Shown: piece by piece, positions 1 to 64,000 of the stretch
How the letters are laid out: each line of letters opens with the position of its first letter
Numbering within the stretch: the stretch's first letter is position 1
From: Isoetes taiwanensis
Taxonomy: Eukaryota > Streptophyta > Lycopodiopsida > Isoetales > Isoetaceae
Reading direction: 5' to 3'
Assembly (NCBI GenBank): GCA_021234155.1
Contig: JAJEKV010000058.1
Coordinates: 2,473,060-2,537,059 of the forward strand
DNA: 64,000 bases
Position numbers and translations under genes: made by a program
The notes under the pieces: generated by a model
What the model was told of the DNA's origin: nothing
Database searches by the model: none
What the model saw: the letters and a program-made list of their open reading frames with translations, nothing else

Positions 1-644
1 AGTTGGGAGGTTGAAGTGCTTTTGAGGTGTTAATGTAAGGGGTGATTTTTTCTTATTTTTCTACTTTATACACTATATATGCTGGTGCATTATGAGTATG
101 CCTCATAATGCCGATAATCTAGAAACCAAATGAAAGCCAATAGGTTAGGGTGTATTCCCATTAGCCCGATCGGCAATTTTATGCACCGATTTCCACGGTC
201 CCGATTCTTGCGGTTTTTGAAGACCACGATTCCTATTGCACCCGGTGATGCATTTTGGCGGTTCGAGGAAGAAGACAAACGAAATCGAAAAGAGGACAAA
301 TGAAATCTTGCTAGAAGACAAACTCGATTCTGATTTAGGGTATTGAAGCTTTCAAATCCATCTCAATTGGAGTTCGGACACTACCATATCGGCAAAATCA
401 AAGTCCGGTTGTGGAATGGGAACGCTCCTCCGGTGCCTGTAACTTGCAAGGTGTCACAGGTACCGGCCATTTTTTAGTGTAATGGGAATGCAACCTTACA
501 CTAAAGTCCCCCTTACATCAAGTATGATTTAAGCCACTTCACCCTCCGGCCATGGAGGACAATCCTCCGTGCGTAGCACCTTGTTTTCAACGGTCAATGA
601 ATAAAGAACAAACATAAGGTTATACTTAGACATATAACGTTATG
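1..644. other. No gene recognised
   Basis: I see no convincing coding exon here. The only local structure is a short perfect inverted repeat, TAGTGTAA at 475-482 and TTACACTA at 496-503, with a 13-base loop. The stretch ends at the SINE that begins near 645. Confidence 0.5.
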
Positions 645-779
645 CCCATCGTGGTGGTGGTTTAGTGGTAAGGCCTTGGGTTGGGGTGATCCCCACCAGG
701 GTTCAAAACCCACTAGCTACCATCGGGTGGGAGACGTGGGTGGGTGCGTCCCACCAACTTTGTCTTCAAACAAAAAAAA
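645..779 (+). mobile_element. tRNA-derived SINE
   Basis: A polymerase III promoter is visible. An A-box-like block, TTTAGTGGTAAGGCC, lies at 661-675, and a B-box-like block, GGGTTCAAAACCC, at 699-711. A short GC-rich body follows and ends in TTTGTCTTCAAAC plus an A run (about 771-780). This is the standard layout of a plant tRNA-related SINE. It is not a functional tRNA gene, because the arms do not fold into a complete cloverleaf. The flank just after the A run (781-812) is also found at 54323-54353. Confidence 0.7.
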
Positions 780-789
780 AACTAGTCAA

Positions 790-2359
790 AAGCACGTTTG
801 ATTACTTTTTACAGAAATTACATGTTTTGATAATGTTCTTTTGCCTCTGTAATTTAATTTGTAATATGAAGTCCCTTATATCAATGTCATCAAAAGCAAC
901 ACTAGTTTTTAGTTACAAAATAAAAAATGTAGTTTCCATCTTTCAAATGCTTGGCAAAGACATTAATGGTAGGAAAAGGGACTATTATGCCAAACTCATT
1001 GCACATGGCAGTCGACGACTTCTGCACAAAACTCTTTATGAACACCATGCAAGAAGTGGCATTTTTTGTCCAAATAAGTCTATTATTTTGTGTTGGTTAA
1101 TGCATTTGTTCAAAACCCCCTGATGGGGTTGCTAGACAACCTCATATACCCAATATATTTTGGAGCAACTGTCAAGTTTAGGCATACTAGTAAAAAAGTT
1201 TGTTAATTAGCCAGAAAGATTGTTTGTGCACCATAATTCTTTGCATCAGGCGCAGGGCCCACATAAATTTCTAGAGGTCTCATTATATGTACTGTGTTAC
1301 ATGTTCTATAGACTCTTTGATAATTTATACCCTATGCAAGACTTATATCTATTTCCTGTAAAACTTTGGTTGCATTTGCCAATATTATGGTTGTCCAGAA
1401 CTAGCATTTGATATAGTTCCTTGAAGAACCTTGGGCGAATGCAATTGGACAAATGAGTTTGATTTACAATGAGCTCTTTGCTTTTCACAACAAAAAAATG
1501 CATTGCTTTTGTGAAAATGCAATTTTATGGAAATTACATTCTTTTGAACAATGTAGAAATAGTTTTTTCCTATATCAGTTTGTTCATCTGACCACCGATC
1601 TGGCGGATATTTCATGCTTTATGCCAGATCAAAGGCCATCAGAATTTTGAGAAAATGAATACAAGCCAAAGTCAATGGTTCAAAACGAACATATTGCCCG
1701 CTGGAAAAAAATTAAGGCCAACAAAAATTGAACACAATGGCAGCAAATGGGCAATACAGCCGACTGTCGGAATGCAATACAGCGAATAGTTGAGCCAAAT
1801 TGAAGTTGCGAAATGCAACAAGCTGCGCCTAAACTCTCCTAGAACAGAGAGAAACAGGTCAGGGCTTGAAGGATTTGAAACTCCTGGCCAAGCTAGCCTC
1901 ATCTAAACCCAAAGGAACAAGCTCCCTTCTTCGCTCAATCCATCCCGGTAAACTTATAAGCATAACATAAACAGACAAATCCTAAGCTTGCAGTTCTGCC
2001 AGCGACAACAAAGGCATGCAATACTGACCTGTTTGCCCAAGAAACATGCCTATGTGTGCAGCCATCTCCTTCTAAATTCATACCATGCAAAACGAAAATC
2101 ACAATAAACAGGATCGCCACGGATAATTTCTGGATGTCTACCTTCAACGGCCAACAAGCATCTCGATTCACTCCAAACATATACCTGCCATGCAATTTCT
2201 CATACAATACAGCGGCCAAATCTTGGCCCAACCATCCCTGAAATACCTCCAGCAAATACAAAACGCAAATATTGCAGGTTTATGAATAATGTAGAAATGC
2301 AATGCATTTTGAGAGGCTTTTTCATTGTTGAGCTTGTGGATCTATTGATTAAGTGTTTA
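790..2359. other. No gene recognised
   Basis: Only short open frames occur here, with no recognisable motifs and no paired splice sites that give a conserved peptide. The base composition is AT-rich. It may be 3' flank of the minus-strand gene whose last exon ends at 2360. Confidence 0.4.
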
Positions 2360-5300
2360 TCATATGCAATCACTATCAAAGAATTTTAATATGTTGAAGC
2401 CTTCTGATGCATCTACATCCTTTTCATTTCCATGTGGCGAGGTTGCATCTCTGATGTCCTCAACCAAGCCATCATCTTCTGCACTTATTAACTCATCATC
2501 AGATTGTGCTCCTACATCTAAGTCCTGCACACGCAAAAGAAAAATGCTGTTGGCAGAAGACAACCTATTTTGCAAGTACCACCAATGCTTATGATATGCA
2601 CATAAACCTATCTAGATATACCGCAGATCAATTTAAAGAGTACTACATATCTCTAGGTGGATTGATAATTTTATTGGGCTAAATTGGATGTTTGTGATCA
2701 GGGTTTCCCTTAAGGGGAAATTGGAAGTTGGTAAGTTTCCTATACTTGGCGAATTTCACAATTTAGAAGTTAGCTAAGGCGGCGAATATTTTGTTTTATT
2801 GAAGTTAGTACATAGTAACTCGAGGCGAATTTTTCACAAAGACCATTGAATTCTGTAGTAAAGATTAGACTACTCATTATTTTAGACGGGCAAAACAAAT
2901 CTAGAAACTAATAAATTACAAAGCTTTGAAAATGTTGTAAGCAAAAATTTAGTTTGAAGGCCACCTTCTATACCCTATATTGGGTACCAACTACATCTTT
3001 CTCCATTGAACATCTTAAGAATGCCAATTTGTATTAACCCCATATATGTACTTGTATATATGTCATTAAGATTTTCTAGATCAATAATGTGATGTAATCT
3101 ATGTTACATGTTTGATGCTTCTAGATGTCCATGTTGCCTATGTGTTTGGACGATACAACTCTTACTTGCAAGTTCCGCAACCCTTAGTGATGAAGAACGA
3201 TAATGAACTTTATACACCTTACATTTGAATCATTATAGATGAATGTGAATGCACTTGCCCATGGGACATGTCTACATCAAATACAAACTATCTAATTGCA
3301 TAGACAAAGCAAACATGGGAATTAATGTGCATGCATTTGTCTATAGGATATACGTTAACATTAAACCTTCCGTTTTAAACCTTCTTGGTCTTTTAAAGGT
3401 TAGCCGCATAAGAACATGTAGGGGGGGATTTGGACCATCCATTGGGTTATATATCCATTGGGTTGTGTATGTCGAAACTACAAGGTTAAATTTAAGTTGA
3501 AGGTTTAAAATTAGATAAGTCGAATGTTGTAAATAAATCGAATGCTTTTTTTAACGAACAGGAAGCGGCGAACAGTATCTTTTTTTCTTATAAAGAACAG
3601 ATCGATCTTCTGTGTCGAATTTTGCACAGCACAACTGAACTGAAGGCCCGATTCTTTCTGATGCGAAAGCCTGCAACTGCATTGATCTCATCAAGCTAAT
3701 TATGCCTTCAGGACATGTTGCATGTTGAACATGATTTATCTGTGTTTTCTGCACCTGGCCGATACCATTGTTCATACCTAACATTTACAATAATAATATT
3801 TAACCTATTAACCATGTATATCCATCACAACAACTCTTAGACAATGTTTTGAATTCGTTTCTCTTCATACTATCTAACCCGTAAACATCATGTTGTACCA
3901 AACCTACAAGAATGCCTACAAAAATTGCATCAGTAAATACTGCCTATCTTAACCTGTTATAACATTACAAATATCCAGATTTAAACCTAGACTTATATGC
4001 ATCATTGTACTCTTATCATTGACGTTGAATTTGTCCTTCTCCTGGTATGTAAGCAACTGCAGACATTATGCAGACTGTAAGAACAGAACATGCTACAGAC
4101 TGTAAGAACAAAACATGTATAAACTGCAGACTGTAAGAACAGAACATGCATAAAATAACCAAAATGAACTCGGTTGAGAGATTCAAGAAAATCTGCAAAT
4201 TAAAAGGAATTGTTGAGATGACATAGAGAATTATCAAGTAAATACTGCGTATCTTACCCTGTTATAACATTACAAATATATAGATTTAAACCAACCATGC
4301 AGATACATTATATGGAAAAGCGGTGCTTCTCAGTTTTACTACCATAACTAAAGTACTCATGTATATCATCCTTTTATTGCTAGCTTTGATAAAATGGGCC
4401 CTAATCAGACGTGCAAGGGATGTAAAAGAACATTTACCTGGATCATAAACATCATGGGCCTCCTCCCCTATATCTATCAGATCATTCTGTTGATTATCAT
4501 CTGTTCCAGAAAGTGTTCTGCCTAGAGAACAAGGTGGTGATGTCTCCTCTTTCTTGAAAATGAATAGTGTACAGACCTGCAAAACGTTATTTTCCAACAA
4601 AAACTTGATGCAGATACTTAACAAAGCTCAAATAAAAGATTGCCTTACTCAAGATATCCCTTTTTGGATCAAGAAATGCTCCACTGCTACTATTGGATAC
4701 CTCGAAGCATGAATTATGTCATAACCAACCTAAATCAATATATCAAGGAAACAAAGGAAACCTTAACTCTAGTATAAGATATATGTCTGAAGCTCATGTG
4801 TGCAATCTGAACTACATTATACTATCTATATTTAATGTACATTAATAGCCCTTTCTGGATTGTACACCCATCAGATCCTATTGTTGCTCATCATCTGTTG
4901 TAGAAAGGTCCTTACTTTGATTATCGCCCACTACAAACTCGTATGCTATTTTGTTCACCTCAATCGCTGCCATTGCAGGCTTTTACTTTGCTCCTACACA
5001 TTTTCTCAGGATCCGTATAGATGTTTGCCATAAGTATATATAGGGCGAATTGCATGCACTAAGCATAGCAGTCAATGACTCCTCAGAAAGCAGCCATGGT
5101 GCAGTTTTTAGCTCTCCATTCGATATACCTGTCAACCAGTCCATTACCAACCAGACTATGCAAGCAATGATGTCCAATTACAATGTCCTGCTATAACTGA
5201 TCAAAAACTTCATGTGCTGCTGAACGAAATTCACCTACAACAATGACCGAATCAAGGATATAATCTGCAATAGCAAATAGAGGAAGTGAAAATAATAAAT

Positions 5301-7790
5301 AGAGCACATGGGGAAAATGCAGTAATTAATTTTTACATCAATCACATTTATGTTGCAACGTGTCTGCAATGTAGACAGAGAGATAATAGGAAAACCGGCC
5401 TGAAAATATAAGTTATTGAAGAATTCAAATTGGCATCGTCAGAGAATGGCTTAATGATTTACACTTTAACATGTTCCGTAACTAACTTTGATGCTCAGTT
5501 TCGTAGCAACAGCTATAAGAAGAGATAGATAGGAGTGGGCAATATGCGAACAAAATTTAAAACAAAATCAATATTTGTTGCATTACCTAGCCAACTGATC
5601 CTTCATCTTCAGGCTGAATTTGAAAGGCTAAGAAGCCCTGTAAATTTAAGGTACTTTGGGATCTAAACCTTGCCAGAATCACATTTGCACTCTGATAATT
5701 GCCTAAATTTTGTGCACTTTGAGTAACGCGATGAATGGTAGTGTCTTTCAAGCACCAGAGGTCTGATACCAAAGACCTGCTCAGAAAAATCACAAATGTT
5801 CTTGTAATTACATATTTGCACATACTCTTCTGCATTGCCTGGGGATGCTGAAAAAGATCATGTTTATTGCAACAACGATAACCATGTTCTGTTTTTTGCA
5901 CTTGGCATTCTGCAAGAGCGCACAAACAAAGAAAATGAGCTGGTTCAAAGTCGTTTTACACACATACCCAAAAAAACGAAGAGCGTCCTGGTCCAACCCA
6001 TGAAATACATAGGCTGCAATCATGGCATTCCATGTTACAAAGTTGCGATTAACCATTTTATAAATACACTCCAAGCATCTTGATTCTACTGCATTTGCTA
6101 TATATATGTACAAGAGAAGTGCCTAAAATGACATCCGACTCAAATTCTTTGTAACTATTGTGGGAGTTTTGCCTCTAAGAGAAAAAGTAGGGTGTCACAT
6201 ACCTTGAGAACTCTGTTGAATGTAATGATGTGTACTTCCAAGTTCTTTGCATCCATGTCGCGAAGGGAGGCCGACAGCTTCCTTTCCATAGCCAAAAGAA
6301 GAATAGGCTGCTAATATAACATTCCAAGATACTATATTCCTCTCTGGCATGTTATCAGACACACAAAATGAGACAATGATGCTGCCCCATTTGGCATACA
6401 TCCCAATAAGAGTATTAGACAAGAATATTTCATGAATTTTACCGATAATGAGATAGGCATGAACTGGGTTGCCCCATGAGATGGTTCTGCTTTTTACAAG
6501 AGAGCAAACACATGTGCTAGGTTCCAAATTTTTACCAAGCTCCACAAGAAATGTGAAGTTCCCCATTTGAAACATTTACGACATATAGATGGAAACATAG
6601 CATTTCCAACAACACCTATTGGTGCATTACAACCATAAATAGTTGCCATTCATTCTTCTTTGTAAACTTCCTCCTTTGCAACGCTGTTTCTGTACTCTAA
6701 TTTTCACAATTGATTTATAGTTGCCAGAGTTGAGAAAATAACTTGCCCCATATAAAAACTTCTTCCCCAATCCAATTACAAATACGCATGCCAAAACTTT
6801 CTATGCATGTTCCTGCAAATATCAAACAATACTTCAGCAAATGCATTTTCTTGAAAGCATATCCAAATTCAAGTCCAAATGGTTTCTAAGGATAGAGAGC
6901 AAGACAGTTCAGGTTTTGCATAGACAGAGGGGCCCTTTCACTGATACTTATGCTATGATGAAGCTATCATGAACCTATACATCCCTGAAGCTATCATGGT
7001 GATGCTTCATGAGGCAAACACCTTTGAATAGTAGTATTTAAATTCCCATGTATTTGCAAGCAAAATCCCTGATCAAGGACCCTCTATAAGAATAAAGAAC
7101 TTATTAAAGAAGGCAGGACCCCTTTAACATTATACATGAGGTGACACCCAAGTCTATTATATCAAATGAGAATAAATTATGAAATCAAACTATACAAACT
7201 ATGGAGGTTATGCTTTCGAAAGGAAGATGCATCTATTCAACTTCATGAATCATACTTTAAAAGTAATACTTAACAATGCCAAGACCAAGTTCCATTTTTC
7301 CTGGACCAAGCATGTTTGAATGGAGACGTCCTAGAACTGTCCAAATTCATAAAGCAACAACATCCATTATACCAAGCAATTTTGTAACATGCAAAACCAC
7401 TTCGCTAACTTCAGGAAGACTCAAACCAGCATATGAAGCAGCTCTTACTATCTGAAGAATAAACGTAAACAGAACCAACAGACCAAATGAGAATGGAGCT
7501 TTGCAAAATTGCATATATAACATGGAATGAATTGTGGTCTTAAGGCCACTTCTTGCAACCAAAAGTATCACTTGAAACTTGTCCAGACTATCCGATAGCA
7601 TGACCATCCGGAATTGATTGCAAGATAGCGTAAAGCAAAGAAAGAGATCAGACAGAGGAATGCAACAATAAAACATATGAAATGCAGTTTAGAAAATACC
7701 CAGCTTTTGTTTCTTCAAAAACTCTGCCCCGCATAGCTTCCCCACGCCGGAATAACTTCCCAACGGTGGACATGCTGGAATTTCCATCAT
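2360..7790 (-). CDS. Unidentified multi-exon gene (partial model)
   Basis: Several minus-strand segments look like true exons because they are open, compositionally protein-like and bounded by good splice signals. A possible first exon runs 7790-7700 (ATG, donor G|GTATTTTC). Others are 7451-7373 (acceptor TTATTCTTCAG), 5776-5587 (acceptor GAGCAG, containing SDLWCLKDTTIHRVTQ), about 5127-5040 (containing NGELKTAPWLLSEE), 4576-4438 (acceptor GTTTTGCAG, donor CCAG|GTAAAT) and a last exon 2524-2360 (acceptor GTGTGCAG, acidic, ending FFDSDCI). I do not recognise the protein. The segment at 5776-5587 ends in an in-frame TAG immediately before GTAATG, so the exon end there is uncertain or the gene is damaged. 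PPR remains lie between the exons. Whether these exons belong to one gene is inference. Confidence 0.35.
3932..4292. repeat. 56-bp direct repeats flanking a 22-bp tandem repeat
   Basis: A 56-bp segment beginning AGTAAATACTGC and ending AGATTTAAACC occurs at 3932-3987 and again, with about five changes, at 4237-4292. Between the two copies lie three copies of CAGACTGTAAGAACAGAACATG, at 4071, 4096 and 4127. The arrangement suggests local duplication by slippage or unequal exchange within an intron. Confidence 0.8.
4905..6575 (-). pseudogene. Decayed PPR gene copy
   Basis: Minus-strand pieces show PLS-class PPR signatures in scattered frames. At 6575-6195 there is VHAYLIIGKIHEIFLSNTLI followed by GMYAKWGS and NIVSWNVILAAYSSFGYG. 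At 6113-5808 there is RNFVTWNAMIAAYVFHGLDQ. At about 4975-4905 there is a piece reading IEVNKIAYEFVVGD, which matches the linker that joins the E motifs to the DYW domain (normally IEV-NKVHEFVVGD). The frames are broken by stops and shifts, so no product is expected. Exon-like segments of another minus-strand gene lie between the pieces, so this copy probably decayed inside its introns. Confidence 0.65.
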
Positions 7791-8107
7791 TTTTCTCCAC
7801 CTTAGATCAAATCTAACGACTATAAGGCTTTCCACGTGCACAATAATCCCAGCTGGCTGCAACGTGGATGCCTTTAAATCGCTCCAAAGTCTCCACCCTC
7901 GTTTGTGCAAACGTGCTAAAAAAAAAAAGACATATAAGGTTACAAAGAAAAATCGATTAGGATGGGGTTAGCGAATTATTTTTGTAGAAGGTGGTCGGAG
8001 GGAAACATAAAAGCTAGAAAAAATAAAGTTTCATTTATGGTGCATCTATTTGAAGGACCAGGTATGTGGGCGCCGGCTTCCAATCCTTGAAATGGGTGAA
8101 TAAGGAG

Positions 8108-10019
8108 ATGGCAACAAAGAGGTTATGGCATGGAGCACGGAAGGGCGCAGGAGGATTACTCAGGTCTGGGGCTTTTCATACTCACTCAGTCGTAAGTGTT
8201 AGTTCGTGTCTTGACCTTCATGAATCATCAGGTTTTCTAAAGATTTGGGGGGACAGGAGTGTATGATTGAGGCACTTAAATCCTTAGAAGGCTTGCAACA
8301 GCAGGGTCATGCTATATCCATAGGTCAGGCTTACAACCTGTTGCAGGAGTGTTCAACATGGCAAAACATAGATTTTGGCAGGCGAATTCAATCCTTGATG
8401 GTTCGCAGCAAGCTCGATTCTGTTTCCTTATTGGCAGATCATCTTATTCGCCTGTTTTCCTCTTGTGGGAGTTTGGATGAAGCAAGCAGAGCATTTTTCA
8501 AGGTTGAAAAACCAACAGCCTATACTTGGTGTGCAATTATTGATGCACATGCTAAATTAGGTCAAGGAAGGAAAGCACTTGATTTATATGATAGAATGCT
8601 GTCTACTGGCATCAAGAGCAACAAAGTTATTTACCTTGCTGCCCTTAGAGCATGTGCTGCAACTCTTTCACTAGATCAGGGAAGAGCCATACATGATGAA
8701 ATTGTCAAAAAGGGACTCCAGTGCGATATGCGGGTAGGCAACACATTGGTTGATATGTATGCCAAGTGTGGCAGTCTAGAAGCTGCACGAAAAGTGTTTG
8801 ATGAACTTTCCGAGCGAAATGTAGTGTCATGGGGAGCAATGATTGCTGGTTATGTTCAGCATGGCGAAGGTGTTGTTGCTTTAGATTGTTTTGAGAAAAT
8901 GCAACAGGATGGAATAAAACCAGATAGAGTTGCATATTCCAGTGCTCTAAAAGCATGCGGAAGTATAGGGGCTATAGAGCAGGGCATGTCTCTTCACAAG
9001 CAGGTTATTGATAGTGGGCTCAAACTTGATACTGTTGTGTGGAATACCCTTGTTGATATGTATGCCAAATGTGGGAATATGGAGAAAGCACGGGAAGTGT
9101 TTTATAAGTTGCCAAAGCCAAATGTGATATCCTGGGGTTCTATGATTGCTGGATATGCTCAGCTTGGTGCTGCGAGATTGGCCATGCAGTGCTTTGAGGA
9201 CTTGGAATGGAGTGGCATTGAACCAAATGATGTGACATTTCTTGGTGTTATCACGGCCTGTAGCCGTGCTTGTCTAGTAAATGAAGGCCATGAGTATTTT
9301 AAGTCAATGATTGAATGCCATAGGTTAACACCAACACCATCCCTGTACAACTGTGTGGTTGATATGATGGGCGTGCAGGGCGCTTTGAAGAAGCAGAAGA
9401 ATTTATCCGTAGCTCGAAGTCTAATATTTGTGGCTGGAAAGCTTTGCTCAATGCATGCAGGATGCATGGTAATGTACCAATAGGGAAACGATGCTTTGAG
9501 GAGATTGTTCGTTTAGATTCGTCTTGTGCTGCAGGGTATGTGCTAATGTCAAACATCTATGCCGAAGGAGAAAAAGACAAGCTAAGAAAGCATTCTCCTA
9601 CATTTAAGAAACATGGCATGACATGGATTGAGGTTAGGAACAAGGTATATGAGTTTGTAGTCGGGAAACCAAACAATTCATTCACTGACGAATCTTACAT
9701 TTTACTGGAAAAGTTAAGTGAAATGCTGAAGAAAGATGGATATGTCCCGTCACCATCATTGCCTTTAATTGATGGAGACAAAGAAAATGCATGGTGTGGC
9801 CACTCTGAAAAATTGGCCATAACTTTTGGGCTTCTTAACATGCCTCCAGGATCCATCATTCGAGCTGCTAAGAATATTCAAATGTGTTCTGATTGCCATG
9901 AGACTATGAGCAGGCTATCAAAGTTGTTAGATCGTGAGATCATATTAAGATGTGATTATCACATCCATCACTTCAAACACGGGGAGTGTTCTTGTCACAT
10001 TACAATGAGCATGATATGA
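8108..10019 (+). CDS. PLS-class PPR protein with DYW domain, frame broken twice
   Basis: PPR-DYW proteins bind organelle RNA and, with an intact DYW deaminase, edit C to U. The ATG at 8108 opens a basic, acid-poor leader (MATKRLWHGARKG) like a mitochondrial transit peptide. A G6 run at 8247-8252 puts it out of frame with the repeat region; one more G would join them. The next in-frame ATG is 8263. About nine P/L/S repeats follow, with hallmarks such as VDMYAKCGSLEAARKVFDEL and RNVVSWGAMIAGYVQHGEG. A second apparent one-base deletion near 9369-9371 (GGGCGTG) shifts the frame; beyond it the sequence reads as the expected E region. The DYW part keeps HSE (about 9802), CSDCH (about 9888-9902) and HHFK...CSC, but the E-to-DYW linker is short and the terminal Asp-Tyr-Trp is absent. 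It is either a young pseudogene or a gene with two homopolymer sequencing errors. Confidence 0.85.
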
Positions 10020-11590
10020 GTCCGCTTTGATTTTCATAGCATATAAGAAATTGAGCACCACAGATATGGCTTCCAAGTTGACTGATTTTGTGCATTTGAT
10101 GGAGGACTTGAGCCTTTTCCACACACACTATATACAATTTATCTACCATATAGCAAGGTAGCATGGCATCAATATATATAGAAAAACATAAGAAATTGCT
10201 AGGAGTCAACTCAACTAAGGTTGCAATCTACTCTCTGGAAAAAAAAAAGCTTGTTTATTGACAACTAGCAAGACAATCACGAATATTAAGTACGGGGGAA
10301 ATGGGTTGTGTGGCAACATTGCAGTTTGAACTAAAGAAAAATAAGTGCGGAGCTTATGAATGAGAAAGATGAAGCTCATATTCTCATTGGATTTGTCGAA
10401 ACTGGTGATGTAAGGTTGAAGCATAATGGACCGGGGCATACATTTAGTTCCCTTTCCTCTTTGTGACGTATCATTTTCTCACTTTGTTTGATCATTTCAG
10501 ATATGCAGTACATGCAGAATTGTAGATGGATGCAATAGATAATAGTAAAGATCATTATGTACAAGCTTTGGCAGTCACCAAAACAACTTCATTGTTCAGT
10601 TAGCCTCTAGAGGTGCTGTATAGGGAGATGCACCATGGGAGGCTCCAGAATAATCTGCTGCGAAACCAACTGCGAAATCAATGAAGCGAAGTCTTCTGTT
10701 CTGTAGTGTTGCACGTTAGGAAATTTTGATAGAATAGTGAAGCTATCAAGGAGCAGGGTCTTACCTCAGAGAATTTTCCATATGATTGTAGCTCTGAACA
10801 GTCTGCAATATCTCAACAATAAGAAACAGCAACATGAAGAATTTTTTAAGTTAAAGGAGGAAAGAGCACCTGCCAAAGAAACCAACACCAGTAGCAGCAA
10901 AATGAGAGCACTTAAAAACCATGTCTTGGACATAGCTATCTGCAAATTGTTGCAGAATATATTAACGGCACAATTTTATAGCTGATATAGATAGATATTG
11001 ATGGGAATTCCATGGATTCTTCTTAGCTTCCGTTTTTTGACTCATCATATAAAAAGGTGCTTGCTGCTGTAATTCGAGTGGTTAAGTCCAGTCAGATTTT
11101 GTGCTATACAAACAGGCTTCCTAACTCGGAAATGAATTAAACAATTTGTGATTTGGAAGATAATGTAAAGACGTAGGCGGCAAATCAAACATTGAGTTCT
11201 AAGAAATGATGCATTTGGCAACTAGTCGTCATGCTTTCCTTGCAGTGAAAACGTGCCAACTAATAGTAAAGAATTAGCACTAATCTTAAAGGTTGGGAAA
11301 GGTAGACGTGTTCTATTGTCCTTATTAAAAATGTGACTTACTATTGGACCCTTTGACCCTTCTACAGATCTTACGTGTGGGATAACTTGTTCCTCAAAGC
11401 TATTTTGTTTGAAGATTTGTTTGAAGATAAATTGGTTGACTGCTTTCCCTAGCACATCATCAAGCATCTTCACAACCTTGACTGCATTATGCAAGGGCTA
11501 ACCGACACCAAAGTAGTACGATCAACATGAGCCTACGCCAGTATATTCCCGAGGTTTAAGGATCCCACAGTGTAGGATACAAAACCCTAT
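10020..11590. other. No gene recognised
   Basis: This is AT-rich DNA downstream of the PPR-DYW gene. Short open frames on both strands have no family motifs. I see no LTR, tail or target duplication. Confidence 0.45.
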
Positions 11591-11594
11591 GAAA

Positions 11595-11730
11595 AAACAA
11601 ACGGTAGAAACATAGGCCAAACCTAGTCCTAAATTTGTCAAATACACCGGGTTAACCCCACCCCCCAAAAAAAAGAATCGAACCTAGACAACACCACTAG
11701 GTAGGAGAATTGAAACTACTTTCCAGTGCC
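11595..11730 (-). mobile_element. Possible SINE remnant
   Basis: Read on the minus strand, CTACCTAGTGGTGTTGTC is followed by AGGTTCGATTC and a T/G homopolymer tract. The second block is a good B-box match (GGTTCGATTC); the A box is weak. No convincing target duplication is visible. Confidence 0.3.
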
Positions 11731-12640
11731 TCGTGATGCTCCAGAGGCAAAGGCCATCGGCTCACACGAGCACCACGAAAACAACAAGCAATTATCAATG
11801 GCCCCAGCGGATGCACTTAGACATAAAGAGATATGGCATCTGAGTTCCAAGGGTGGCAAAAAGACCCCTTGTATATGCTTTGAAAGACAATTGGGCCCTT
11901 TCCTAAATAAGATTTACACTAGACCACTGCTTAAAGACACCCATAACCTCTAAGTATACGTATCCAAATGGACAAAAAAAACCCTTCTCTTGAACTCTCA
12001 TGGGCCATATGCTGATCAAATGTGAATCCCCTAGGTCAATGGCTAATTCGATCAATCCTGAAAAGCAGAAACTGCAATAGAATCAAAACACAGCAGCAAT
12101 CATTGAATGTCCGTTGATTATTTGAGAGTAATGAACGAAAATCAACTGGCCAAGGTTTAAATAATTCTGAAACTTGGAATATATACACACTTGATGTCTC
12201 TAGATAACATCCAAAAGAATGGATGGATGCCAAAGACCTCAATTACCATCTCAAAGCAACATCGCTCCAGTTCCACTTATCTGTGCCATCGCTGCCTAAT
12301 CAGGCCTAACGTCCTAAGAATAGAATAACTCATAAATTCTTGTTCTTGCAACACATAAACCCCAAATCTATGCTCCAATAAAAATCCAATTCTAAATGAT
12401 TGTACAAGATTTAGAAACCGATTTATAACGTACACTAATGTAAGTTTGAAAAGAATAACCCTAAATTAGAAAATAAAGAATCTTAAGGAGTATTTCTCTT
12501 TTATTTGTTTCAACTATTAACCATTATAACCTAATATTTTCTAACATAATTTCAACATTTTTCCTTCAATTTATAATTCCATAACTTTGTAGTATGAGAC
12601 CTTAACTAAATATATATCCCCCCTCCCCCCCCTTTTTTTG
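11730..12640. other. No gene recognised
   Basis: Low-information AT-rich sequence ending in a C/T homopolymer tract (about 12616-12635) just before the Copia remnant. No exon or element could be supported. Confidence 0.4.
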
Positions 12641-12649
12641 TATCGGGCT

Positions 12650-13660
12650 AGATCCTAATTGTTAGGCCCGTTGCATAATTCCATAGCTCTCTGCACTTGT
12701 AACTTTAGGTAAATGTTTTGGTTTTGTATCACATTTAAATCTAAATTGTCAACACTATGGCTTACATCAAGCATGCATTTGAAATGGAAACTCAACCTGT
12801 GATAGAGGCTTAGTATAGATATCTGCAGCCTGGTTGTTTGTTCCAATGTACTCAACTAAAATATATGTTTCGTTACCATATCTCTAATGAAGTGCATATG
12901 CAATTCAATGTGCTTGATTCTCTAATGCATCTTGATAGCTATGCAACTTAGACTATCGCATGATAATACGGCTGGAGTCAATTGCTTTATTCTTAGTTCA
13001 TTTAGCAATCTCCTAGCTCAGACTATTTTGTTTGCAGCTAAGGTTGAAGTAGCATTTTCTGCTTCAGCTGAAGACATGGCTATGCTTGAACTGCTGCACC
13101 TCTTATCATAATTATAAAACCTGATACGAACTTCTTGTTGCCAAATCTGATACCCAATCTGCATCACAAAAGCTTTATGAACAAGGTCACTATTGGTATA
13201 ACTTATCCCTTCATTTATATTCTCTTAAGGAATCTCAAAACTCCTTTAGCATCTGACCAGTGTTTCTTTCTAGGATTGTTAGAATACCTGCTTAAGAGAC
13301 TCACTGAAAAAATAAATGTCTGATCTTGTATAGTTGCAATTGTAAAGTAATCAACCTATTGCCCTGCATGGTATGTTTTCTATTTTCATAACTTCAAATT
13401 GAGTTTTTGTGTACATGCCTCTTGATATCTTATATCTTATGTTTGATTGATTGAGTGATAATATTTTGTTTGGTCTATCTCCGCTACCTCAATCCCAAGA
13501 AATCTTGTTAATTGTCCCAAGGCTCTCAATTTAAACTAGGATTTCAAAATATCCTTGCAAGTGTTTAGTAACCAAGTTATTTCCACTTCATCCTGGAACT
13601 TGTTTCATGTATACTTCATCTAATTTAGCATTTAAACTACATCCTTAATGCCACGGTTCT
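12650..13660 (-). mobile_element. Decayed Ty1/Copia pol remnant
   Basis: Translated fragments on the minus strand match the 3' half of Copia pol. Near 13640-13590 there is LDEVYMKQVPG, the conserved reverse transcriptase segment of Copia elements. Further down, pieces corresponding to the end of the RT region are broken by stops. Near 12900-12790 there is KHIELHMHFI and then GTNNQAADIYTKPLS, the standard RNase H terminus of Copia polyproteins (normally QLADIFTKPL). The frames shift repeatedly, and no LTR pair was found, so this is a dead fragment. Confidence 0.7.
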
Positions 13661-13869
13661 CAGCCTTACACGGTTAGATCTAATCTGAACTTGACAGCTG
13701 TTGCCAGCTAGTAACGTGCCAATGGCTCAAGATTTATGAAGATTATCTATAACGCCCTAGGATACTCGATGGAAAATGTCATAACATAACAACCAAGAGT
13801 TTTTCTCTGCCCCCTATTTTTGGGCTGTGCCTTATTTGCAAATAATATGGCTTCGCTAAAAAATTGTGG

Positions 13870-14345
13870 GATCAAGACTTACAGATAACAGGACTTACAG
13901 ATAACAAGGCTTTACTGAAGCTTTGCCAATCAGGGCTTCATTGAACCTTTGCAGATCTTGTGCCTTATTTACAGATAACAGGGCTTCATTGTGCTACGTC
14001 AGAGCTTTGTCGAAATAGGGCATCATTCTGCTTCATTGACCTTTTCCAGAATACGGCTTACTTGTATTTTGCTGGAGCTCCAACAAAATGTAACTAAGCT
14101 TCGTTTTTCTTTGCAAAGCATCTTTTCCCGGAAAAAGGGGAGGGGGGGGGGGGGCTCTCTCTCAAACTAGGAGCCTTCTCTGCTAGATTATTCAATAGAG
14201 CTTCGCTTTCCTTTGTGAGCGTAAAACAAAAAAAAAAATAGGAGGGGGGGGAGTTTTTTGAAGGAGGGGAGGGGGAGAGGCTTTGTTCAAAAAGTAGGAG
14301 CCTTCTTTGCCGGATTACTCAGTGTAAAGCCTCGAACTAGGGCGT
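13870..14345. repeat. Degenerate short repeats and G-rich homopolymer tracts
   Basis: ACAGATAACAGGGCTT-like units recur between 13876 and 14000. From 14130 to 14290 purine tracts dominate: G4-A-G13 at 14137-14154, an A run followed by GGAGGGGGGG near 14229-14251, and AGGGGAGGGGGAGAGG near 14265. Two diverged copies of a 40-bp block (TAGGAGCCTTC...) lie at about 14169 and 14298. The G tracts could form quadruplex DNA. No coding potential was seen. Confidence 0.65.
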
Positions 14346-17300
14346 TGAGGGAGATAACGCTAGGGTGTTATGTCCATAGGCCGTATGCTTCCAAAAAAAA
14401 ATAATAATAAAAAAATCGACGTGGTTAAAATGGCGAGGGCATGTGCATCAGCCGTGTTGCGCACTCTCTCGCCATTTTGGCTATGCTTCATTTTTTTTTC
14501 GGCAATGCCCTCGGGCCATGGCGTTATCTACACCATATGATGTATTTCAAATCTTTTGCTTTTGTATATGCTAGGAGTATCCCGATACTGGATGAAAATG
14601 TTTCATTGTAATCTGATTTTTTTTGTAAAATTCCTTGGCCACTAATTATTTTCAGTAATTCAATGACATTTTTATCTTGTGTTCTTTCCACTCATTCATA
14701 AGTATCTTTTTTTTTTAAAAGACAGTGTTCCAAAGATTCGCGTAAGTGAAAAGATAATCTTAAATAAAATCCTAACAATATATTTCAGGTGTAAAATAAT
14801 TATAATAAATAAGAAACTAAAGTAACTGAATAAGTTCATAAAAAAGATTTCACAATTATTTTGTGATAGTATTGATGATAAATATAATAACTAATAAATA
14901 TTGAATTATAAATATCAGTATATTAATTAATAGATATTGAATTATAAATACTAATCTAAATAGATAGTCTATTAATAATTGAGTTACAAATTCTAGTGTA
15001 ATAATAGAAGTTGATACTTGCATAAAGTTTACTAAAACTTCAAAATAATAACTCATAAATAATATATAGATAAAACTGTTATTGAGTTATATTAACTATT
15101 ATAAATGTATTTATTGATAAAGCTTAAAACTTTAGTAGACAATTGTAAGTCCATAAAATAAAGTTCATTATTTATTGTCTAAAAAATCTTACAAGAACTT
15201 ATTTATTGTGTGCATTCGCCAAGCATATACATGCACGTCCACTCTAACAAGATAGGAATATTGTATATATTATATCCTACATTTATAAGATTATAAAGTT
15301 TCCATTTCGAGACTACAATATTTTACATTTATAAACTATGAAAAAACAAAAATATATTATATTTTTATAAACTAATATGTCATTTCTCTAAATGGTTATA
15401 GGGCTTGATAACTGTACTAGAACATTCAAATTTAACCCTTGGTGACTGCTTTTGAGCGGATGTACTTTCAAAGCACAACAAGAAGGTGATCCAATAGGCA
15501 CAGAATAATCAAATACTTTCTAGCTAAAGTAATATTTTAGCATATATAAGGAAGAGGACTGATTAATTGGGTGTTGTTCAAAATGGTGGTGCTTTTTATT
15601 ATTTCCATCTCAAGAGGAGTAACTATTTATCTTCCTCAGGTGCAAGGCAGATCTAAGATTTTGCTTTAGATTTTCTATGCGTTCGTTGCTTATATGCATT
15701 TATCTGCATACCCACAACTGTTAATTAAACCTGGTTTATTCCCATGCTCCTCAAGACAACCATCTATGTAAAAATTGAAATAAAGAAAGACTTTTCTACT
15801 ATTGGTAATGGTCCATCAAATAAGCTAAATTTTTGTCGATCAAAAGACTTTAAGAGCTTGCTCATATCCTCTCGCATTGACAAGTCGACCACAGAATAAG
15901 CTATGAAGTAGTTTCTACATAAGGCACTATATCGTGGGCGATGGTGGCATTGACATTGTGCCTGACTTTGTTGACTTTATTTTCTAATTTCAATGTAGTG
16001 CATCCTTCTTGAACTTGAAATCTGGCCTTCTAAAAAGAACTTGGGTTTTTTTCCCACTTGATGAGCGAGCACTTGAATACTCTCATGCACTTTGTGGCTA
16101 CACTAGAGAAACCCTCCTCTAGCAATGGGCAATCCAACTCTCATTTATCCTGTAAGTCAAGGAACTTTATGTAGCTTGACCATGCCTCATTGTAGTCCTT
16201 TGTCCCTAAATTGTATAAATTATTTTGTTGTACAAACTTTAGAAATCAAATGCCTACGCCCATTTGCTTTCCATTTGCTTGAAATGATTTTGCCCTTGAC
16301 ATTTTTTAGATATTCTGATACACTAAGTTTTTCTAAATGAAGAAAAGGTCAAGTAGCTCTTCAAAGTTTTCTGCAAATTTGAAAATGTCTGAAGAAAGAG
16401 AGAATGATTTAAGTATTCGGGAGAGATTTAGTGTCCGAATAGAACTAATAATCTCAACATGAAGTGGAGCAACACACTCTTTCCGTGCAATGAAAGTTTA
16501 AATAAGATGCATGATAGGCTTTCCAATCTCAAAATAATTAATGTTTGTCTAGAACTGCCTATCCATAATGACATCCTTATCTCTAACATCTAATTTTTTA
16601 ATTGGATGTTGCCTCATAAGGTAGCATTCCAATGTATGAGAGGCAAGAGCAATCAAGCATTTAGGTAAGTAGGCAATCACTCCGATCCTCAACTTACTAC
16701 CCTTCTGCAAGAATCTTGGAGACTTGAAAGCTTGAAAGCTTGAATATTTTTGCCCATTGTTGTCTACATATACCAAACCCACTTTGCAAATTAAGAAGCT
16801 GAATTATATTTTTCTTTATATAGCACTTGAAGCCTCAACTTTTCATATGCACTAAGTTCCAGTTTATATAAATGAGATTCTGATATGAAGGATAACATAA
16901 GAAAATGGAAAATAAAATTAGACCTCAAAGATAAATTATTTAGAGAACCTATACCCCATGCAATTTTTTGTAAAGCAGCACTAACTCTTCTCTAGAATGT
17001 AAAATCATAGTAGCGTTTCATATTTATGATATTGTGCCAACCCAAAATATAATAATCAGTTCTCTTAAAATTTCCTTTGCGAAGACTAGAAATTGGAGGC
17101 TATTATTTTAATCAAGCCTTATCAATTGTTGTATTGAAAGATTATTTTATCTGTTTCTGAAATTTCAAAAAGAAAGAACACAACATAACAATATTGGAGT
17201 TACTTTCCATATAAAAAGTTTTTTTTTTCGACCTCTTGCAGAAATTAATCAAAGGCTCCTATATAAAATTCTTCAACAGCTCTTGACAAAAAATTTATAA

Positions 17301-18680
17301 TGCTCATATTAAAGAAGGTAACATTATTGAGACACTCACGTGGGTCAATGCAGACAACCAGAGAAAACTTTATCCAGCCTCCGAGAACATTCTGCAGAGA
17401 AGCTAGCACAGTATGCTTCACTATTTTTAAAGTATTAAACTCATATTTCGAAGTAAATTACAAGTATTTTAGACTTGTACTTGACTAAAATACTAAACCC
17501 TTTCATTCATATAAAAAGTTATAGATCTACTAGAGAAGCCTTTACTACTATAATATATATGTAGAAAAATATACTTAATTACTTCTTGAAAAAAGAATAT
17601 ACAGTGGACAAACTTTTGTAATTCCACAAATTAAAAAAAAAAATTGACTAGTAAGAAGATAAAAAGAAATAAATAAATGGACAAATTTTAAAATTTGGAG
17701 AAGTAAAAAGATAAATCATATGTAAATGTATATCACCAAATAAATAAATCATTATGATAAATATGAGATTTGCTATATTGATAATATGTACGAAATAAAT
17801 AAATAGTAACTAAAGCTCTAAAGTTATAATCAAATTATATTGACAAATTATAGATTTCACAAACTGGCAACTTAAAACATCTAATAATGACTTGTTTTAT
17901 CAGCAATAATTATTATAGGGATTTGAACAAGTTATAATTCAACAAGATCTAATAATGACTAATATATCATTCGATAAATATCGAATTATGAATATATATC
18001 TAAACAAACACATTCTTTGATAAATACCAAATTATAAGTATCAATTAAATTTGACAACTAACTGCTCTGTTTCTACGTGTAGTACAAATTCCAACTAGCA
18101 TCTAATGTTTCAACTGTCTGTACCACTGAATGTCATCATATCGATCGGCATGTAAATGTAGCCTTTTCACATCTTGAACAAGAGTTTTAGCAGTATTATC
18201 AGGTGAAACATCTTTTGTATTTGAAGCATTCTTCTCCACTTCACTCTTCTGAGAAGCTTTAACAGCAGGAGATCAATGTATTCTGCAGGATCATCCATGG
18301 TAAAAGTTAGTAGGCACGAGTATGGGTGTGGATATGGCTGTAGGTATGGTCACGAGATATTTGCCAAGAGTTCTCAAGATAATTCTACATCACTCCTCCA
18401 TATACATCGATTTCAAGTTTGCAATTTTCAATTTTTAGTTCCCATTGATTAGCTCTTTCCAAGCCTGCTAGTTATTACATCATAGAACAAAGCTAAATGG
18501 TAGGCATCTATTAGGATTACAATGTATAAAAGAAAAGAGAATGATATGTTTATTAAGGTCGAATCCAGTGAGAATTCATGCGGTACATAGATGGCTCCAG
18601 TAAGAATGAACAATCTTCGGAACTCAATGACTATTTTCTTCATTTCGAACTCAAACTCGAGTTCAAATTGTTACAACGTA
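14346..18680. other. AT-rich region without recognised genes
   Basis: The sequence is strongly AT-rich, especially 14750-15400 and 17550-18060, with many degenerate ATAAATA-type tracts. A minus-strand stretch around 16800-15950 reads as loosely protein-like pieces (for example SFQAFKSPRFLQKGSKL near 16740) broken by stops. It could be an old coding element, but I cannot place the family. Confidence 0.4.
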
Positions 18681-18689
18681 TATATTGTG

Positions 18690-19470
18690 TGATGGTCCCC
18701 GAAAGTATACGACGCCCCGCCATATACTCTAAGGGAAATCCCCCATCCAGCATCAACTGCTATATGGGCCCTCCGTCTGCCCTGATCCTGGGATGGCCAG
18801 GACATGGGTAAGGAAACATAGAGGCGTCTTGCATGTCCATCTCTTATGGGCTCCTATAATAGTAAAAGCATACTAAAGTGCCACCACTAGGAACAATGTA
18901 ACATAAATAGCTACCACGAAGGGTAGCACATCCATATAACCATAGATACATCAATAATATATCGTAAAACATATGAGCTCCTACCCAGGCTCAGACTCGT
19001 AGAAGAAAAAGTAGACTGACAGCTAGGTCTTAAGATAGAGCAGACCGAGATATAACAGTGGCGGGGCTGGCTATAAACAATGGCTAGGGTTGACCATTCC
19101 ATCCGCTCCCCTGTACATACTTTGCAGATGGGCTAAATCAGGCTCTGGCGTGACTATAACCTGCTAGAGACGTAGTCTCATGGTATCACCCATTGGGACT
19201 ACTCCAAGTTGCATCCCCCCCCCCCCGATGAGGTGGGAAGGGTTGCATTTCCCCTTTCCGAGGAATAGTGGCTCCATGGGCGGCTAGAGGATTGTGGCGA
19301 CACACGTCCGTACCCGATTGAACTCCCCAAAATAAGAGCCAGGCCGACACTTGCAACTCTTGAGTCACGGCGACACCATTGACCCAGGAAGGGTCGGACC
19401 CATAACATTTAACAAAAAATTGAAGTAAAGCCTGTAACCGAAATTGTAGTATTTTCAAAATTTGAAGATA
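18690..19470. other. GC-rich island of unknown origin
   Basis: This stretch has a visibly higher GC content than the AT-rich DNA on its left and contains a C12 run at 19215-19226. Open frames on the minus strand (about 19458-19186) have no recognised motif. The sharp compositional change suggests an inserted sequence such as an LTR, but I could not find a partner copy in the window. Confidence 0.4.
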
Positions 19471-19708
19471 AAATCTTCATATCCACATGCAAAATTTACC
19501 GTCTTTTTCTAAAACTCAGTTATGTGCAAAGGTGTAAGGACTGATGAGGGAGGGATCCAGCACGTCATCATATTCATTTATGCAATCCTCATCACCTTCA
19601 CTTCTTTCATTGTCATTTGAGGAAGTGCTTGAGTTATCTTCCTTATCTCTATCAATAGATGGTGAAACATTGCCACCACCACTCCCTTCTTCATCCTCTT
19701 CCTCGTAA

Positions 19709-22081
19709 CTACAAGGTTTTTTTAAGCAAATTGATTGTCCTCTGGCGTAGACGATTGTCAGATTTTAGTTTGAAATCATAGCACAATATAGTCACGTCAC
19801 TTAGGTTCAGCTCATCCCTACAACCCACTTTCTTGGACTTTCTCCCCTTTCCTTGAGTTCTCATTTCTAACTCATATCTACCTTCAAAAGCATTTTCTGA
19901 ACGTGTCGCAAGCCAATGAATTTCGAGTTTAGTCACTAAACCTTCCTCCGTGACTGTGTCAAGTACTTTTGCTATCCAAAAAGGTCGACCTTTGTCATCT
20001 TCCTCAGGAGCAATCAGCATACCTTTGACAATTTCTGTGATATTACCTTAAGGCTCATTCCTGCGTCTTGGTCCGAGGTACATGACTCGGTCCTCGTCTT
20101 CCTCTACAACGTCTGAATGGATGCACAACGTCTTCCTCCCCGTGCTCTGTTATTGGCACAAAGGCCACAACATATGAAGAGAGTGTGGCAGGAGCATTGT
20201 AGGAGATGGTTCACAAGATGGTCCATAGACTATCAACACATTATGGATATGTCGGATATCGCGGAGCAGGAGCTGCATTTGAATGAGCGCTTTGCTGCCT
20301 CTCTGTGGGATGCACCCACTCTTGCAAAGCCCAAAATAGAGCACTACCACACACAGGTCAATCCGTCACTTGAACACGGCCCCCACCAGTATCTGAAGGA
20401 TACCAAAAAACGGAGAGCTATAGCTGCAATAAGGACAGGGTCCCACCATCTCGTAATTGAGATGCAGACCCGAGGTAATGGATGGAGGGCGTGGAATCCC
20501 CCAAAGATGAGAGATTATGCCGTCGCCACATGCGATAGTAGAAGATGAACACCATGCTCTACAGAATGCCCAAAGATATGCACACATCCGAAAGCAGCTC
20601 ATGCCGATCTCGAGATGCTCTGAGATAGCAATTCATCAACCGGGCTGGCTTCGCCAATGGTGGCACATCTCAAGGCCCTACATTCCCCGCAAGTCTCCAC
20701 CGGCCAAGGAGTCCCTCACAAAGATTGGGAATTTGAGCTCCCGGTGATAGGGCCTCTCAACGCCTACTACAAGGGTTTTTCCTCCCACATGGGGGTTTTT
20801 TCATCCCAAAGGGAGACACATTGTCTGGGGGTTTCATGTTTTCTTTTGTGTTTGGAAATTTTCCACTACATTGTATCACCATCTCATAGGCCAGCTTGGC
20901 CTCCGTGGACGCTAAAATATACTTCCTTCCTTCCTTCCTTCCTTCCTCTCACTGGTGCTATTGTAGTATTGCTTGGATGTGCCTGGTTTTGGGGTTGATG
21001 GAAGGTGTTAGGCCATTGAAATAGTTCCTGTAACTGTCTTAGAGCTAGGTTTTGAATAGCAAATTTCTGTTCAAGAAAGAAATTTCTCCAGTCTTTTGCT
21101 AAGAAGTACTTAAAGCCTGAGGAAATTCTATTTTCAGTGGCTTTTATGGATGTCACTGGGGTACTTTTCTTCAGGAAGTTGCTCAACATGTTCTATGAAG
21201 CAAGTGTCTGGAACAGACTTAAGAAAGGACAATCCCTCTGGTGGACTCCAGTCTTTAGTTGTGGTGCACTTCTTCCCCTGTAAGAAGCTCTGTCCATTTT
21301 TCAAGTAAAACTTGATGTGGTGTTAAAAGGTGAGATCATTCAGCTTATTGATAGCTTGATCTCTACTGGAACGTGTGGAGAAAACAAATTCTCTAAAGTC
21401 AGCAGTCTCTTTTAGAAGCTCAATAACTGGTATGGGAGTGTAAGAATCTTCAATGATTCGAATTAAAGCAGGAAGACAAAAAGCCTTCTTCCTTCTACGA
21501 CGCACGAAAAATCTGTTGAACATCTGGTCTATTTGATCATGAGTGTGGTCCCTAGCTCCACTAGCATGGCACATTGTAGTATTGTCAAGCTGCAGGTAGA
21601 GCACTGATGATAATTGCTCGTGCTCGCACATAACCTTGTTAAGAATTGTAATTGTGAGGTTTGGGTCACCATGCAAGTTTGGATACACCAAAAATACTTT
21701 GCACTTTAGACTTCCTTTGAAGACCATAGGTCCTACAAGGTGGACCTTAACAAAACATTCCTCTGGCACATCTTTAGGAATATTTAAGAAATGAGGTAGA
21801 GTTATCTTTTTTTTATTCATTGCATCAATCACAACAGACATGTACTGCAGTGGACGTTCGAGAGCTTTTTTCCTGTGCTTGGCAAGCTTTCTTCTCCCGG
21901 CTTCTTGTTGTTCACGATGTCTGGCAAGGTTCTGTTGCACAATATCTGTTGAAGAAATTAGGTCAAAACAATTCTTTGAAACAAGTGTGAGATTAGAGAA
22001 TTTAAACTTATTTCTTTCGATCTCTGTCTTTGCGGTTTCTTGTTGACTTTTTAATCCTGCATATCTTGAACAAACAGACAT
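19709..22081 (-). pseudogene. DUF7869-like transposon-associated protein, interrupted
   Basis: The minus-strand frame 22081-21323 contains VVIDAMNKKKITLPHF, LVYPNLHGDPNLTITILNKV, LYLQLDNTT, HTHDQIDQMFNRF and RRKKAFCLPALI. As I recall, these are signatures of a many-copy, probably mobile protein family (DUF7869-like) in plants and animals. Relative to the usual order, the stretch between LQLDNTT and HTHDQID is missing, including the first part of the GHTHDQID motif, so it looks like an internal deletion. The C-terminal part resumes at 20050-19709 (RPFWIAKVLDTV, NAFEGRYELEM, RLRQRTINLLKK). The two halves are separated by a plus-strand LINE tail (about 20050-20947). The N-terminal end abuts the poly(T) start of another LINE at 22099. 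It is inactive. The family name is from memory and was not searched. Confidence 0.55.
20050..20947 (+). mobile_element. 5'-truncated LINE with (TTCC)n tail
   Basis: The plus-strand frame 20117-20548 carries the region typical of LINE ORF2 C-termini (IAAIRTGSHHLVIEMQTRG). A shifted frame from 20517 adds VEDEHHALQNAQRYAHIR, the His/Cys-type C-terminal motif after reverse transcriptase. The insert ends in GACGCTAAAATATAC followed by six TTCC units (20922-20946). It splits the DUF7869-like gene. The 5' boundary near 20050 is where the host reading stops, and I did not find a clean target duplication. Confidence 0.6.
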
Positions 22082-22097
22082 TCTATGTCTCCTGGAA

Positions 22098-25000
22098 ATT
22101 TTTTTTTTTTTTTTTTTTGAAGGTAAGAACTTTTTATATTGATCAGATTGGAAGAATTACAATACGAAGATTCCTCATGGATCAGATATAATTTAAGTGT
22201 ATAGGATCCCACATGGATCTGAGTTATATCTGCAGTTACAATACTCATGAGTCTCTCTCAGCTTCTTCTTCTATCTAACTAATACTACAGTATCAACATC
22301 TTCTCAGTTAAATAGAATACTACAGGAGTCAAATTCCCATTTTCCATAAACTGCACACAATCCTGAGTGCTCCAAAAAACCTCTTGCAGAATTAGAAATG
22401 AAGAGAAAAAAGACGAAGAGTAACCTGAACAATCTCCCGCACTGCTCATAGAAGCCAATATGCTTCAAACTATGATCAAATTCTGCAACTTTACTACCAA
22501 ATGTGAGATTAAAAGGAGATGCTGCATTGTCGGGATGCGCCAGTCAGCCTACCTGTAATAAGCTAGACACACAGCCCAGCCACCAAAACTCCCCTCTAAA
22601 GTTTGGTTTATAATGATATGGAAGCATCTTCCTGGACACAATTAGATCCCTAGCTCGGCAATCTCAAATAAGTCTTACATCCTGTTTTAAAACTGTAGAA
22701 TTATGATCCAGAACTTACTCTAGCTCCTTCCAAGAAAGCATGCGTCTCAAAAGCGCCTTATAAGTTTTGCTGGCTTTCTTATTGTCAACAGCCGTACTTA
22801 ATGCTTGCTTAGCATGCATGCATTCCTTGTCAAACCATTTTTGGTTCTGCCAGTTTACTCTATGCCTAGTAGTTCCAAAGACTTCAGTTGCCACTGCCAA
22901 TGTGTTTCCAACCAGAATCTGGTTATAACCAAATGCATCAGCTGGCTACTTTATCTGCTCGAGCCTGCTGGTTAAAGTATTCGCATATTTGGCTGCAATT
23001 TTGTAATTGAGTTTGACGTGCTGAGGCTTCAAAATCTGTTTTGGAGTTTGAGACTTAACTGCTTTAAAAGCCAGATTGAGAGGTGCATGGTTTGAAACTA
23101 GCGGCTTTTCAAGTATATGAAAGTCATGGAGCATTGTACAAGTGGGATTACCTAGCAGGAGATCGACAACAGAGTTGCCATTTGGCTATAAACATGTGTA
23201 ATTATGTGAATCTGGAAAAGTCTGTATGCCATTGAAAACAATCCACTTTAGTGCCTCACATAGCTGCAATACATGATTTACCATAGTATTGCTAATGTGA
23301 TCATTGAATGTCTGCTTCCAAGAGTGCTCTGAATCGGTATATCCTTGCAACCAGATTTCATTGCTATCATCACGGAATAAAGGAGCATACCTCAGTCCTA
23401 ATCTTGCATTGAAATCTCCTGCCACATAATTAAACTGATCCCTTAGATTGGTAGTTAAGAATGTCCCTGGTAAGATATAAGAAAGGGTCATGAGAATCCA
23501 GATCTGGCTAATCATATACTTTTGCAGGTTCAGGATCTAATGGGGCAAAATAAACATAAGCAACATAAAGAGGCTTTTGTCCACTAATGCGCAGCCACAA
23601 GTACTGTTTATAGGGGCAGGTATGCTCAATTTTCACTTCATCTGTGTGGGAGAAGCGAACATAGCAGGCTAAACCTCCCCAACCTCTATGACATGCTCCT
23701 TTCTTATTGTGTAGGGCAGCAATTTTTGTGAAGTCTTGGATGCCAACTAGTGGTTTCATGTCATATTCCCATGTTTCAAGAAAGACCAAGATATCATGCT
23801 GCTTGAATAGATCGATACTGGGCAGGAATTTGGATTCGCTTGCACCATGGATGATCCACACCAAGAGTCTGAGGTTGACAATGACTTTGCTTCCAAGAAT
23901 ATATGCATTTTTTCCATCAGCCTTATGCTTCTTGACTTCATCTAGTAACATTTTTCTATCTTTTTGTTGTTGGGGATTAGACCCTCGTTTAACCAGATGC
24001 TGTGTCCCTTGAGATTCCCTTTGTGTTGCATTGCACGGTTGCGCAATTCCAGGCTAAGGAATTTAACAATGACAGGTCTGTGTCTTTCCTCGATTTTCCT
24101 GCCAACCCTGGAGCAGGATTGGATCTTAGGTTCATGAAGAAAGATCTTATTCTTAAAAATATCATTGATAGTATCAGATAAATTTTCTCCTGCTACTTCT
24201 TCAATGCCCGATATTTTGATATTAGTTGCTCTTTGTTGCCTATCTTCCAACTCTAAGACTCTGTCCTGCCGTCCTGCCTTGTCGGAGAAGATTAGAAACC
24301 TTAGATTCAATCTGAGTAACAAAATCTTGAGGTTGCTTAGCATTAGAATTCTGGTCCAATTCAGCTTTGAGACAAATTATTTCTGTGGCATCATGTGCTC
24401 TTGCTATTTCTAGGGTTTGGTTTTGTGCTTGCAACTGCCGATTTGCCTCCTGGAGTTCATTCTTTTGTTCCACCAGATCCAGCACTAGGCTTTTTATCTC
24501 AGTTATTTCCTGCATCAGCATCGGCATCGGCATCTTCATCTGATTATGGAGCAAATCGAAATCATCCTGGGGTTCTCCTTTGCTTGGTGTTTCGGAAGTT
24601 TTCCTTCTCCCCCCCATGGGAGAGCCTGCTACGAAATCTATTACGCGACCTGTTGGCGCCCTAAAATGCGACTTAATCCTTATCAATACCTGTTGTGGTA
24701 GCAATTATTGTTGCAGCATCTTGATAAGCAGTTTTTGCAAATATCTCCTTTACAGCGGACTGGAATTCCACAAACCCATGTGTCACAACGGTTGTGTGAA
24801 GAGGAATAGATACTGCAAGATCATCCTCATTTGTAGTGAAGTCATGGTGGGAGAAGTTGTGGAGAATCTCGCAGTCTTCTGATTGTGCTGCAGTTCTTGT
24901 TTGTCTACTTGAAGCAGGAGAAAGTGTGAATGGTCTGTTCCGAAAAACCTGTTGCAGTGGAGCCTGTGTAGTTTCGGGGGATGGAACAAAAGGTGGTGGA

Positions 25001-25290
25001 AGATTGCTACGTACAGCTGATGAGGCATTGAAAGGAGGGGGCAGCCTACTTCCTATTGGACTTGGAGAGGATTGGAAAGGTGGTGGTAGTCTACTAGTTG
25101 CTAGACTCAGAGTGTCTTCGAGGGGCGACAAGGATCTTGTCGAGGTAGGAGTCGGAGAAGCATTTGTGTCAAGAGGAAACCCATTACGTATTCCATCTAA
25201 ACTAAAGGAACTAGAGGCAACCAAAGGTGGTGGAAGTTTGTTCACGACGTGGTTAATTATCTTTAACAACTGCAAAACATTAGGAACATG
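22098..25290 (-). mobile_element. L1-type LINE with ORF1 and endonuclease, no RT
   Basis: Read on the minus strand, the element starts near 25290 and ends in a poly(A) tail, seen on the plus strand as T20 or so at 22099-22119. In order: a proline-rich segment with four LPPPF-like motifs (25275-24673); a coiled coil (24704-24240, LQAQNQTLEIARAHDATE); an RRM-like L1 ORF1 core (24343-23942, with LELEDRQQRATNIKISGIEE); an endonuclease in pieces with ILVFLETW (23951-23508), VAGDFNARLG (23515-23186) and SNHAPLNLAF (23134-22946); then a linker (22900-22715). The usual SDH catalytic motif reads SNH. Frames are broken between the pieces. Reverse transcriptase is missing, so this is an internally deleted copy. 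Confidence 0.7.
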
Positions 25291-25589
25291 TAATTAACTC
25301 ACTTGACTATTTTTCATTTGCTATTCGAGAACACAAAAAGCTATTCCGAAATATACTAGTCAAGCCTGTCTGGACGAGTCATATTCCATTTCACATAGAA
25401 AAAGAGAAAGGACCATGGCACCTTTAAAAGGGAAATTTGAGTACCTCAGTTGCGTATTCCGGTTTCACAGCTTTAGTCGCCAGACCGAACCCCTTCTATT
25501 CTAATCGCAGAATCGCATAGAGATAATCATGGACAGGTAAGCGTGTGAAGTACAGTGTAAAACTTTTTGCATTACTAGATCCTAATTTT

Positions 25590-25941
25590 TATTCCGAAAT
25601 ACACATTTGCCTCTCCGTGATCGGCAAAAGTGTATTCCAGAATATAATCTTGCCTACAGTCTTAGGGCAAAGTGTATTCTGGAATACACTTTCGCCTTTT
25701 GTCCTAACGCAAAGTGTATTTCGGAATACACATTGCCTTAGGATAAAAGGCCAAAAGTGCCTAAAGACAAAAAACAAAGTGTATTCCGGATAAAAGGCAA
25801 AAATATAGTCTGGAATAAACTTTGCCTAAAGACAAAATATAAAATGTATTCTAGAATACACTTTGCCTTAAGACAACGGGCAATGTGTATTTCAGAATAC
25901 CATTTGCCTTAAGGCACATCGCAGAAGTGTATTTTGGAATA
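25590..25941. repeat. Array of palindromes at 42-bp spacing (intron 1)
   Basis: Nine imperfect palindromes with core TATTCCGGAATA start at 25590, 25633, 25675, 25717, 25782, 25806, 25847, 25888 and 25930. Most steps are 41-43 bp; the 65+24 pair covers about two periods. Full-length cores extend to GTGTATTCCGGAATACAC. Between cores lies a second palindrome of the type TTTGCC-TTAAG-GGCAAA (for example around 25862-25882). The unit is thus two alternating palindromes. The array lies within intron 1 of the ParB/methyltransferase gene. Further single cores occur at about 26106 and 27440. Confidence 0.85.
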
Positions 25942-27827
25942 AGAATTTGGCAAAGTAAAGAGATTTTAGACTTAAGTGTGTCTTTTTTTCATCTTGGACG
26001 AATCCTCTTTAGTTAGATTAGCACACTCAAAAACTTGCTTGTGAGACTTCCTTCCGTTCATTTTTTATTTTTTTTGCCTGTCTGACACACAATTTAGCAA
26101 TTTTTATTCTGGAATACGTCCTCTCCTTTTTACTTAACAGACTTGTAGCAATAGTTTTTTTTACAGACAAGAGGGAAGCAAGAAGGCTCCAAAGAAAGTG
26201 CTGAATATTGTCAAATGGCCTCACCTCCATGGTAAGTTGCAGAACATTGATGAGCCTGCAATTTACGAAAACTTCCAGACATGCTTTCCTGCAAGTTCGC
26301 AAGAGCTCTGGGCAGAAGCGCTATGATAATAGCGAGTTTGTGAACCTGGAAACAATTAAGGAAGTATCAGAAGTTGCCGGGCAAGAAGGGCAGGTGGGGA
26401 GGCTTTTTTTCAAGACCTCACAGGATTTTATTGTGATTGACATTGCCTTCTTTAGAAATTTGCAACCGAGAATTTGTACAAGTATATATCACTCTACAGG
26501 AACAAACAAAGCTTAGCTTCCATCATTCGGAAGGCTTGTTCCATTCACAGCAAGGACTTCACTATTAGCGAGTCCGACATGAGGAAGAAGACAAAGAGTC
26601 TCCTATTGCTAGTACTTCTGGCCAGGACAAGGAGAAAGAAAGTTCAGAGGAAACGGAAGAGCAGCAACCCAAAAAACTTAGCAGGCCAAGAGCCACAATC
26701 GCTGCTAAAGAACCAAAGGAAAGAAAAGTACAACAACTGGAAGTGGTGGAAGTCCACGAGGAAAGCATAAAGAAAAGAAAGGGAAAAAGAAAAGCACCCT
26801 GGGTGGCAATTAAGGAGAAAAAAGTGGATAAAACTTCCAAAAGAATGGGGGCAATAAACAGGAAAAAGTTTATGCAGGAGGTAATATATCTTCCAGTCAC
26901 TTGCATGAGGCTGCTCCCTAAAAATGAAGCTGGTGAGAGGCCACTTTAGGTTTGGAGGATCTACGCAAACCACTTGAGGAACCAGAAGGACAGAATAAGG
27001 AGCAACCCCAATGCTCATGTGGCCCCAATAGTTGTCATTGTTGACAGGGAGCAATGCATAGACCCCCAAGACTACGATAGAGAAAATGCAGATACCTACA
27101 CTCATTATGTCTTGGGAGGTAACCACAGCTTTAAGCCAAGGAGGCAACTTTATAAAGAAAAAAAGAACCTGAGGTACTTTTTCGTCCTATGTGCTGTTTA
27201 CTGTGATCTTACCGACAAAGAAGCCAAATCGTTGCCAACACTCATAATGCTGACAAGGAGTACAAATTAAAAATGAGCTTCGTCGATAAGATCAAGCATA
27301 TGCACAGAGAATATGTGATCTTCAAGGAAAAGTACGGTGAGAACCTAAAGAAACCAACAAAATCTTTAGAGCTTAAGGTTTCGTGCGGCACGACATCTAG
27401 TTCCAGTTAGCTTTCGGAGATAAGGTAGACATGATCTGTATTCCGGAATAAGAATTTTTGCTAAAGTTTTCTTGTTCGGCTTTATCAAGTTTTGTGTTTA
27501 AGAAAGCAAGCAAATCTAACCACAGTTCACGTGTGCAGATATGGGAACTCCAAAACGAAATATTTACCATGTTCGAGCACGGGGAGTTGAAGAGCAAAGG
27601 CAAAGAGCCAGCCAAGAAGAAAATCTCTGATGTACCAAAGAAAGAAATGACAATAACTATCTGGAGGGAAATGCAGGGCTTTGCCGACACCGGTTTGTTA
27701 GAACGGCTGCTCCAGAAGGCTGTCGACAAGGAGTTTACTCTTGAAGAATATTCCAAGGAATTGCACAAGTAAGTTTTTCTTTAATATAAATGACTAGACA
27801 ACTCTTAGTTTTTTAGAAACAGCGGTG

Positions 27828-27881
27828 TATTCTAGAATATAGTTTTGCCTTCTTGAGGAGGCAAATGTGTATTTTGGAATA
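27828..27881. repeat. Left part of second 42-bp palindrome array
   Basis: Two cores, TATTCTAGAATA at 27828 and TATTTTGGAATA at 27870, are exactly 42 bp apart and follow exon 5 of the ParB/methyltransferase gene. The second core runs directly into an AATA repeat, the 3' tail of a minus-strand LINE. The array continues at 36386 beyond the nested insertions. Confidence 0.8.
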
Positions 27882-28262
27882 AATAAATAAATAAATTTAT
27901 TAATCATGCTTCTTGAGACCCTAATGGGCCATGAAGCAACAAATACAATGAATTCATATTACTTCCAATAGAAGTTGTCTATGATTATCAACTTCCACCA
28001 AGAAATTCCCTAATCTGCTAGGATCAATTTGCAAAAGCGAAAAAAAGTTTGTTTTGTCAATATGGTGTTTCTCCCGAATTCCTTGATAGCAGCTACATAT
28101 AAGAAAAACATGAGATTCATCCTCAACCTCACCTGAGTTGCATAGTGTGCACAGTCGATTTTCCCTGGGAATATTATGCCAACGTCCAATTTCAATCTTC
28201 AAGTTGTGAGAGCTAGTTCTGTATTTTGCTATAACTCTTCTCGCCCTATACTTTGTTTGCAA
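27882..28262 (-). mobile_element. 5'-truncated LINE tail with (TTTA)n end
   Basis: On the minus strand, residues KYRTSSHNLKIEIGRW, IPRENRLCTLCNSGEVEDES and HVFLICSCY give the C-terminal Cys/His motif of a LINE ORF2 (28262-27954). About 50 bp of 3' UTR and a TTTA-rich tail end at 27882. Its 3' end resembles that of the plus-strand LINE ending near 36380 (CATGNCC, AGGTCCTAAG-like, GATTAAT), so the two belong to the same family. The encoded tails differ at many residues, so they are separate insertions placed head to head. Confidence 0.65.
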
Positions 28263-28291
28263 GCAACTATAGGACCATCTTAATTGGAAGC

Positions 28292-28914
28292 TGATACAAC
28301 TACCTCAGAAACCTAAGCTAGAAAACAAGTAAATGGAATAACTCTTCAATCGTTAGGAGGAATTACAACCACCCAACCGGGTTCAGGCTTCCAACAGGAA
28401 TTCGTTATCCTGCTTTAATCAACTCAGACCTCAACACTTAAGATCCTAAGATCACTATCAGGGTTCAACTAAGATCACGCAGGCTGGAATGCCTTCTTAC
28501 AGAAGCAACCATTATATTTATAAGGAAGTATCAAGCCTTTAGTCCGGATCCCCTTTTCTCCAAGAATATCTCTTCAAATAGGTAGATAATTATAGCCTGA
28601 GGAGTTTCGGCTGCAAATAACGAAGATACTACCGTTTTTAGAATCGGATCGACTGTCCTTGTGGAATCAAAATAAAGGTTGCGTTTGTTACAGTCGTTTG
28701 GCTCAAAAAGGCTCGCGGCCGTTATCAGCCACATATTTTAAAAACTAACCCTTGTCTCACGATTATAGTCTTGCTTTAATATATTAACGAACCTTTAACA
28801 TATAAGGTTCATAAGCTAACTTCTATCATTTTGTCCATTAACCTTTAACCCTTTTATCCGACAACCGAGTTGAGCCTGAACCACTCCCCCTAGCTGGCGT
28901 TTTAAGCCGTAACA
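28292..28914 (-). repeat. 3' LTR of Gypsy element
   Basis: This 623-bp direct repeat of 32901-33523 differs at roughly a dozen sites (about 98% identical by eye). On the element's own strand it begins TGTTACGGC and ends GTATCA, so it has the TG...CA ends of LTRs. It is flanked on the left by GAAGC (28287-28291), the target duplication. Confidence 0.92.
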
Positions 28915-28930
28915 ATCCTTCCCTTCCCGA
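28915..28930 (-). promoter_or_regulatory. Polypurine tract
   Basis: On the element's strand the sequence GGGAAGGGAAGGAT lies directly before the 3' LTR. This is the expected primer for plus-strand DNA synthesis and fixes the orientation of the Gypsy element. Confidence 0.85.
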
Positions 28931-29262
28931 GACTAAACGTCTGCGTTAGTCTTGGGGAAAAATTGCTCATCCTAATTCCGTTAAGGATATTTAACTCCAT
29001 AGCCTCAGTTCCTTTAGAGGTTATAAATTTCACATTTCAATTCAGTTAGAAATGACCTCAATTCCATTAGAGGATTTTTGTTCCCTTTTCAGTTAGGGTT
29101 GGCCTCAGTTCTCTTAGAGGACTTAGTCTCTTTACAGTCGTTAGTAAAGAATTCAGCAATTCTATGCATTTCCATATCTAGATATTTTATCAATAAAACA
29201 ATTGCAAATATAATAATATGGAATTCCAAATATAATGTTTGAAGGTCTGTGAACTTTGCCTA
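28931..29262 (-). other. Gypsy 3' untranslated region with short repeats
   Basis: The stretch between the end of the integrase frame and the polypurine tract has no open frame. It contains three related blocks, CCTCAGTTCCTTTAGAGG at 29003 with variants at about 29056 and 29103, spaced roughly 50 bp. They may be decayed tandem repeats; no function can be assigned. Confidence 0.55.
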
Positions 29263-29751
29263 TTATTCTTGCAAAGTTCTTTCATACTCTTCCACCAAGG
29301 AATTGTATTCTTTTAATTGAGTCTTAGAATACCATACCGCATCGGTGGACGGATGAAATTTAAATTTCACGAGATACCTTCGATAAGAGGAACTTCTAGT
29401 CTCCTTATCTTGATGTGTTAATATTTTCTCCGGTTCCAGCACCTCTTCATCATCTTTAATGTTGGGAGGTTCCGATTGCTCCATTCTCTGCAAAATCTCA
29501 GGAGAAATTTCTCTTCCCTTATAGGGTTTCAGTATTCCCACATTAAAAACTGGGTGCAAGTTAGTCCATTTCCCATATAAATGTAAACGATAAGCATTCT
29601 CACCTACTTTGTCGTCAACTTGGAATGGACCATAATACCTAGGGGCCAGTTTTACATACCGATTACCCATCTTCCGTAGACGCTTCTTTGGAAGATGAAT
29701 CCAAACCCATTGATCTTTTTTTGTACTCAACCCTTTTTCGTTTCTTTGCAA
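29263..29751 (-). CDS. Integrase C-terminus with chromodomain (Gypsy)
   Basis: This minus-strand frame overlaps the end of the main pol frame and continues it after a shift. It contains DQWVWIHLPKKRLRKMGNRY and KLAPRYYGPFQV, the GPY/F module of Gypsy integrases, then LHPVFNVGILKPY. A chromodomain-like end follows: EPEKILTHQ, YLVKFKFHPSTDAVW and LKEYNSLVEEY (normally YLVKWKG...ATWE...L). In chromoviruses this tail directs integration to chromatin. The shift relative to the upstream frame is an inactivating mutation unless it is a sequencing error. Confidence 0.85.
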   Translation of the reverse strand: MQRNEKGLSTKKDQWVWIHLPKKRLRKMGNRYVKLAPRYYGPFQVDDKVGENAYRLHLYGKWTNLHPVFNVGILKPYKGREISPEILQRMEQSEPPNIKDDEEVLEPEKILTHQDKETRSSSYRRYLVKFKFHPSTDAVWYSKTQLKEYNSLVEEYERTLQE

Positions 29752-31894
29752 GTTTGGAAGCCATCAATTCTTGACTTTTCTGGATTCGAGCTTTTACCTC
29801 GCGCAAGATATCTGCAAAGTCTATAGTGGCTTCATCGGAAGCAGGTACTTCTCCACCTAGTTTTGCAATTGGAGATTCCAAAGAATATCTGTACACCACT
29901 TCAAAAGGAGTTCTTTGGGTAACTGAGTGTACCGTGTTATTATAGGCAAACTCCAAGAGATAAAGATACTCTTCCCACTGGCTTTTCCTTTCAGCAACAT
30001 AAGATCTCAGCATATCCTCAATAACTCGATTTACTACTTCAGTCTGACCATCTGTTTGGGGATGATATGCAGTGGAATACTTTAGAGTCGTGCCTAAGTT
30101 TTTCATAAGTCCACTCCAAAATTTGCTACAGAATAGGGGATCCCTATTTGTTATGATTGCATCTGGCATTCCATGGACCTTAAATATTTCCTTTAAGAAA
30201 ATCTTGCTTGCTTGCAGAGCAGTCATGCTAGATTTACAAGGAATAAAATGAGCCTGTTTAGACAACCTGTCTACTACTGTCCAAATTTGATCATTCTTGT
30301 GAACAATCTTTGGTAACCCTTGTATAAAATCCATGGTGATATGTTTCCATGGTTTTTCTGGAATAGGCAAAGGCTGTACTAATCCAGCAGGCTTACCGGT
30401 AGAAGCTTTTACTTGTTGACAAATAAGACATGCTTTGATATATTTTCTTACATCTCTTTCAAGCTTTGGCCAAAAGGAACGTCTTTTAACGGTTGCCAAA
30501 GTAGCTTGAATTCCTCTATGACCAGAATATGGAGGTTCATGACATTCCTGTACAACCTTCAACCTGTATGCTTGTGTAACACAAGTACGATTTCGGTAGA
30601 GTAATAACCCATTATGAATTCTGTACTCTGCCAAAGGATCTCTTCCATCCTTTTGTACCTGTGCATATGGAGTAGCAAAGGAGGGATCGCTCACATATTC
30701 TTTTTTCATTGGTTCCAAATCGACAAATTCTGCTACGGATATAGCTTGAAGATTTATCCGGCTTAATGCATGTGCAACCTGGTTCTCCTTCCCAGGCTTG
30801 TATTCAAGTTGCATCCCTTCAAAATCTTTTATAGTGTCAATGAGCTTTAATTGCCGCGCATTGATAATATCCTGTGTTTGTATATGTTTCAAGCTTTGCT
30901 GATCAAAGCGAGCTACAAACTTAGATCCCATAAGATAATGCCTCCACTTCTTAAGTGCATGAACTAAGGCAATCAATTCTTTTTCATAAGTGCTATACTT
31001 TTGTTCTAATGGTTTAAGCATTCGGCTGACATAAGCTAATGGATGCCCATCTTGCATCAGTACTGCTCCAATAGCATTTCCACTTGCATCCGAACAAACT
31101 GTAAAAGGCTTATTCCAATCAGGTAGCACTAATACCGGTTCAGTTGCCATGCTCTCTTTTAGAATTCGGAAAGCTTCCTCGGCTTCCGGATTCCAAACAA
31201 ATGGGGTATCTTTCTTTAAAAACCTGCTAAGAGGAAGGGTTATTTTTGCAAAATCTTTCACCAATCTGCGATAGTAACTGCATAACTGTACAAAAGATCG
31301 TAAGTCCTTAAGGTTTTCAGGCCGTGGCCAATCAATAATAACCCTAATCTTTTCGGGATCCATCCGTATGCCTTCTTTGGATATGATATGACCTAAATAT
31401 CTAACTTCTTGCATAAAGAACCTGCTTTTGGACTCATTAACAAACAACTTATTTTGCCTCAGAAGGTCAAAAACCTGTTGAAGGTGCTGCTTATGCTCCT
31501 CAATAGTTCTACTATATATAAGTATATCATCAAAGAAGACTACAACACTTTTTCCTAGTACAGGAGCTAAAACTCTCCCCATAAGATGGCAGAAAGTTGC
31601 CGGAGCATTGGTTAGACCAAAAGGCATTACACGAAACTCATAGTGACCAAAAGTTGTTCTGAATGCCGTTTTACCAATGTCTTCTTCCTTTATTCGGATT
31701 TGATGATATCCTGATTTCAAATCAATTTTGCTAAATATGCAAGCACCTCGTAATTCATCAAATAGGTCATCTGCTCTGGGCACTGGGAATTTATCCTTAA
31801 TAGTCAACTTATTAAGAGCTCTATAATCCACACACATTCTATATCCCTTATCTTTCTTTTTTGAGAATAATAAAAGTGCCAAAAAGGGGAACAA
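29663..31894 (-). CDS. Gypsy pol: reverse transcriptase, RNase H, integrase core
   Basis: The 743-codon open frame has, in order, reverse transcriptase (CVDYRALNKLTIKDKFPVPR, MPFGLTNAPATF, catalytic VFFDDILIYS, RYLGHIISKEGI), RNase H (VCSDASGNAIGAVL, YEKELIALVHAL) and integrase (HHCC residues in HEPPYSGHRG and CLICQQVK; MDFIQGLP; HPQTDGQTEVVNR). Two catalytic positions are changed: RNase H ADALSR reads AHALSR (Asp to His), and integrase SDRDP reads TNRDP (the catalytic Asp to Asn). The frame opens after a stop, so its upstream boundary is not a real start: in the intact element pol would be made as part of a polyprotein. The remaining length is normal for the family. Confidence 0.92.
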   Translation of the reverse strand: MFPFLALLLFSKKKDKGYRMCVDYRALNKLTIKDKFPVPRADDLFDELRGACIFSKIDLKSGYHQIRIKEEDIGKTAFRTTFGHYEFRVMPFGLTNAPATFCHLMGRVLAPVLGKSVVVFFDDILIYSRTIEEHKQHLQQVFDLLRQNKLFVNESKSRFFMQEVRYLGHIISKEGIRMDPEKIRVIIDWPRPENLKDLRSFVQLCSYYRRLVKDFAKITLPLSRFLKKDTPFVWNPEAEEAFRILKESMATEPVLVLPDWNKPFTVCSDASGNAIGAVLMQDGHPLAYVSRMLKPLEQKYSTYEKELIALVHALKKWRHYLMGSKFVARFDQQSLKHIQTQDIINARQLKLIDTIKDFEGMQLEYKPGKENQVAHALSRINLQAISVAEFVDLEPMKKEYVSDPSFATPYAQVQKDGRDPLAEYRIHNGLLLYRNRTCVTQAYRLKVVQECHEPPYSGHRGIQATLATVKRRSFWPKLERDVRKYIKACLICQQVKASTGKPAGLVQPLPIPEKPWKHITMDFIQGLPKIVHKNDQIWTVVDRLSKQAHFIPCKSSMTALQASKIFLKEIFKVHGMPDAIITNRDPLFCSKFWSGLMKNLGTTLKYSTAYHPQTDGQTEVVNRVIEDMLRSYVAERKSQWEEYLYLLEFAYNNTVHSVTQRTPFEVVYRYSLESPIAKLGGEVPASDEATIDFADILREVKARIQKSQELMASKLAKKRKRVEYKKRSMGLDSSSKEASTEDG

Positions 31895-31945
31895 ATTGGG
31901 CGTATTAGTTGTCGTTCTAACATCTCGCTATCTATTTCTCAAGCT

Positions 31946-32194
31946 CTAATTTCTCAAAATGGTCGACTCTATAAGGCTCTCGTTTGGAGGTTTAGCGTTT
32001 TCTTGCAACTGTATAGCATGATCCTCTGGACGATGAGGAGGTAGATCTAAAGTTTCCTCATCTTTGAAGAGATCATCGAATTGTCTCAGAAAACTGTACA
32101 ACTCGAGAGGCACCTGTGATGGAGGGTCAGAGTTTCTCAAGTAAATAAAGTATGATTCAGCTTCGCCCTGTATTAACTTCTTAGTTTCAGAGTA
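31946..32194 (-). pseudogene. Linker before reverse transcriptase (Gypsy)
   Basis: On the minus strand, YSETKKLIQGEAESYF, LRQFDDLFKDEETLDLPP and RPEDHAIQL form the usual segment between protease and reverse transcriptase. The native reading starts at the TACTCTGA site (32194-32187). The minus-strand frame above this point is only antisense of the inverted gag piece. A stop and a frame change near 31946-31894 separate it from the main pol frame. Confidence 0.7.
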
Positions 32195-32884
32195 AAGGGC
32201 CAAAGACTGGATGTTATAATTGTGGGGGTCCACATTACCAATCCAACTGCCCGAAGAATACAGCCCCGGCAGATAAAAAAGACGAAGAAAGTGCAGTTTA
32301 AAGAGCCGCCGCCTAAGGAAAGGCAAGTTGCTCAATCCCACCATGTGGAAGATAGGCCTAAAACTTCCAGGGAAGGTGAGGAAAGAAATAAAGGAAAGCT
32401 TGCAGCCATTGAACAGGAAAAAGGGAGATTGCAAATTGCGTACCTAAAGAATTTGTCAGAAGACGATACAGAGTCTTCAGAAGCATGGCTGTTTAAAATG
32501 AAAGGTTCAGTAAAAGGTCAAGATGTGACTGTTTTACTTGATGATGGTTCCACACATGATTTTATCTCGCAGGACTTAGTGTACAAATTAGGATTACCTA
32601 TCTGTGATTTGCAAACAAAAATCACAGTGGTGCAGGGTTTGAAAGGTCCTAGGAACCAGTGTGATAAATATGTGGTAGCTCCCATCCAAATAGGGCAGTA
32701 TTTTGAAGAAAGAGTTTTGATTATGGCCCCTCTAGGAACTATGGATGTGATATTAGGAATTGAATGGCGAGAACAGTTTGATGCCCGACCTAATTACAGG
32801 GAAAAGACAGTAACTATAATGGTTGAAGGGCAACCCTTGAAGCTGTGTACAGATTCCACATCTCAAGCTGAACCCCTACTGACA
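32195..32884 (+). pseudogene. Inverted gag zinc knuckle and protease module (Gypsy)
   Basis: This 690-bp segment runs opposite to the rest of the element. On the plus strand 32212-32250 encodes a CCHC-type knuckle, CYNCGGPHYQSNC. After a frame change, 32250-32880 encodes a basic region and an aspartic protease (VTVLLDDGSTHDFISQDL, VAPIQIG, VILGIEWREQFD). Here the catalytic triplet reads DDG rather than the usual DSG/DTG. The segment is bounded by TCAGAGTA (32187-32194) and TACTCTGA (32885-32892), an inverted 8-mer. Turned round, knuckle and protease would precede the reverse transcriptase linker in the normal order. The rest of gag is absent. Confidence 0.8.
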
Positions 32885-32886
32885 TA

Positions 32887-32897
32887 CTCTGATACCA
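32887..32897 (-). promoter_or_regulatory. Primer binding site (initiator tRNA-Met type)
   Basis: The element strand reads TGGTATCAGAG three bases inside the 5' LTR. This matches the 3' end of plant initiator tRNA-Met as used by many plant LTR retrotransposons. Only 11 bases match, because the inversion breakpoint follows directly. Confidence 0.85.
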
Positions 32898-32900
32898 AAT

Positions 32901-33523
32901 TGATACAACTACCTCAGAAACTTAAGCTAGAAAACAAGTAAATGGAATAACTCTCCAATCGTTAGGAGGAATTACAACCACCCAACCGGGTTCAGGCTTC
33001 CAACAGGAATTCGTTATCCTGCTTTAATCAACTCAGACCTCAACACTTAAGATTCTAAGATCACTATCAGGGTTCAACTAAGATCACGCAGGCTGGAATG
33101 CCTTCTTACAGAAGCAACCATTATATTTATAAGGAAGTATCAAGCCTTTAGTCCGGATCCCCTTTTCTCCACGAATATCTCTTCAAATAGGTAGATAATT
33201 ATAGCCTGAGGAGTTTTGGCTGCAAATAGCGAAGATACTACCGTTTTTAGAATCGGATCGACTGTCCTTGTGGAATCAAAATAAAGGCTGCGTTTGTTAC
33301 AGTCGTTTGGCTCAAAAAGGCTCGCGGCTGTTATCAGCCACATATTTTAAAAACTAACCCTTGTCTCACGATTATAGTCTTGCTTTAATATATTAACGAA
33401 CCTTTAACATGTAAGGTTCATAAGCTAACTTCTATCATTTTATCCATTAACCTTTAACCCTTTTATCCGACAACCGAGTTGAGCCTGAACCGCTCCCCCT
33501 AGCCGGCGTTTTAAGCCGTAACA
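32901..33523 (-). repeat. 5' LTR of Gypsy element
   Basis: This is the 623-bp partner of 28292-28914, with TG...CA ends on the element strand and the primer binding site on its inner side. The right flank GAAGC (33524-33528) repeats the left flank of the other LTR. Confidence 0.92.
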
Positions 33524-34745
33524 GAAGCATCTTTTCAAAACTTTTGGGCAGTCTGCTGGAACATAAGCATAGTAGTTGGACCGAGTGGAATGGAAAAAAA
33601 GCTAGCTGTCAAGCGGGCTTTAGGCAGCAGCATAACACTCTAGATCATGTTTTGGTATTGCGAACATTGATTGAGAAGGCCAAAGATCCCCGCAAAGCAT
33701 TATATTTAGCTTTCATAGATTTTTCCAAGGCCTTTGATAAGGTCCCTAGGAAAGATCTTTGTTCGAGAATGTACCCCATCAGTTGAGGGGGACTGTAGCA
33801 AAACTATATGAAGAAGTAATCATAAAGCTTTCCTTAGATCTCAACGCAGGTACAAAGAACACTATTGGTGTTCGCCAGGGGTGTCCCCTATCCCTCACAC
33901 TTTTTGATCTTTATATCGATGGATTGGAGGATTGATTGCAGCAGAGAAGCATATCTGGAACCAGGTTAGGGGATTTAGTCATTCAATTACTCCTATACGT
34001 AGATGACGTGGTACTGCTAGCGGATTCCCCAGACATTTTACAAGTACACACCTGAATCATTTAGCCTCTTTTTGTGATGCAAAACACATGACTGTCAATT
34101 TGAATAAGTCAAAAGTTATGATTTTTGGCACAGTGAAGAGGCCTACTTTTTATTTTAAAGGCAACACACTAGATCTGGTTGATCAATATAAGTATTTGGG
34201 GCTGGAAATCGGATTGTTTGAAAAAGCGCGTGTCTGATGGTAAATCTTCCTTGTATAATGTGTTGGATAAGTGCCATAGAGCTTCTTTGACAGACTCGGA
34301 CATGAAAAAGACTCTCTTCAAGACACTAGTTCAAACTGTCACTCTTTATGGAGCTCCAATTTGGGGGCCATATATCTCACTTCAGCAATGGGCGCAGGTA
34401 GAAACAATTTCGAAAGCTTTCATCCACGAAGAGCTAGACGTAAAATGTCAGACGCCTTATGTCCTATTGCTCGCTGAAACAGGCTTAATCCCACTAGAGG
34501 TGGAAGCATTGTTTCAAACCATAAATTTTATTAATAGGTTGCAAAAAATAGCAATGCAGGCGTCTTCAAATTCTGGTTGGTATTCTAAGGTGCAGGAGTG
34601 GGCAAAGAAGTGGGGCATAACTAAAGACAACTGGCCAACTTCTGCTATTGGTGCACGAGACCTTATGCAATTGCTAGTAATTTCAAGATTGCGGCGTAAA
34701 CAAGGGTCTCCGAAGACTGCTTATATATCAGAGATGAATCAAATG

Positions 34746-35941
34746 CAGGGCTATGCTTTCTTGTTATACTCTGGTTCTTTGTTGCTTATGGGAAGGCTTG
34801 GGTATGTGCGTAGAGAGGTTGCCCTCGGTTTCTAGACATGGAAGAAGCTTTGTCTCACAATGTCCAGGTGTTACTGTTTAGGATTCCTTGTGGATGGGCA
34901 GGACAAGGGCATTGCAGTTTCAGTATTCGAGAGTAGTTGCTTCACTTAGTCATGTTTCAGAATACAATTCTGGTCGCTTTGGCTGCGAGTATTTGGGGCA
35001 GCAGGAAGAGTGCCCTAGATTTATTGAGCCGGCATCTCGGGTGCTTCAATGTTGCAGCATCTATCTAGTAGCCAGGATAATTTGGAATGTAGTGGCTTCT
35101 GGATTGAGCAGTTTACTTTATGTGAAACATTTCGGGGGAGGAGGAAAAGGTGCATTTAGTAGACTGCAGGAAGCAAGAAGGCCTTAGTCTGGAGCATGAG
35201 TTGGAGAAGTGGCAGGCTTGAGTGTCTGAATTTGCAATATCTTTAAGTTTAGCTTTCTTCAGCGGATTCTTGAGCACAATATGCGGATTTAGTGGGAGCT
35301 CTGCTATTTTATGTCGCCCTCTCCTATCCCAGCTAGGAGGTGGTGTGGGATTTAGAGAAAGCTTAGTGAAATGAGGTCAGGAACAAGCAGGATATCTATT
35401 AGCCACTTGATACGGGAGGATTAAGTGGTGTTACAGCTGGTAAGAGCATTAGCTGGTAAGAGCATTAAGGGAGACGAAAACTCAAGCAAGTGAGTGGATA
35501 AGTGCAAGAGATGTGGACCACCCATTTATTTGGGGAGGGCCTTAGAGGCATATGGGTTGGAGAAGACGGTGAGGGTTGTTGTGCCCTCCCTCTAGTATCC
35601 TGATGCATATGTGATTGCAGGTTCTAGTTAACGCGTGGAAGGAAGCTTTCTTTGTACTTGCCTCATCTACTTGTATCTCCGGGGTGGAACATTAGGTGGT
35701 GTCGTCTTCAGTCTGTCACATGATATCTTGCTTCCAATGATTTTATGGAGCTTTGCTATTTTCTGTTCGCGCATCTGGGTTCATAGTGAGGGATTGCTAT
35801 ATTTGATCCATTAAGGGATCTGAGCATGTGTGCTGACATGTGTAGGTTATCTGGCTATCACAGAGCCTTGAATAAATGTATTTATTACATATTATTAATA
35901 AATATAAAAATATCTTGCCTTCAAAAAAGAAAAAAAAAAAA
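34746..35941 (+). mobile_element. Poly(A)-tailed retro-insertion inside the LINE
   Basis: A 1196-bp insert is flanked by the perfect 10-bp duplication GAATCAAATG (34736-34745 and 35942-35951). It ends in ATAAATATAAAAATATCTTG followed by CCTTCA and an A-rich tail (about 35925-35941), very like the tail of the minus-strand LINE ending at 22099. It is therefore probably a 5'-truncated member of that L1-like family consisting mostly of 3' UTR. A small tandem duplication, AGCTGGTAAGAGCATTA twice, lies at about 35437-35470. No long open frame is present. Confidence 0.8.
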
Positions 35942-36385
35942 GAATCAAATGGTTATCTACTCGGATCAAAATTATTTGAAGGCGAATATATCAAAGTTCT
36001 TAAAGCACGTGATTGCAAGGTATAGAACTAGCTCGCATAAGCTACATGTTGAAACAGGAAGATGGTATGGCATTCCCAGAGTGGATAGAATCTGTATTCT
36101 ATGTAGTTGCAACCAGGTTGAAGATGAGAACCATGTTTTTATTAGTTATCTTGCCTATGAAGAAATCAGAGTCAAGCATGGTATCAATTATACGAGCTTT
36201 CAGATCCTCTTGGATATGGATCCAAAGACATTAGGTTATTTCATCAAAGATGTTGAATCACAACGCTCTTTCCTGTTAAAACTATGAATCGTGTAAATTT
36301 TTTCGCTCCATGACCTTCAAGGTCCTAAGTGAGCGTGATTAATTCGTTATTATTATTTATTATTTTAACTACTATTTTAAAATTG

Positions 36386-36568
36386 TATTCCAGAATATAC
36401 TCCCACTCACACAATAAAACAAATCTGTATTCCGAAATACACATATGTCTTCTTCAAAAGGCAAATGTGTATTCCAGAATACGCTCTTACTTTCTTTGGA
36501 AAGCAATTGTGTATTCCGGAACAAACAAACTTTGCTTTACTAGGAAAGCAAGCGTGTATTCCAGAATA
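36386..36568. repeat. Right part of second 42-bp palindrome array
   Basis: Five cores start at 36386, 36428, 36470, 36512 and 36557 (steps 42, 42, 42, 45). They read TATTCCAGAATA, TATTCCGAAATA, TATTCCAGAATA, TATTCCGGAACA and TATTCCAGAATA. They continue the array of 27828-27881 on the far side of the insertions and stop about 60 bp before exon 6 of the ParB/methyltransferase gene. Isolated cores recur at about 37260 and 37354 in the next intron. Confidence 0.88.
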
Positions 36569-37249
36569 CACTTTTACATACACATTGTTCTCTTGTTTTC
36601 TAATATAGTGTTTTCTTATTTTCTATCAGCCAAAAGAACGTCATAACATGTCAAATATGTTTGATGGAGCAGTTGAACGTGGAAACTTGGGACAGATGCA
36701 AGGAGCTTTACCCTGTTGCCACGTCTGAATTGAGGACTGGGTAAGTTTACTTTTGAACCTCTCTCTTTATCTACTTTGTGTTAACAGTTGTAGTATTTCT
36801 TCTTCTTCCAGAGTGAGAAGAAAAATAAAGATCTTCCAGAGGGCTTCATGCACTTGATTAGAACTGCACGGGAAGACAGGTCATTCGTGGAAAGGAGGAG
36901 CATCGATGCAGAACCATCCGACTATGAGAGATTTTGCATGTTTGATCAAAACAACCTGTTTTTGATCATACATGGCGATTGCACGAAACTGGTTGGGACG
37001 GTAAAGCCAGAAGACTTCATATTGGTCATAGCAGATCTACCTTACGGCTTTAAGCTAAAAGACAGCCGCTACGACGACCAGCCCTTCAAAAATTCGGAGT
37101 TCAATGCTTTTGTCGACGACATCAAGCAAATCACAACGGCCAAGCACTAGCATCTCATTGTGTTTCATTCTAGCGTGCAGGCCAAGTGGAATCCACGTTT
37201 AAAAACCACTTCGAATTCCCTGTTCAGGAAGGATATGAAAACCTGGTCT

Positions 37250-38900
37250 GGTAAGTCCTTATTTCGGGATACAGTTGTTTTTCACTTTGACTTCTCTTTC
37301 TAGTCTGTGTTTGGACTTGTTTTTGTGTTGACCTCTTTGTTTATGTTTCTTATTCCAGAATAGGAATTCTCTGGTCCTAGTTTTCATATTGTTTCCTTAT
37401 TTTGTTTTTGTTGCCAACTGCACTTCCAATATCAACCTTTTTAATTTATGATTATCCGGTATGGTCAAAAAAGTTTTTGGAATTTTTCTAAGATTGATTT
37501 GCTAAGGTTTTCAAAGTTTTGGCCATCAGAAAAAAAGTCCTGACACTCCAAAAATCGGGAAATATTTTGGGCTTTGGGTTTTTGCAATAGAAATGCCTAA
37601 AATGGGCGGGAGAGGCAGTGCCGGATTTGGCATGCATGCCTGCCACGATTGCTCAAGAGCTCTGCATCTTATGAATCGGGCAAATGAATGTCTTCTCCGC
37701 AGCATGTATGCCATTGTTGCCATTGTTGCTCATAATCTGTTCGTCTCTATTTTCTACCAGGAGGTGGATCGTTTACAAAGATGGGTGCATGAAATTAGGC
37801 TGCAGGTGAGAGCATCTAGGGCTTCTTCTGTGAAGGATTAGCTATCTTTCTTTAGTTTCAATTTTGTTGTATGCCGGGGTTTTTCCAATACATATCCATG
37901 ATGGTAAACATTCCTGGAACAATTTATATTTTTGCTTTTGCCATGCTTTGTGCAGAACTAATGGCATCAATTTATGTGTAGCAATTTATGACCGCGAAGT
38001 TACATGTCCAAAGGTTACTTGGTATATTTAACATGTATGCCATGTATATGGTTGTCTAAGATGGGATTCGTATGAAGAGAATATATTCGTTTTGCTATTC
38101 AATGGTCCCATGGACATTGAGTCATTTGCATTAGCCAAGCAAAGTCAAAGAAATATGTGTGCCAAATTGGATGTTGCAATAATTATGGCACTTTACTCTT
38201 TTATTTTCGTTTTTTGACATTGATTTCTATTTGGACCATTGTAGGGGCATATATGCAGGGATCTTCTATGATTATGACAAGATGGTATGAAATGTTAGTG
38301 CAAAAGCAGTTGCTTAGATATTTGATTGTTGTTTAGGTTGTTGCCTTTGAGTTCTGCACTGATGTAAGTTATGTCTTCCAGTAAACCTGTATAAAGTTCT
38401 CTTCAAGAGTGGACATCTAATATGCTGATAGCAGTTTACTTCTTGGTTCCTTTGTAGGTGAATATCTGCAAGCACAATCCTGTCATCTCTATCAAGGCTT
38501 TGCATTGGATTTATGTCCCATCTGATCCTAGATTTATCATCCAATGGCTCTCATGTTACTAATCATTTCATAGGCCTTAGTAGATAAAGAAAAAATGAAT
38601 ACTTCAGGAGCATGTAAATGGGGTTTTATGGGCTCAAGTCCTGAGAACTTGAGAAGCAATGTGAGGCAATAGGGTCTCAAAGTTAACACACTATTTCATA
38701 CCTCCTATGCATGATCATGAAGATAGCAAGCCCTTATCATGAAGATAACATGCATACATTTTTCAGAGCTCTTGAATGTGAGATTGGGCACTCTTTTTGC
38801 TGCATCAGGCTTGCCTTATATTCTTGCAGAGCTGATGGATTATTAATTGTGATTGGCCATCATTATCAAAATTTATCTTTAATAGAAGCTTCACCCCAAA
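37250..38900. other. Flank of the methyltransferase element; no clear gene
   Basis: After the last recognised exon and two more palindrome cores the element fades out. At 37593-37840 an open plus-strand frame (MHACHDCSRALHLMNRANEC, then EVDRLQRWVHEIRLQ after a possible acceptor TTCTACCAG and before a donor CAG|GTGAGA) looks exon-like. I do not recognise it and cannot join it to other exons. Confidence 0.35.
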
Positions 38901-38919
38901 TATGGAGAAGATGTAATGG

Positions 38920-39975
38920 GGAAACAAGCTGCTCTTACGGGAACAATGTGTCTATTTTCAATGTTCTTGATAACATTCATGGCAAAAGTTTCTAGATTTC
39001 GCTTTTTCCGTTGCAGCTACTTGCAGGAACTAGAATTACGCGGTGCAGACTTCCTACAAGCAGCTTTAAAAAAGGCTATCCAACTTTTGAGCAGACCAAC
39101 AAATTTTGTAATAAAAGGTAACATACTTCATTGATGCACTATTCTTCTTCATGTATTTATAAGGATATATGTTCAAGCATATTAAATTGTTGACGCTCAA
39201 GAGAAGTAAGTCGTATCACGTTACACTGAAGCTAAACAACACCACTAGAATATGTTTCTGTTATTGAGGGTCATGTCAAAGGGATTTGTTTAAGGTACAA
39301 CAGCAGGCTATGTTTCTCTCATCTTTTCAAGTGGTTAGAACTTGCATTCATGTGCTTCTAAGCTATACGTTAGTTGCCACAAAAAATCACAAAAGGTAAA
39401 GCATATTGCCCCAAAGAATCACATTCGATTTGCAATGATAGAAATTATGTCTTTCTATGATATGATTTGAAAATTGTGCATGGATGCCACCATCATTTTG
39501 GCCCCTTGGCTATGTACAATATGTAGCCGCTTGGATGTGTGATCTGAGGAACATGATAGTGCCATAAATAATTAGAATATTGGGGTCTTAAAGGAAGAAC
39601 ATGCCTATTTTCAATGTTGTTAAATAACATTCATAGCAGAAGTTTAGATTTAATCTACTTTTTCATTTGCTGTTTGCAGAAACTAAAATTAAGTGGTCAG
39701 GCTTTCCTATAAGCAATGTCAAAAAAGACCAATCAGCTTTTGCGCAGTGCGTAGCTGTGAGAAAAGCTAACATACTTCATTAATGCACTTCTTCTTTATG
39801 TACATGGAAGGGTATATGTTTAAGCATATTAATTTGTTGATGTTCAAGAAGAGCAAGCAGTATCATGTTACAACAAAGCTAAACAATACCATTAGAATAT
39901 GTTTGTGTGTACAATATGTAGCACTTGGATGTGATTTGACTAAACATGATAGTGCCATAAAAATTACAAATATGG
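38920..39975. repeat. Old tandem duplication with exon-like block
   Basis: Unit 1 (about 38920-39585) and unit 2 (about 39590-39975) share several blocks in the same order. One is TCTATTTTCAATGTTCTTGA / CCTATTTTCAATGTTGTTAA; another is a GCATATTAA-TTGTTGA segment (about 39178 and 39826); a third is GTACAATATGTAGC...GATAGTGCCATAAA (about 39517 and 39907). Unit 1 contains a block read as LQELELRGADFLQAALKKAI (near 39024-39090) after TTGCAG-type acceptors. In unit 2 the equivalent block is broken, so one unit decayed after duplication. Confidence 0.7.
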
Positions 39976-39979
39976 TCCG

Positions 39980-42900
39980 GGTAATCGATACTAGAGAAAC
40001 CATTGTGCTTTTATATTCATTGGTAACATGAATGGCATCCTATTGTCACATTGACTAAGATGATCATTTGGATCAATCTTGAAGATTGCATGGAATATGT
40101 TATTCCTATGGATTCTTCTTTTGCAACTCATGGTAAGAGCACTTTGCACAAAATTTGCTTGAAGTTGCTAAAGTTTACAGATGTCTATCCGAAGTTTTTC
40201 CACTATTGTTTTCTTAGATGATTGTATATTAGGCGATCTCGCACTTTGCCACGCAGTTAATGTAGTTAAAGATTTGAAAGCTTGTGGTGATACCTTTACT
40301 TCTAGGTATCTTCCTCGTGGATGCCGATTTACATTTGAATCTTTTAAATGGCTATTCTTAATGCCCGTGGATGCATGATATTAATGCAAGTGTAAGTGTA
40401 AATTGAGTTTGCGTAAGCCATATTTGAGTTTGCATGAAGATAAGCCATTTAACAACCCTTCATGAACATGTAGGCCGATTGGCGGATATATAGGCTCTAT
40501 AATGAGATGTAGGTTGCACATATTTGCAAACTTTTGTTTGCAAGATGCTTCACTTTGAGGCCGATCTTACCACCGCCAATCGCCATCAATGTAAGAGGTA
40601 AAAAAGTTTTGCGCATTTAAGTACTTTGTGTGCAAAAATGCTATAGAGAAAGTGTTGCTTTGTTTATGGCTTGCTTGGTAGTGATTTATATGTAACATTC
40701 CCATGTGCTTCAAACTAAACTAGAGGCCCGCCTCAACACCTACTAGATATTTAGAACTGATACAATCAGATATTTAAAATCAACCAGAAGTTGTAGCTAA
40801 TTTGTTGAGCCGAAGTTTCAATTCCTTTTGTAGTATTTCTTAGAGCACAATTTGGCCCAAAATTGTCAGTTTAACCATTGTCTTCGTTAACTAATAGTTT
40901 CTTCCTTGCATTTGCAGATTTTCTTTCAACGATGTTCTCGCACAAGTATGTAGGCCTGCAGCATAAGAGATAGATCCAACAATTTAAGCATGCGTTTATT
41001 TGTCGAGTATGTGGGCTTGAAGCATAAGTGATAGATGATAGATCCGACAATTGAAGCATACGTTTATTTGCTTCTTTGCTTTTGTTCATGTTGCACTTTC
41101 ATCTAACTAAATACTATTAGATTGATGCCGCATCAAGGGTGATTTGCATGCTTCAAGGCTATGCATGTTATGGCACAAGGGAACGCCTTAAGGATTGCAC
41201 TTGCTTCTCCATTAAATCTTCTTTTGTATTGAAACTTTATGTTTGGAAGGTTCAATGCACTAGCTTTCCTATAGGAATTACGATCATTATATGTTGACTT
41301 AGGTGAATCATGAGTTTATATATATTTCATTTCATAGGCACAATTTTAAAGCTAGCTTTGCCAAATGCATAGACAATAAAAAATGTGTCTTTTGGACAAC
41401 AAAATAAGTCTATGATAAGATTCACTCATAGATTTTCGTTGTAGCCCTTCACTTTACATCCCAAGACCAGTATGCAAGACTTGGCAGGAATAACTTAGGT
41501 TCGAGCAATGAAGTTGACGAAGGAATATTATTTGCAATTAAAACTTAGGTTCAAGCAATGAAGTTGACGATGAAGTTGATAAGTCACATGATTATCGATG
41601 ATTGGTCGTGAGGTCAATTAAGATTATCGTTCATATATAGCGAATAGAATCGACAAAATGGCATGGAATTGAAATTACCACTTATTTATAGTTAATATAG
41701 CTAATAGAAATAATGAAATGCCATTTTCTTTATGGAATAGAAAGTAGCACTTATCAATAACTACGAGCTACATGCATTAAGTCACAAACAAGAGGGATAA
41801 ATTGTTAATTTCATATGTCTATATCAAAACCTTCGCCAAATAATTCAAAGAGAATTCCAAACTGTTTTTCTTCCTAACCGGGAAATCCCAAATTAAAGGT
41901 TGATATGGTTATTTCCAGTGTAGTAGTGAAAAAGAAAGCACCGACTTGAAATTTAGAGTTCCCTACACATGGTTCAACCTTTCTCATAGACGCTTCCAAA
42001 CATGCAGGCACCCCTTACTACATATCAAAATTTGAGATGCTTGAATGTTATATTACTAGAGAGGAGAGTTATTAGTCATTACATTTCTTTTTTTTTTATT
42101 AAACATGTCTTCTGTTACATCTAGATACATGTGCATGCCCAATATGGATTGATAAATATATATCAACATGACCAACCAAACCAACAACCAAACAGCCACC
42201 CTTCAAATTGTAGTAAAGTTCACCATAACTAGTTTTTATATAGGTCCAAAACTAACATCAACTACCATAGTGGAGGACATAGGTTGCTCAGCAAGGTGGA
42301 GTATCTCCAGGCTTTCAAATTTAAAGCAGATAGAACAATTGAAATTCTTTTGATCAGCTCCTCGCCATTCTGCTGTTATCAAAAACCATCTATAAACTAT
42401 TTTCTCAGGAAGCCCAGACTAACTAGAAAAGTCTACATATTGAGAAAGACGTGATGATTTTGCTGAGCAGATGCAATGAAGCAGGGGCTGGAGCAGATCT
42501 TAGATGTGATGCATTTGAGATGCTTTTGGCCTGAGCAAAGTAAGATTACTTCTACAAATCCAATGCAAACAAGGCCGGATGAAGAGCTGCTAACAGGAAT
42601 TTTTCTTCCAAGAATAGCTCTTCCAAAAATAGCTGCATGCATTGAATTCCCTAATATTTATTAGTGGCAGACATGCCCATCGAAAAATATATTTTCTTGT
42701 GGAAACCCTTCCGGGCTTCAAGAAAATTTGTAAGGGTTTCGCCATTGAAGGCCAAAAGGGTTTCCATTTCTGGGAAGTCTAATCCAAATTGGGCGGAGAT
42801 AGTTTGGGCGATAATGATCTCCTTTTTAATTAAAACTTTTTTTTCAAACCAAAATTTTAGTAAAAAACATTTGCCAACGTAATCTAACATATAGACCTTG

Positions 42901-43020
42901 AAATTTTTGTTAACTTCTTTTCGAAGAAAAAAAAAAAAAAAAAAAACATTAGTCGGAATAGAGTAGATATACCCATCAGCTCCTAGAGCTGATGTGAGTC
43001 AAGTAAATCCATACTTGGAC
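39980..43020. other. No gene recognised
   Basis: AT-rich sequence without recognisable exons. Small local duplications are present at 40944-41060 (a unit of about 65 bp with CATAAG...GATAGATCC) and 41505-41570 (AATGAAGTTGACGA twice). A long A run occurs at about 42927-42948. Confidence 0.4.
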
Positions 43021-43029
43021 ATAAGCTTT

Positions 43030-43180
43030 TAGAAGATGAAATCAAGCTTAGGGGAAGTTCTCCAGGGACTACCAGTTATGGACCGGTTTTGAACCATATC
43101 TTCGACACGCGCCCCAAAAGGTTTTACCCTACCACAGACGCGACAACAGTTTTTGTTTTTGAAGAAACAAAGACTCGTGC
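43030..43180 (-). mobile_element. SINE remnant
   Basis: Read on the minus strand, TGTGGTAGGGTAAAACC is followed by ATGGTTCAAAACCGG, giving A-box-like and B-box-like motifs with spacing similar to the SINE at 645-779. The upstream minus-strand sequence CTTTGTTTCTTCAAAAACAA resembles that SINE's 3' end, so two SINE copies may be joined here. Confidence 0.45.
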
Positions 43181-43219
43181 AAACATACTGCAACCTAAAG
43201 CCCAACCCACACCACAATG

Positions 43220-43345
43220 TAGAAGCCAAAGTCCTAAGAATGGAGATTGAATTAAATTCTCTTATAGCACTAGAAGCCAAAGTCCTAAAAAGGGGAGCCT
43301 GAATTAAATGCTCTTGTAGCACTAGAAGCCAAAGTCCTAAGAAGG
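43220..43345. repeat. 51-bp tandem repeat, about 2.4 copies
   Basis: Units beginning TAGAAGCCAAAGTCCTAA start at 43220, 43271 and 43323. They share the following GAATTAAAT...CTCTT-TAGCAC segment. This is a simple local duplication with no coding content. Confidence 0.8.
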
Positions 43346-43979
43346 GGGAGTTGAAAACCCATGGTGCATTGTTAATAAAGCCTATAGAATAATGTGGGTA
43401 TTATCAATAATGTGCTCCACTATGTTTGATAGATTCATTCACAATGGTCCGCCTTACTTTACATTCTGTTTTTCATTCTTTTTTGGACCACTAAGAAGTC
43501 ACCATATCAGCAGAATTCAACCTAAAACTGCTTCCATATTTTAAGAATGTCACTTCTGATGGCATTCCCATAGTGTCAATATGCCTCGGCGCAAGACATT
43601 CGCAAAGTGGAAAAAGGCGGGCGTGCCTCAAGTGGAAACAGGCCAACACGCGGAGGCGTGGAGGCATGCTGACACTCCGAGAATGTCAACTCGAGTAACA
43701 TTCTTATATGCGAAAATTACATAAAGGCAATATAACTCTAGAAATACAAGGAGTCGAAAGAATAAACGAAATTTGTATGACCATGGGAACCCATATGGTT
43801 AAACTAGTATAATCATATAACTACTAAGAAGAAGAATGCCCATATACAAGTTGGCTTTTCGAGATTTAAATACCCACGCGTCCCATAGCAACACACGAGA
43901 TATACATACCCTTCCACAAGTTATACCTTGGTATGGCTTTGTCCACAAAGAAGGAAGCTATAAGCAATAACTATGAATT

Positions 43980-44075
43980 CAATGGCAGTTTGATCCTGGC
44001 TCATACTGGATGCTAGCACAATGCTTAACAACGCAAGTCAGATGGGAAGCATCCATAATGGTATTTCTAGTAATA
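43980..44075 (+). pseudogene. 16S rRNA gene 5' fragment, probably plastid-derived
   Basis: The text CAGTTTGATCCTGGCTCA at 43986-44003 matches the universal start of bacterial-type 16S rRNA genes (AGTTTGATCCTGGCTCAG). It is followed in order by ATGCTAGC, ATGCTTAACA, GCAAGTC, GATGGGAAGC and GGTATTTCTAGT. This is the order of the first 90 or so bases of plastid or mitochondrial small-subunit rDNA. The GACGGGAAG-like block favours plastid; the GCTAGC would also fit mitochondria. It is an old, mutated nuclear copy and cannot be functional. Confidence 0.7.
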
Positions 44076-44207
44076 CAATCATCATACTTTAAGATAACTA
44101 GAACTATCTAGATAGAAAATATGCCGACAATGTAATAAAGTTGCAGCAATGAAGAAGTTGAACAATGATGGAAGCAATCATTGAAGTAAGATCATGCACA
44201 TCACGTA

Positions 44208-44532
44208 AAAACATGGTAGCAAGGATTCAGCCGTGTTCGCCAATCACCATGTGCCACGTGGAGCATTTTCTTTTAAAGAATGTTAAGCTTTTTTGAACCC
44301 CGATTTTTTACTCTGCGTTCTTTGATTCAACCTGGCATTCCAGCTTTTTAACCCAATATTCTACTGTTTTAATCCGGCATTCCAACGATTTTTACCTTGC
44401 TGAATCCTTGCTACCCTATTTTCACGTTGCAGGAATGGCTCTGCGCCTTGAATTCCCCGTCCAATGATTCTCCATGCCACGCGTTGGCACTTCTTCCACG
44501 CCGGAATTCAAGGCACAGAGCCATTCCTGTAT
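44208..44532. mobile_element. Nested foldback/MITE-like insertion
   Basis: This block is present only in copy 1 of the local duplication and is flanked by GTAAA. It contains two inverted-repeat structures. GGTAGCAAGGATTCAGC (44215-44231) is perfectly inverted at 44399-44415, enclosing about 170 bp. AGGAATGGCTCTGCGCC and onward (about 44431-44455) is inverted at about 44503-44528 with one mismatch and a loop of about 48 bp. Short elements with terminal inverted repeats and no coding capacity are typical MITEs. Copy 2 of the duplication gives the empty site. Confidence 0.7.
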
Positions 44533-44564
44533 ATGTAAATTATCATTTACAACTTGAGGCCGAC

Positions 44565-45120
44565 ACGCCTCAAGTGGAAAAAGGCCAATGCGTGGAGGCG
44601 CAGAGGCATGTTGACACTCGGGGAATGTCACCCGAATGACATTCTTATATACGAAAATTACATAAAGGCAATATAACTCAAAAGACAAAAGGAGCCGAAC
44701 GAATAAATGAAAATTTTTATGGCCATGGGAGCCCATATGATTAAACTAGTATGACTACTAAGAAGAAGAATGCCAATCTATGAGGGATAAACCGTTGGCT
44801 TTTCAAGATTCAAAGACCCACATGTTCCATAGCGACACACTAGATATGCGTACCCTCCACAAGTTATTTCTTGGTATGGCTTGGTCCAGAAATAAGGAAG
44901 CTATAAGGAAGCAATAACTACGAATTCAATGGAGAGTTGGATGCTAGCACGATGCTTAACAATGCAAGTCGGATGGGAGGCATCCATAATGGTATTTGTA
45001 GTAAAACAATTAGATAAAAAATACGCCAGCAATGTAATATAGTTGCATCAATAAAGAAGTTGAACAATAATGATTGAAGTAAGATCATGCACATCAGATA
45101 AATTATCGTTTACAACCAAT
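44565..45120. repeat. Tandem duplication, copy 2
   Basis: This is the second copy of the unit at 43610-44555, without the foldback insertion. It includes a shortened 16S rDNA-like block at about 44929-45003 (ATGGAGAGTT joined to GGATGCTAGC, then GATGCTTAACAATGCAAGTC) with an internal deletion of the TGATCCTGGCTCA part. Confidence 0.8.
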
Positions 45121-45364
45121 GGACTAACTTGGAACCCTAGCATGCACATTGGAGAACAATAATAAAGTGCAACAAAAAACCATTGATAGCTAGAGTGTTT
45201 CTGAAACAAAACTAAGAGGACGAATTTAGATTTATTTTACATGTAGAAAATATTTAATCTTATTTACTGGGCGAATTATCCGGGCCACAGATTGGCCCTG
45301 TCCCAACGGTAAGATGTGCACTATCATTTACGTCTAGAATCGAGTCCGATACTGGTAGCTAGCT

Positions 45365-48300
45365 ATGCCGGAAACAATCTTCTCCTCCGGTAACAAGATG
45401 TCTTCAAAAGTGTTTGGTACGATCAGCTTTTGTTCTGTTATTTCGCTTCTCTACGCACATTTTAATCGTTGAACAAAAAAATGCGACAGATGATGACCTC
45501 GGAGACAATTTTCTTACCTCTTGGAAACCTGGAAAGATAAATTCTGATGCCGGATTGGATCTTGGAGACTGCCCGCCTCGCATTTCCAGCAAGAAATTTT
45601 CCTTGGCAAAATTGTAATTTCTCCTGTACTTTTGAATTGCAGATTATTGAAATGCAGGAGAATTTCTCGTACTGATCAAATTCTTGCAGGGATATGGACT
45701 TTGATTTCGATGGAGGATTTAGCAAATTAGCATCGTTTGACATAGATCTATCAGGCCTTGATTCTCCAAAGCAGGGGAATTCCCCAAAGAAAGGAGTCGC
45801 AAAATCTCCAAAGAAAGGGGCCAAGTCTCCAGGGAAATCTGAAAATAGGAAGCCGAACCCTGAGAACATGGATATTGATTTTGATTTCAACGGATTCTCG
45901 AGGTATGTATGCTTCTTTCATATGAAACCCGATCTATCAATATTTTACATTTTGCGTCGCCAGGTTCGGCACATTTGAATTGGATGAACCAGAAATCTTC
46001 AACAAAGACAGAGTTGAGATTCCTAAAAAGCCATTAGACAAAAAAGAGTTTAGCTGTTCTGGATTAAGCGGCAAATCATTTCTTGGCGACAAGAATAAGT
46101 TCTCTATGAAAACTTCTCACATTCTAGATAAAAGCGATGCATCTGGGCCAAAGTCAAAAACCAGAGAGGAGTGTTCTATCTCTGGATTTTCGGAAAAGAT
46201 GCATACACTTTCTGCCAGGGTCTTGTCTCAGAAATCTGAAAATGCTAACACAGATTTAGAATTGAGATGCATAGATGAAGCAGAATCCTCATTTAGAGCA
46301 GAGCCCGCTGAGAAAGAAGACCATCATGTGGAAGATCCAAAAGCCAAAGAGAATAGTTGCCTTGATACTGTTGGTCCTGAAAGAAAAGATCTTAAATCCA
46401 CACCTACCTTAGTGGAAGAAATAACAAATGATCAGCTCCAGACACAAAGCTATGCAGGTTCAGAAACAAGAGTAGAACAAGGGGATGAACTTCATGAAGA
46501 TGTTGCAGAGCCAACAGTAGAGCAAGGTAAACAGAAGCTGGATGAGGACATTGCACTTAACCAAAACCTAGACAATGGTGAGAAAATTATTGTTGAGTTC
46601 CGAGATGAAGAGAGAGACGAGCTCAAGACTGCATCACCCGATAATGGTGGACAGGAATTGGACAAAAAGCTCAGTGGCTTTCAGCGGAGTGCCTTAGGTG
46701 ACACCAAGATAGTCCCAGACTGTGGTGAGAACATTGTCCAGGATTTACAGAATGGATTAGAAACAAGGTACCGCGTTGCTAACTGACTGAAACTGCTGGC
46801 CTTACTTTTATTATGTTGTGTTTGTAAGGTTCTTATACTGCCATGATAGGGATGAAGGAGGGAACAATGCTTTTAACTCTCATCCAAAGCTTCCAATGTC
46901 GCCTTTGTTAGCAGCCTCACAACCATCTGACTTGCGGTCAGTTTTTCTCTGATTCCACTCTATGGCTTCTATTACCATTAGGACTTAAGTGTTGGATAGC
47001 AGGGAAGTTTTTCATTTAAAGCATAGGTTGACCATAACAAATTCTTGCAGTTCATCCAAAAGTTCCCAAAGCTTACCAAAACGACCCTCCAAACCCTCTC
47101 TATCTACAAAATCAAGTCACAGGAACAAGCAGCATTCTGGAGAAAATATTTTGTCACCAAAGCTTGCTCAGACCAAAGCAGTTACACCATATTCAAAGGC
47201 CCAAATTAATATACTTCGATCACCCCTCCAGGTGATCAAGACAAATATCAATCAGCAGGTCAATGTAAAATCTGTCAATGTTACTCGGTAAGAATTGATA
47301 TGCCGAACACCTTTTGAAATTTGCCTTACATGGATTTCAATATCGCATTCAGGCTTTCCATGAAGAAGGACGAATTACAGCCAACTTTGAAGCAAACCAG
47401 CCAAGGGCTGTTAGGTGCATCTATGGCCGCGAATATAAAACATGCTAGTGCTGGAAAAAAAGTGCAAGTAGTTTCTAGTCTCAAAAGTGCTAATCCAGCA
47501 TCTCGTACACCATCTCACAAAAGGAAGCCATCAGAGGTTGTAATTAATCTGTTGTCATACGACAACAAAACTCTCATAAATTCATTTCACCTTTTGGCTG
47601 AACTTATTTGAATTCTTTTGCAAGCTTCTTCATATGAATAACAATTTAACCTCAAGTAAAAAGATAAGGGGAGCGATGGGAATGAATGTTCTTGCTAAAA
47701 TCACGACAGAGAATGCACTCAGGTAGCTGCATGTAATATGTGAATACCCCACGAAGCAAACTTTTGTTACTGATTATGAAGCTTCACAGGGTAGAAAGCA
47801 GACAAGCCTTTGAATTTGAGAGTGCAGGACAATCTCCTGGAGAAAGGATTCAACTTGGGCAGGGATCAGCTTTGATGCGAGACTCGAAGAATCCACAACC
47901 TAGTGCAACTATATCTGAGGTAAATAAATACTTCCTATAATCTGTGAAATACACAATGTATTGAATGGTTTGCATATTCTTTCAGTTTGCCAAGCCTTTT
48001 TCACCCTCACTGTTGATGGAAAGAAGGCCGAGCAACCTAGATGACATAATTGAGAACAATGAAATAATTGAGAAGGCAGACAAATATGGCAAAGATCTGG
48101 AGGAAGTAATATCACAATCTCACAGCTTTTGTAAATCGTAATTTCTCTGATAGTTTGGCATATGCCTGCATTGACACAGATGTGCAAAATGCTCAAGAAA
48201 AAGCAAGAGGAGGCCAAAGACCTGTTTGTAAAGGCATTGGTCAGTAACAATACGCTGCTGATGTTAAACAACCCGATGGAAGAAGATAAGATATCCTTAA

Positions 48301-48386
48301 ATGCTTGCTGCTGGTTTATTCCATTTACTGCTGTGAAATTTTCAGATGTGCTAGAATTCTTAACAATATGCACATCCAGAGCTTGA
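45365..48386 (+). CDS. At4g18490-like protein, 11 exons
   Basis: A spliced model stays in frame over 11 exons: 45365-45416, 45490-45613, 45690-45902, 45964-46767, 46829-46936, 47051-47287, 47353-47536, 47664-47722, 47790-47919, 47986-48105 and 48180-48386 (745 codons plus stop). All introns are GT-AG. The N-terminus has [16 protein letters not shown], and exon 3 has [20 protein letters not shown] and lysine/proline repeats (SPKKG). The C-terminus has a coiled segment with [20 protein letters not shown] and TLLMLNNP. This order matches, from memory, the uncharacterised plant protein At4g18490. The middle is acidic and low in complexity. Its molecular function is unknown. Weak points are the acceptor of exon 8 and the unusual last 30 residues. 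Confidence 0.8.
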
Positions 48387-48389
48387 AAT

Positions 48390-48812
48390 TGTCAATACAA
48401 AATATTATTGACAAGTACTGCATAACGACGGAGGAGTAAACTACATGACATCATGCCTTAACTTTAAAGGGAGCTGTACATTCCACTCAGCCATAAGATC
48501 AGAAACCACCATGATTGAGTTTTACATTTCTGTATGAGATATGCAAAGTTCCTCCATTCCACAAGATGTACATTTTTGCATAATTGAGGCATAAATATCT
48601 GTCTCGTAATATTAAAACACATTATCTCTAAACTAGTGGTATCAAATCCATGAAGAAGCAAATGATCGCCTTCAGCCAAAGCATGTGGACAAGTTTCTAT
48701 TCTACGCATAACTGTATCATTATTAATATTCATAAGCTACAACTATTTGCTTCTAAGACTTCCTTATAATGGATATTCAAGAGGATGCTGCAATGTAAAA
48801 GATTACATATGT
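48390..48812. other. Intergenic, tail-to-tail
   Basis: This lies between the stop of the At4g18490-like gene and the stop of the convergent two-exon gene. I see no exon. It should hold both 3' untranslated regions. Confidence 0.5.
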
Positions 48813-51545
48813 TTAAGCTTTATAAGAATTAGGATTAGATTCTGTACGTTTCACAATAAGGTCTACTGCGGCATTGGCTGAAGAAAAAGCACCATGAAAA
48901 CTTTCTTTAAATGAAAAGTTCTCCAAATCTTCTATCATTCTCATTAGAATATCAGCAACATCAACTTGTTTTTCGACCAGACATCGGTAATACACAGCTG
49001 CACATCTCCTGCTGATTTCCTCATTGGCTGGCTCTGGACAGTATTCATTGTCTAGCCAACCATGCAAAGCTTCTCTTAACCATTCGGCTTCCTAAAAAAT
49101 TTAAGGCCACATTTGGACAAAGCAAATAAGTTAATAGACAAGGCCAAGTAACAATGCAATACTTTCACAAAAAAAAAACGACGTGTGAGCACAAACATTC
49201 CAATCCCAAAAACATGCATAAGGGATGTTTCATATCTAAGTGTTGCATGCTTATAACATGAAGTACTTACATTCCAGGAATCTATACTCACAAGGAAAAC
49301 TTTAATAGCTAATCGTCTATAGTGACAAAGAAATGGACAATTGTTAACTTCCCTCATTCCAGTATTTTGCAGTGACCTGCATATTTGATAACAATTTGTA
49401 CACAGTGACATTATCTGGCTCTATTTGCACTCTGCAATGTGTCTTCCTCATCGAACGTCTAAGTGGATTCTGTATGATGCAAACAAGATTGCCAACAATG
49501 TAACATCCCATTGAATTGGCATGCTAGTGATAATATCCTCTGCTTCATCAAGCCATCCTAACTGGCCATGCAGATCAATTTTACAAGTAAAATGCTTCAA
49601 GGCCAGTGGAAAACAAAGACATTGGCTAATGGAGATGAAACAGTGGCAATCTTCACACACCATGCCACCATGGCTAAACACAGCGAGAACACTGATAAGA
49701 GAAGACCCTCCAATAGCATTTGTTTAGTAATTTCAAAATTTTCAATCCATGCCCATGCCCATATTCAACAAAAGCTGCAATTATGGCACTCCAAGAAGAG
49801 ACACTGCAATCGGTCAATCCATCAAATAATGCCACTGCATTGACTAAGTTACCGCATTTGGCATACATAACAAAAAGTGCACCTCCAAGCATACTATCAA
49901 ACTGGACTTCATTGCCTAATATGTTTGTGCGAATACGTTTTCCTTCAGCCCGATCTGCTTATGTCGCAATTCCTGCTTTGATGCCCTCGACATTCATTTG
50001 CTGGAAAAGCTCCAACTGGTAATTTTGGTTACATGCTGCTACTATCATAGCAGTACAAGAGACCATATCCTGATCAGGCATTTGCCAAAATACGTCGAGT
50101 ACTTGTATAAGATTTCCATGGTTAAGCAAAATCTGAAACCACGATAGACCAAAATACAACAGTTTTTTTGGTTGAAACAATTGAAAAGCCTTGTCTATCT
50201 GACCACTTTGCATATGAACACCAATTACTATATTGTGGGAAACTATGTTCCTTTGTGGCATTATTCCATAAAGATCAATGGCTTCTTCAGGCTGGCCATC
50301 CTGAGGATAGGCAGCAAGCATAGGTCCCAGGAAACAACCTTACAGGTATTTTTTGAAACAACCTAATAGCCTTTCCAATTTTCCCATGCTTAGAGTAAGC
50401 AGCAATCATTGTATTCCATGAGATCACATTGTTTCCTACATCTGATGGAAAAGAGCCTGAGCTTCATCCAGCTGCCCATGTGTGCATAAGCTGAAATGAT
50501 TGCCTTGGAAGAAAAAACATCCTGCTGCGGAAGTTGATTGAAAATCTGAAGTGCATCATTAATCTTCCCAGTTTGGATATGCGAAGAAATCATGATTCCA
50601 TGAATATGGATTTCTTTTCTGGCAGCTCCACACTTACCGTACATTTGTATCAGAATATTTCCTAAGAATGTATTACCACCTAATTCAAAATCCAATATAT
50701 ATTTATGGACACGTCTCCCATCTGATAGAGCTCTTTTATAACCACATTGCCTCAGCAATGACGAAATTGTGGACGGATCAAGTGTGACATCACAGGGTGG
50801 GTCCTTCAATACAGAATATATATGCCCCAAATGTATTACGCTTCCAAAATACCTCTTTTGATAGTGATTTAGCTTTAAAAGATTGAGCAGATTTCTTAAA
50901 CGTGAGAGTACAATAGATGGGCATTACTAATGTACCCGCTATCTGCACCTGAGAAATTCTTGTGAGGAAGCACAACGCTTCCTTTGACATGCTGGTGCTA
51001 AATGAACATCCAGCATCAGACAGTAGAGCAAGTGCAGATGAACTAATTATCTCAAATTGCTTACATTTTCTACATCCAATCCGTATAGCACTTCCATTCA
51101 TAAAACATATTTACCAATCTCAGATCAACTAGCATTCTAAAAACAAGTGGGTCAAAGATGGGAGTGAGGTTACACTTATTATAATGGCTGTCAAACATGG
51201 CTGGGGATAACTGTGATACACCGTGCCGTTAGGGAATATGTTGTTTAGGGTATTGGAAGTTATCCTAAGAAGATGAGCAAGAAAAAATACCTGAGATGCG
51301 GCCAAAGGAGTAGTCAAATTCGATGGAACTTGTAAGGTTTCAACTTGGACAAGGGGATCTTCGGCAGTCTCGTCTACACTACATCTAGCCCTGGAAAGAG
51401 GAGGGCCAACTACAACTAACAGTACAGAAGAAAGAATTGGGGGTCGCTTGAGAAATGGAGATGCACAGAACGTTATGCCTGGCTTGCGACAAGCTATTGT
51501 TGGTGCTAAACAAGCGAAGGGTACTCGGATTTCTGCAATCGCCAT
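48813..51545 (-). CDS. Probable plastid protein, two exons
   Basis: Exon 1 is 51545-51291 and exon 2 is 49091-48813; both junctions are phase 0 (donor CTCAG|GTATTTTTTC, acceptor AATTTTTTAG|GAAGCC). The joined product has 177 residues. It starts MAIAEIRVPFACLAP with a hydroxylated/basic, acid-poor leader of about 55 residues, like a chloroplast transit peptide. The mature part has EAEWLREALHGWLDNEYCPE, VYYRCLVEKQVDVADILMRM and FKESFHGAFSSANAAVDLIV. It looks conserved and helical, and resembles a family I associate with plant chloroplast proteins of unknown role, but I cannot name it. The 2.2-kb intron contains a PPR pseudogene in the same orientation. The start codon lies 570 bp from the divergent PPR gene. 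Confidence 0.7.
49448..50830 (-). pseudogene. PPR pseudogene inside an intron
   Basis: On the minus strand, PPR pieces appear in the right order with frame breaks. At 50830-50390 there is ISSLLRQCGYKRALSDGRRV, GNILIQMYGKCG and LPQQDVFSSKAIISAYAHMG. At 50321-49959 there is PEEAIDLYGIMPQRNIVSHN and MPDQDMVSCTAMIVAAC. At 49892-49674 there is LFVMYAKCGNLVNAVALFDG. At 49681-49448 there is GWLDEAEDIITSMP, where the end of the repeats and E region would lie. The arrangement is the N-to-C order of one PLS-class PPR protein. No transcript product is expected beyond intronic RNA of the host gene. Confidence 0.8.
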
Positions 51546-52113
51546 AGCCCGTGTAACCCACGTTGGTGCCTCTTCTTTCTGTTTGATCTCAGGGAATATT
51601 CCATAGCATGTTGATTAGGGATTTTTGACAGTGCTACAAATGTTTTCTCCCCTCTACTGCATCCGCACCTGATTCCATGCATCTGATAAGTGTTCTGATA
51701 AGTGTCGAACTCCACAGCCAGGAACGGATTATCCTGATTTTTGTTCAAAGCCAGACCCGATTCCCAACTTTGCCATTCGTTTTGGATCAGCTTGTATGAA
51801 GAAGGTAATTTTGAAGGCAAAGCTTGTAGAGAAGGATGCAACAGCGGTGGTTACTTCTGGTCAGCAGGGGCCGGATTCTTCTTGGGATTCTTCCAAAGGG
51901 GGCCAGATACTACAATCGGTGTTTAGGCCGGATAATTCAGTACAGGATTTTGTTTCAAAGTTCTCCATTATTGCAAACAGATAAGAGAGATTATGAATGA
52001 GAATGCATATGCATTGCGATTATGTGACAGTAGATTTACAGACTCTCTGGTTTTTTTTGCCTTTAGTTTGGAAGAACAAAATTGGCTGTAAGATGTAGAG
52101 GAATATAAACAAA
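51546..52113. promoter_or_regulatory. Divergent intergenic region
   Basis: These 568 bp separate the start codons of the minus-strand plastid-type gene and the plus-strand PPR gene. Both promoters must lie here or in the 5' untranslated parts. I could not pick out reliable TATA boxes, so a shared bidirectional promoter is only inferred from spacing. Confidence 0.4.
51680..51769 (-). pseudogene. Possible legume-type lectin fragment
   Basis: On the minus strand the residues NPFLAVEFDTYQNTYQ, preceded by SGLALNKNQD, match the conserved core of L-type (legume) lectin domains, normally VAVEFDTF/YxN. Only about 30 residues are recognisable, and the frame around them has no further lectin motifs. 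It may be a relic of a lectin receptor kinase gene. It lies in the presumed promoter or 5' region of the two-exon plastid gene. Confidence 0.4.
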
Positions 52114-53724
52114 ATGTCAGCACGTCTGAACATGGGAATATATGTTCTAGACATCGCCGGGGCTCAGGTAACCTCTGCTACTTATGCTCACACTCTAAAA
52201 GAATGTGGCAACCATAAACTTGTCTGCAAAGGAAAATGGATTCATGCTCATGCCATTAGAGGAGGAACAGATGAGCTCACTTCTCTAGAAAGTCTTCTGA
52301 TTGAAATGTATGGAAAGTGTGGTAATCTAGATACTGCCTGGCAGGTGTTTCAAGCAATGCAAGAGAGGAACAAGTTTTCCTGGAGAGCAATTCTTGCTGC
52401 ATATGTCCAACATCAATATTTTAGGGAGGCTCTTGGAATATTTCATCAAATGCTGGAACAAGCTATGAAGCTTGACAAGGTAGCGGTAATTTTTGTTTTA
52501 AAAGCCTGTAGGGTCTTGGCAACCGGGAAATGGATTCATGCCTACATTCTTAACACTGATTTTGTTTATGATGCATTTGTACTCAGTTCACTGCTTAACA
52601 TGTATGGTAAATGTGAGAGTCTAGATGATGCTCTAAGCACCTTTAATTTTAATCAACTCAGAAAAAGCAATGTAGTTTTGTGGACAATTATGATTGAAAT
52701 GTGTGCACATCATGGGCGTGGAAAACAAGCCCTTCAGTTGTTCCGGCGGATGCGTGATAATGGGAACGAAGCTGATGAAATAATGTTGTTAAGTGTTATG
52801 GATGCATGTAGTAGTGTGTCAGATCTATCAGAAGCTAAGCTTGTTCATGCAGCTGTTGTAGCAAGAAATTCTGTCTCAATTGTGGTCAGAAACTCGCTGA
52901 TTAGCATGTATGCAAAATGTGGAAGGCTTTATGAGGCTCAAAGGATTTTTTATGGGATGGCAGACCTTGATACAGTATCATGGAATTCTATGCTTGCAGC
53001 ATATATGCAGCATGCTCATGAAAGCCAGGCAATTGAACTCTTCAAGGAAATGTGCTTAACTAATGCAAAGCCTACTGATATCACATTTGTTATTGTACTT
53101 GGTGCCTGTGGCTCTTTGGGTGCTTTCACACAAGGAAAAGCCATTGATGAATGGATTTGTAATAGTATGTCTGATTCCATCATTCTGAAGAATGCATTGA
53201 TCAACATGTATAGCAAGTGCGGGTTTCTTGAGTGCGCCTCTAGGGTATTCAATGCCACATCCCAGAAGAATACAGTAACATGGACTTCCATGGTAGCAGC
53301 ATATGCTCAACATGGGTACAGTGTACAATCTCTTTTACTTTTCAGAACAATGTGGGCACACGGTATGAGACCAAACAGGGTGACGTTTCTTAACATTCTA
53401 ACAGCATGTAGCTATGAAGGCTTGATAAATGAAGGTTGGCATTACTTTATATCCATCAGCAGAGATCATAACAATGGACTAACAGTTGCAGAATTTGGTT
53501 GTCTTATTGATTTGCTTGGTCGAGCTGGATTTCTAGATGAAGCACAAGACTTTGTAGTAAAAATGCCCCTGCAACCGAGTGCAGCAGCATGGAAAGCCTT
53601 GCTTGCTGCTTGTAAAGTTCATGCTGATGCAAAGCGAGCGAAGTTTGCAGCAGAACATGTATTCGAGTTGGATCCAGAGGATGAAGGTGCATATGCACTT
53701 TTGAGAAATATTTACGCTGCATGA
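52114..53724 (+). CDS. PLS-class PPR protein, E1-type end
   Basis: An uninterrupted 536-codon frame starts at ATG 52114. PPR proteins bind single-stranded organelle RNA for editing, splicing or stability. Roughly a dozen P/L/S motifs are visible, each with phrases such as LLIEMYGKCGNLDTAWQVF, SLISMYAKCGRLYEAQRIF, DTVSWNSMLAAYMQHAHESQ and NTVTWTSMVAAYAQHGYSVQ. The last part, AAWKALLAACKVHADAKRAK followed by FELDPEDEGAYALLRNIYAA, is an E1 motif. The stop follows immediately, so E2 and DYW are absent. This may be a natural truncated class that recruits a DYW partner, or a 3'-truncated gene. No clear transit peptide is visible at the start, so an upstream exon is possible. The frame has no internal stops. 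Confidence 0.88.
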   Translation: MSARLNMGIYVLDIAGAQVTSATYAHTLKECGNHKLVCKGKWIHAHAIRGGTDELTSLESLLIEMYGKCGNLDTAWQVFQAMQERNKFSWRAILAAYVQHQYFREALGIFHQMLEQAMKLDKVAVIFVLKACRVLATGKWIHAYILNTDFVYDAFVLSSLLNMYGKCESLDDALSTFNFNQLRKSNVVLWTIMIEMCAHHGRGKQALQLFRRMRDNGNEADEIMLLSVMDACSSVSDLSEAKLVHAAVVARNSVSIVVRNSLISMYAKCGRLYEAQRIFYGMADLDTVSWNSMLAAYMQHAHESQAIELFKEMCLTNAKPTDITFVIVLGACGSLGAFTQGKAIDEWICNSMSDSIILKNALINMYSKCGFLECASRVFNATSQKNTVTWTSMVAAYAQHGYSVQSLLLFRTMWAHGMRPNRVTFLNILTACSYEGLINEGWHYFISISRDHNNGLTVAEFGCLIDLLGRAGFLDEAQDFVVKMPLQPSAAAWKALLAACKVHADAKRAKFAAEHVFELDPEDEGAYALLRNIYAA

Positions 53725-54322
53725 TAGGAATTTTCTAAATAATGTCATCCATGCCATGTTTTTCTTTCTCCTGTTTCAATTAGAATTTCCTTACGGTATC
53801 ATACATGTTCATTCTATTTGCTTTCCATAAAGCAAAGTATGCTTTTTGGGTAGGGCAAACCCTAATGAATGAGTTGTTTTAGAGTGCAGTATGATCCCCT
53901 TCAGGACATTTTGGGTTTGCAATTTTATGGCTGGCACACCCATTTGATGCAGCTAATGCTTACCCATCTGGACAAGGTTATGTATGTGGACAAGGTTGTT
54001 CTTCCAATTCTCCCTTCTCATCTGCCACAGTCATCATCACCTGACAACTTCTCCTGATCCCAAGATCTCCAAGGCTTTTCAAGTACAAGACTAAAAAGTT
54101 CAAACTTGCAGGTTCAGCAGATTTATTGATCACATTTTGTTGTCTATTCTCATTATGAATCTCGTGCAAGTGCAATATGCTGCTGTATATTTTGTAAATC
54201 TTCAACACCTGAAGGTAATTTTCAAGGAAAAAGAACTGATTGTCCTTGATCCTACTCTATGTAACTTATATGTTATGATAAATTTAAATCTTTCGTCTCT
54301 TAAAAGAATAAAAAATAAAATA

Positions 54323-54355
54323 ACTAGTCAAAAGCACGCTTGATTACTTTGCATA
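54323..54355. repeat. Dispersed repeat shared with 781-812
   Basis: The segment ACTAGTCAAAAGCACG-(C/T)-TTGATTACTTT occurs here and directly after the SINE at 645-779, both times after an A-rich run. It may be a SINE-family tail or a shared flank. Confidence 0.55.
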
Positions 54356-54564
54356 GCAAATTATAGGTGTGGGTGGTGTTTTGTAATATAAAATTGAATA
54401 CCATTATACAATGCAGTTCGAGATTCCAGGCTTATCCACACATTGAGGAGCTATGCTTTTTTAGCTTATTTTTTAACCTGTGTTTACTTTGTAAGTGTAA
54501 CTTTTTAATGCTATAGTATTTTGAAGAGAATGCTTGAAGCTGAATTAGGGCATCAAATAGTACG

Positions 54565-54680
54565 TTTTTTTGCCAGAATCTTTGAGCAAATGCCAGGATG
54601 TAGCATGTCCTCATGGAATACTATGGTGACAGCATCCAACAGTGACAAATGCTAGAGGCAATGAAGCCATTTCCTTAGCA
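54565..54680 (+). pseudogene. Short PPR fragment
   Basis: The plus-strand reading FARIFEQMPGCSMSSWNTMV, followed by a broken stretch, matches a single PPR/S motif (normally A..VFEQMP...SWNTMV). It is too short and interrupted to be a gene. Confidence 0.5.
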
Positions 54681-54848
54681 ATGTGGTCTCGAGTTCGAGA
54701 CGCCCAGAATCGCACTCGGTACTGTTGGGGGTCAAATCCTAACAGACGCAATGTAAGGTGGTTGGGGGCAGGGCCCAACCGAGCAATGTAGTGTGGTGTG
54801 TGGTCACATGTCCAGTTGGATGCTGCCTAGTGGCGTGACGTTAAAATA

Positions 54849-54883
<35 letters not shown>
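54650..54883 (+). mobile_element. SINE-like element with (TATC)n tail
   Basis: A B-box-like GAGTTCGAGACGCC (54691-54704) begins a GC-richer body, which ends in GACGTTAAAATAC followed by eight or so TATC units (54849-54882). The last unique bases resemble the 3' end of the LINE at 20050-20947 (GACGCTAAAATATAC then TTCC units). This suggests a SINE that borrowed a LINE tail. The A box is unclear. Confidence 0.45.
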
Positions 54884-54885
<2 letters not shown>

Positions 54886-54942
54886 AGATTGTGAAGCCTA
54901 GAGCAAATATTATTACAGTTCTTTCATTTGACACGACAACAT

Positions 54943-55022
54943 GATTTAGATGCCACATCATTCAGTTTCCTGGAATGCCATGGATTTAGATGCCACATCA
55001 TTCAGTTTACTGGAATGCCATG
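54943..55022. repeat. 40-bp tandem duplication
   Basis: Two copies of a 40-bp unit (GATTTAGATGCCACATCATT and onward, ending GGAATGCCATG) lie directly side by side with one mismatch (CAGTTTC versus CAGTTTA). It is a recent slippage duplication. Confidence 0.9.
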
Positions 55023-55027
55023 TTTGC

Positions 55028-55282
55028 TTATGTGATACGCTGCTGAGGGAGTCCATCCTTGTTTTTGAGCATATGTAGATGGCTTTCACATTTAACATTA
55101 ATAGGGTGCTCTCCAATAACAATATCCGCTCCATGATCTGTTTGAACAATCTGGTTATGCACAAGCTTGCCCTCTATTAGAATTTCTATTGCACGCGCTT
55201 CTAAATATGCTTTGTGGCCAGACAAAATGTGCACTAGGCATAAATGAGATGCCAACAAGACAATATTATAGACCATAGCCAA
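55028..55282 (-). pseudogene. PPR fragment, minus strand
   Basis: On the minus strand, GKLVHNQIVQTDHGADIVIG and further degraded residues match the L-motif context of PLS-class PPR proteins (normally GK-VH-QI...D..VGN.LI.MY). The following MYAKCG part is destroyed. Single repeats like this are common debris in PPR-rich genomes. Confidence 0.55.
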
Positions 55283-55284
55283 TA

Positions 55285-56905
55285 ATGAAGATCGCAGGTA
55301 AAAGATCTACATTCCACGGAATATCTAAATGATAAAAATGAAACATCAATTGTTCTTTTTTTCTTGTTTCAATACATGAGCATGTCCTTTAAATGTGCTT
55401 ATAGATTATGCAATATTTTCATTGGGCTATGTTTTCAGGAGCTTCTGTAGTTTGAAATATTATGTTGCAGATCTTTTAGACAAGTCTTAAAAAATAACAT
55501 ATACAACCGCATTCTTGCATTGGATTTAAAAAACATAAAAGGACATCTAATAAGGAGGAGTGATCAGAGAAACACTATGCAGTCAGATGGCAAAAGATTC
55601 TAAAAATTACATGTAAAAGAAGGCAGTGCATCTTGTAAACAACAAAAGAAGCTACTCCTAACAACAACGGCGAGGCAACCCATGATGAAGCAACACGTGC
55701 GACTGACTTCCAGTACACAGCATTCAGTCCTCCATAAGCAAGCCCAAACCCTACATTAGCACCAATTATGCAATGTGTAGTTGATACAAGACACCCATAA
55801 AATGACGCTACATAAATGCCAACATGATCTTAAAACGGTATACATTCTAATAGCTTCTTGGAGTTTTTAGGTGTTGCTAAAAACAGGAGCCACTATAATG
55901 AACACTATTTTGCACAGATTCGTAAGATGCACCATACAGCAATAGCCACAATTAGTTAGGCAAGATGGTGAGATCGCATCATATACGATCCCATGTCCTC
56001 ATAACCAACATATATTATTACAACTTTTAGCTTATGGGACATCAAAACATACATAAATCATTGTATAAAGGAACTACAGCAGACAAAACTCCCCTACAAC
56101 CAACTGCCCAGCAGCTGCTAACGAAGATACCATTCGTGACTTATTGTTTCCTACAGATATGTTGGATACTAAAATATCATTTTGCATGGTTGACTCGCAT
56201 GAGAGCGAAACAGAAATGCTCCTGAAAATTCAAATATGGCTGCAACTAGCACTGCCGGTTTTAATGAAGGAGCGTCTGAGACAACAGAAGTTCCCATGGC
56301 ATTGGCCACATGGCTTTCATTCAAGCCTGCATTGGACTCTACATACATCCAAACAGTTAAGAAACATTGAACCGTTAACCTTCTTGCATTAGCCTACAAA
56401 TAATAATCAACATACCAAATAGAGTTTTAATGGATGGTCGTTTGGGCTTTCCTTTCTTTCTTAACTCCGTTGCAATATTAACAAGAAGCAATCAATACAA
56501 TAAAGGTAGGAAAATTCCAATGACTAAGAGTTCTTGTTTTTATTTGGTTAGCTTGGGACAGTTTAGACTTTCATTGGATGACCTTTGCCTGAAGAAGACT
56601 ATGCGGGAAAGGATTACACTCCTAATGGAAGATGTACATACCAACACCAGGAACATGTGCATCATGTACAATCTCAAAACTCTTGTATGTATATCCCACT
56701 AAACTCATGTCTTTCGAGGGATGTATCTGAATGTGCATCAGCTTTTTAGTAAGAGACCAAGTAAAATTTCAACCAAGAGAAGGAACAGGCTTGTGTAAAA
56801 ACCTTTCTCCAAGGGCCTAATATTGTAGATGATGGTGTTTGCAGTCCATTCTGCAGAAGCAACAGTTAATGAAAGAAACAAAAAAATAAGTCTCAATTCA
56901 TGAAA
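55285..56905. other. No gene recognised
   Basis: No convincing exon was found apart from a weak minus-strand piece near 56850 (LQTPSSTILGPWRK after a CTTCTGCAG acceptor). That piece could be the next exon of the NDR kinase fragment described at 56909-57209. Confidence 0.4.
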
Positions 56906-56908
56906 CAG

Positions 56909-57209
56909 TTATTGCCTCCTGAAATTTCCAAAGTTCTGGGTATCCAATTCACTTGTTACTTCAGGCTTAAAAGCTGCTTCAACTGCATAAAGCCGATCCC
57001 ATTGCATTGCAAACCCCTAAACGATGTATGTGACAAAAATAATAAAACCTTCAAGAAAATATAATGCAAACTATCCTGAAAAAGAAACCCACCTTTATTT
57101 CACGAGCCCCCCTAGTACCAAGCCTACAGAGCAGCCGACTAATCATACCTTTTGCTTCTGAAGATAGTTTTGCTTCCTCTGGAAATTTCAGATGTGTCCT
57201 CCATTTGAC
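56909..57209 (-). pseudogene. NDR-type AGC kinase gene fragment, two exons
   Basis: Exon 57209-57093 reads VKWRTHLKFPEEAKLSSEAK and RLGTRGAREIK and ends at donor AAG|GTGGGTTT. Exon 57016-56909 follows acceptor CGTTTAG and reads QWDRLYAVEAAFKPEVTSEL and DTQNFGNF, then a stop. These are the end of the kinase domain and the AGC C-terminal region of plant NDR (STK38-like) kinases. The motif LLCNVEQRLG has lost its middle (LLCRLG). The whole N-terminal kinase domain is absent, so this is a gene fragment with preserved intron positions, not a retrocopy. Confidence 0.75.
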
Positions 57210-57214
57210 ATGTT

Positions 57215-58420
57215 GAAAGAGAGTGTAAGAATCAATGTCATAGAAGCCTACGTGTGAACTTTCACCATCATACCCGATATATGGTGCTGAATCATAACAT
57301 AGCATCCACAGCCATGTGGGCTCTTGAGCACAGATCGCATATATTGAGATTCATGGGATTCTACTAGGAGCATCTCTACTTCTATATAGCCTTTGGGTCT
57401 CTACCACCCTGAATCCCCAAAAATACAGGAGGAATAGAAAGAGAACTATCATTGTACATCCATCCATCCATAGCTTCGAATAGAACATAGAATAGAGATT
57501 AACCATACATCTATTCATACAAGGGTTAATCCTAGCTATCTTCTAAGCATACAAGGGTTAATCCTATGACTATCTAGGAATCCAAGCTATCTACGTACTA
57601 ACCAGAATCTTAGCTAGATCTACTGTCTCTCTGGTTCTCCATCCTTCTGGCTAGGATAGGGTTGAACAGCAGCTCCTCCTCCACCAATCCCTCCCCCAAT
57701 CCGAATTGGGGCAAACTGGGGTGGAAGCCCCAATTTTGGTGTCCCAAAGTGGCAAGCCTGTCTTGCCCAATCGATTTGGGCCAGGTGGCAACTCTAGATT
57801 GGTTAATATTGACTAATTTAATATTTTAATCCCTTTTAATATTAGGTTAAGCAGGTTTCCACCTTAATAATTTATTATTAACATAGCTACCCTTAGCATA
57901 TGTATAATTAATGCACCATTAATTATTCATAGTGACGTGTCATGTATTTATACCCAAAAGGCATATAAATATGTGAAATGTCACATTTTGCTTCTGTGCC
58001 AGATGAGCCGGAAAGCTGGAAGGATTCTTGTCTGCAAGAAAAGTCATATACCATCTTCACTACCTGTTCATCAACGATCTGATTTGACAAAGCAGGACCA
58101 AGTTGTTCAATATTCTGAAGAAGCGCTACACAGATGGCACGATCACTGGATGCAAAAAGCTTTACTGCGGTAGGGAGAACCTGCAGAAACAGATTGGTCT
58201 AAATAGCAAAAAGTGTGGAATTCAAATGTCTCCACATAAGAGAAATCTCAGACAATTGGTAATGGATGCATTGATGAGAAGACGGTAATCCATATCATGT
58301 CATGTTTCATGTCATGCCTTTATTAGTCAACTCTAGAAGTTTTGCTTCATATGAAAAGCAAGAGGAGTATCTGAAAATAACAAAAAAGTATATAATATAC
58401 AATATACATATAATCTATGA
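57215..58420. other. Unassigned stretch between kinase fragments
   Basis: The sequence upstream of the NDR fragment (57215-57700) is not kinase-like. Around 57940-58285 the plus strand has short open frames (for example TDGTITGCKKLYCGRENLQK) without a recognised family. Confidence 0.4.
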
Positions 58421-58421
58421 C

Positions 58422-59204
58422 CTTGCAGATAAGTTCCTCCTGAGAAAGCCATGACCCCATCTTCAAAAAGGGACCCAATGCTGCAGAAGATGCAGATCCA
58501 AACTCCAAAGCTGCTGCAAGCATCGAAAGCAGCTGTAACAGCATCATTGTTTAAGAAATGTATAAAGCATATGTGCAAGATCCAAAACATTACCTTCTTC
58601 AAGACAATCTCTTGTGGAAGCTCTTCTGAAAGGTTGATTGGCTTGCGAAAGAATGAGTCTTTTTCCACACTATCCTTCAAGTTCAAGAACTCCATAAATT
58701 GGATGGTTTCGACCAGTTTGTTATGAAAAAATCCTAGGAACAAGAAAAAACTTGTCAACTGCACCGCACAATATCAGCTTCTGCATGATTACTAACTTTC
58801 TGTAAAGTTGAAGTGGTATAACAAACATATTACCACTGTTTTCTATCAGCTTGGATGAATTCAAACGTCTTGAAGGTGTACAACTTAAAAGCCGCTGATA
58901 ATCTAAAATCAAACTCTGGTGCAATAGGCAAGCCTCAGAATAATAACAAAAAGCAAAATGTCACATTTGAACAAGGCAACCTTGACCAACATTTGGGCCC
59001 TTCAGAAATCAGGATAATCGGTTGAGCAGAGCGGAAGCCGAAGGGCTCTTGCTGGAAAGGAATATCGATAGATAGACTAGGCTTGATTCCCTCCAGAAAC
59101 AAACCAGCGATGTCACGTTCAAGCATTCCTCTCAGCGGGAACCCTAGCCATGGCCGACGGTAACCGACAACCCAACCCACTTGGAATTTTCTTTCCATAG
59201 CCAT
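58422..59204 (-). pseudogene. SCY1-like kinase (SCYL) fragment behind a foreign first exon
   Basis: Three exons, 58915-58834, 58733-58594 and 58532-58422, join in frame. They read LILDYQRLLSCTPSRRLNSS, SKLIENS, FFHNKLVETIQFMEFLNLKD, SVEKDSFFRKP, LAAALEFGSASSAALGPFLK and MGSWLSQEEL. This is the HEAT-repeat start of plant SCY1-like pseudokinases, which act in vesicle trafficking. The kinase domain and later repeats are missing. Upstream, an 80-codon open exon from ATG 59204 to 58965 (donor AAT|GTGACA) is in phase with the first SCYL exon but has no SCYL similarity. The joined frame could encode a chimeric protein of about 190 residues. It is most likely a captured or partially duplicated gene. 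Confidence 0.65.
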
Positions 59205-59459
59205 GGATGAAATTGAACGCTTGTAGGTGCATCCACGTGTACAAAAGTCCTAGTTGGCAGCAACGTCGACACTCTGAAATTGCTTTAAATTGTCAACTTA
59301 TATTTATGCAAACATGCAAAAAAGGAGTGTTTGAAGAGATAGAGGGCACCTTTGTTTTACAAGAATTATATTTTTTATTTCATCTTGGAAGTTTCATTGA
59401 GATTTTTCAAGGACTTCCTCATTCATGCAACTTTGCGATTATGCATGGAATAATTTAAG

Positions 59460-60035
59460 AGCTAAACTTAGCTATTTGGCAATCTTTTAGCATATTTTCA
59501 AAAAAAAAAAGGCTAAAGTAAATGGAAAAAATTGGGAAAAAAATAATAATCTTAGCTTAACTTTTTTCGAGACTGCACCAACCCTGGAGCTCTTTAGCCA
59601 AACGTTAGAAAGTAAGAGAGTGAAATTTTGTATTGTTTAGCTAAACCATAGAAACTTTTAGAATGAATTTCGGGCTAGTTTAGCTAACATCATTCTAGTT
59701 TATATGAAATATATGATTAGTAGTTTAGTTTCTAGCATTATGAATTAATTTGAGTCCTAGACTTTGCTAGTTAGCATTATTTTAAAATATTTTCACAACC
59801 AAAATGACTAAAATAAGTGGAATATATTGAAAACAAGTATAGTAATTTGGCTTAATATTTTCTGTTTGCCACACCATAGAAATTTTGGGGATGATGTTTG
59901 GGTTAGTTTAGCTAAACACTAGAAAGTATGAGAGGGAAAATGTGTAGTGTTTAGCTAAACCACAGAAAGTTTTGGGATTAATATCGAGCAAGTTTAGCTA
60001 AAGTCATTCTGGCTAATAAGAAATATGCGATTAGT
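59460..60035. repeat. Diverged tandem duplication of about 280 bp
   Basis: Unit 1 (about 59460-59725) and unit 2 (about 59755-60035) share, in order, an AGCAT-ATTTTNAAA block, GACTAAA/GGCTAAAGTAAATGGAA, AATNTTAGCTTAA, GTTTAGCTAAACCATAGAAA and a TAGTTTAGCTAA...CATTCTNG block. They end in AAATATATGATTAGTAGTTT / AAATATGCGATTAGTAATTT. No coding content was seen. Confidence 0.7.
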
Positions 60036-60470
60036 AATTTATTCCCTGTTGCTATATATCTATCTAGGGACAGAATTGAATGCCTTTGTGTAATTAATAG
60101 AGGCCAAATATAGTGCCTTTCTGGGACGTTTTGCTCTCTTAGGGTGCAGAGTATCATAATATCACATATTGTGATTCTTTCAAAAACCAGCCTGGCATAT
60201 TGCTCTCTTGCCACTTACCTTCGTCCAATCATTTATCTTACAAGTAAACCATCAAAAACTTTTGCAAACACACTACTAACCATGCCTACCTGCTTTAAAA
60301 ATTGGAACTACTTTGCAAACTCGCTATGCTCTTGGAAGAACATCCTTAGCTGCTATATTCAAGACTGTTGTTAAACAGGAAAACATATAATTGATATTTC
60401 ATTTGAATAATTCGGCTAAAAGCCCATCTTTGTTTAATCCCTTGCCATTTGCACATTGCTCTTAAATAAT
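60036..60470. other. No gene recognised
   Basis: AT-rich spacer between the tandem duplication and the LINE remnant. No exon, tail or terminal repeat is visible. Confidence 0.4.
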
Positions 60471-60477
60471 CTTGCAG

Positions 60478-61930
60478 CTATGATTCGGTAAATAAATCTT
60501 CATGCACTGTATATTCTCTCATATTGGTTGCCCCAGGCACATAGCATAGTTGCCAGACAAAATCTAGAAGTTTATCTATATTCAAGGTTGTATCCTTATG
60601 TTCTAATTGAGTAGTGGCCAAAAATCTTTTAGGCTCCTCTTTGAATAGTGCCTCCAACTCCATTTGCTGAGTTCAATAAAAGGATCTCTTTTTTCTCTTC
60701 CCATAGCCTATTGATGTTCGTGGACGTTAAAAAATCTATTTCATTCTCTTCTATATTCTGTTCTTCTAAACTTCTCATATCAACTTAGTCTAAATCTCAA
60801 ACCCTTTGGTAGAGATTTCTGCATCTCTGAGCACTCTAGATCCCACCAAGATTTAGATGATTGTTTTGTTGATCTATACTTCCTTACTTCTAAACTATAA
60901 TTTGCAGCACTAAAAATAGCATTGGTTGAAACTAGAGCGTGAATTTTCTATCCAATTCTTTTGCAGGCTCTCTCCTTGGGAGGCTTTCTTGATATTGATG
61001 TCTTAATTTATACTGCAGCTTAATCCTCGGAACAAATTCCTTATTTGTAGCCCATTTTTGCAACCTTATATTCAACGAGAAATATAATGGAGCATGCCTG
61101 ACTCAAGCAACTTTTCCATAATCTAAAACCTTGGATCACATTCATTGCCAAAGGTGCCAATAAATAATCAAACACACTATCTCCTTTGCATAAATAGTAT
61201 GTTGTGGTCCCTATTTTTATGTTCGAGAAATGCCATTGAGAATTGTAAAATTACAAATGCATCCAATCTCTAGCAAGAAATCACCCATCAAGTTTTTTAC
61301 GCCATCTGTGGAATTTCTGACAAAGTGGGACTCATGAACCTCACCTAGCATAGAGTCCTATGTTGACAAGAAGGTTGCAGAGTGTAGCCCTTCTGTTCTA
61401 GCATTAAAATCACCCACCAGTAGCACAATCCCTTTAGATTGATAATATAATGCTTGTGATGTTAAAACGTGCAATGCATGCTTTCTATCTATGTCATTTC
61501 AAGTGTATAGCTGCGTGTTTAATGGTGCAGAATAGTATAGATAGATAGGTAGATAGTTAGGTAGGTGAGTAGTGTAAGGAATATAGGCTAATCTAAACTT
61601 GTAATTTTATCCACATAAACTCGTTATATTTATTTTGTTGCACAGTTTTAGACATATCCATATGTTTTCTAACATAGACTACTATGCCTCTAAAACCTCA
61701 TCCTTTTCGTGTCCTTATGATCCTATAACATGTCCAGCAGAGTAAAACCATCAAGATCTAGCAACGAGCTTGCTTGATGCTGCCATTTCATGAACATTAA
61801 CATGTCTACATTTCTCCAAAATTAATTGTGGCATCTGCTTTAGCTTGATTTAAGTCGCATTGATTCCAAACTAAGACCTTTAACATCTCGCATCCTCATA
61901 ATTTCTTTCCTTTATGACAGCCTTTCCTCC
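60478..61930 (-). mobile_element. LINE endonuclease remnant
   Basis: On the minus strand, the endonuclease core GIVLLVGDFNARTEGLHSAT lies near 61440-61380, and DGVKNLMGDFLLEIGCICNF and TILNGI near 61310-61235. Further along, LEALFKEEPKRFLATTQLEH and KLLDFVWQLCYVPG (60663-60478) match the linker between endonuclease and reverse transcriptase. The pieces are in different frames with stops. The reverse transcriptase itself is not present. Confidence 0.65.
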
Positions 61931-61940
61931 TTTGTCCAAG

Positions 61941-61990
61941 AATAGAATAGAATAGAATAGAATAGAATAGAATAGAATAGAATAGAATAG
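61941..61990. repeat. (AATAG)10 microsatellite
   Basis: Ten perfect AATAG units occupy 61941-61990. A diverged GATA/GGTA tract lies nearby at about 61538-61572. Confidence 0.95.
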
Positions 61991-61999
61991 AAGGCAATG

Positions 62000-62770
62000 A
62001 AATGCTTACCTCTTGCTTCCTTTACTTTTATAAGTTCTTGCTTTTTCAACTCTTGCACGGTGTCAAGTCATAATTAAGCCAAATCTTCTGGCCTTTCAAA
62101 GATGGACGATGATCTAGCAACCTATCTCAAGCCCTTTTGTCTATAAATTACACCAATATTGGTCTCATATGGTAACCAAATGTCTCAATTCTTCTACAAA
62201 AAATTGGGTTTGGATCGTGCAAGTGCCTTGGTTCCCAAAAGAAACAATTCTGAACATCATTAAAGTCTTCATCTTTCTTTTCTGGTATTCTTGATATCTT
62301 CAATTTCTTGGAACGGGCTTTTTGATCCTATATTGATGCAATTTTAATTTGGTTTGGTTGCTTCAGCCACTAGACCTGGCAATCCGGTTTCCAATTAGGA
62401 AATTATTTGGTCAATTGGCATGACTCCAACCTTGGCTTGTTCTTCTGGAGCTCCTCGCTGCGTTTTGGATCCTCAGCTCCTTATTTCATATTATAATTTC
62501 ATCCACAAGCAACCTTGACCTAATCTTCTCGCTCTTAAAATCTAGAGCATTGAACGGATATCTCTGTATATCTCTGTCATCGTGGTCATCTTCGTTTAGA
62601 TCTCCTTTAGCCGTCTTTCTTCGAAAGCCATGTTTGCTTCACACTCTTGTCCACAAACATACCATTGCAGCCTTTAATTAAAAATCGCATTTCCAAATCA
62701 TATGAAAATATCTTTTAGGAACCTTATTGACTATGAATTAATCTCTAGCATATAGGAATTCATTTGGTAC
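62000..62770. other. No gene recognised
   Basis: This may be the 5' part of the neighbouring minus-strand LINE, but no motif could be confirmed. Open frames are short and broken. Confidence 0.35.
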
Positions 62771-62789
62771 TAATGTATCTTTTGAAGTC

Positions 62790-63560
62790 AAAAGATCAGA
62801 ATGTGTGTTCGACATCAACAATTTCAAAGCAGAGACCTCCCCTCCATGGTGGATTCCAGCGCAAATGCACAATAAACAAGGCCCCTTGGCGGAATAGACT
62901 TTTATGCTTAGTGATATATGGGAGAGCAATTAGCCAGCTGGGCGATATTTCAGGTCCATTTTGGTTTAAAGGAAGCAGACAAAATAATATGGGAATATGT
63001 AGTACGGCACTCCCCAATACAATTAATAGAGGAAATCAAAACCCATGGGTCTTGCACAAACAAGTTTGTGAAGCCATGTTATAGTAGCCTGAAGACTAAG
63101 GGGTTATAGTAGCCTGAAGACTAAGTTCTCCTTTGTGATCACTAGTTCCCACTTGGTAGACACTGGAAGTAACCAAACATCTGGAGAAATGTGTGGTTGA
63201 AATACCTGCTTTCACGTATCAATGGCTTTCTTTGGCAAGTGATCTACAAGGTCCTAAGGGTCAATCACCTAGTCTCCAAATGAGACAATAACGTTAGTCT
63301 ACTCTGTCCCATGTGTGAAGATGAAGCGGAGTCCATACAACATTGCCCGATGGAATGTGAGATGCTGTAAGTAGTATGGGCATGGAGTCTGGAGAGCTTT
63401 GAACACCCCTTGGAAACCAAGGAATTGTTGTTGGGAATTCTCCCCCCTGGAATGGTGCCCCGTGAAGAAGAAGGCCTTTCACATAGCTGGGGTTTGGACA
63501 GTCTGGTCAATATGGAAAGGGGGAATGCCTTGATCTTCGATAAGGATCAAGTCGAATTCA
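62790..63560 (+). mobile_element. LINE ORF2 C-terminal remnant (zinc-binding RT tail)
   Basis: On the plus strand, FLWQVIYKVLRVNHLVSK, a stop, and then LLCPMCEDEAESIQHCPMEC (63230-63370) form the zf-RVT motif found after reverse transcriptase in many plant LINEs (W...CP-C--E-E---H---C). The preceding frame 62764-63084 (LLCLVIYGRAISQLGDISGP, then NPWVLHKQVCEAML) is probably the region between the reverse transcriptase and that motif. A 23-bp unit, TTATAGTAGCCTGAAGACTA and onward, is duplicated at 63078-63123. Confidence 0.55.
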
Positions 63561-63885
63561 TATCATCAAGTTAACTACTCCACATGGTACTTGAAAGAAT
63601 TAAGAAATTTAGACTAGTATTTGAGAGTGAAGGGAAATATGGGGCACCTATCTAAATCTAGTGTAGGTCTTACATGAGAATAGTGCAAGTTATTATTATT
63701 TTGTTTAAGGTCTATACTATGACGCGTAGATTCATGACACATACTAGACTAATCTTGTACAGACTAGCTAGCTTATCCCACCGCCTTGCTACAGCCAAAG
63801 TGGAGGACACGTATAGGCTTTTAAGTTCTACCACGTCGAGGATCATCATCGTATACCCCTAGTAACAAACTCCCAAAGACAAGAG
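63560..63885. other. No gene recognised
   Basis: Short spacer between the LINE remnant and the SINE at the right edge. No exon or repeat recognised. Confidence 0.4.
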
Positions 63886-63975
63886 ATATTGACAAGGTTT
63901 GAACCCATGACCAAATGAACACTTATTTTGGCATTACTAGGCCTATACCAACTCACCACACATCCGTTGGGCAAT
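63850..63975 (-). mobile_element. tRNA-derived SINE
   Basis: On the minus strand, GTGGTGAGTTGGTATAGGCC (A-box region) is followed about 40 bases later by ATGGGTTCAAACCTTG (B box). The arrangement matches a tRNA-related SINE head. The body continues towards 63850. The 3' end is not clear. Confidence 0.6.
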
Positions 63976-64000
63976 ATTTTTACCTTGCATACATACTTTG

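Follow-up and report, generated by a model that had tools for sequence, protein, structure and literature searches.

A high-copy DNA transposon family of Isoetes taiwanensis carries a ParB-like/methylase gene and phased palindrome arrays

Results

The window analyzed here, a stretch of 64,000 nucleotides from the lycophyte Isoetes taiwanensis, contains a decayed copy of a DNA transposon that spans about positions 19404 to 42343, as judged by similarity to other copies. The high-copy family to which it belongs is a terminal inverted repeat (TIR) DNA transposon carrying two divergent genes, one encoding a DUF7869 protein, a putative transposase, and the other, of six exons, a fusion of a ParB-like domain with a DNA methylase. 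Arrays of a short palindrome lie in the introns and promoter region of the latter gene. An initial annotation had placed such an element at 25529..37249. The observation was confirmed as real and the exons do lie there, but the element is larger than first reported, and most of 27.9-36.3 kb belongs not to the transposon itself but to insertions nested in it, namely LINE-like pieces and a Ty3/gypsy element.

The proposal that this is a mobile element was borne out by the other copies. Their 25-bp TIRs are imperfect, with 20, 22, 22 and 23 of 25 bases paired in four copies, and a 4-bp target site duplication (TSD) was present in all six copies readable at both ends (AAAC, ATAA, GGTT, CTCA, TTGG and AAAT), a count that leaves out E37 and E39, which have lost the left end, and E41, which has lost the right end. 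Four of the five measured copies were 7.7-8.4 kb long, and the fifth was 11.8 kb. Position 1955 of E39, considered as a left end, proved wrong, this copy being truncated. We suspected a Helitron-like ending, since a hairpin lies 16 nt from the right end, but gave this up once a matching TIR was seen at the true left terminus. A first look at the 1.66-Gb genome yielded 2381 candidates for the methylase exon and 9902 for DUF7869, of which the best 150 for each gene were scored; all 150 scored methylase candidates matched, 127 of them without a stop. Inspection by eye of the reading frames of copies L039 and L041 revealed no viral hallmark gene, nor did a scan of seven pieces of them, which also gave no Pfam match to a reverse transcriptase or tyrosine recombinase. 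Some gypsy-type frames recognized by eye in L041 are located past the position at which the element is broken off.

Within the window, left and right terminal repeats were both looked for and neither was found. The left half of the copy (19404..25502, no strand assigned), which has lost its terminal repeat, was delimited by blastn against three other copies, with aligned blocks at about 19404-20107, 20954-21548, 21574-22102 and 24692-25502 showing 71-90% identity to other copies. The copy is interrupted by a LINE-like insertion on the minus strand (22103..24691), seen as an alignment gap against other copies and with LINE-type frames judged by eye only, and by a minus-strand Ty3/gypsy LTR element in intron 3 (28292..33523), which has pol domains, GAAGC on both flanks and LTRs (28292-28914 and 32901-33523) that are 98% identical. 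Three PPR-repeat reading frames were also recognized; these and the genome size of 1.66 Gb indicate a land plant.

The exons of the ParB-methylase gene, all on the plus strand, were confirmed in the order and with the splice sites originally described. Exon 1 (25529..25536) reads ATGGACAG followed by gtaagc in the window and ATGGACAG followed by gtgagt in copy E39. The exon 2 remnant (26167..27389, with an approximate 3' end) comprises an N-terminal region, a charged linker and the ParB-like domain (26950-27389). It is followed by exon 3, a helical stretch (about 27539-27768; 85% identity to the L041 exon), by the CxxC-containing exon 4 (36630..36740; 86% identity over 35 residues), by exon 5, which encodes the first half of the methylase with motif IV, DLPYGF (36812..37250; 82% identity to residues 1-123 of the L041 exon), and by the start of exon 6, which encodes the second half (42248..42343; tblastn E 3e-8). 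The remainder of exon 6 was not found in the window. This copy of the gene is dead: it has TAG codons at 26947 and 37148, and its reading frame shifts near 26318, 26456, 26580, 27225 and 37176. In other copies the ParB stretch is open, and splicing of copy L036 at four GT-AG junctions gave an exact single frame of 671 residues running from the ParB-like domain through the methylase. Thus, the two domains are parts of one gene, as had been supposed, and not of separate genes. Median dN/dS was low for part of exon 2, exon 5 and exon 6 (0.03, 0.08 and 0.07); the calculation excluded saturated pairs and those whose dS did not exceed 0.02, which left 6 of 6, 43 of 105 and 14 of 15 pairs, respectively.

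The divergent gene is represented in the window by a minus-strand remnant at 21323..22156 (PF25273, E 9.5e-21), within which a relative matched 21461-22099 by tblastn. The DUF7869 protein of the family matched PF25273 at E 1.4e-44; this Pfam entry names no function, and we take the protein to be a putative RNase H-like transposase. Among the best 150 places for each gene, 21 DUF7869-methylase pairs lay less than 20 kb apart, compared to 0.54 expected if places were uniform. DUF7869 was upstream of the methylase in 21 of 21 pairs and divergent from it in 19, and the left ends were upstream and in the same orientation in 11 of 11 pairs. The open-access literature searched contained no mention of DUF7869.

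Judged by sequence, the methylase is of the beta-class N6/N4 DNA methyltransferase type. That of other copies matched PF01555 (E 5.3e-19) and phrog_67 DNA methyltransferase (E 4.5e-27, compared to E 0.0013 with the decayed window exon), and the best match among solved structures was CcrM (PDB 6pbd, E 5.5e-12). As in CcrM-type beta-class amino-methyltransferases, which also share NHYQKPQ, motif IV (exon 5) precedes motif I (DAFSGSGTT, exon 6) in L020, L029 and L036; the element's methylase differs in having DLPY and not DPPY. In the open copy L023, motif I reads DAFSSSGTT. The window exons supported no ParB or methylase model of Pfam and, decayed as they are, gave nothing significant against PDB, viral contigs or a set of 5.8 billion proteins (0 of 4168 candidates, and 0 of 19 in another search). 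Against phages, nothing was significant either: the window methylase reached E 0.3 at best, with mostly DNA methylases among the matches listed, and the ParB stretch gave one unannotated record at E 1.

The ParB identity is weaker than that of the methylase. The NCBIfam ParB model TIGR03764 was matched by five of five members at E up to 1, the best match (E 1.6e-4, 21.5 bits) lying far under the cut-off of 143.75, and the window sequence alone gave a weak match to it (E 0.0038). All 12 sub-threshold plasmid matches (E 0.09-6) were named ParB family protein, and DUF6551 reached only E 0.011-0.012. Pfam ParB was absent among the matches listed for the copies, hhalign found no match between the ParB exon and four bacterial ParB-methylases (Prob 0.1), and the ParB alignment returned nothing relevant from PDB, only Na/K-ATPase beta chains (E 0.7-1). 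Profile searches thus matched the annotated methylase, and the annotated ParB domain no more than weakly.

ParB-methylase fusions of bacteria and phages (Bacillus cereus Bce_0392, PMC5512222; P0002, P0083, P0100 and P0102) likewise combine the two domains in one protein, the ParB-like one preceding a methylase of the PF01555 type. Unlike these, the present gene has six exons and extra N-terminal, helical and C-terminal parts and lies inside a eukaryotic transposon, and no significant similarity was found outside the methylase. The ParB-methylase gene, and only that gene of the element, looks bacterial. Prokaryotic descent, which had been proposed for the whole element, found no such support for the whole, whose other gene, DUF7869, had matches in 0 of 14 control genomes.

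The palindrome TGTATTCYRGAATACA occurred 6021 times genome-wide, compared to 2 occurrences of a reversed control, and was spaced mostly in 41-42-bp steps. In the window, 15 sites with up to 2 mismatches from TGTATTCNNGAATACA were found, all within 25588-36570, whereas 20 sequences of 64 kb generated by a dinucleotide Markov model had 0.15 on average; these palindromes are thus not due to chance. They form an array (25588..25943) and a single site (26103..26118) in intron 1, a site in intron 2 (27437..27452) and two groups in intron 3, to the left (27826..27883) and right (36384..36570; steps of 42, 42, 42 and 45) of the nested insertions; no strand is assigned to any of these. Two degenerate palindromes with 4 mismatches each lie in intron 5 (37258..37364, also unstranded), and copies E37 and E39 have better ones at this place. 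With copy E40 left out of the count, 35 exact sites were inside four elements and none in the 22.6 kb outside. The aligned coding stretches were palindrome-free (0 of 44 sites). In three mapped copies, the sites lay in the introns of the ParB-methylase gene or just upstream of it (upstream of exon 1 in E37 and E41) and none lay near the termini; the intron 1 arrays start directly after exon 1, adjoining the region between the divergent genes. These data support the conclusion that, within the sequence examined, the arrays are an element-specific feature and occupy the promoter region in addition to the introns for which they were first reported. Since 41-42 bp corresponds to four helical turns, the palindromes would lie on one face of the DNA.

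Discussion

In our estimation, the best explanation, which has about an even chance of being correct, is a DNA transposon with a DUF7869 putative transposase and a ParB-like/beta-class methyltransferase of bacterial origin that acts on the element's own palindromes. The arrays and the ParB-methylase together suggest that the elements may recognize and chemically mark their own copies. The ParB-methylase would bind the phased palindromes of its own element, perhaps with clamping or spreading of the kind known from ParB, and would methylate adenine (or N4-cytosine) in the element; the mark would flag the promoter and the gene body as belonging to the element and active, and would counter host silencing. 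More tentatively, and at clearly less than even chances, this could amount to an epigenetic system of self-recognition, in which the ParB-methylase loads on the palindromes, marks the copies of its own element with 6mA or 4mC and gives the plant genome thousands of self-marked loci; the enzyme would then be a writer of adenine methylation distinct from the MT-A70 family. The element's other protein, or the N-terminal region, could bind the palindromes instead.

VANDAL elements of the MuDR group have a MuDR transposase and TSDs of about 9 bp. The present element has DUF7869 and 4-bp TSDs; it may work like VANDAL at most and is not a member. By analogy with the VANC motifs of Arabidopsis VANDAL elements, its arrays might confer family-specific targeting. 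VANDAL elements also carry an extra gene beside the transposase, VANC, and VANC21 binds dense arrays of short motifs in VANDAL21 introns and intergenic parts (PMC5735166). Both systems have family-specific arrays in intronic and intergenic positions whose number varies by copy, but the VANC motif YAGTATTAY is non-palindromic and in one orientation, whereas the present motif is palindromic, and the accessible text of that source does not call VANC a ParB or a methylase (PMC5735166).

Alternatively, the palindromes might be enhancer or transposition sites for the DUF7869 transposase or a host factor, with a ParB-methylase devoid of sequence targeting. Transposases often bind repeated internal sites, En/Spm TnpA binds subterminal repeats, and the intron 1 arrays do begin beside the region between the divergent genes. 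We regard this as unlikely, since the mapped sites keep to the ParB-methylase gene and away from the termini, unlike subterminal transposase sites, and palindromic sites fit ParB-type dimers. A role of the ParB-methylase in transposition chemistry, with hemimethylation after replication or nicking by ParB timing excision, seems a little less likely again. Dam controls IS10 and IS50 in such a way. The ParB of a bacterial ParB-methylase was reported to nick DNA non-specifically (PMC5512222), which would suit a role other than self-marking. However, this role leaves the intronic arrays unexplained, and the termini were palindrome-free in the three mapped copies. It is improbable that the arrays act in RNA, as intron hairpins controlling how the ParB-methylase messenger is spliced or retained in the nucleus: the introns of one gene contain most of the sites, and perfect palindromes can fold, but sites upstream of exon 1 also occur, and the phasing suits the DNA helix. 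Chance placement beside transposons, whether of a host gene or of ParB-like and methylase pieces with no relation to each other, might be suspected from the decayed, insertion-filled window copy alone. It is contradicted by the other copies, given their TIRs and TSDs, the 2381 candidates, the constant gene order and the single frame, and we dismiss it as extremely improbable.

If the reading of a ParB-methylase acting on its own palindromes is true, a bacterial-type ParB-methylase was acquired by a DNA transposon, whose introns evolved DNA sites to match; this would be a second answer, reached independently, to the problem solved by VANC in Arabidopsis. A land plant would thereby offer a concrete and testable origin of genuine 6mA or 4mC, eukaryotic 6mA being disputed (PMC12695648), and protein and sites together would form a natural pair with which a base mark could be written at chosen places. 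With first-look candidates numbering 2381 for the methylase exon and 9902 for DUF7869, effects on the host genome are plausible.

In line with the initial annotation, no described plant family like this one appeared among the matches listed from the open-access literature. DNA-modifying enzymes of their own are encoded by DIRS retroelements with a Dam-like adenine methylase and by DNMT retrotransposons (PMC5890265, in the accessible text of which the word ParB does not occur) and by TET/JBP DNA transposons of fungi (PMC12730594); as described there, these belong to another element class or carry another enzyme. Unlike DIRS elements, which have a reverse transcriptase and a tyrosine recombinase, the present element ends in TIRs with TSDs. 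Compared by description, Sola2 elements differ in that the TSDs found here are not uniformly AT-rich (GGTT, CTCA, TTGG), and resemble the present family in their 4-bp TSDs, their short imperfect TIRs and the further proteins carried by chimeric members (PMC3627910).

The ParB-like and methylase domains are encoded by one gene

In the window, the exons lie in order on the plus strand, as the initial annotation had described: exon 1 (25529; ATGGACAG, then the splice site gtaagc) is followed by a long ParB-like exon, a helical one, a short one with CxxC, and a methylase exon that closes with ...ENLVW before gtaagt. This copy is dead, its ParB-methylase gene being interrupted by two TAG stops in frame and shifted in frame at five or more places. 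The interval first assigned to it, 25529-37249, has exons at both sides, but a large share of it is foreign to the element, because LINE-like pieces and a Ty3/gypsy element fill 27.9-36.3 kb. The Ty3/gypsy element (28292-33523) is nested in intron 3, with LTRs 98% identical and GAAGC at both flanks. LINE-like fragments in both orientations lie within or beside the transposon copy (22103-24691, 27890-28290 and 33524-36330); one piece matched the RVT_1 profile (33451-33786, E 4.7e-7), and the others were identified by eye. Three PPR-repeat reading frames were also observed in the window (52099-53721, 8224-9480 and 50393-50923, the third weak; PF13041/PF01535) and suggest that the host is a land plant.

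A search of the same genome (1,658,258,908 bases) with the methylase exon returned 2381 first-look candidates, and the best 150 all matched at E 3.8e-60 or better. Their identity was 67-94%, the window's self-match aside, and the matched stretch, often residues 2-123 of 146 only, was stop-free in 127. Thirty methylase loci were fetched (3.4 kb each, the window copy among them); the ParB exon was matched in 23 of them and exon 6 in 26. Every exon stretch searched for was complete and stop-free in the copies L020, L023 and L036, and almost so in L029. Motif I of L023 reads DAFSSSGTT, and therefore its methylase may be dead. The proposal that both domains belong to one gene, for which a test had been set beforehand, was borne out by L036: spliced at four GT-AG junctions, it gives a single 671-residue frame from the ParB-like domain, where the reading starts (exon 1 and the N-terminal part of exon 2 lie outside it), to the stop codon.

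Domain assignments and selection

The predicted methyltransferase was recovered by profile search. The spliced L036 protein matched PF01555 N6_N4_Mtase (E 5.3e-19) and the CcrM structure 6pbd (E 5.5e-12, residues 352-597), and without its ParB part it matched phrog_67 DNA methyltransferase (E 4.5e-27). Motif IV (DLPYGF) stands ahead of motif I (DAFSGSGTT), which is the beta-class order, and the CcrM match favours adenine as the predicted target base. In a set of 5.8 billion proteins, the search gave 5451 candidates, and 103 of them reached E 1e-3 or better (best 3.2e-8); all 103 carried PF01555 and four bacterial or phage proteins (P0002, P0083, P0100 and P0102) additionally PF02195 ParB. No close relative was found in this set, in a search with length and word limits and with records near the genome itself possibly absent. 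Bacterial ParB-methylases have been described (PMC5512222).

The ParB assignment is weaker than that of the methylase, and the initial claim stands in part. The natural exon matched NCBIfam TIGR03764 (ICE ParB) over residues 8-142 at E 1.6e-4, well under the curated cut-off, and this was the sole family listed, for all five members, at E up to 1. All 12 matched plasmid records were annotated as ParB family protein (E 0.09 to 6, none significant singly); the three matched phage records were without annotation. On the other side, the best Pfam match of the ParB-like stretch was DUF6551 at only E 0.011-0.012, hhalign of the exon against the N-termini of four bacterial ParB-methylases gave no match, and a PDB search with the stretch gave no relevant one.

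Median dN/dS was 0.028 for the exon 2 part (4 open copies, 6/6 pairs), 0.083 for exon 5 (15 open copies, 43 of 105 pairs usable) and 0.066 for exon 6 (6 open copies, 14/15 pairs), in copies picked for open frames and so biased to low values, with a median dS of 1.3-1.4, near saturation, in two exons. Selection seems to have kept both the ParB-like and the methylase stretches while the family spread.

Element ends and a second gene

The element belongs to the TIR transposons. Its right end was seen in 23 of 30 copies of the first loci (27 rows, 4 being second readings) as a near-constant hairpin AAACGGGAGTG..CACTCCCGTTT, then AATTTGCAAYMNTGTT, then flanks without relation between copies. This GC-rich hairpin, 16 nt inward of the right terminus (7048-7075 in the reverse complement of the copy L039, with a similar one in the 23 copies read at this end), forms between the inward portion of the terminal repeat and an inverted stretch next to it. 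Four copies showed the left end, AACAAGATTGCGTATTAAACGGGAG; a search for this end at the DNA level gave 1404 candidates, of which 40 were scored, and it was present in 30/30 loci fetched, two of them among the four read first. Left and right ends of the same copy agreed at 20, 22, 22 and 23 of 25 bases (four copies). A 4-bp target duplication flanked all six copies with both flanks read (AAAC, ATAA, GGTT, CTCA, TTGG and AAAT), and five copies measured 7.7, 8.2, 8.3, 8.4 and 11.8 kb. Sola2 elements are described with 4-bp target duplications and further proteins (PMC3627910).

Divergent to the ParB-methylase lies a gene with PF25273 DUF7869 (E 1.4e-44 in L039, 9.5e-21 in the window). The genome held 9902 candidates, with 150 of 150 scored above cut-off, and none of 14 control genomes matched. 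When the 150 top-scoring places were taken for each gene, 21 pairs lay within 20 kb against 0.54 expected if uniform, DUF7869 being upstream in all 21 and divergent in 19; left-end pairs were upstream in the same orientation in 11/11. From this place and abundance, together with a resemblance to RNase H-like enzymes that we take DUF7869 to have, we infer a putative transposase. Its candidates are about four times those of the methylase exon (9902 versus 2381), so DUF7869 may also exist without the ParB-methylase, in transposon lineages of its own in this genome. At 3115-3366 of locus L015, a DUF7869-side match starts about 15 bases past the right end of another copy, which suggests one element inserted in another.

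Palindrome arrays

The window contains 15 sites within two mismatches of TGTATTCNNGAATACA, all at 25588-36570, whereas 20 Markov sequences averaged 0.15. Genome-wide, TGTATTCYRGAATACA occurs 6021 times and its reversed control twice, and in four copies 35 exact sites fell inside the element (26.4 kb) and 0 outside (22.6 kb). The arrays had been placed in introns; 44 sites (up to two mismatches) in three copies do occupy introns 1, 2, 3 and 5, but some lie upstream of exon 1, and 0/44 are in aligned coding stretches. Among 229 sites in 30 sources, 107 of 157 successive gaps (up to 130 bp) are 41 or 42 bp, four helical turns, so that the sites share one DNA face. Their centre is CG in 106, TG or CA in 112 and TA in 7, as would be expected if a central CpG were decaying in silenced copies, its methylated cytosine being deaminated. 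Of four loci fetched by the genome-wide palindrome pattern, two that overlap include stretches of exons 2 to 6; the other two, likewise overlapping, hold an 18-residue exon 4 match.

A possible self-targeting protein

The protein joins a ParB-like domain, whose bacterial relatives bind palindromic sites, to an intact-looking methylase, and the anatomy of the element is like that of a transposon whose epigenetic protein targets the element itself. In the simplest reading of this anatomy, the ParB-methylase would load on the palindrome arrays of its own element and methylate it, and the methylated element would stay expressed. It is possible that the arrays are bound by another protein (DUF7869), or that the ParB-methylase has a role in transposition timing. 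6mA accompanies transcription in eukaryotes with AMT1 (PMC12695648).

Mobile elements that encode a DNA-modifying enzyme have been described, including DIRS with a Dam-like methylase, DNMT retrotransposons and TET/JBP transposons (PMC5890265, PMC12730594). A TIR transposon combining a ParB-methylase with palindrome arrays did not appear among the results listed by open-access literature searches; a self-marking system would be new, if shown. Dense YAGTATTAY arrays, lying in VANDAL21 introns and intergenic stretches, are bound by VANC21, which causes loss of cytosine methylation there (PMC5735166); the present protein, for its part, has a ParB-like domain and an intact-looking methylase. VANDAL21 arrays expand and contract from copy to copy (PMC5735166), and array size varies similarly here, with 12, 13 and 19 sites in the copies E37, E39 and E41.
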